Positions 1-29,626 of a stretch of 29,626 nucleotides of DNA are shown one piece after another. The translations under genes and the position numbers were made by a program. The DNA comes from an uncultured Lachnospiraceae bacterium (GTDB lineage: Bacteria > Bacillota_A > Clostridia > Lachnospirales > Lachnospiraceae). Where the stretch lies: assembly GCA_947564305.1 (NCBI GenBank), contig CANOBT010000066.1, positions 1-29,626 on the forward strand, read 5' to 3'. The notes under the pieces are model-generated. The model made no database searches, had not been told where the DNA came from, and saw nothing but the letters and a program-made list of their open reading frames with translations. How positions within the stretch are numbered: the stretch's first letter is position 1; the number at the start of each line of letters is the position of its first letter.

Positions 1-36
1 AGATTCCCAGATATGTTTGAAATCATGATAACACAT
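1..36 (-). CDS. Possible start of next gene (partial, runs off left edge)
   Basis: An ATG at 36 opens a frame that stays open to the window edge (12 codons, beginning MCYHDFKHIWES). No good ribosome binding site precedes it; the nearest purine stretch (AAAGG) is about 18 bases upstream. The same frame is also open back to the TAG stop of the GNAT gene at 70-72, so this could equally be chance. A second ATG in another frame lies at 26. The compact packing of the locus makes a further gene here likely, but its start and identity cannot be given. Confidence 0.25.
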   Translation of the reverse strand, partial: MCYHDFKHIWES

Positions 37-69
37 ACTGTTGTATTTTGTAAAGCCTTTGCTTCCAGA

Positions 70-1137
70 CTAAATGGCATCATAATCTCCCATAGTAAGA
101 AACCAGTCTTGAAACATACCGACATCTTTCATTTTCATCTTATCATTAAGAATCCTTAGAATAACCGGAAATGGCTGAGGTTCCAAAAATTTAGGACATA
201 TAAAATATCCTGCTTTTCTTAATATCTCAGCTTCTTCAAAATGTTTCTGCATCAGGCATCCTGACAGCTCGACTTTTTCCTCCCTAAATTTCCTGACAAC
301 ATGATCAATCAGATATTTTGCTGCCGCTTTTTTTCCTTCCAATATCAAAAAATCTACAATCATGCCACATTGGATGCCGTCAACACATGTTATTCTATAG
401 ATCAGATATCCTACCGGATTTTCACGATCAAATATCATCTTTATTGTATATCCTCTTATTGGAATTTCTAGATACCTCCATAACATATACTGCTTATCCC
501 TGATTCCCATAATGGGATATTTATCCCTGACCATTTTCCAAAATACATCTATAAAATTCATATTACTTTTATCTATCTCCACAATTCGATAACAGTCTGA
601 GCACTTTTCCATACAAGGATCATTACTAAATGACCGATGATCTTCTGCCGGCAAATCAATCCCTATCTTTTTTAAAGCTATTTTGAACGGCGAAAAAATC
701 CTGATGTATAAAGGCATGGTTCCTAACACCTGAAACCCCAGCCTGTTGATAAATCCGCTATAGGAATTCGGATTCGGAAATCCATAACAAAACTGAATAT
801 CTGTATTTTCACACTCCATAAACATACCGGCTGCCAATGTTGTGAATATTTGTTGTCCCCTGTAACTTTCTCTTGTCAATGTATTAAGGGAAAGCACGGC
901 CCGACAATCTCTGCTCTTCACTCGTACCTCAATCGGTATCGTAACATACTGCCCGGCCAAAACATCTTTCTTCGTATCATATGCCAGCTTGATTAATGCA
1001 TTCCCTGCAGGATTCATAAAATATTGATGCTGCAAAAATTCCTCATGCGCAATTTCGGTATTGCCATACTGTTCTTCAATCATCTCTCTCATATCGTCTG
1101 CTTTTTCAGCAGAGTATTCTTTTTGCTCCCACATCAT
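70..1137 (-). CDS. GNAT-family acyltransferase of a polysaccharide locus
   Basis: A 355-residue protein. The segment around residues 83-102 (SLNTLTRESYRGQQIFTTLA) resembles the GNAT acetyl-CoA-binding core: a beta strand, then an R-G-x-x-I/L-type loop entering a helix. It is followed by a strand/loop with 'CYGFPNPNSYSGFINRLGF', typical of GNAT proteins found in surface-polysaccharide clusters. No signal peptide or membrane segment is visible, so it is probably cytoplasmic and acylates an amino- or hydroxyl-sugar on a nucleotide or lipid carrier (inference). Two adjacent ATGs (1137 and 1134) can serve as start; a GAGG at 1142-1145 fits the second slightly better. It lies 28 bases after the deacetylase gene. 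A deacetylase followed by an acyltransferase could swap an N-acetyl group for another acyl group, but that is speculation. Confidence 0.75.
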   Translation of the reverse strand: MMWEQKEYSAEKADDMREMIEEQYGNTEIAHEEFLQHQYFMNPAGNALIKLAYDTKKDVLAGQYVTIPIEVRVKSRDCRAVLSLNTLTRESYRGQQIFTTLAAGMFMECENTDIQFCYGFPNPNSYSGFINRLGFQVLGTMPLYIRIFSPFKIALKKIGIDLPAEDHRSFSNDPCMEKCSDCYRIVEIDKSNMNFIDVFWKMVRDKYPIMGIRDKQYMLWRYLEIPIRGYTIKMIFDRENPVGYLIYRITCVDGIQCGMIVDFLILEGKKAAAKYLIDHVVRKFREEKVELSGCLMQKHFEEAEILRKAGYFICPKFLEPQPFPVILRILNDKMKMKDVGMFQDWFLTMGDYDAI

Positions 1138-1165
1138 AATACCTCAACGACTGCTAATCTTTTCA

Positions 1166-1978
1166 TTAATCCATCTCATTCATAGAAACAAATTCAAAAG
1201 AACTGACAAGCTTGATCAGCTTATTCCGACATCCTCTGATTCCCCAATACTGGATTAGTCTGTCTCTAATCGGCAGGGAAATACGCGGTGTATCCGCATC
1301 TATCTCCCATGGATGAATATACATAATACATGCATGTCCTTTGCAATTCATTATTCTGATACAACCGGAAATAAACCAAAATGGTAAAAACCTAAAATAG
1401 AATCCCCCCGAAAACGGAATATTAACTCCACATATCCGTATTGTAGAAGGCGGAAATTCTTTTAAAAAGCTCTTTTGATTATATTGCCTGGAAGAATAAA
1501 TAAATCTCGGTGCACCGGAAACGCCATATAAGAAATTCTTGAACGGGAAAATACTACTATCATTTTGAAATCCCTCTTCCTGCAAAATTTCCAATGCCCA
1601 AAAAGATTCTTCTCTAATGGACCATGATGGCGCCCTGTAACTCTTTACCGGCATATGTATGATCGATTCCAGAATCTGCTTCGCTTTCCTGACATCCTGT
1701 CTGAATTCTTCTTTCGTTTGCTCATAAATCAGCTGGTGCGCATATCCATGCGACGCAATTTCATGTCCATCCTTTTTTATCCTCAATATCAACTCCGGAT
1801 ATCTTTCTGCAACACACCCCAACACAAAAAAAGTGCAATGTACCTGAGCCTTCCTTAAGATACGCAATAAAACCTTCGTATTCTCAACAACTCTGTTCTC
1901 CGCGCACATCTTATCGATACCGCTTGCTAAATTTGCATGATACCAGTCTTCCAAGTCAACACATAAAACATTCTTCAT
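1166..1978 (-). CDS. Polysaccharide deacetylase, NodB fold, PuuE/DUF3473-like
   Basis: A 270-residue carbohydrate esterase 4-type protein. Motif 1 is VDLEDWYH (Asp8, Glu10, Asp11), motif 2 is ASHGYAHQ (zinc-ligand pair His77/His81), motif 3 is RAPSWSI (Arg115), and a late YIHPWEID fits motif 5. The VDxEDWYH opening and the HPWEID end match the subfamily linked to XrtA/PEP-CTERM exopolysaccharide loci (PuuE-like with a DUF3473 C-terminus). The metal ligands look intact, so an active N-deacetylase is expected. The protein begins directly with the first strand (MKNVLCVDLEDWYH) and has no signal peptide, so it should act in the cytoplasm on a precursor rather than on exported polymer. The start is preceded by a weak GGTGA. 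A gap of 72 bases separates it from the upstream GT4 gene. Confidence 0.88.
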   Translation of the reverse strand: MKNVLCVDLEDWYHANLASGIDKMCAENRVVENTKVLLRILRKAQVHCTFFVLGCVAERYPELILRIKKDGHEIASHGYAHQLIYEQTKEEFRQDVRKAKQILESIIHMPVKSYRAPSWSIREESFWALEILQEEGFQNDSSIFPFKNFLYGVSGAPRFIYSSRQYNQKSFLKEFPPSTIRICGVNIPFSGGFYFRFLPFWFISGCIRIMNCKGHACIMYIHPWEIDADTPRISLPIRDRLIQYWGIRGCRNKLIKLVSSFEFVSMNEMD

Positions 1979-2050
1979 GTTTTCACCAGCCTTTATCGTT
2001 GTCTGTTACATTTTCATTCGCGCAGCAATCACTCTGTGAGTCTCTGTTTG

Positions 2051-3256
2051 CTATGCCAACATAAATAATTTTTCGACTTCCTTCTTATAATCCGTCTGCT
2101 CCTTTTTTGATGCAGCAATAGCATAATCACGCATCTGCTTTGGATGATCAAACAGATCAATAATATTTTCTGCCAGTATTTCCGGGCCGAACCCACAAAT
2201 CCTGCCATCTATTCCATCGCTCACCTGTTCCTGCACTCCATGATGATCTACTGCCAATATAGTACATCCCAACACTTGTGCTTCTTCTATGGCAACACTT
2301 TTTCCCTCATAATGGGCAGTATGTACATACAGATCACACTGTGCATAATAAGGGTATGGATTATCCACCATTCCGAGGAGAAAAAAGCTCTCCTCCACTC
2401 CCATATTCCGAATATGCTCCTGCAGTTTTTTTCTAAGTTCGCCCTCTCCTAATACATACCATCGAAAGCGCTTGCCTTTTCCCTTTAAGATCTTCATTGT
2501 ATTGATCGCTACATCAATTGCTTTCTGTGGAACCAAACGACCTACTGTCAATATCCTAAACCCATCATACTCGTCGGAAAATCCTCCGTTTTCCATAGCC
2601 AGACTAACAATTCTCTCACGATTAATAAAATTATAAAATACCGTAGTCTTCTGCGCACATTCAGGATAAACTGACAAAAACGCTTTCCGCACACTCTTTG
2701 AAACTGTAAAAATATGATCGAATTTCAGGTAACACTCCTCATCCAGCTTTCTGTTATAACCGGCTTTCCTATAATCAATATGTATAAATGCTGCCTTTCG
2801 CCTTGCTTTTACATGGGAAGACACATAATATGCTGATCCCCCTTCCAAATATGCTACTGCAAGATCATATTCTGCTTCCAGGCACTGCCCTCCATCCGAT
2901 AAAATCTTCCATAAGAGCTTATCTATGCGGATATCACCTGCTTTTACCATATCAGTCAGATTCTTTACGAGATAACCCGCCCTTTTAAAGATTGTTCCAC
3001 GAACTGCCATAGCCTTCGCTGTCGTTTTCATCAGCCGTATTTTCCCCTGATGATCAAGCACTGAAACGGGAAAATACACTTTATTGAGTACCTTTACCTC
3101 CTTTGGCAGCTGATCGATCAAATCCCCTTGTCCGGTGAGCACATATAAATGTACCGTATAATCTTGATAGTTTATCTGGTGGAGCAGTTCCAATAAAGCT
3201 TTTTCTGCTCCACCTCCAATCCCAAAGGTGTTGATCACAAACAAAATCGTTTTCAT
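2051..3256 (-). CDS. GT4-family glycosyltransferase
   Basis: A 401-residue GT-B glycosyltransferase. The N-terminus MKTILFVINTFGIGGGAEKA carries the glycine-rich acceptor-side loop of the family. The C-terminal half has a VGRLVPQKAID strand and the nucleotide-binding E-x7-E pair in 'HYEGKSVAIEEA'. The enzyme should move a sugar from a nucleotide donor to a lipid-linked glycan on the cytoplasmic face of the membrane; donor and acceptor cannot be inferred. A longer frame opens at 3283, but GGAGG at 3261-3265 sits four bases before the ATG at 3256, and this ATG overlaps the stop of the preceding GT4 gene (ATGA). Start 3256 is therefore chosen. The E-x7-E segment reads AHYEGKSVAIEEA, a less usual variant of the common EGxPxxxxE form. 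Confidence 0.9.
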   Translation of the reverse strand: MKTILFVINTFGIGGGAEKALLELLHQINYQDYTVHLYVLTGQGDLIDQLPKEVKVLNKVYFPVSVLDHQGKIRLMKTTAKAMAVRGTIFKRAGYLVKNLTDMVKAGDIRIDKLLWKILSDGGQCLEAEYDLAVAYLEGGSAYYVSSHVKARRKAAFIHIDYRKAGYNRKLDEECYLKFDHIFTVSKSVRKAFLSVYPECAQKTTVFYNFINRERIVSLAMENGGFSDEYDGFRILTVGRLVPQKAIDVAINTMKILKGKGKRFRWYVLGEGELRKKLQEHIRNMGVEESFFLLGMVDNPYPYYAQCDLYVHTAHYEGKSVAIEEAQVLGCTILAVDHHGVQEQVSDGIDGRICGFGPEILAENIIDLFDHPKQMRDYAIAASKKEQTDYKKEVEKLFMLA

Positions 3257-4464
3257 TTTTCCTCCGATATAAGACGGATCCATTGATCGACCACATTACT
3301 GATATCCAGATCTTTCCTTCTCTCCAGGCTTTTTTGGCGATAATGCACTCTTTTCTCCTTACTATGCAACAGCATTAAAATGGCCTCGGCCATTTTTCTC
3401 TCTCCATATTCAAGAGACTCAATACCATTGTATTTCTTTCCACTGCATACCGGAATCAATATGCCATATTCCTCCTCCGACACATCCTGCACTCTGTCTC
3501 CCATGACATCTAAAGATGGGGCTAATATCTCCCTGGCTCCCGAGTGCACATCAGCCGCAATACAAGGGATTCCACAGCAGAGTGCCTCTGCCAGCGCATT
3601 GGGATATCCCTCACACAATGATGACAATATAAAAAGATCTGCATTGGCAAGATACCAAAATGGATTCTTCGTCCATCCAACAAAATTTACCTGTTTCTCC
3701 AAACCGTAGAAATTTACCAATCTTGTCAGATAATCTCTCAATTCACCATCACCGACAATCATCAGTGTTGTCTGTGGTTCCTTTCTTATCACCTCAGAAA
3801 AGGCTCTGATCAGATGCCATTGTCCCTTTTGTTCGCTCATTCTGCCTGTTGTAATAATCAGGTACTTACTTTGAAAAGCACGTTCATCTTTTTTTTCGCC
3901 GCTTTCTGGCATAATTTTCATTTCAGTCTCGATCCATTTGTAGTCAAACCCATTCACAATTGCCTGCACTTTGTTCCTGGGCATTCCAAGCTGCTTTAAC
4001 AAACCGGATTTGATTTCTTTCGAAACAGAAACTATTTTATAGGCATAAACATATAAAAATTTTATGAAAATGAAAGATGCTATTCTATCCGTTATTTTGA
4101 CATTCCCCGATACAACGTCACTTCGCAGCGATACAATTGTTTTACAATATTTATTTCCGGATAAAACATTGGATATATTAGAACTGTCCAAAAAGCTTAT
4201 ACAAGCATCATAATTGCCACTCTTTTTAATCTTACGCAAATAGAATGTTCTAGCTATAATGCTCTTCGTAAAATAGAAAACTCCTTTCTTTCTCGGTCGT
4301 GATAGAGACAAGATATTTCCCTTGTATGGAAATTCAATCAAGGACTCATCATTAACCAACAAATCGATATGCCAGTCATCCGGAAAATGCGTCACGATAT
4401 TGGAAAGAGCTCTTTCCGCCCCGCCTCCGCATAATGCTTCAATTACAAATAACACTTTTTTCAT
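3253..4464 (-). CDS. GT4-family glycosyltransferase
   Basis: A 403-residue GT-B enzyme. It opens with MKKVLFVIEALCGGGAERAL, the typical GGGAE loop. The C-terminal Rossmann half starts at TTGRMSEQKGQW and carries the canonical E-x7-E in 'CEGYPNALAEAL', followed by GIPCIAAD. No membrane segment is seen, so it should be a peripheral cytoplasmic glycosyltransferase. AGGTAAG lies just before the ATG. The stop overlaps the start of the next GT4 gene by four bases (ATGA), so the two are almost certainly co-translated and probably add successive sugars. The two are clearly distinct in sequence, so this is not a recent tandem duplication. Confidence 0.9.
   Translation of the reverse strand: MKKVLFVIEALCGGGAERALSNIVTHFPDDWHIDLLVNDESLIEFPYKGNILSLSRPRKKGVFYFTKSIIARTFYLRKIKKSGNYDACISFLDSSNISNVLSGNKYCKTIVSLRSDVVSGNVKITDRIASFIFIKFLYVYAYKIVSVSKEIKSGLLKQLGMPRNKVQAIVNGFDYKWIETEMKIMPESGEKKDERAFQSKYLIITTGRMSEQKGQWHLIRAFSEVIRKEPQTTLMIVGDGELRDYLTRLVNFYGLEKQVNFVGWTKNPFWYLANADLFILSSLCEGYPNALAEALCCGIPCIAADVHSGAREILAPSLDVMGDRVQDVSEEEYGILIPVCSGKKYNGIESLEYGERKMAEAILMLLHSKEKRVHYRQKSLERRKDLDISNVVDQWIRLISEEK
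3257..3268 (-). promoter_or_regulatory. Ribosome binding site deciding the GT4 start at 3256
   Basis: GGAGG (3261-3265 on the opposite strand) lies four bases from the ATG at 3256 and inside the last codons of the upstream gene. It supports translational coupling through the ATGA overlap and argues against the longer frame that opens at 3283. Confidence 0.8.
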
Positions 4465-4493
4465 CTTACCTGCATTCCCTCAAATTCATACGA

Positions 4494-6884
4494 TTAATCA
4501 GTCCTTATTCTTTCATATAAAACATACACTTCATTTTGATATTTGATATCATACTGCTTTGTCAGTCTCTTCAATATTTTCTGATTTCGAATGGAATCAT
4601 AGTTTTCCAAAACAACATAGCACGGACTATCATATACAAACATGTCATCTATTTCCTCTTCTATTTGATCGTTAATCGATACGAATGATTCCTGCGTCTG
4701 ACAGTATTTATGATAAGGCAATAGTCCTGATGCACGAAGCCAATAAGGTCTTGTATTATAATTATACACACTATTACGCTCCTCCACAGGAATCTGTTCC
4801 AGGATCTCAGAAACCCTGTTCGCTGCAATATATCCATAAGTCTCCTTCCAATCTGGTGCGTAATCTTCTATAATATGGGCTAAATTCCCCATAAATGTCT
4901 TTTCCCGCTCAGGCGAATTGAGTCCTAACGCAAAAATCACCCTGCCTCCCTGCATAAACAATAAGCGTCCATTTAACATAAGCATACTCACAATCATTAC
5001 ACTAAAACCAATCTTCTTTATCCTTGAACTTACCTCCCTCTGTTTTTGCATTACTAACCACATATTAGTCAATACTGCCGGAATCATCAATTGATAATAA
5101 TGTAGGTAACCATATCCCAACATCAGCGTACCGACCGTCATCACAGTACTGCAAACAGTAAGCAGACAGCATACCCTGTCACGCTTATGAAGCCAAACAG
5201 ATAAAATTGCCACTCCCAGCAAAATAAATATCAAATTAAATCTTAGAGAGCCATTCCCACGTATTCCATAATAATAATTGAACGTAAATGTAGCATATAA
5301 CATCTCTGAGAGTAAATGCTTCTGCGCATAGTAAATACAAACCGGAAGCACTGTCGCTATAAGTCCTGCCGCAAAGCCAACTGTACATAACAAAACGACG
5401 CGAAACTGTCTGTTATATATCAATTCTATCAATATAACTGCCATAAGGGCACACAAAAACCCGGCATTTGTTATTCTCATAAATGCTAAAAATCCAAATG
5501 AAGCGCCAAAGACAGCCGCATAAAGAAAGACTCTGCTCTCATTCCTGTACACAAATCTACAAAACAGATATAAGCACACAAACAGAACCGACAGGGAATA
5601 TTCCTCACTCAAATTTCCACAGTCCCAGGTAAGCGCTGCCAGAAACAAAAAGCTTAAAGCAGAAACAACCCGAAATCGCAAATGATCTCCACATAAGATA
5701 CAGCAGGTACGATCCGCAAAATATAAGGTAATCCATAGATTCAATATTTGCAGAAAAAAGATCCCTGTCCGCCCATACCATAGAATCTGCCCCAAATACT
5801 CTATCAAAAATAAATACGGCCCTTTATTATCAAATATATCCCTATACATAATCTGCCCTTTTGTCATACTCTGTCCGGCCATCTGAAAAAATGCCGAATC
5901 AGACCCGTAAGAATTGGTTGTTAATGGGCTTGTAGAGATTGAAAAAAAAAGAAGAAACAATATTCCCATTAGAAACATACACGAGTACCATATAGGAACA
6001 TATACCCTTTTTCTCCAGGAGCCTATCCCATCTTTTAATGTATAATAAATTAAACTTGGAAAATAAAGCAAACATGTCAATACAGGATATACCGCATCTT
6101 CCAATAACCGCTGATTCTTTACCATCCTCTTACTTGAAATATATAAAATTGTATCTATCATTTTATATTTTAATTTCTGATCAAGCTTCAGACGTTGCAT
6201 GATGTATGCCTGATAACCATATGGGTTTTCACGAAGTATACTGTCCATTCTTAAGGTATATCCGTCCTCAAGATACTCTGCCCTGTAAAAGCTTTCCTTC
6301 GTAATATACATTACCCCTTCCTGATCCAGGCGATCATATAAATAAGACTCCTTCACAAACTTTTCTCCGTGAAAAACCGGAAATTTATACTTTCTTATGA
6401 CCGAGGTCCGATAAATGAGCATCGCATCTCCCTTTAGTCCATATTTTCTATAGGCGTCATACAAAGTACAGTATTGAACTGCTCCGTTCCAACGCGTGGT
6501 CGTTCTGCCATCCATTCCCTTTTTGGGAGATATAATCCCTATTTTATCGGGATGCTCATTCCATATTGCTATTATTCTTTCAACGCCATCCGCGTTCAAC
6601 GCATCATCAGAGTCCACACAGGTAAACAGCCTTCCCTCTGCCAACTCTACTCCACGATTGTGTGCCTGTGCCTTCCCACTATTCTCCTGCCAAAAATATC
6701 GAATGCAGATTTTCCCTTCCTTCTCCCATTGTTCAACAAGAATTCGCGTATTGTCTACCGATCCGTCATCCACAATCACCCACTCAAATTCCTGACAAGT
6801 CTGCCTGCAAAGAGATTGATACAAAACAGGCAGACAATATGCTCTATTATAGGTCGGCGTAAAAATCGTAAGTTCTGTATTCAT
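4494..6884 (-). CDS. GT2 glycosyltransferase fused to a GT-C-like membrane domain
   Basis: A 796-residue fusion. Residues 1 to about 250 form a GT-A/GT2 domain: FTPTYNRAYCLPVL, the DDGS motif (Asp39-Asp40) and DSDD (91-94) for nucleotide-sugar and metal binding. From about residue 285 the protein is a polytopic membrane protein of about 10 helices. Its first outer loop, NSYGSDSAFFQMAGQ (325-339) then RDIFDNKGPY (348-357), matches the acidic first loop of GT39/ArnT-type transferases that use polyprenyl-phosphate-linked sugars. One polypeptide thus has a cytoplasmic GT2 head and a probable GT-C body acting on the outer face. GAGGGGGT (6888-6895) before the ATG overlaps the previous stop and sets the start. 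The two activities are usually separate proteins. The GT2 call is firm; the GT-C call is an inference from loop motif and topology. Confidence 0.82.
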   Translation of the reverse strand: MNTELTIFTPTYNRAYCLPVLYQSLCRQTCQEFEWVIVDDGSVDNTRILVEQWEKEGKICIRYFWQENSGKAQAHNRGVELAEGRLFTCVDSDDALNADGVERIIAIWNEHPDKIGIISPKKGMDGRTTTRWNGAVQYCTLYDAYRKYGLKGDAMLIYRTSVIRKYKFPVFHGEKFVKESYLYDRLDQEGVMYITKESFYRAEYLEDGYTLRMDSILRENPYGYQAYIMQRLKLDQKLKYKMIDTILYISSKRMVKNQRLLEDAVYPVLTCLLYFPSLIYYTLKDGIGSWRKRVYVPIWYSCMFLMGILFLLFFSISTSPLTTNSYGSDSAFFQMAGQSMTKGQIMYRDIFDNKGPYLFLIEYLGQILWYGRTGIFFLQILNLWITLYFADRTCCILCGDHLRFRVVSALSFLFLAALTWDCGNLSEEYSLSVLFVCLYLFCRFVYRNESRVFLYAAVFGASFGFLAFMRITNAGFLCALMAVILIELIYNRQFRVVLLCTVGFAAGLIATVLPVCIYYAQKHLLSEMLYATFTFNYYYGIRGNGSLRFNLIFILLGVAILSVWLHKRDRVCCLLTVCSTVMTVGTLMLGYGYLHYYQLMIPAVLTNMWLVMQKQREVSSRIKKIGFSVMIVSMLMLNGRLLFMQGGRVIFALGLNSPEREKTFMGNLAHIIEDYAPDWKETYGYIAANRVSEILEQIPVEERNSVYNYNTRPYWLRASGLLPYHKYCQTQESFVSINDQIEEEIDDMFVYDSPCYVVLENYDSIRNQKILKRLTKQYDIKYQNEVYVLYERIRTD

Positions 6885-6893
6885 TTCACCCCC

Positions 6894-9083
6894 TCACAGG
6901 CTGATCTCCTGTTTTTCCATTCCCAAATCATAAGGTTCCTCTATATCCTGCTTAAAATGGTAACATACAAAATTCTCATCTTCGTAGTAAACATTTAATT
7001 TATCTGGATATTTCTGTTCAAAAAGCTTACACCATTCATAAGCTTTCGATTCCAAAATAACACGCCCTCCACTATAAATCTGGTTCAAGCTGCCATACTC
7101 TGACAGATCCTCCTGCGCTGCTGCAGCAGAAATCTCATATACTTCTATTTCATTATCCACACTTTTCCCCAACCAGGCAGGTCCCTGAAAATGATATCGT
7201 TGCCAATATACCAGCGGCTTTTTTTCCACATAAATAAAAACATTTTCTGTAGAAATGGAATACTCTCCTTCTTCGGTCCGATTGATAAATTCTGATATTT
7301 CTTCATGTTCTCCATATAGATCTACCTGACACAATTCTTCCTTCGGAGATATAATGGTATAACTTTTCTCAGGAAACTCTTCAAGAATGGAATTCGTTAC
7401 CATGACTGCCGCCTCATACTCCATTAACTTGCAGTACGGAAACGTATGAAAAACGCCGAGCCAATTGGTTGCTGCATAAACTACACCGACAAGCGCCACA
7501 GACAGCACCTGTAAAATTTGATCTTTTACAGATAAAGCTGCCATGGAAAACAACAAATCGACTGGCATCCATACTACTCCAAGAACAAATACATGCCCTG
7601 AAGAACAGTGTCTGGAACCCGGAATGATCTGTGGAATCCCCAGACCGGATATATTACCGGTAACGACAATAACCATTGAACAGATGGACATCAGAACAAT
7701 TGGCGGATATCCTTTGCAGATCTTTCCGATCTGCTTACCAAATCTTGATCGTCCTATCATACACAGCCCGATAACCAATAAAGTAATTTGAAAGATACGT
7801 CTTCCCCTATCTTCACCATACATTAATTTATATCCATGCCTATAGGTTTCCCGCGCAAGTTTTTCTGCTCTTATTATTCCTCGCGCCAATTTCTGACCGC
7901 TATCTGGTAATTTTTCTATTACTTCCAGATCATCAGCTCCTGGATCCAAAGGACCGTAACTACCATTAGCCGGTCCTTGTACCGCACCATCTGTCACCGT
8001 GGCTGCCTGCAATCCCCAACCGATAGAAGCCTCAAATGGAATCCCGGATATCAACGCACCTATCATTGGCATCATAGCGATCATACACCCCACTGCTGTT
8101 GCCCCGAACAAAGGAACAAAATAGTTAGGCCGTATCATTTTTCTCATATGAAACACCACAAACGAAAGACATAAAATGAATGCCATGATCGTCACATGAA
8201 AATGAATCATGATCGATGCTGCCAATGACATCATAAACAACAGCAGATTATCATCCTGCCATCCTTCTATGCCTTTCTGTTTATCGTACCCCTTCCCTTT
8301 TAAATATTTTATCAGATACAGGGCACATAGAAACTGTGTATAGAGCCCAAATTCCATAGAAAGCGTGGAAGAGAATCGATACATGCTATCCATAAATCTG
8401 TTCGTATCTAATGTCAAATATAATGCCAGCACGAAAATCGGCGAGTACCTCCAGCAAAATACTTCCCTAAGCAGACAATAAACAGAGACAAAAAAAACGA
8501 TTGCATGAATGCACTGCAAAAACTTCACTATGCTATAAATTCGAATGCCAAACAAAGCATTCAAACAATAAATGAAACAATGCATTGCCTCCGGATAAAC
8601 TCCTTCCGGAAAGATTTGCCCTTTGACAAGACTATTAACCCATTCATGATGATGTGACATATCCGGTTGACCATAAGTATGAATTTGAAGTACTCCACAG
8701 GAAAAATAGGCTACTCCAAATAAAACAACAAGAAAGAGAAGCAAACCTTCCACTTTACAATTTCTGATATTACAAAAAACCGTCCCTATATTTTCCAAAA
8801 TATTGTTTTTACTCCTGATCGCCACCCAATACCGGCTGACTGACCACAGAAACACCCCATAAAACGGGATTACGACTACCCACTTATTCAAAACATGAAA
8901 TAAGCCAAGCATCAGTACCACCGTATTCATGATCAAAACTTGAATCGTGACACAAAAGCTAAAACAATACTTTCTATTTTTGTCTTTTAAATGCTTTCTA
9001 AAAACAACACCTGGCCATACAAACATCAGAAACATATATCCTAAAAAAACTTTGCCATATTCTAATACCCAATATGTTTCCAT
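6894..9083 (-). CDS. Large polytopic membrane protein, GT-C or polymerase-like (paralogue A)
   Basis: 729 residues with roughly 11-12 hydrophobic segments up to about residue 570, then a soluble C-terminal domain of about 160 residues. The start at 9083 (METYWVLEYGKVFLGY) is chosen over one at 9143: GAGGGAG lies at 9089-9095, and the paralogue at 16002-18458 begins with the same sequence type. A first long outer loop carries QPDMSHHHEW (139-148) and FPEGVYPEAMHCF (158-170), both shared with the paralogue. An acidic residue in the first outer loop followed by His is reminiscent of GT-C-fold enzymes, but I do not recognise a named family. A lipid-linked sugar transferase or a Wzy-like polymerase are the reasonable options. 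The C-terminal domain (IYVEKKPLVYW) is also shared with the paralogue. Confidence 0.75.
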   Translation of the reverse strand: METYWVLEYGKVFLGYMFLMFVWPGVVFRKHLKDKNRKYCFSFCVTIQVLIMNTVVLMLGLFHVLNKWVVVIPFYGVFLWSVSRYWVAIRSKNNILENIGTVFCNIRNCKVEGLLLFLVVLFGVAYFSCGVLQIHTYGQPDMSHHHEWVNSLVKGQIFPEGVYPEAMHCFIYCLNALFGIRIYSIVKFLQCIHAIVFFVSVYCLLREVFCWRYSPIFVLALYLTLDTNRFMDSMYRFSSTLSMEFGLYTQFLCALYLIKYLKGKGYDKQKGIEGWQDDNLLLFMMSLAASIMIHFHVTIMAFILCLSFVVFHMRKMIRPNYFVPLFGATAVGCMIAMMPMIGALISGIPFEASIGWGLQAATVTDGAVQGPANGSYGPLDPGADDLEVIEKLPDSGQKLARGIIRAEKLARETYRHGYKLMYGEDRGRRIFQITLLVIGLCMIGRSRFGKQIGKICKGYPPIVLMSICSMVIVVTGNISGLGIPQIIPGSRHCSSGHVFVLGVVWMPVDLLFSMAALSVKDQILQVLSVALVGVVYAATNWLGVFHTFPYCKLMEYEAAVMVTNSILEEFPEKSYTIISPKEELCQVDLYGEHEEISEFINRTEEGEYSISTENVFIYVEKKPLVYWQRYHFQGPAWLGKSVDNEIEVYEISAAAAQEDLSEYGSLNQIYSGGRVILESKAYEWCKLFEQKYPDKLNVYYEDENFVCYHFKQDIEEPYDLGMEKQEISL

Positions 9084-9095
9084 ACAAACTCCCTC
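9084..9095 (-). promoter_or_regulatory. Ribosome binding site deciding the start at 9083
   Basis: GAGGGAG (9089-9095, opposite strand) sits five bases before the ATG at 9083 and overlaps the stop codon of the upstream GT4 gene. It fixes the start of the membrane protein and rejects the 20-residue longer frame. Confidence 0.75.
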
Positions 9096-10185
9096 AACCA
9101 GATTCAAAAAAATTCTTCCATTTATCCAGATACATTTGTGCAATCAATTTGCTGTCAAATTTCCTATAATATTTCTCTTCAATCGCCGGATAAAGTTCCA
9201 ACGCAGAAGAAATTGTCTGAATGGTTTTCTCTAAATCTTCATCCGATCTTGTTAAATAGCTTGCCAATTCACCCGTTAAAATTTCATTTGGCCCATACGG
9301 GCAATCATCTGAAACAACCGGAACCCCGCAGATCAGCGCCTCCACCAAATTCATAGGCAATCCTTCTTGTTTGGAACAGGAAAGCAAAAGGGAAGCGCCT
9401 CGCAGCCACGGCTCCGGATTTTTCTGAAACCCGGCTATATGTACATACTCTTCTAAATTGTATTGATCAATTTGTTCTCTGAGCACTTTTTCCAACGGTC
9501 CTTGTCCTAAGTACACAAGGTCATATTCCGTATAAAAACTACCTTTATAATATAATTTCAGTGCCAATAAAGGATTTTTTTGATCCACCAACCTTCCCAT
9601 AAAGAGGATATATTTTCGTCTGTATGGAGATTGTGCTTCCCTTCCAGGCTTTCTAATCATTTTGCATGGATTATAGATTGTAGTAATACTTTGAGGCTTT
9701 ATTCTGTATCGATTGACCAATTCATCTTCTAAGCCTCTTGAAACCGTTACAATCTTTTTTCCTCTCAAAACTAATTGCAAACCTGCTATGTTTCTATAAG
9801 GAGATACGTCATTTACCCGATGCCACCTATTATGTATCACATACAGACATCTTTTTCCGACCTTCGTTAAAGAAGCCAGTAAATAGGAAGGCTGAAGATG
9901 TGCCGTTATCAACGCATATTCTTTATTCGCAATGAAGCTATTTACTTTTGGCACAGCCTTCATAATACCAAGCAACGCTTTAAAAGAAGTATCCCTTACG
10001 TCTATCTTTAACGAAAAGACATTAAGATACTCCGGTATTTCATAATCAGCCACTGTATCATAAACCAGTACAAAATCACTCTCGATTCCCATCTCTTTCA
10101 GTTGTTCCGCAAGATTCAGACAAACTCTTTCCGCCCCTCCCCCTGAAAAAGAATTCACAAAAAACAATGCCCTTATAAGTATCAC
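9094..10185 (-). CDS. GT4-family glycosyltransferase
   Basis: A 363-residue GT-B enzyme. It has the N-terminal loop FVNSFSGGGAERVCLNLAEQ, a C-terminal FMGRLVDQKNP strand and the nucleotide-binding E-x7-E in 'QEGLPMNLVEAL', followed by GVPVVSDDCPYGPNE. The GPNE ending is common among GT4 enzymes that transfer GalNAc- or GlcNAc-type sugars to lipid-linked glycans, but the donor is not proven. The best start is a GTG at 10185 behind AAAGGAAGA. This GTG lies inside GAGGTGAT, itself Shine-Dalgarno-like, so the exact start is somewhat uncertain. It is separated by 13 bases from the upstream GT2 gene and 10 bases from the membrane protein downstream. Confidence 0.88.
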   Translation of the reverse strand: MILIRALFFVNSFSGGGAERVCLNLAEQLKEMGIESDFVLVYDTVADYEIPEYLNVFSLKIDVRDTSFKALLGIMKAVPKVNSFIANKEYALITAHLQPSYLLASLTKVGKRCLYVIHNRWHRVNDVSPYRNIAGLQLVLRGKKIVTVSRGLEDELVNRYRIKPQSITTIYNPCKMIRKPGREAQSPYRRKYILFMGRLVDQKNPLLALKLYYKGSFYTEYDLVYLGQGPLEKVLREQIDQYNLEEYVHIAGFQKNPEPWLRGASLLLSCSKQEGLPMNLVEALICGVPVVSDDCPYGPNEILTGELASYLTRSDEDLEKTIQTISSALELYPAIEEKYYRKFDSKLIAQMYLDKWKNFFESG

Positions 10186-10198
10186 CTCTTCCTTTATC

Positions 10199-11242
10199 TT
10201 AAAGCTTACGTAATATTTTCCTTCCTCTGATATAAATCCACCTTACTATTCTGAAAGACCACCGCCTTATCTCTTCCAGTATTTCATAAAACGGATAATA
10301 TACGCAGCCAATACAAAATACTGCTTTTCTAAATAGGTCAATCCGGGAGAATATCCACAATCTCTTCTCAGCTGCTATCAACCGCTCGATATACTCTTTC
10401 CATTCAAGATTGTCAATCTGCTCTATCCCTTTCTTCCACTTTACCATTTCGCACAGAAGGATCCATTCCATCCCTTTCGCATCTGTCATTCTATTATTTT
10501 CAATATCATAATCCCGAATATAACTTAACACATTATATTTGTTTCTATAAAATGCAATTGACTCTGTTTTCTTCCTGTCTTCCCTCGCTCTTCTATAATA
10601 ATACCAGTCTCGAGATAATACCGTAACATCTGCGCCGTTCGCTATGATTCTAAAGAGAAACAATGTATCCTCACCATTTGATATCTTTTCGTCAAATCGC
10701 ACTGTCTGAATTGCTTTTCGAAGAATCAATTTCCCACCAATTGCATTAAGTCTAGTTGTGACACTTGCAAAAAGCTTAGGTTTCATTGCCTTATCATACT
10801 TCAAGTAACAGCTATCTCTAACATATGTTTCTTCTATTTTCCAATCTATTGAGTCTCTTCCCTCATCTTCTCTTATACAGTGAAATCCTACCGTTGCAAT
10901 GTTTGTCTGATTTTCTTCCTGTAGTCTGTAGAGCGCTTCCAAAAGCTGCGGATGTATAAAATCATCGCTGTCCAAAAAAAATAAATATTTTCCAACCGCA
11001 TCTTCTATCCCCACATTCCTCGCTGCGGACACCCCTTGATGCTTCTGATCAATACAACGGACTCTTTCATCCTTCTCACACCACTTTTCACATAACTTTC
11101 TGCTTCCGTCTGTTGACCCATCATCGATCAGGATCAGTTCAAAATTCACGTATGTCTGCTCTAAAACTGACTGCACACAATCATCCAGATATTTTTCTGC
11201 ATTGTAAATCGGAACGATTATAGAGATATCTCTTTCTAACAT
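10199..11242 (-). CDS. GT2-family (WcaA-type) glycosyltransferase
   Basis: A 347-residue GT-A glycosyltransferase. It begins LERDISIIVPIYNAEKYLDD, followed by LIDDGSTDGS, then GVSAARNVGIE and the metal/nucleotide-binding FLDSDDF, the classical GT2 order. The C-terminal region is basic, aromatic and rich in Arg/Trp (RRWSFRIVRWIYIRG), which may give peripheral membrane attachment. It probably adds one sugar to a growing lipid-linked repeat unit. The ATG at 11242 has only a distant GAGAGG (about 14 bases upstream), so translation initiation may be weak; I see no better in-frame start. A gap of 60 bases separates it from the ABC transporter upstream. Confidence 0.9.
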   Translation of the reverse strand: MLERDISIIVPIYNAEKYLDDCVQSVLEQTYVNFELILIDDGSTDGSRKLCEKWCEKDERVRCIDQKHQGVSAARNVGIEDAVGKYLFFLDSDDFIHPQLLEALYRLQEENQTNIATVGFHCIREDEGRDSIDWKIEETYVRDSCYLKYDKAMKPKLFASVTTRLNAIGGKLILRKAIQTVRFDEKISNGEDTLFLFRIIANGADVTVLSRDWYYYRRAREDRKKTESIAFYRNKYNVLSYIRDYDIENNRMTDAKGMEWILLCEMVKWKKGIEQIDNLEWKEYIERLIAAEKRLWIFSRIDLFRKAVFCIGCVYYPFYEILEEIRRWSFRIVRWIYIRGRKILRKL

Positions 11243-11302
11243 TTTTGAATTGTTTTCCTCTCATATACCTGTTCTCTATACGCTAAGATCCCAAAAATGG
11301 AA

Positions 11303-13009
11303 TTATTTTATCCTCTTAAATCTCAAATTTTCTATACTAAAAACCATATCGCATTCATAGGCAAGGCTCATATGATGTGTTGCCAATACGATTGTTTTAT
11401 TTCCTTTCACCTGCCTGATGGAATCTATCACTGCTTTTTCCGTTTCCAGATCCAGAGCGGCAGTGGCTTCATCCATAACCAAAAGTTCAAAGTCTCTATA
11501 CAACGCTCTTGCCAACGCTATCCTTTGCCGCTGTCCGCCGGAAATTGTCCTGCCGTTTTCACCAATCAAGGTATGTACACCCTCCGGCATCTTCATAACA
11601 TCTTCCCATACCTGTGCGCACTTTAAGCATTCTTCTACTCTTTTCATATCAATCGTTGTTTCATTTGCAAAAAAAGCTACATTATTGCATATTGTCTCAC
11701 CATTTAAATAAACTGTCTGTGGAATATAACTCGTAACGCTCCCAAGATTGGCTAAACATGGCCCTTCCTCATCCGTCTGTGCCACAATATCATAATCATC
11801 ATACAGGATCTGTCCTGACTGCGGCATCAACAGTCCAAGGATCAAATCAAGAAAAGTTGTCTTACCGATACCGGAAACTCCCATGATCGCAACCGAACAA
11901 CCTGCCGGAATCTCAATGGATGCATTTCGAAATATTTGCGCCTGGTCATTATAGGCAAAGGTAAGATTTTGAATCCGAATTCCTTTCTGGAGCGTTATGC
12001 ATTTCTTCCTGCCACCGCCTGCACATTGTTCTTCTTGTTTGATAACCTGATAATTTGTCAGTTCCTCTCGCAATACTCCATATGACTTCTGAGAAAATTT
12101 CACATCGTTTAATTCACTCACAATCTCATATGCAATCGGTACCATTTTCATAAGCATTGTAAGATATACCAACATGGATGACAAAAAAGCTCCAATGTTT
12201 TTCCCCGGTCTCCATAGAAAAAAGGCAAGAATGCCAAACATGGCTGTCATAACCAGATTCTTCATGAACATGCCTATGATATTTTTCTTATATTGAAAAT
12301 TTTGTTGAATCTGTGCATATTTCTTCCCTGCTTCCTTATACCTTTGAAGTACAGCTGCAAAATTATCGGCAATCTTAATTTCCTTAAAATTACCATGCGC
12401 GATCGTTACCTGTGCATTCGCCTTGATTGCATACATGCGGGAGCTTTCCCCATAAGTTTGTATCTGATTGCGATAATTAAAAAATACTACCGTCATCAAC
12501 AGGATAAACGCAACGCAGCTGACCACTCCCACCCATTTCGATGTATAAATCATTACCACAAAATACCCGCACATCGCCAAAATGTCGATCCAAATATTAA
12601 TACATTTGACAACAATACTCAGACAAACCTGTGGATCATTGCGGACCAACGCTAATGCCTGCATGGGATTCTTCCTATTATGCTGCGTCAAGTTCTCTTT
12701 TAATAACAATTCGCACATTTTCTCAGATACATTCTGCGCACCACTATAGATAAACTGATTATGCAGCCAATACTTATACAGATCAAAACCACCTTTCAAC
12801 ATCGATACAATACCCATAAAAAAGGTAAACGCAACAATCGATCTTGACGCCTGTTGTTCGCGCATTACGGTATTGATGATAAGAATAATAATAGAGAAAT
12901 TGAAGAGATCCGTTATCGGACTGATCAAAGTCATGATGATCAGTTTTCTCAAAGTCTTTCGTTCTTCCTTCTCCAAAATTCCGACTAAATAGTTAAACAT
13001 ACCTATCAT
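11303..13009 (-). CDS. ABC-type glycan/lipid exporter, fused membrane and ATPase domains
   Basis: A 568-residue half-transporter. Residues 1-300 form a six-helix exporter membrane domain; 340-568 form the ATPase. The Walker A motif is GVSGIGKTT (377-385), the signature ISGGQRQR (489-496), Walker B LLVMDEATAALD (Asp513, catalytic Glu514), and the H-loop His is at 545. All key residues are intact. The domain order and size are those of PglK/MsbA-like homodimeric exporters, which flip lipid-linked oligosaccharides or export lipids and peptides. In this setting a lipid-linked glycan is the likely cargo. It is the only ABC exporter in the window and coexists with the PelG transporter. GAGG lies 10 bases before the ATG at 13009; a second ATG three codons in is possible. 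Confidence 0.9.
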   Translation of the reverse strand: MIGMFNYLVGILEKEERKTLRKLIIMTLISPITDLFNFSIIILIINTVMREQQASRSIVAFTFFMGIVSMLKGGFDLYKYWLHNQFIYSGAQNVSEKMCELLLKENLTQHNRKNPMQALALVRNDPQVCLSIVVKCINIWIDILAMCGYFVVMIYTSKWVGVVSCVAFILLMTVVFFNYRNQIQTYGESSRMYAIKANAQVTIAHGNFKEIKIADNFAAVLQRYKEAGKKYAQIQQNFQYKKNIIGMFMKNLVMTAMFGILAFFLWRPGKNIGAFLSSMLVYLTMLMKMVPIAYEIVSELNDVKFSQKSYGVLREELTNYQVIKQEEQCAGGGRKKCITLQKGIRIQNLTFAYNDQAQIFRNASIEIPAGCSVAIMGVSGIGKTTFLDLILGLLMPQSGQILYDDYDIVAQTDEEGPCLANLGSVTSYIPQTVYLNGETICNNVAFFANETTIDMKRVEECLKCAQVWEDVMKMPEGVHTLIGENGRTISGGQRQRIALARALYRDFELLVMDEATAALDLETEKAVIDSIRQVKGNKTIVLATHHMSLAYECDMVFSIENLRFKRIK

Positions 13010-13035
13010 ACTGAATATACCTCAATCACTTCACC

Positions 13036-14115
13036 TTAATTACTCATGATTCTTTCCATTAGCCAAAATGGCATGATTCTGTATAAAGATAAAAAAGCGT
13101 GACGAAATCTGGGTAACCTGACCGCTTCTAACAACCTTGGCTGCAGTATATCCTCTTTCTCACATGCAAACCAACAGACTTCATTCTTGATTTCATCCCA
13201 AATCTCTTCTGCCAGATCGGAATGAACAATCACCAGAGAGGTTCCCATGCCATCGTCCAAATCAGACCTGACCTGTTCAACACCCCAAAAATCCCCGATC
13301 GTAAAATCACTGTTCCGGTTTACCGTACAGAATTTACAATGATAACAGGAAGGCCGCAGCATATAATTTCCAAAATACAATTTACAGTAAATATCCTGAT
13401 AAATGGAATCCACATACTCTGTCTTATTGATCCAATAGGATCTCATATGGCCGTTATCTGCGTTTCGCTTATCACGAAAGTAGAAATCCGTCATTTTTCC
13501 TCTGTGTTTATGCTCCAGGTAATTCACATATTTCTTCCAGATTCCAGGGGACGGCACTCCATAACAAACCAGATCAACGACAATGAACTTTTCATACTCT
13601 TTGCTCAAAAAGAGCATCAGCGCCTGCGCCTGACAGGGTGTCCCGCAAAATAATACCCATCTGCCCTTGATCAGGTTCTCTTCTATCCTGCGATAAATTC
13701 CTGTCATATTGCTCTGTACATATTTAGTTCTTTTGATTCCCTCCAATTGCTCACGGTTTACGGCACCGCGATGAACAACGTTCATATTTCCGTCATACCC
13801 TGCCCCGTACACAATCCCCCCTCTTTCGAGCACATACTGTGCCAGGATCGGAAAGATTCCGCCCGACGAACTGGTATCTCTAAACTGTTTTTCCCTTGCC
13901 TGTGCGCCAAAATAAGCGTTCTGACAATTATCTGTTCCATTCTTCTTTAAAGGACATACCGCCCTGCATCTGCCGCATCCGGTACAGGCAAACTTGTCAA
14001 CCTCAGGATAAGCAAATCCTTCCCGATCCTGAACCATTCGAATCGCACCCTCAGGACAAATCTCTGCGCACGCACCACATCCGCAGCACATCTCTTTTAC
14101 TCTATTCTTCTCCAT
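13036..14115 (-). CDS. F420-hydrogenase beta-subunit-like protein with two 4Fe-4S clusters
   Basis: 359 residues from the ATG at 14115 (MEKNRVKEMCCGCGAC), chosen because a GGGGG stretch precedes it and a longer frame would run into the upstream gene. The N-terminus has two ferredoxin motifs, CxxCxxCxxxCP: CCGCGACAEICP and CTGCGRCRAVCP. These are followed by the two domains of the coenzyme F420 hydrogenase/dehydrogenase beta family (SSSGGIFP, GTPCQAQAL, VCYGVPSPGIW). A further Cys cluster, CYHCKFC, precedes FTIGDFWG. Homologues recur in Firmicute and Bacteroidetes capsule loci directly beside pyruvyl-transferase-family genes, as here, but their reaction is unknown. F420 is not expected in this organism, so a flavin-dependent redox modification of a sugar or carrier is the best guess. 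Confidence 0.88.
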   Translation of the reverse strand: MEKNRVKEMCCGCGACAEICPEGAIRMVQDREGFAYPEVDKFACTGCGRCRAVCPLKKNGTDNCQNAYFGAQAREKQFRDTSSSGGIFPILAQYVLERGGIVYGAGYDGNMNVVHRGAVNREQLEGIKRTKYVQSNMTGIYRRIEENLIKGRWVLFCGTPCQAQALMLFLSKEYEKFIVVDLVCYGVPSPGIWKKYVNYLEHKHRGKMTDFYFRDKRNADNGHMRSYWINKTEYVDSIYQDIYCKLYFGNYMLRPSCYHCKFCTVNRNSDFTIGDFWGVEQVRSDLDDGMGTSLVIVHSDLAEEIWDEIKNEVCWFACEKEDILQPRLLEAVRLPRFRHAFLSLYRIMPFWLMERIMSN

Positions 14116-14144
14116 ATAGCAGCCCCCAAAATAACACTTCTGGA

Positions 14145-15251
14145 TTATCTCAAACACCGCATTAAAAATTTCTCCGCTGATGCAGCCTTTTCCTTGATGC
14201 GCTTCTCCACGCTGTCCCATGCAATCTCAGAATCGATCTGAAAACCTTCCTCTTGATATAATCTGCATTCCAGACCACTAAACTCCAAAACATCACTGAT
14301 CCTGGCTCCGACGCTGCTATGCTGAAAAACGACAAACTGTTTCTCAAAAATGATACTGAACGCTGCTCCATGAAAAGAATTCGTGATCACATAATCAGCC
14401 TTATGAAGATATCCTAAGAATTCTGAAGGGCCCGCAGTATCATCCGTTACAATATTGATTCCTGCGATATCTGTACCACCCTTTATCCTGATGATCCCAA
14501 GTCCTTTCTTTTTCGCCAGTTCTCCGGCATAACGAAATAACCTGTCATTTTTTTCTGTTATATATACGAAAATATATCCTGCATTGTCCGGCAGCTTCTC
14601 GATTTTCTTCCAATCATCCTTTCGCAATAAAAATACCGGATCCGGAACTGCGCAGACATCTCCTCTATAAAACTGGCTTATATAAGGAATTACCGCCTTT
14701 TCCCTGACGGAAATATGATCCAGTGATTTTAGCAGATCTGAAAATTCCTCGCTGTACTGCTCTGCGACAGATGCCTTCCCCATACTTGCCGCATAAGCGA
14801 TCACCTTCTTCTTATTCTTATTTTCAAAAGCTCCAAAATACGCTCGCCGCAGTCCCAATGTTATATCCGGATTCCAGATCTGATCGCTGCCTACTATATA
14901 ATACTGATATTGTAATTTTCTAAATTGCCAGAGAAAGAATAGCCTCTTCTTTCCCTCTCCCGTCAGATACTTTTCCCGAAACCGCGTCATATTCGTTCTT
15001 CGCTCGAAAAAAATTGTCCCCAGTTTCAGATTCCTCTTCCACCCGATCCATCCCAGATATAAAGTATTCAGAAAGCACTTCATCGGAATATAAGGAATCC
15101 ACCAATGCCTGCCCGTCATAAATGGCGGCTCATACGGAACAATATCCGCCGCTATCCCCTTCTCCCGCAAATACGTTTTCAATCCGTATGCCTGCAGCAT
15201 CGCTCCAAAATTATCGGCACAATGGAATGTCAAAATCCCCACTTTATACAT
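14145..15251 (-). CDS. Polysaccharide pyruvyl-transferase family protein
   Basis: 368 residues starting MYKVGILTFHCADNFGAMLQ at 15251, preceded by GGGGAA. A TTG start at 15290 is possible but would add 13 residues ahead of the family's normal start. The family marks are the N-terminal 'NFGAMLQAYGL', 'IVGSDQIWNPD', 'SVREKAV' and the late 'ADYVITNSFHGAAFS', where the conserved His is thought to take part in catalysis. CsaB-like members attach a pyruvate ketal from phosphoenolpyruvate to a sugar. Many members in capsule loci next to F420-beta-like genes have not been shown to do this, so the substrate is open. It is cytoplasmic, with no signal peptide. It lies 35 bases after the DUF1919 gene, with a small palindrome in the gap. 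Confidence 0.88.
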   Translation of the reverse strand: MYKVGILTFHCADNFGAMLQAYGLKTYLREKGIAADIVPYEPPFMTGRHWWIPYIPMKCFLNTLYLGWIGWKRNLKLGTIFFERRTNMTRFREKYLTGEGKKRLFFLWQFRKLQYQYYIVGSDQIWNPDITLGLRRAYFGAFENKNKKKVIAYAASMGKASVAEQYSEEFSDLLKSLDHISVREKAVIPYISQFYRGDVCAVPDPVFLLRKDDWKKIEKLPDNAGYIFVYITEKNDRLFRYAGELAKKKGLGIIRIKGGTDIAGINIVTDDTAGPSEFLGYLHKADYVITNSFHGAAFSIIFEKQFVVFQHSSVGARISDVLEFSGLECRLYQEEGFQIDSEIAWDSVEKRIKEKAASAEKFLMRCLR

Positions 15252-15286
15252 TCGCAATTCCCCATTTTCCTGACAGAAATCTGTCC

Positions 15287-15922
15287 TCAATCCCGCCTAT
15301 CATGATTCAGAAAGCTTACATAATCAAACTCATCCAGATATCTTCTTTTTAAAACCTGCTTCTTCAAATTCGTTATGGTCCCTAACTCCGCCTTGTCTTC
15401 AAAGCCTTTCACACAATAAGCCGACGAAAATTCCGGATATTCTACATGGGTAAAGATCACTTTATTTTCATAGGGCAGACGATCAAACTCCCGAATTGTT
15501 TCATAAATGCATCCATCCTTCTCCGATCCGATAAGAAAAAGATTATCCCAGTTGATCCTTCTCTTCCTTTCCTCCCATTTACGCACCCCTTCTTCAAAAC
15601 TGTCATAATGGATAAAGCTTATTCTGATATCACCCAAAATACCAACCGGACATCCGTCAGTCACCCGGGCATCCACCATCTTCTGCTCCATATACCATTC
15701 CAGATTTCCTGCCATTTTAACAAAATCATTCATCTCCATACTCAAATTGACCGTAGGCGTAAGGTACCGCATACCCAGATCATAATACATGAACATTCCG
15801 CTGCAGTTTGAGGCAATGATCGTAAAATCTTCATTTTTTAATCGGCTGCGCCTTTTTTGCTTATATACTTTCCACTCCCAATCTCGCAGGCCATTATATA
15901 TGGCCATAGGTACCCTTAACAT
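15287..15922 (-). CDS. DUF1919 exopolysaccharide-biosynthesis protein
   Basis: 211 residues from the ATG at 15922. The marks of the DUF1919 family are a basic N-terminal helix, then DFTIIASNCSGMFMYYDLGM, TPTVNLSMEMNDFVKM, a GDIRISFIHYDSFEEGVRKW segment and RRINWDNLFLIGSEKD. Proteins of this family occur in capsule and exopolysaccharide loci and may be acyl- or glycosyl-modifying enzymes; no reaction is established to my knowledge. I prefer the start at 15922 because the family normally begins with such a basic segment and AAAGG lies 10 bases upstream. An alternative ATG at 15982, behind GGGGTGGG, would add 20 residues and close the 79-base gap. The gene lies between a large membrane protein and the pyruvyl-transferase-family gene. 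Confidence 0.8.
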   Translation of the reverse strand: MLRVPMAIYNGLRDWEWKVYKQKRRSRLKNEDFTIIASNCSGMFMYYDLGMRYLTPTVNLSMEMNDFVKMAGNLEWYMEQKMVDARVTDGCPVGILGDIRISFIHYDSFEEGVRKWEERKRRINWDNLFLIGSEKDGCIYETIREFDRLPYENKVIFTHVEYPEFSSAYCVKGFEDKAELGTITNLKKQVLKRRYLDEFDYVSFLNHDRRD

Positions 15923-16001
15923 TTTTAAACTGCCTTTCCTGTAAACAATATCCTTTTCTATGCACCAGCTTCTCAGGAACATCGGTTTCTGATACCCACC
16001 C

Positions 16002-18458
16002 CTAATTCCAGACCTCCGCCATTCCCAGCTTATAGGGCGGACTGCCCTGATCCTGTTTGAAAAAATAACACACAAAGGCATCATCCTCATAAAGTACATT
16101 CAATACTGTCGGGTGTTCTTTTGCAAAATGTTTACACCATTCATACAATTTTGACTCTAATGTAATCCGATTCTCAAGCTTCAGATACATCAGCCATGCA
16201 TTCTCGTACTGAGGAAGTTCTACCTCCGCAGTTTCGCCCGATACCTGTCCGGCTATGATCTCCGGACTCTGACTTGCTCCGCTGTCAGGATATTTATGAG
16301 AATATACATTCCAGAAGGGAGTCAGATATTTCTCTTCTCCCATCCACCATGGTCCCTGAAAGAAATGGGACTGCCCATAGAGAAGCGGCTTCTTTTCCAC
16401 ATAAAGAAATACATATTCCGACGGAATACTGTATTCCTCATTGTTGATGTTTTCCACAAAGCCAAGCAATTCTTCATGCCATCCATATTGAATAACGGGA
16501 TATAGTTCATCCGTAGGTGACACGATCGTATAACTATACTTTGAAAAAGTATTGATAATATACTCTGTCACCGTCACCGCCGCATTGTATCTTGACACTT
16601 CATAAAATAGCAATCCTCGGAAATTTCCCGTTGCAACCGCCGCTCCGTAGATCCCTGCGATTGCTGCCAGAGAGCCAATTCTCATAATCAGGTCACTGCT
16701 CAAACGAACAAATCCGGAAAACAGTACATCAACCGGCATCATCACAACCGCCAACATCATCATATGTCCCGGTGCAAAAAACCGCCCTTCCGGCAGCAGA
16801 TCAGGAATCCCGATCATGGGTGCCGCATATACCAATATATAGATGACTGAGGCCAGGATCACGGGCGGATACCATGCACAGACTCCCCGGAAACGGATCA
16901 ATTTCTCTTTTCGTTCAACCAGCCAACAGAAAATCGCTGCGGCCGCAGTCAGGACCATCAGCCAGCCTCCCCGCCCTTTTCCATATAACGCGGCGTAACC
17001 TTTATCAAAGATTTCCACCACACCCCGAAGCAGTGTCGCCGTAATGCTGATCTCATTGCGCTGTAACTCCTGAGATTCTTCCCCTACGTCTGCATCCTCA
17101 ACTACATTTTCTGTGCTCCCTGTCTTTTCACCCTGACTGCGTACTACCCTGCTCTCCTCACCACTCATGGCATTTACCGCCCAGTCTATGGAAGCATTAA
17201 AAGGAATCCCCTGCATCAGCGCCCCCGCCATAGGCAGCAGGGCGATCAGTCCCGCACACAGAATTGAAACCGTCAGGGAAGTAAAATATCTTCTGGAAAA
17301 TATCTTTCTGACCAAAAAAACAGCAAAAGAGGCACAGACCAGGATCACCATCAGCACTGTATGAAAATGGATCGCAGCCGAAGCCGCCAACGATGCCATA
17401 AACAGGAAAAGAGCTTCATCCCGTAAGAATCCTGGTACCTTCTCTTTCTTTTCCACACTATCAGAGCGCTCCCGATTTAAGTACTCCACCAGAAACAACG
17501 CACACAGACATACCGTGTGCAATCCGAATTCCTGCGGCAGCGTAACCTGCAGACGGAACATACTATGGATCAGATCTGCATTGCTCAAGTCCAACGTTAG
17601 AAAAAGCATCAACACAAAATGCGGTGTATATCGCCAATGGAAAATTTTCCCAAGCAAAAGATAAGCTGAAATTAGAAATACCGCTACATGGATTCCCTGC
17701 AGAAACAACAGAATACTATATACCCTGATACCCAGCACACTGTGCATACAGTATATAAAACAATGCATTGCCTGCGGATAGACCCCTTCCGGAAACACTC
17801 TGCCCTGAATCAGTTCATAGATCCATTGATGATGCGCATACAGATCTCCGTATCCATACGAATACACCTGAAAAGCTCCATAATTAAAATAAGCCATTCC
17901 GTACAGGATCACGATTCCCAGCACTCCATATCTCCAAAACAGGAAACTTAGTCTGCGCCCAATATTCCAGATCTGTTCTTTGATCCTCACGCGTACCTTG
18001 GGCCAGTTGCACTCCCTGATCTTTTTCCAATAATCGAAACTTAAGAACCGCGCCGCCTTTTTCACATATCGGTAGCAGACGATAAAGAAAAGGAGTACAA
18101 GAACCAGAATGCGGTATCTTCCTTTCAATGTCCGCACATCAGGAAAATCTGTCTCCACTGCGCTTCTATATTTTCTGTCAAGATATGCCAAAATATTTCT
18201 CACAAGCGCCAGCACAAAAATACCATAGAATGCTACACAGATAAGCCACTGGTTCAACACATGGAACAGCCCCAGCATCAACACTGTCATATTCATGATG
18301 ATGATCGGCACCGTAACGCAAAACCCGAAGCGCCAGGTCTTTGACTTGCCTCGCAAATGCTTATGAAAGACAACAGATGGCCAGAGAAACATCAGGAACA
18401 GATAGCCGCAGGCTACTTTCCCATACTCTACTACCCAATACCCTGTATTCATGTCCAT
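16002..18458 (-). CDS. Large polytopic membrane protein, GT-C or polymerase-like (paralogue B)
   Basis: 818 residues starting at 18458 (MDMNTGYWVVEYGKVACGYL) behind GGGGAG. It is clearly paralogous to the protein at 6894-9083. The N-terminus, the loop motif YGDLYAHHQW (203-212), FPEGVYPQAMHCF (222-234), the 'IHFH' membrane segment and the soluble C-terminal domain (LYVEKKPLLYGQ, QGPWWMG) all match. It differs by an insertion of about 60-70 residues near residues 100-175, which adds a hydrophobic and a basic segment, and by a longer acidic loop near 435-475. About 11-13 membrane helices are visible. The shared Asp-x3-His-His loop is a plausible catalytic site for a lipid-linked sugar transferase or polymerase. 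The family is not recognised by name and no function is proven. Confidence 0.75.
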   Translation of the reverse strand: MDMNTGYWVVEYGKVACGYLFLMFLWPSVVFHKHLRGKSKTWRFGFCVTVPIIIMNMTVLMLGLFHVLNQWLICVAFYGIFVLALVRNILAYLDRKYRSAVETDFPDVRTLKGRYRILVLVLLFFIVCYRYVKKAARFLSFDYWKKIRECNWPKVRVRIKEQIWNIGRRLSFLFWRYGVLGIVILYGMAYFNYGAFQVYSYGYGDLYAHHQWIYELIQGRVFPEGVYPQAMHCFIYCMHSVLGIRVYSILLFLQGIHVAVFLISAYLLLGKIFHWRYTPHFVLMLFLTLDLSNADLIHSMFRLQVTLPQEFGLHTVCLCALFLVEYLNRERSDSVEKKEKVPGFLRDEALFLFMASLAASAAIHFHTVLMVILVCASFAVFLVRKIFSRRYFTSLTVSILCAGLIALLPMAGALMQGIPFNASIDWAVNAMSGEESRVVRSQGEKTGSTENVVEDADVGEESQELQRNEISITATLLRGVVEIFDKGYAALYGKGRGGWLMVLTAAAAIFCWLVERKEKLIRFRGVCAWYPPVILASVIYILVYAAPMIGIPDLLPEGRFFAPGHMMMLAVVMMPVDVLFSGFVRLSSDLIMRIGSLAAIAGIYGAAVATGNFRGLLFYEVSRYNAAVTVTEYIINTFSKYSYTIVSPTDELYPVIQYGWHEELLGFVENINNEEYSIPSEYVFLYVEKKPLLYGQSHFFQGPWWMGEEKYLTPFWNVYSHKYPDSGASQSPEIIAGQVSGETAEVELPQYENAWLMYLKLENRITLESKLYEWCKHFAKEHPTVLNVLYEDDAFVCYFFKQDQGSPPYKLGMAEVWN

Positions 18459-18518
18459 ACTGCTTCTCCCCTTTCCTCTATGTACCCTCAAAAGCTGCAC
18501 CAAAAACAGTTCCTTCTG

Positions 18519-19949
18519 TCATCTGTCAACTAATTCGATCGACCCGATGCCATATCCGTACTCTTCCATATCCTGCTCATTTGCAAGCAGGATCCTGGCT
18601 CCGGTACGGGAATCCGTAAGTAAAAAAAATACCTCGTACTTTACCTGTCTCAGCTCATCTACCGGAATATCTGCCCGGAGCGTTATCGTCTTCTCCGCCT
18701 CATTTCCCCCTGTCAATTCGCACAGACTGCCCTTCATCTCATAGGACAGATGAGTATCCTGCTCCTTGTCATAGAGGATCAGTTCCGCCGTCGGCTCGGC
18801 ATACAGCGGTGCAAACCCGGCATTCCTGATCGTTACGCCCGCTTCTATATAATCCATAAAGGTATTGTGATGGAATTCTGCTTTTTTGATCAGCAGACGG
18901 TACCCAAGATGACGTTCAATATAGGTATAACCGTCCATCCCCTTAAAACATCCCTTCTCAGTGATCACGGTATTCTTCCATTTATCCAGTACCGCCTGGT
19001 CATGTCCCTCATTCAGATAGGTGACATGCATGGTTGCCAGATCCTTCATGGCATTCTCAAGGTCGTTGTAATAGTTATCGTTGACTACTTCTCCGCCGTT
19101 AGGGACCAGACAGCACAGTCTCTCCTGAAAGGACAGTTCGGCCTTTCTCTCCGAAATCTTCTGTCCTCTGGCTTCATAGGCCCGGTATGTACCATAATCT
19201 CCCTCATTTCCAAGCATACCGTCATTGTAGAGACTGATCCTTCCCGCCAGAAGATGATCTGACAGCGCCTCCCTTGTCACCTCCCAGAGACCGGTGATCT
19301 GTCGCCATTGCTGCGGCGTTCTCACTGCCAGGTAAATCGTGTTCTCCGTCACGCTGTCCAGCTTCTCTGCCAGTCGGAACAGATCGCCTTCCCCGGAATA
19401 TTTCGTGCCGTTCATCTCTCCCCAATTGCCGATAAACAACCCCTGAAGGACAAAGATCTGCCCACTCGACTCCCGCAGGACATTCTCCAGCTGTTCCATA
19501 TGCCGCAAAATAATATCGATGCTCTCCGGTTCATATTGCTCGTTTTCTCCGTCCCAATCATAGACAAAACGGACGATTAACTGCTTATCAAGATCTCCCA
19601 ACGCCAAAAACAGAGAAGCCACATTTTGCATCCCCGCCTCGCTGATCTCACCATCACGATATTTCTGCAGATTGATCTCCACCAGTGACAGGCTTGTGTG
19701 CTCATCATTCCTGTACAGTTCCTGTATCAGCTGCCAGTAATTTACCTTCTCATCCGTTATCATGAAACGGTATAGATTATAGAATCCCCTCCCAGGATTG
19801 CGAAGCTCCCTGGCGGATTCTTTAAACCTGTAATTTTCCATTCTGATATTTCCCCGAAAATGATTTAAGACCACGATACACAGCGGCATGATCACGATCA
19901 GTGCAGCAAGTAACACTCTGAAAAATCTTATTCTCTCTTTCCGATTCAT
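18519..19949 (-). CDS. Membrane-anchored DUF4874/DUF4832 protein, glycosidase-like
   Basis: 476 residues from the ATG at 19949, one base after the stop of the upstream gene (TAATATG). A single hydrophobic segment at residues 10-30 after a basic start is a signal anchor, so the rest is outside the membrane. Residues about 45-230 fit DUF4874 (NPGRGFYN at 51-58, RFVYDWDG at 127-134, and GLFIGNWGEMN at 170-180). The C-terminal part fits DUF4832, with a beta-sandwich-like end. The GxWGE segment resembles the acid/base Glu of TIM-barrel glycosidases, with Glu178 the candidate. An extracellular glycan-cleaving or glycan-binding role fits the setting, and it could substitute for the hydrolase domain of PelA, which I do not find in this window. 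Activity is not established for these families. Confidence 0.8.
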   Translation of the reverse strand: MNRKERIRFFRVLLAALIVIMPLCIVVLNHFRGNIRMENYRFKESARELRNPGRGFYNLYRFMITDEKVNYWQLIQELYRNDEHTSLSLVEINLQKYRDGEISEAGMQNVASLFLALGDLDKQLIVRFVYDWDGENEQYEPESIDIILRHMEQLENVLRESSGQIFVLQGLFIGNWGEMNGTKYSGEGDLFRLAEKLDSVTENTIYLAVRTPQQWRQITGLWEVTREALSDHLLAGRISLYNDGMLGNEGDYGTYRAYEARGQKISERKAELSFQERLCCLVPNGGEVVNDNYYNDLENAMKDLATMHVTYLNEGHDQAVLDKWKNTVITEKGCFKGMDGYTYIERHLGYRLLIKKAEFHHNTFMDYIEAGVTIRNAGFAPLYAEPTAELILYDKEQDTHLSYEMKGSLCELTGGNEAEKTITLRADIPVDELRQVKYEVFFLLTDSRTGARILLANEQDMEEYGYGIGSIELVDR

Positions 19950-19950
19950 A

Positions 19951-21039
19951 TTATCGTCTCTTTCGCTCCAACACCCTGATCCTGAACGCAACCGCCAACA
20001 CACTCAGAAACATGCGGAGCATATAGCTTACCGGTTCCAGTCCCGAATGCATACTCTTACCGTCCGTCCTCACATGCATCACTGCAGGCACTTCAACGAT
20101 CCGAAACTCAAGTAACAGCATCTGCAGGATCATATTGGCATCCGGATATTGATGATCGAAATGATTATATGCAGAGTAATAGGTAAACGCGTTTCTGCTT
20201 AGTCCCTGCAGTCCGGTCGTGGGGTCGGCGATCCTTCTCCCCGTTGCCATACGGATCATCGTCCGAAAAAGAGCAAATGCAGACTTCTTCCAGACAGAGA
20301 CCGGAAATGCCGAGCTTCCCTCCATAAATCTGGAAGCAAGCACAAGATCCGGCCCATTTCCATCGCTGTCATTCTCCTGCAGCTTCTGATAGAGCAGCGG
20401 AATATTGCAGGCATCATGCTGTCCATCGGCATCCATCTGGATCACGTATTGATAATTCTTCCGAAATGCATATTTATACCCCAACTGCAGGGCGCTCCCA
20501 TAGCCAAGCCCATACACATTCGTAATATGAATACATCCATATTGGTCTATGATCTGTCCTGAAGCATCCGAAGACGCATCATCAATACACAAAACATCTG
20601 CTATAGCCATGATCTCTGGCTGTAGCAGCTGTTCCAACACCTTCCAAAGATTCTTTTCCTCATTTTTCACAGGCAGAATGACCAAAAGGTCTTTTTGAGA
20701 CTGCCTCTCTGTCCCACTCTTCTCCTGCAGCAGCAGAGATACTTCTATCGCAAGTTCCTGATTTCTCATCATCAGCCTGGAAACAAGCAGACTGAACTGG
20801 TAACATAAAAACAGGCTCACGGCGCCGATGCACAGAACCGGCATTTCCTGCTTCTCCCGGATCTCCCATCCTGCCATCTTGTACACACTGCCCGTCACGA
20901 TCAGTACTATCCCTGCTATTTCCCATACCACGGCAAGGTCGGCGGTCATTCTTTTCACGGCAAGCAGCCAGAAGCTGCACAGCATGACCGCGATGCCCAC
21001 AATGATCATTGTCCCTTCCAGAATGGTGCCAGATTCCAT
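19951..21039 (-). CDS. DUF2304-GT2 fusion, polyprenyl-phosphate glycosyltransferase-like
   Basis: 362 residues. Residues 1-105 hold three hydrophobic segments and a charged tail in the pattern of DUF2304 (MTADLAVVWEIAGIVL, LFLCYQFSLLVSRLMMRNQE). Residues about 116-345 are a dolichyl-phosphate-mannose-synthase-type GT2 domain: LLVILPVKNEEKNL, CIDDASSDAS (Asp153/Asp154), and QMDADGQHDA (Asp203/Asp205). The product should be a polyprenyl-phosphate-linked sugar, the donor that GT-C enzymes use, which fits the GT-C-like proteins in this locus. DUF2304 and this GT2 type are commonly two adjacent genes; here they are one. GGGAGG (21045-21050) five bases before the ATG makes the start firm. The stop touches the next start (TAATATG), so the pair is translationally coupled. 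Confidence 0.87.
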   Translation of the reverse strand: MESGTILEGTMIIVGIAVMLCSFWLLAVKRMTADLAVVWEIAGIVLIVTGSVYKMAGWEIREKQEMPVLCIGAVSLFLCYQFSLLVSRLMMRNQELAIEVSLLLQEKSGTERQSQKDLLVILPVKNEEKNLWKVLEQLLQPEIMAIADVLCIDDASSDASGQIIDQYGCIHITNVYGLGYGSALQLGYKYAFRKNYQYVIQMDADGQHDACNIPLLYQKLQENDSDGNGPDLVLASRFMEGSSAFPVSVWKKSAFALFRTMIRMATGRRIADPTTGLQGLSRNAFTYYSAYNHFDHQYPDANMILQMLLLEFRIVEVPAVMHVRTDGKSMHSGLEPVSYMLRMFLSVLAVAFRIRVLERKRR

Positions 21040-21060
21040 GAAAACCTCCCCGGCGGCTCC

Positions 21061-22539
21061 TTATCCTGCAAGTCCGCGCTCCTTTTTCTTCTGCCCTTCA
21101 TTGTCCTTCTGATAAACTACACTGGAAGGCATCTTTCCCCTGCCCCGCTTTAACAGCAGCCATTTACAGAACGTATTCCTGTTCAGATTCTTTTCTACCC
21201 AGCGAAGTCTGGCATAGGCGACAGACCAGCCGGCGAACGCGCCAAGCAGAACTCCGAGCCCATACCAGATTTCAGACAGGTGCGTCGCAAAGACACTGCC
21301 CAGGAATGTTACGCCGCAGAAGACAAGCGTCGTCAGTACCGCCCCGTTTAAGTCATTGTAATAATACAGGAAAAGATTGGCCGCATACATCAGGAACAGG
21401 ATAAAATACCCGGCTGCCATACAGGGATAGATCCGCATGACCATCCCGCCAAATCCGTAACGCGGCAGCAGCACGATACAGAGCAGATAAACCACCACCG
21501 AGATAATAAACTGTATCCGCACCAGGCTCATCAACTCATTGGCGATCGAGCGAAACATCCGTCTCTTCGCATTGTCAATGTCGGTCCGCTTCCCACCGAT
21601 CACGGCCTCGGAATAAGCTCTGTACTTATCATGAAAATGCATCTCGATCCTGGCAATAAAGATAACCGTGGCGGAAATATTCGTGAACATGGCAATACAA
21701 GTCGCCATATCATAAGGCTGATTACAGACAAAGCTCTTAACCACGACGATCCGCATATCCGTCGTCCAGAATACAAAATTATGGATATACAATCCCAGTA
21801 TATACAGGAAATTGGCCACGACCAGCTGCCACCATTTCCCGAAATATTTGATCACCGGCTTGTACCGGCTGCTGTTCTTCACAAAATACCGCTTTACGGT
21901 GGCAAACTCCATGGCTGCGATCAGGAAAAATCCGATCATCAGGGAAAACAGTATGGCAATCGTTACTTCCCACCGGAACAGAAATCTTAAAATCACTGAC
22001 AGGATAAAAGTAACCACCATGCCGATCAGAAAATAGAGCGATATCTTCTGATAATCTTTACAGATCGAAAGATACAGCATGGAATAAAATACCAGTACCA
22101 GGGAGATATACCCGCTAAATCCCGTAAACACATAGAATACGCTTACGCCGCCGACGAAGTGCTCCCACAGGCAAAACGGGATCCCCAGAAGGCAGCTGAG
22201 TACGATGTTCATCATCAGTCCCAGATAATAGCAGGGAAGGATATCCTGATAGCGCTCCTCGAAGATCGCATCCTGCATATACTTGGACAGCACCGCATTA
22301 AAAGGGGCGGCTGTCAGCAGGGCAAAGATGAACGTATATAGCACGGTACAGAAGAACACTTCTCTGTCCAGATAAGCCGTCTTATTCAGCCCCAGCACAC
22401 GTCCCATCAAGATGATATTCGCTATCACAAGCACCATCGGCGCCACCGTGGCGATTGTACTGTAGGTAAATCCCACCAGACTCGCAAAGACTGACTTTTT
22501 CTCAAATATATGATTTAATTTAACGCCAATACCCGCCAT
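21061..22539 (-). CDS. pelG: PelG, membrane transporter of the Pel synthase
   Basis: 492 residues with about 12 membrane helices. The opening MAGIGVKLNHIFEKKSVFAS and the following helix 'STIATVAPMVLVIANIILMG' are characteristic of PelG, an MOP-superfamily flippase-like protein (456 residues in Pseudomonas). In Pseudomonas, PelG forms an inner-membrane complex with PelD, PelE and PelF and is thought to carry the growing polymer across the membrane. The C-terminal 35 residues are short, charged and rich in Lys/Gly. GGAGAGG (22546-22552) lies within the last codons of pelF, and the pelF stop and pelG start are separated by one base (TAATATG), so synthase and transporter should be made in step. 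Directly downstream is the DUF2304-GT2 gene rather than a further pel gene. Confidence 0.92.
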   Translation of the reverse strand: MAGIGVKLNHIFEKKSVFASLVGFTYSTIATVAPMVLVIANIILMGRVLGLNKTAYLDREVFFCTVLYTFIFALLTAAPFNAVLSKYMQDAIFEERYQDILPCYYLGLMMNIVLSCLLGIPFCLWEHFVGGVSVFYVFTGFSGYISLVLVFYSMLYLSICKDYQKISLYFLIGMVVTFILSVILRFLFRWEVTIAILFSLMIGFFLIAAMEFATVKRYFVKNSSRYKPVIKYFGKWWQLVVANFLYILGLYIHNFVFWTTDMRIVVVKSFVCNQPYDMATCIAMFTNISATVIFIARIEMHFHDKYRAYSEAVIGGKRTDIDNAKRRMFRSIANELMSLVRIQFIISVVVYLLCIVLLPRYGFGGMVMRIYPCMAAGYFILFLMYAANLFLYYYNDLNGAVLTTLVFCGVTFLGSVFATHLSEIWYGLGVLLGAFAGWSVAYARLRWVEKNLNRNTFCKWLLLKRGRGKMPSSVVYQKDNEGQKKKERGLAG

Positions 22540-22540
22540 A

Positions 22541-24025
22541 TTATACCTCTCCTACATAATCCTCCGCCTGTTTCTCCACAGGTTCCGTAACATTTTCCGC
22601 CCAGGGCAGCTGCAGGCTTGCCGCAAAATCCTTGTAGACTTCACCGTAGGCGTGCAGCATATTCTCCATGCGGTAGAGCGAAGACACTCTGCGATAGCCG
22701 TTCTCTCCCATCTGCATGCGCAGCTGCTTATCCTGCGCCAGTGTGAGGATTGCCTGTGTGATCTCTCCGATATTCATGATATGGGTAATAATCCCTGCTT
22801 CCCCAAATACATCATCGCCGCCATTTCCCAGGATCAGTCCTCTGCAGTCGCCCACGTCTGTGGCGATCACCGGCTTATGTGCCGCAAAGCTTTCCAGAAT
22901 TGTCAACGGCTGCCCTTCACTGATACTGGTCAGGATCATCATGTCCATTTTCCCATAATATTCCAGCACATCGATCCTGCCGGTAAAGATGATGTCCGGA
23001 ATCCCCATAATCCCGACCATATCAAAACATTCCTGTGCGTAGCCTTCATCATTGTCCCATGGCCCCATGATCCAAAGCTTCAGTCGTGGTTCTTTCTCCT
23101 TGGCAAATCCGAACGCCTGGATCAGCGTCTTGACATCTTTGATCGGCGTTACGCGAAAGACTGCACCGATATAGATTTCTTCCGTCTCTGCCTCGGTCTT
23201 ACCCAGAAGATTCTGGAATTTCCCGACTTGAATCCCGTTAGCGATCACCATAGTCTTTTCCACCGGACATTCAAGCTCAGCCTGCAGCTCTCTGGCACGC
23301 CCATACAGACTGGTAACCAGCTCGGCCCTGTCATAGGCCATCTTGGACATCTTATGGAATTGTTCGATCCAGATATTCTTATAAATCCCTTTGACCCATT
23401 TGGAACGAATCAGCTCCTCTTCCCGCTCTCTCGTATAGATCCCGTGTTCGGACACCAACAGGCGGCCTCCATGCATGTATTTTCCCATACATCCCAGCAC
23501 ACCTGCATACCCGGTGCACAGGCAGTGATAGACATCGGCCTTGGGGACTTTCATCTGCAGCGTTCGAAAGAGCGGCAGATAGATCGAGCGCATCGTCCAC
23601 AGGAAATCCGTAAACACAAACTGGCTGTAATTCAGCATATAGAAATCCGACACTGCGTTAAAGAAATCCTCCCCCATCAGAAGATCGTTGAGGGAGCGCT
23701 TTTTCTTCTGGAAAAAGTCAATCAATACCTCCCACTCTACCTGCTTTCCCAACAAGAGGCTGCGCAGTGCCTGATATTCCTTCTTGTTCATCCGGCTTCC
23801 GCGCCTTCTTCTACTCCAGTCCAGATCATCCAGGTAGAGCTCCTGTACTTCCACCACATTCTTCGGCAATTCGTATACGAATTTTCCCCGCAGCTCCCTG
23901 TTCGCCACGATCGCCAGAATAATAAACTCCTGATCGGGAAACGAACGAATCAGGCCATGCGCCCAGCTGGACATACCGCCTACCGTATAGGGATAGCATC
24001 CTTCCGCCACTATACAAATTCTCAT
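22541..24025 (-). CDS. pelF: PelF, Pel polymer glycosyltransferase (GT4)
   Basis: 494 residues, close to Pseudomonas PelF (507). It opens MRICIVAEGCYPYTVGGMSS, the hallmark of PelF, and has the family-specific mid region SEHGIYTREREEEL (192-205), the FRVTPIKDVKTLI donor-binding strand with basic residues at 291-299, and the E-x7-E pair Glu370/Glu378 in SEGQPLTILESF. It is a soluble cytoplasmic enzyme expected to polymerise an N-acetylhexosamine from a UDP-sugar while docked on PelG/PelD/PelE. Pel in Pseudomonas is a GalNAc/GalN-rich polymer; here the sugar is an inference. The start has no close Shine-Dalgarno: GAGAAAGG is 13 bases away, with a three-codon ATG-TAG unit in between that ends exactly at the start codon. 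Confidence 0.94.
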   Translation of the reverse strand: MRICIVAEGCYPYTVGGMSSWAHGLIRSFPDQEFIILAIVANRELRGKFVYELPKNVVEVQELYLDDLDWSRRRRGSRMNKKEYQALRSLLLGKQVEWEVLIDFFQKKKRSLNDLLMGEDFFNAVSDFYMLNYSQFVFTDFLWTMRSIYLPLFRTLQMKVPKADVYHCLCTGYAGVLGCMGKYMHGGRLLVSEHGIYTREREEELIRSKWVKGIYKNIWIEQFHKMSKMAYDRAELVTSLYGRARELQAELECPVEKTMVIANGIQVGKFQNLLGKTEAETEEIYIGAVFRVTPIKDVKTLIQAFGFAKEKEPRLKLWIMGPWDNDEGYAQECFDMVGIMGIPDIIFTGRIDVLEYYGKMDMMILTSISEGQPLTILESFAAHKPVIATDVGDCRGLILGNGGDDVFGEAGIITHIMNIGEITQAILTLAQDKQLRMQMGENGYRRVSSLYRMENMLHAYGEVYKDFAASLQLPWAENVTEPVEKQAEDYVGEV

Positions 24026-24067
24026 CTATGTACCCATGCCTTTCTCTTAGCCTGTATCAGACTGCCT

Positions 24068-25888
24068 CTAATAAATGGATCTTAAGGTGATCACTGCCTT
24101 TTCCTGCATAACCTCTATCAGATAGACATCCTCTTCCAGTTCTTTCCAGTCTCCGCCTTCCACACTCTCTATCGTTTCCTGGTCGGTCCTTAACACAAAC
24201 CATACCGGCGCTCCCACGTCCTCTATCTCAAGATGGATCGCGTTAAACTCTCTTGTCTCTCTATAATCCAAAGCGAGAAAACTGCGAATCCTCTCATCAC
24301 ATTCTGACACCGTTGTATTGGCGAATCCCTGCTCACCGATTCCATAATACTGTATATTCCGCCGATAATTATTGGATGCCTCCACCCACTCGACGCCATC
24401 CTCCTGTGCGGATAAAATATGGCTTAAGTCCGTCATAATACTGGTATAGCCTAATGCTGTTCTGAGACTTCTGATCCGAAGATCATGTCGCGCTGCATCC
24501 TCAAATCCATCCAATACAGCGCTCTGCCTGGTAACATACTCTGACAGATATCCGATCACTTCCCTGTTCTCGTTGCAATTCTCGACAACCGTCCTCACTG
24601 AGGAAAGCAGATCCTCCTGTAGCGCATTTTCCACTTCTTCATCGGTAAGTCCGTCCGCATAGAAGGAAGTAAACCGATAGTCAGGCAGCACTTCCTGCAT
24701 AAATTCATGATCCAACGCAATTTTTTTCTCAAGGGGTGTATCCGACAGACAGGCGCCGGACAATCCGGTCTCCGCATCCTGCTCGTTCAATAATTTCATA
24801 TACCGCTCAAACTGTTTCCCATCCGGACGCTTATCATCTTCATAATCAAGCTGCGGTGCGAGCATACAGGAGATCGCAGTGCCGCTCTCCCGCCTGATGG
24901 CAACCACTTCCGGCCAGATAACATTCTGGTAGAATCCCGCCATCGACTGACTGTAACGCTCTAACATCACATCCGTATTCTCATCTGCCAGTCCCGGGTA
25001 ATTGACATAGATCAGATTCTGCGCGTTCACCACCGGATAGATGTCGTATGGTTTCCTTTCCGCTGACATGGCTGTCAGGATCCCTAATCCAGCAATATCC
25101 TCCATATACTTTCCGTTAACGGCAAAGACCACAGCCGTCTCATGGTTCGTTTTCCAGATGATCGCAGGCATTTCTTCCTCTTCCACAGGCTCATTGCCGA
25201 GTGACTTTTTCCTTGGCTCGCCATTCATATAAATCTCGCTCTCGGAAGACACCTCATACCACGGAAACGTAAACGAAACATCTTCCTCCAAGCTTTCTTC
25301 CGTGTAAACCGCTTCGCCTCCCAGCAAAAATCCTTCCTGCAGGTGAACACTCTCTACCGTCATCTCCTCTGCCCGGATCGCCCGAATGCCCAGAAGCGTC
25401 TGCAGGCGCTGATTTTCTTTCACAATGGATACATCCGGCAGGTCACAGAAGATAAGGTCGATCCCCGACTGTACATATCCTTCCAGAAGATCGCAGTTTT
25501 CTTCCTTATTCCAGTCAACTCCCGCAGCATCCAGAACGATCAGGGCAGACTGCGCCTCCTGATCCGTCTTCTTCGCCGCTTCATAATCCGCCAATGACAG
25601 ATAATCCGCCATATTTTTCTTGGCATAGGCTGCCCACAGGGATACCATCTCTCTGACAGGTGTGTCATTTTCTCCGATAAAGAAAACCGTCTCCCGCAGT
25701 TCATTCTCGAAACTGCCATTATTCACACTGTAAGCATCACTTCTGTTCGGAATCTGTGACGTATCCACAATATAAGCGTTTTCTTCATAATGGTTCCAGC
25801 TTTCCAGAGCAACATTGGAAAACTGAAACAGGAAAAATACGATGAACATTACGATCGTGATCGTAACATAATTACGGCGTGATATCAT
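24068..25888 (-). CDS. Membrane-anchored DUF2194 protein in the PelA-deacetylase position
   Basis: 606 residues. A signal anchor at 8-27 after MISRRNY leaves the bulk outside the cell. Residues about 60-300 look like an alpha/beta domain (TVFFIGEND, SALIVLDAAGVDW, DLIFCDLPD). Residues about 335-500 recall a polysaccharide-deacetylase-like barrel with a possible first motif APQLDYEDDKRPDG (344-357), and the last 100 residues are beta-rich. I recognise it as DUF2194. It sits between pelE and pelF, where Bacillus-type pel operons carry the PelA deacetylase domain, so a role in processing or binding nascent polymer is likely. However, no H-x3-H zinc pair is visible; the nearest His residues are isolated (393, 468). 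It may be inactive, or its metal site may differ. The start ATG has a weak site and overlaps a short leader frame. Confidence 0.75.
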   Translation of the reverse strand: MISRRNYVTITIVMFIVFFLFQFSNVALESWNHYEENAYIVDTSQIPNRSDAYSVNNGSFENELRETVFFIGENDTPVREMVSLWAAYAKKNMADYLSLADYEAAKKTDQEAQSALIVLDAAGVDWNKEENCDLLEGYVQSGIDLIFCDLPDVSIVKENQRLQTLLGIRAIRAEEMTVESVHLQEGFLLGGEAVYTEESLEEDVSFTFPWYEVSSESEIYMNGEPRKKSLGNEPVEEEEMPAIIWKTNHETAVVFAVNGKYMEDIAGLGILTAMSAERKPYDIYPVVNAQNLIYVNYPGLADENTDVMLERYSQSMAGFYQNVIWPEVVAIRRESGTAISCMLAPQLDYEDDKRPDGKQFERYMKLLNEQDAETGLSGACLSDTPLEKKIALDHEFMQEVLPDYRFTSFYADGLTDEEVENALQEDLLSSVRTVVENCNENREVIGYLSEYVTRQSAVLDGFEDAARHDLRIRSLRTALGYTSIMTDLSHILSAQEDGVEWVEASNNYRRNIQYYGIGEQGFANTTVSECDERIRSFLALDYRETREFNAIHLEIEDVGAPVWFVLRTDQETIESVEGGDWKELEEDVYLIEVMQEKAVITLRSIY

Positions 25889-25901
25889 TTCTTATAACCA
25901 T
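25872..25901 (-). other. Nine-codon leader frame overlapping the DUF2194 start
   Basis: ATG at 25901 behind GGAAAGGA reads MVIRNDITP and ends with TAA at 25872-25874, 17 bases inside the DUF2194 gene and in another frame. The DUF2194 start itself (25888) has no close ribosome binding site, so ribosomes may load here and re-initiate. This is seen in sequence; function is inferred and could be chance. Confidence 0.3.
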
Positions 25902-25971
25902 GTCCTTTCCAGAGTTCATCCCCTGAAATAAGCTGTATCCTTATGTCTTATGACATCCCGATACAAGCCTG
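25889..25971 (-). other. Gap between pelE and the DUF2194 gene
   Basis: This 83-base gap is one of the longest in the Pel part. It contains the GGAAAGGA site of the leader frame and a small perfect inverted repeat, ATGTC-loop-GACAT at 25933-25946 (five-base arms, four-base loop). I see no promoter boxes and no T-run that would make the hairpin a terminator. Confidence 0.4.
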
Positions 25972-26931
25972 TCAGCTGAAAATGCGGATCAGCTCCAGTG
26001 TTTCATTGTCGATCACCACATCTGATTTCTTCAGGGCGTCCAGCGTCCGGAAAAACGCTTCTCTGTTTCTGACGATAAAATACAACTTCAGTTTACAGGT
26101 AAAAGACGAGAGCCGGTCCGGATACTGCTTTGCCAGACGCTCGCACCATTTCTCGCAGTTCTCATAATCGCGGATATCCAGAAGCCTCAGACAGACACTC
26201 TCATACTGCTTATCTGTCATACCGGAAGGATTCTTCGTATAGAAAGACTCTGCCGCCTCCGTCATCATCCGCACGAATTTGTTCTGCTCCAGTTCGGCAA
26301 AAACCTGCTGCTTCAATATTTCATCGGTATATTTTAGCATCATATCTTCGTATTCCGTCTGATCGCTTTCTTCCTCGCGCATCCCCAGATACAGCTTCTG
26401 CGCTTCCAGACGGAACTCATTCAGTTCATGACTCAGAATGGATGCCGCATAATGCGATGACTCCGAATCATTCGTCTCCAGAGCCATTGCAATGGCCGAC
26501 AGAGAGTTGCGTATCTCGCCTTTTAACACATTCAGCATGGCCGCACGCAGACTCTTCCGATCATTGACGGCAATGGCCTCCTCCAGAGGGATCACGTTCA
26601 TCTCCCTCTCTTCATCCGCTTTCAGCTGTGTCCTGACGCGTTCCTTGCTGAAAATTACATCATCCAGTTCCACCTGAAACCGGAAAATGGTCAGATAGAA
26701 CAGATGCACGACGAAGAAAAACAGCGGTCCGACAACCGGGCACAGCAGCATGACGATAAACCGCAGCAGATAGGTTCTTCTGTTGTCATGCAGCCGCTCG
26801 GCCTGCCCTTCCCTCTCTCTGTTGCGGACAGGAACCAGGATGAGTATACCGATCAGCAGATACAGAACTGCTACGATCACATTAATGATAACAATGATGC
26901 AAAAGACAAACTCATCCCTTGTCAAGGTCAT
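25972..26931 (-). CDS. pelE: PelE-like protein, two membrane helices and helical-repeat tail
   Basis: 319 residues from the ATG at 26931, which overlaps the stop of the PelD gene (ATGA) and follows GAGGGGG at 26939-26945. Two membrane helices (about 8-35 and 56-82) are separated by a basic loop. A long cytoplasmic helical region follows, with TPR-like pairs (ADEEREMNVIPLEEAIAV, SLRAAMLNVLKGEIRNSLSA, YENCEKWCERLAKQYPDRLS). Length, topology, helical repeats and position directly after PelD and before pelF agree with PelE (329 residues in Pseudomonas), which scaffolds the PelD-PelE-PelF-PelG complex. Sequence identity to any PelE cannot be measured here, so the assignment rests on architecture and synteny. 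The acidic, Glu-rich helical part probably contacts the cytoplasmic domains of PelD and PelF. Confidence 0.82.
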   Translation of the reverse strand: MTLTRDEFVFCIIVIINVIVAVLYLLIGILILVPVRNREREGQAERLHDNRRTYLLRFIVMLLCPVVGPLFFFVVHLFYLTIFRFQVELDDVIFSKERVRTQLKADEEREMNVIPLEEAIAVNDRKSLRAAMLNVLKGEIRNSLSAIAMALETNDSESSHYAASILSHELNEFRLEAQKLYLGMREEESDQTEYEDMMLKYTDEILKQQVFAELEQNKFVRMMTEAAESFYTKNPSGMTDKQYESVCLRLLDIRDYENCEKWCERLAKQYPDRLSSFTCKLKLYFIVRNREAFFRTLDALKKSDVVIDNETLELIRIFS

Positions 26932-29102
26932 AACTGATCCCCCTCTCTGAGACGGCACTCATAACCGGAATTTCTGAAGCGGTTCATTACGCCCTCCGCG
27001 TTTTTCTCATCCGTGTTGGAAAGAAGTATGTAGAATTTGCCGTCATCCAGAATCCCCATATAATCTGTCTGACGCATATTTTTACCAAGTGTTTCCGACG
27101 CCTGCGCAATATCTGCCGTCATGATCTCAAGCAGCGCACATTCCGTAAGCCCGTTCTTCTTTGCTCCAAAAAACGCCCTGACCAGCTGCCCGAATGCCTC
27201 TGTCACCATAACCCTGCTCTGCCCCACATAGCGTTCACTGGTAAGGGCATCCAGATAACGGTTCGCATGAACCACCGCGTTCTGGATCAGGGAACCGACG
27301 ATCGTCAGCCGGTTTGCCTCAGGAAGCGTCATCCGCTGCCACGGGATTCCCCAGATCATCAGGATCAGTTCCATCTGGTCCTCCGTATATACGGCGCTCG
27401 CCATAAGCGGAAGTTTCTCATCCATCTTCTTATTGATAAAGACCCTATGCTCACTCAGATCCCGGTACAGATCTTCCATATCCGTATATTTGATGGAATT
27501 ACCCAGTTTCTTCGCTTCCGGTGATGTAAAGGAAAACAGTCGCGCGTAATCGCCGTTTGCTACCGTGTAGACCGCAACATCCTTGCTGTCCATCAATTCT
27601 CCTAACACCTTCGCCGCGTAGAAAAGCACCTCCTCCGGCGCATATGCTTCCAGACTGGAAGTGATCTCATAAATCTTCCCCAGGCTGTCCCTCTGATTGA
27701 CCAGCTGCGTCTCAAAGCTCTGTTTCATTCGCACGTTACTGTCATTGATATCTGCTATATCATCCACCTTTCTGCTCAGGTAACGCACTTCCTCCTCGTT
27801 CTCGTCCTTCACGAACTGGAGCTGGTCACGCATATATCCCACGACCATTCCGATGATGAACAGCTGTGCCATCCATACGTATATATTATAGTCCAACAGC
27901 ACTTCGAATCCCGTTCTTCCATACATCTGCTGCAGGAAATATCCCACCACTGCGAGCAAGGAAGAGAAGATTGCCTGCTGCTGCCCGTACACGATTGCAA
28001 ATAACAATACATACAGCAGGAAGAAATCCAGTCTGTTAAAATATTCGCTGCCTGCCGCCTTACTGTTCAGAATAAAGAACGGTATAAAACAGATCACATT
28101 CTCCACAAACGGAAAGACTCTCCGAAATGCAGTCCTGATGCCGTGCCAGATCCTTCCGGCCCTGCTTCCTCCCGTATCCTCCGCGCTGATAAAGGCATCT
28201 GCATGTCGTTTCATGTATTTGACAACCTGCTCCACGCCTTCTTCATACTGCACAAATATTCGCTGGTCAAATTCCTCCTGATAAGGCCGTCCATCCAGAA
28301 CCAGACGATATTTATCGCCTACCGAATTGTTGGCCAGCCTGATGCCGCCGCCCATCGCTTTGATGATCAGTTCTGCCAGAGCGATCTCATTGATCTCCTC
28401 CATGGAAGAGATCTGATAGACAGACAACGCCGGACGTTCTTCCATGATCACCTTATAAGCCAGTTCCACCGCATCATTCAGATAAAGCATGGAAAAGGAC
28501 CTTCTGTCACTGGCTGAAACCCTGCCGGTCTTAAGTGCCTCCAGGCACATCTGATAGCACGGATTGCTCTCCTCCTGTCCCCTGCGCGGGATACCGTACA
28601 GATGATCAAACCGCAGGATGAGTATATCAAGTCCCTGTGTCTTCCGATAATTCTCACAGATCTCTTCTCCCTGCGCGATGGCCATAGCCTTAAACCCTCT
28701 GGGTGATACTGTCTCCAGAGTGGAAATATCATTGTGATAGGAACCCCCAAAAACTTCATGAGATGAAAAATAGACAAAGCGTCCTTTGCCCGCCATAGAA
28801 TAGGTGGACAGAAGATTCATCAGCGCTGCTGTATAGCGCACGGATTCCTGTCTCTCCCTGTGCCAGTCAAAGTTCGTGTCATAGGCGCCCATAAACAGAA
28901 CCATGTCCGGTTTCACACTCTCGAAGATATCCTTCACGCTCTCATCCTCATAAGAGTAATCATACCGCTCAAATACATGCTTATAGGACATCTGCCTGTC
29001 TCTGCGGCCCGTCAGCAGGAAGATCCGGTGTTTGCCCTTATTCAGTTTATCTATTACGGCATCCGTCATTCTGCTGCCGCCGCCGATCAATAATATGTTC
29101 AT
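26928..29102 (-). CDS. pelD: SDR-PelD fusion: c-di-GMP receptor of the Pel synthase
   Basis: 724 residues in four parts. Residues 1-300 are an extended SDR/epimerase-like domain (NILLIGGGSRMTDAV, YFSSHEVFGG, LRFDHLYGIPRRG), but the YxxxK catalytic pair is not found where expected (PRGFKAMAIAQGEE, 134-147). Residues 333-424 carry four membrane helices, as in Pseudomonas PelD. A helix at 430-470 is followed by a GAF-like domain (about 475-615). Residues 616-724 are a degenerate GGDEF: the RxxD inhibitory site is kept as Arg677-Gln-Thr-Asp680, five residues before DDGKF (686-690), which stands in place of GGDEF. This is the PelD pattern: it binds c-di-GMP without making it. It should activate the PelE/F/G complex. 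GGGAGG at 29106-29111 fixes the start. Confidence 0.88.
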   Translation of the reverse strand: MNILLIGGGSRMTDAVIDKLNKGKHRIFLLTGRRDRQMSYKHVFERYDYSYEDESVKDIFESVKPDMVLFMGAYDTNFDWHRERQESVRYTAALMNLLSTYSMAGKGRFVYFSSHEVFGGSYHNDISTLETVSPRGFKAMAIAQGEEICENYRKTQGLDILILRFDHLYGIPRRGQEESNPCYQMCLEALKTGRVSASDRRSFSMLYLNDAVELAYKVIMEERPALSVYQISSMEEINEIALAELIIKAMGGGIRLANNSVGDKYRLVLDGRPYQEEFDQRIFVQYEEGVEQVVKYMKRHADAFISAEDTGGSRAGRIWHGIRTAFRRVFPFVENVICFIPFFILNSKAAGSEYFNRLDFFLLYVLLFAIVYGQQQAIFSSLLAVVGYFLQQMYGRTGFEVLLDYNIYVWMAQLFIIGMVVGYMRDQLQFVKDENEEEVRYLSRKVDDIADINDSNVRMKQSFETQLVNQRDSLGKIYEITSSLEAYAPEEVLFYAAKVLGELMDSKDVAVYTVANGDYARLFSFTSPEAKKLGNSIKYTDMEDLYRDLSEHRVFINKKMDEKLPLMASAVYTEDQMELILMIWGIPWQRMTLPEANRLTIVGSLIQNAVVHANRYLDALTSERYVGQSRVMVTEAFGQLVRAFFGAKKNGLTECALLEIMTADIAQASETLGKNMRQTDYMGILDDGKFYILLSNTDEKNAEGVMNRFRNSGYECRLREGDQL

Positions 29103-29115
29103 TTTCCTCCCAACC
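29103..29115 (-). promoter_or_regulatory. Strong ribosome binding site of the SDR-PelD gene
   Basis: GGGAGG (29106-29111, opposite strand) lies three to four bases from the ATG at 29102, with a second AGGAGGG just upstream. The 54-base gap up to the previous stop holds no other obvious signal. Confidence 0.7.
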
Positions 29116-29156
29116 CTCCTTATAATATGGTAACTCGCCAGTTTATGACGTTTGTA

Positions 29157-29564
29157 TCATTTGTGCCGCATCGTCTCTACCATGGTGATCATTTCTGCAT
29201 AGGCTTCATCATCTTCCATATCAATCCACGGCTGCGCTCCCAACAAAATATAAGGCGCACGCACCGCCAGCTGTATAACGATACTGCCTGCCGTCTGCTC
29301 CGCCAGATCTGTCAGGATCCTCCATCTGCGGTGTCTCCTGTCATAGAGGATCAGATCCCCCTCCATGCTCTCGCAGATATCCGTGATCTCCGGTTCATGA
29401 TAGATCCCCGATCCCTGGTCTTTTACACTGATACAGGCAGATATGATCTCCTTATATGGAATCTTATGCCTGCCGGCCGCAGGATCCATGATCTGAATGC
29501 TGCTCCTGCCGATCTGAATCCGTTCTGGTCTCAGCATCATATCCGGCTTCTCTTCCATTTTCAT
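29157..29564 (-). CDS. Small soluble protein, possibly PH-like fold, unknown function
   Basis: 135 residues from the ATG at 29564, chosen because AAGGAG (29571-29576) lies six bases upstream. The frame stays open to the window edge and has a TTG at 29609, but that start has no comparable site. The chain is mostly alternating beta strands (DMMLRPERIQIGRSSIQIMD, KIPYKEIISACISVKD, GDLILYDRRHRRWRILTD) followed by a C-terminal helix (DDEAYAEMITMVETMRHK), an order that recalls bacterial PH-like or GRAM-like domains. There is no signal peptide or membrane segment. I do not recognise a family. It is the gene immediately before the PelD fusion and in the same direction, so it may be a regulatory or scaffold part of the Pel complex. 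This is inference from position only. Confidence 0.7.
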   Translation of the reverse strand: MKMEEKPDMMLRPERIQIGRSSIQIMDPAAGRHKIPYKEIISACISVKDQGSGIYHEPEITDICESMEGDLILYDRRHRRWRILTDLAEQTAGSIVIQLAVRAPYILLGAQPWIDMEDDEAYAEMITMVETMRHK

Positions 29565-29565
29565 C

Positions 29566-29626
29566 TCACGCTCCTTCGAAGTTGGCGTAAACTCTCCGGT
29601 GTCCACCAAAGTACAGTTTGACGGAC
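29566..29626 (-). CDS. Possible C-terminal end of an upstream gene (partial)
   Basis: A minus-strand frame enters at the right edge, reads SVKLYFGGHRRVYANFEGA and stops with TGA at 29566-29568, just before the ATG at 29564. The alternating hydrophobic/charged beta-like character and the stop lying between the ribosome binding site and the next start are typical for a neighbouring gene end. A competing frame ends at 29561 with an ATGA overlap, so the assignment is weak. Twenty codons are too few to name a product. Confidence 0.35.
   Translation of the reverse strand, partial: SVKLYFGGHRRVYANFEGA

Follow-up and report, generated by a model that had tools for sequence, protein, structure and literature searches.

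What keeps an SDR domain on a PelD protein once the residues for epimerase chemistry are gone? The question is raised by a gene of an uncultured Lachnospiraceae bacterium (GenBank assembly GCA_947564305.1), located on contig CANOBT010000066.1, of which a stretch of 29,626 nucleotides, hereafter the window, was analysed. The encoded protein comprises an N-terminal SDR domain followed by membrane helices, a GAF domain and a degenerate GGDEF domain. We consider it rather probable (about 0.6) that it is PelD, the c-di-GMP receptor of a Gram-positive PelDEFG synthase, in which the SDR pseudoenzyme works as a module for docking or allostery. The domain is kept in 129 sequences that lack the catalytic pair and in 118 that have it at the same alignment columns, and it also persists through the changes of pair state on a PelD tree; this contrast makes the question of what a retired domain does testable.

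The pel operon and the receptor part of PelD

The pelD gene is the first of a pelDEA(DA)FG operon on the minus strand of the window. Its ORF runs from an ATG at 29102 to a stop at 26928 and is preceded by the ribosome-binding sequence AAGGAGG. An Rfam search of 28800-29626 gave no match up to E 0.5. The operon comprises the following genes.

26928..29102, minus strand: pelD, 724 aa, SDR-TM-GAF-degenerate GGDEF, from its translation, Pfam and the match of the C-terminal model to PelD structures
25972..26931, minus strand: pelE, whose ATG overlaps the pelD stop by four bases (ATGA); named from its place in the operon
24068..25888, minus strand: putative pelA(DA), DUF2194 (PF09960, E=4.7e-22); named from family and place
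22541..24025, minus strand: pelF, DUF3492 and glycosyltransferase (PF11997, E=4.4e-74)
21061..22539, minus strand: pelG (PF16933, E=1.6e-145)

For the pelE product, Pfam returned nothing beyond a sub-threshold PIN_8 match. Among the 68 loci whose downstream sequence extends over 9 kb or more, relatives of PelE, PelF and PelG are found in all 68, and of PelA in 67. The nearest locus to the window among the matches listed, L001, comes from an uncultured Lachnospiraceae MAG and shows 94% identity.

Relatives were collected in several ways. A protein search scored 7993 proteins, of which 1682, possibly including plain SDR proteins, reached E 1e-3 or better; the best 120 of the 1682 share 60-94% identity with window PelD. 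A genome scan using two patterns in the membrane part gave 132 relatives. In the 80 loci that were kept, the match starts at residues 1-5 and the SDR domain is therefore carried, so that the survey of homologues suggested by the first-pass annotation does recover the same fusion, which is also published in clostridia. Reduction of 206 sequences to those under 90% identity left 136 in the alignment, namely 129 core sequences, including the window, and 7 far ones. The comparison set, for which we presume the class number II, consists of 117 proteins that passed a length limit, out of 120 class II proteins listed, plus L086, 118 in total and unthinned; its members with names are mostly Paenibacillus, Brevibacillus and Cohnella. 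More SDR-PelDs came from scans of two further genome sets, 398 belonging to the same phylum as Schaedlerella and 398 to the same class as G115. In one of these scans 44/398 genomes matched, and no streptococcal or actinobacterial PelD was recognised among them. Genome G115 is taken as Paenibacillus from its match to P0122 at 94%. Plasmid records gave a single weak match, from Streptomyces, over residues 96-310 at 25% identity.

The C-terminal part of the protein contains the following features.

27807..28163, minus strand: membrane helices, residues about 314-432, helical in the model, with conserved blocks such as LDFxLLYVLLF and AQLFIxGM
27645..27806, minus strand: linker, residues 433-486, predicted helix of low model confidence (pLDDT below 50 at residues 434-475)
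27228..27644, minus strand: GAF domain, residues about 487-625
26931..27227, minus strand: degenerate GGDEF domain, residues about 626-724, from profile and Pfam matches
27063..27074, minus strand: I-site RxxD, R677-Q-T-D680, conserved in core and class II
27033..27047, minus strand: DDGKF, residues 686-690, at the site of the GGDEF signature; lines up with GGEEF of 3ign
26979..26981, minus strand: R708, conserved Arg, candidate third c-di-GMP-binding residue and presumed counterpart of B. cereus R395

When the model of this part was compared with known structures, the top eight matches were all PelD chains (4etz/4euv/4dn0). The membrane helices precede the GAF domain in the model, the GAF domain is followed by a GGDEF-like cytosolic region with the PelD fold, and pelE, pelA(DA), pelF and pelG are encoded alongside. 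The identification of the ORF as PelD, made in the first-pass annotation, is borne out by these structural matches and by the pel families downstream. The VIA-align list for the same model is dominated by GAF domains and thus says little about the GGDEF part. For that region, a profile matches the diguanylate cyclase 3ign with E=8.3e-4 and 6zxm with E=0.039, whereas PF00990 reaches merely E=0.076.

The profile aligns with the RQSD...GGEEF segment of 3ign, where DDGKF begins five residues past RQTD, in agreement with the earlier assignment of both motifs. DDGKF is found where a diguanylate cyclase would have GG(D/E)EF. Among relatives, positions 686, 687 and 689 are variable; G predominates at 688 and L at 690. 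The I-site behaves differently: in the alignment, R677 and D680 are each present in 129/129 core and 117/118 class II sequences, and R708 in 129/129 and 116/118, respectively. More generally, the core clade keeps 6/6 of the GGDEF-domain sites that are conserved in class II (at least 95%). Judged from its sequence, window PelD has kept the I-site, with a further Arg, and lost the diguanylate cyclase signature and active site.

From the residue spacing given in the available part of PMC7112168, we infer that R708 is the equivalent of B. cereus R395. According to that part, the purified B. cereus PelD domain bound c-di-GMP with a KD of 103 nM, the R363A, D366A or R395A substitution abolished biofilm, and the PelD proteins of both P. 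aeruginosa and B. cereus have a degenerate GGDEF domain that binds c-di-GMP at its I-site. Binding of c-di-GMP by the C-terminal part of window PelD would be expected from its I-site. Enzymes of c-di-GMP metabolism, together with GalE, were looked for in the genomes of ten relatives. All ten have GGDEF matches that pass the family cut-off, with 3-9 per genome reaching E 1e-3 or better, and c-di-GMP is thus plausibly present in these bacteria.

Lost and new residues in the SDR domain

The features of the N-terminal domain are listed below.

28185..29102, minus strand: extended-SDR (epimerase-like) domain, residues 1-306
29064..29084, minus strand: degenerate NAD loop GGGSRMT, residues 7-13 (canonical GxxGxxG)
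28863..28889, minus strand: clade motif GAYDTNFDW, residues 72-80, after beta-4
28677..28691, minus strand: former YxxxK pair, K138 and I142, at the alignment columns of Tyr and Lys
28545..28559, minus strand: CxxxC pair C182 and C186, clade-specific cysteines

Residues 1-306 have the extended SDR fold of NAD-dependent UDP-hexose 4-epimerases (GalE/PelX). Their model aligns over 313 columns with 6wjb_A, at a TM-score of 0.80 by target length and 18% identity. The P. protegens epimerase of 6wj9/6wjb is, we assume, PelX. The fusion of an SDR domain to PelD, as put forward in the first-pass annotation, is confirmed.

The cofactor site has GGGSRMT and T31 where an epimerase would have GxxGxxG and an acidic residue. 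Gly13 occurs in 0/129 core sequences and in all 116 class II sequences having a residue there; remnants of the loop persist in the core at Gly7 (117/129) and Gly10 (38/129). At position 31, the place of the acidic residue that follows beta-2, 124/129 core sequences have Thr and 117/118 class II sequences Asp. Of the catalytic S-Y-K, S113 is kept throughout the core (129/129), while Tyr is replaced by K138 and Lys by I142. The Y138 and K142 pair is found in 118/118 class II and 0/129 core sequences, which extends to the clade the replacement of YxxxK noticed earlier in the window. In the core, position 138 is K or R in 124/129 sequences and W, Q or E in the other 5/129, and position 142 is I, V or L in 126/129. 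R203 and R260 are each missing from 129/129 core sequences; S113, R203 and D204 are present in 118/118 of class II. By analogy with GalE, R203 and R260 (class II numbering) presumably contact the phosphates of the nucleotide sugar. As read from the alignment, the catalytic pair, the NAD loop and the presumed substrate-phosphate residues are lost in window PelD. C149 is common to both sets (129/129 core, 115/118 class II).

The first-pass annotation proposed that the SDR part senses NAD(H) or a nucleotide sugar. The domain would then bind this ligand without turnover, and a precursor or redox signal would join the c-di-GMP signal. Retention of the SDR fold, of S113, S114, N96, Y169 and P172, and of Gly7 in most of the core is consistent with this, and the degenerate SDR-PelDs of three Bacilli genomes, G490, G478 and G465, keep both GxxGxxG and D31. 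However, the core has lost Gly13, the acidic residue 31, R203 and R260, which class II retains. These losses from the NAD loop and the arginines, together with that of the pair, disfavour NAD or nucleotide-sugar sensing in the window's clade, where the proposal is not supported and is quite unlikely; in the three Bacilli genomes, such sensing may occur. The basic residue at 138 and the invariant S113 could also point to an enzyme of new chemistry in which K138 replaces Tyr. The degraded NAD loop, the aliphatic residue in place of Lys and the W, Q or E exceptions at 138 argue against such an enzyme, and we consider it very unlikely.

New residues are conserved in the core. Within the motif at 72-80, G72, D75 and F/Y78 are each present in 129/129 sequences, N77 in 119/129 and W80 in 126/129; class II has A72, A73 and V76 there, with nothing fixed at 74, 75, 77, 78 and 80, D75 occurring in 41/118. 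C182 and C186 are found together in 120/129 core and 0/118 class II sequences. Further core residues are Y111 (129/129), S204 (129/129), D166 (126/129), F203 (115/129) and E116 (110/129). By SDR motif logic, the conserved core set presumably lines mostly the cofactor or the substrate, the "pocket" positions having been chosen from general SDR motifs and not from coordinates.

Since the old pocket positions bear conserved new residues, the domain may also bind another ligand. PelD would then be a two-input receptor, its active site rebuilt as a pocket for a different metabolite or a metal. The set formed by GAYDTNFxW, E116, K/R138, D166, C182/C186, F203 and S204 is 85-100% conserved in the core and differs from class II, D75 excepted, as this reading would predict; conservation of a surface that contacts a protein partner would nevertheless give a similar pattern, and we regard the two-input receptor as possible but tentative. 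The more specific proposal, that the Lachnospiraceae/Oscillospiraceae clade rebuilt the epimerase pocket as a receptor gating Pel on c-di-GMP and a second metabolite or metal signal, is rather doubtful. Such a pocket may comprise the acidic/aromatic motif, the basic residue in place of the catalytic Tyr, and the CxxxC pair. The contrast between the two sets singles out D75, W80, K138, D166 and C182/C186, as well as ligands that are not expected to bind.

Selection, fusion history and epimerase supply

Could the SDR domain be a functionless relic of a fusion, on its way to decay? Its catalytic residues are gone, and of 86 SDR sites conserved in class II (at least 95%), the core keeps 19, fixes 8 otherwise and varies at 59. 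The median dN/dS over 70 pairs of relatives is 0.085 for the SDR domain, 0.073 for the TM part, 0.047 for GAF and 0.124 for GGDEF, as estimated by the Nei-Gojobori method from non-independent pairs, of which 60-64/70 were used per domain after saturated ones were dropped. Between the window and L001, the SDR value is 0.041. Based on this median, which lies under that of the GGDEF domain, the SDR domain is under purifying selection and is not decaying, as estimated from these codon comparisons. It is also present in the 80 loci kept, although the search patterns sit in the membrane part. The relic reading was rejected on dN/dS and is hardly credible.

Mean conservation in the core is 0.656 for the SDR domain, 0.741 for TM, 0.739 for the linker, 0.772 for GAF and 0.621 for GGDEF, so that the SDR domain exceeds GGDEF alone. 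In class II, it is the most conserved domain (0.709 vs 0.497-0.632). Thirteen canonical SDR-motif positions score 0.845 in the core vs 0.647 for the rest of the domain, a value reached in 20/20,000 permutations; these 13 positions were a repeat of a first pocket list of 39, and both lists were chosen with the alignment in view.

The history of the fusion was examined with quick, unrooted trees that carry long branches and no bootstrap. A PelD tree built without the SDR columns requires 3 parsimony changes of pair state, 2 of them forced by starred branches, and the SDR domain is retained at each of the 3. We read these changes as losses, the tree method itself being unable to separate gain from loss. 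G490, G478 and G465, in which the pair is lost, are nested in intact Bacilli. In an SDR tree, one branch (96*) parts 15 free-standing SDRs, a biased set, from 32 fused ones, which fits a single fusion.

All ten relatives' genomes contain one galE over the cut-off, and the SDR domain is thus not the sole possible epimerase source of the cell. GalE-type SDR enzymes are usually dimers, and the dead SDR might act as a pseudo-subunit, pairing with a working GalE-type SDR and bringing the UDP-GalNAc source to the synthase. Besides the GalE of each genome, this would be consistent with L015 and L119, where an SDR gene encoding YxxxK and GxxGxxG lies immediately upstream of a dead-SDR pelD. However, no free-standing SDR gene was found within the surveyed flanks, short upstream in several cases, of 67/68 core pel loci, L015 being the exception, nor was a neighbouring free epimerase found at L115-L118 or L151-L156. 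A free SDR gene also adjoins the intact SDR-PelD of G586. The pseudo-subunit is therefore unlikely. The notion that loss of the pair is accompanied by a neighbouring free epimerase found no support in the same loci (1/68 in the core, L119, and the intact G586). In Schaedlerella, a GalE-like frame (G005:C1:250706-251323) lies between two pelD genes, beyond the flanks surveyed.

The SDR domain is kept without catalysis, from which we infer a docking or allosteric role as its most likely job. An ancestral PelD would have acquired a working UDP-hexose 4-epimerase in a single event, probably as a source of UDP-GalNAc beside PelF. In several lineages, including that of the window, a GalE encoded elsewhere would have taken over supply, with the SDR domain retained for a non-catalytic job. 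As in P. aeruginosa and B. cereus, c-di-GMP bound at the I-site would act through PelD to activate PelF. The SDR domain would be a cytosolic module that holds PelD in position within PelDEFG and links c-di-GMP binding to PelF. In the Lachnospiraceae/Oscillospiraceae clade, the pocket may have been refitted, possibly for a ligand other than NAD or an ordinary nucleotide sugar. Provided that the operon is active, a Pel-type matrix would be relevant to the aggregation of these bacteria, which are presumably gut commensals.

Comparison with known PelD proteins and epimerases

The architecture itself is already published. The available part of Whitfield 2020 (PMC7112168) describes PelD proteins of clostridia, streptococci and actinobacteria whose epimerase domains look inactive, as well as Brevibacillus PelD in which the domain looks intact. 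That of a 2025 study of S. intermedius (PMC12345266) cites four PelD groups, distinguished by their GGDEF, SDR and degenerate SDR domains, and describes the degenerate SDR domain as being of unknown function. Window PelD, with an N-terminal SDR altered in its cofactor and catalytic residues, belongs to the degenerate-SDR class as these texts present it. Among the matches listed in our literature search, we recognised no paper giving the degenerate SDR domain a function; the refitted pocket was not found in print in the literature searched, and its meaning is our proposal. S. thermophilus JIM8232 PelD is described in the consulted part of PMC7112168 as lacking the epimerase region and still supporting pel-dependent biofilm, and the SDR domain thus need not be essential.

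The PelD proteins of B. cereus and P. aeruginosa share with the window protein the TM-GAF-degenerate GGDEF order and the RxxD with a further Arg (PMC7112168, as far as available), but an SDR domain is absent from both. The class IV PelD of S. intermedius, likened here by its description in the available part of PMC12345266, has a degenerate N-terminal SDR as window PelD does; unlike window PelD, it has no GGDEF domain. The Brevibacillus/Paenibacillus/Cohnella SDR-PelDs of class II share the architecture and the I-site, whereas their GxxGxxG, D31, YxxxK and R203 are intact in 116-118/118, and their SDR is likely a working epimerase, as its motifs suggest. The P. protegens UDP-GlcNAc C4-epimerase (PDB 6wj9/6wjb) has the same SDR fold and, unlike the window domain, is free-standing and catalytic. 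The closest likeness is to clostridial PelD with a degenerate epimerase (accessible part of PMC7112168; class in that of PMC12345266), which has the same SDR-TM-GAF-GGDEF order, a pel operon and altered SDR residues. With respect to that identical architecture, what is added here is the clade pattern of K/R138, GAYDTNFxW and C182/C186.

A companion protein of the pel loci

The pel type found in the window has a companion, a protein of 833 residues that carries no name:

16002-18503, 833-aa protein, membrane-rich as judged by eye

We regard it as a companion because a relative (E 1e-10 or better) was found in 62 of the 68 core-clade pel loci with at least 9 kb of downstream sequence. In at least 21 of these 62 loci the relative sits between pelE and pelA. 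A Pfam search of the window protein, carried to E 5, returned no family.

Genes flanking the operon

Immediately upstream of pelD lies a short frame, for which a Pfam search to E 5 gave no match:

29127-29621, plus strand, 164-aa ORF

A second cluster, of polysaccharide type, directly adjoins the pel operon on its downstream side (70-15290). It includes several glycosyltransferases, an ABC transporter, a pyruvyl transferase, an F420-hydrogenase-like protein, a deacetylase and an acetyltransferase. For three genes of this cluster, those encoding the pyruvyl transferase, the F420-type protein and the DUF1919 protein, relatives were found in 4 of the 68 pel loci each.

Paired and anomalous PelD genes

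Schaedlerella arabinosiphila carries two genes for PelD with the epimerase-like SDR domain (L009, 10001-12193, and L120, 10232-12532), spaced by about 34 kb, with a GalE-like frame present between them. Two such genes were also observed in each of the MAG pairs L010/L020 and L023/L029. In genome G230 (locus L092), PelD is split over two frames, one of 536 residues and a later one; the gene may be broken, or the assembly may be at fault. A core-type PelD (L080) lies on a contig binned as Candidatus Gastranaerophilales, a placement that is probably a binning error.

Partial loss of the SDR motifs

The pelD gene of locus L119 encodes an SDR domain that lacks the catalytic Lys and keeps the NAD loop; it is preceded by an intact-looking epimerase gene (3423-4469), whose stop codon lies 27 bases before the pelD ATG. 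Three PelDs from Bacilli (L142, L144 and L147) have lost the catalytic Tyr/Lys pair and retain an intact NAD loop, and are a separate, less advanced instance of the same catalytic-pair loss.
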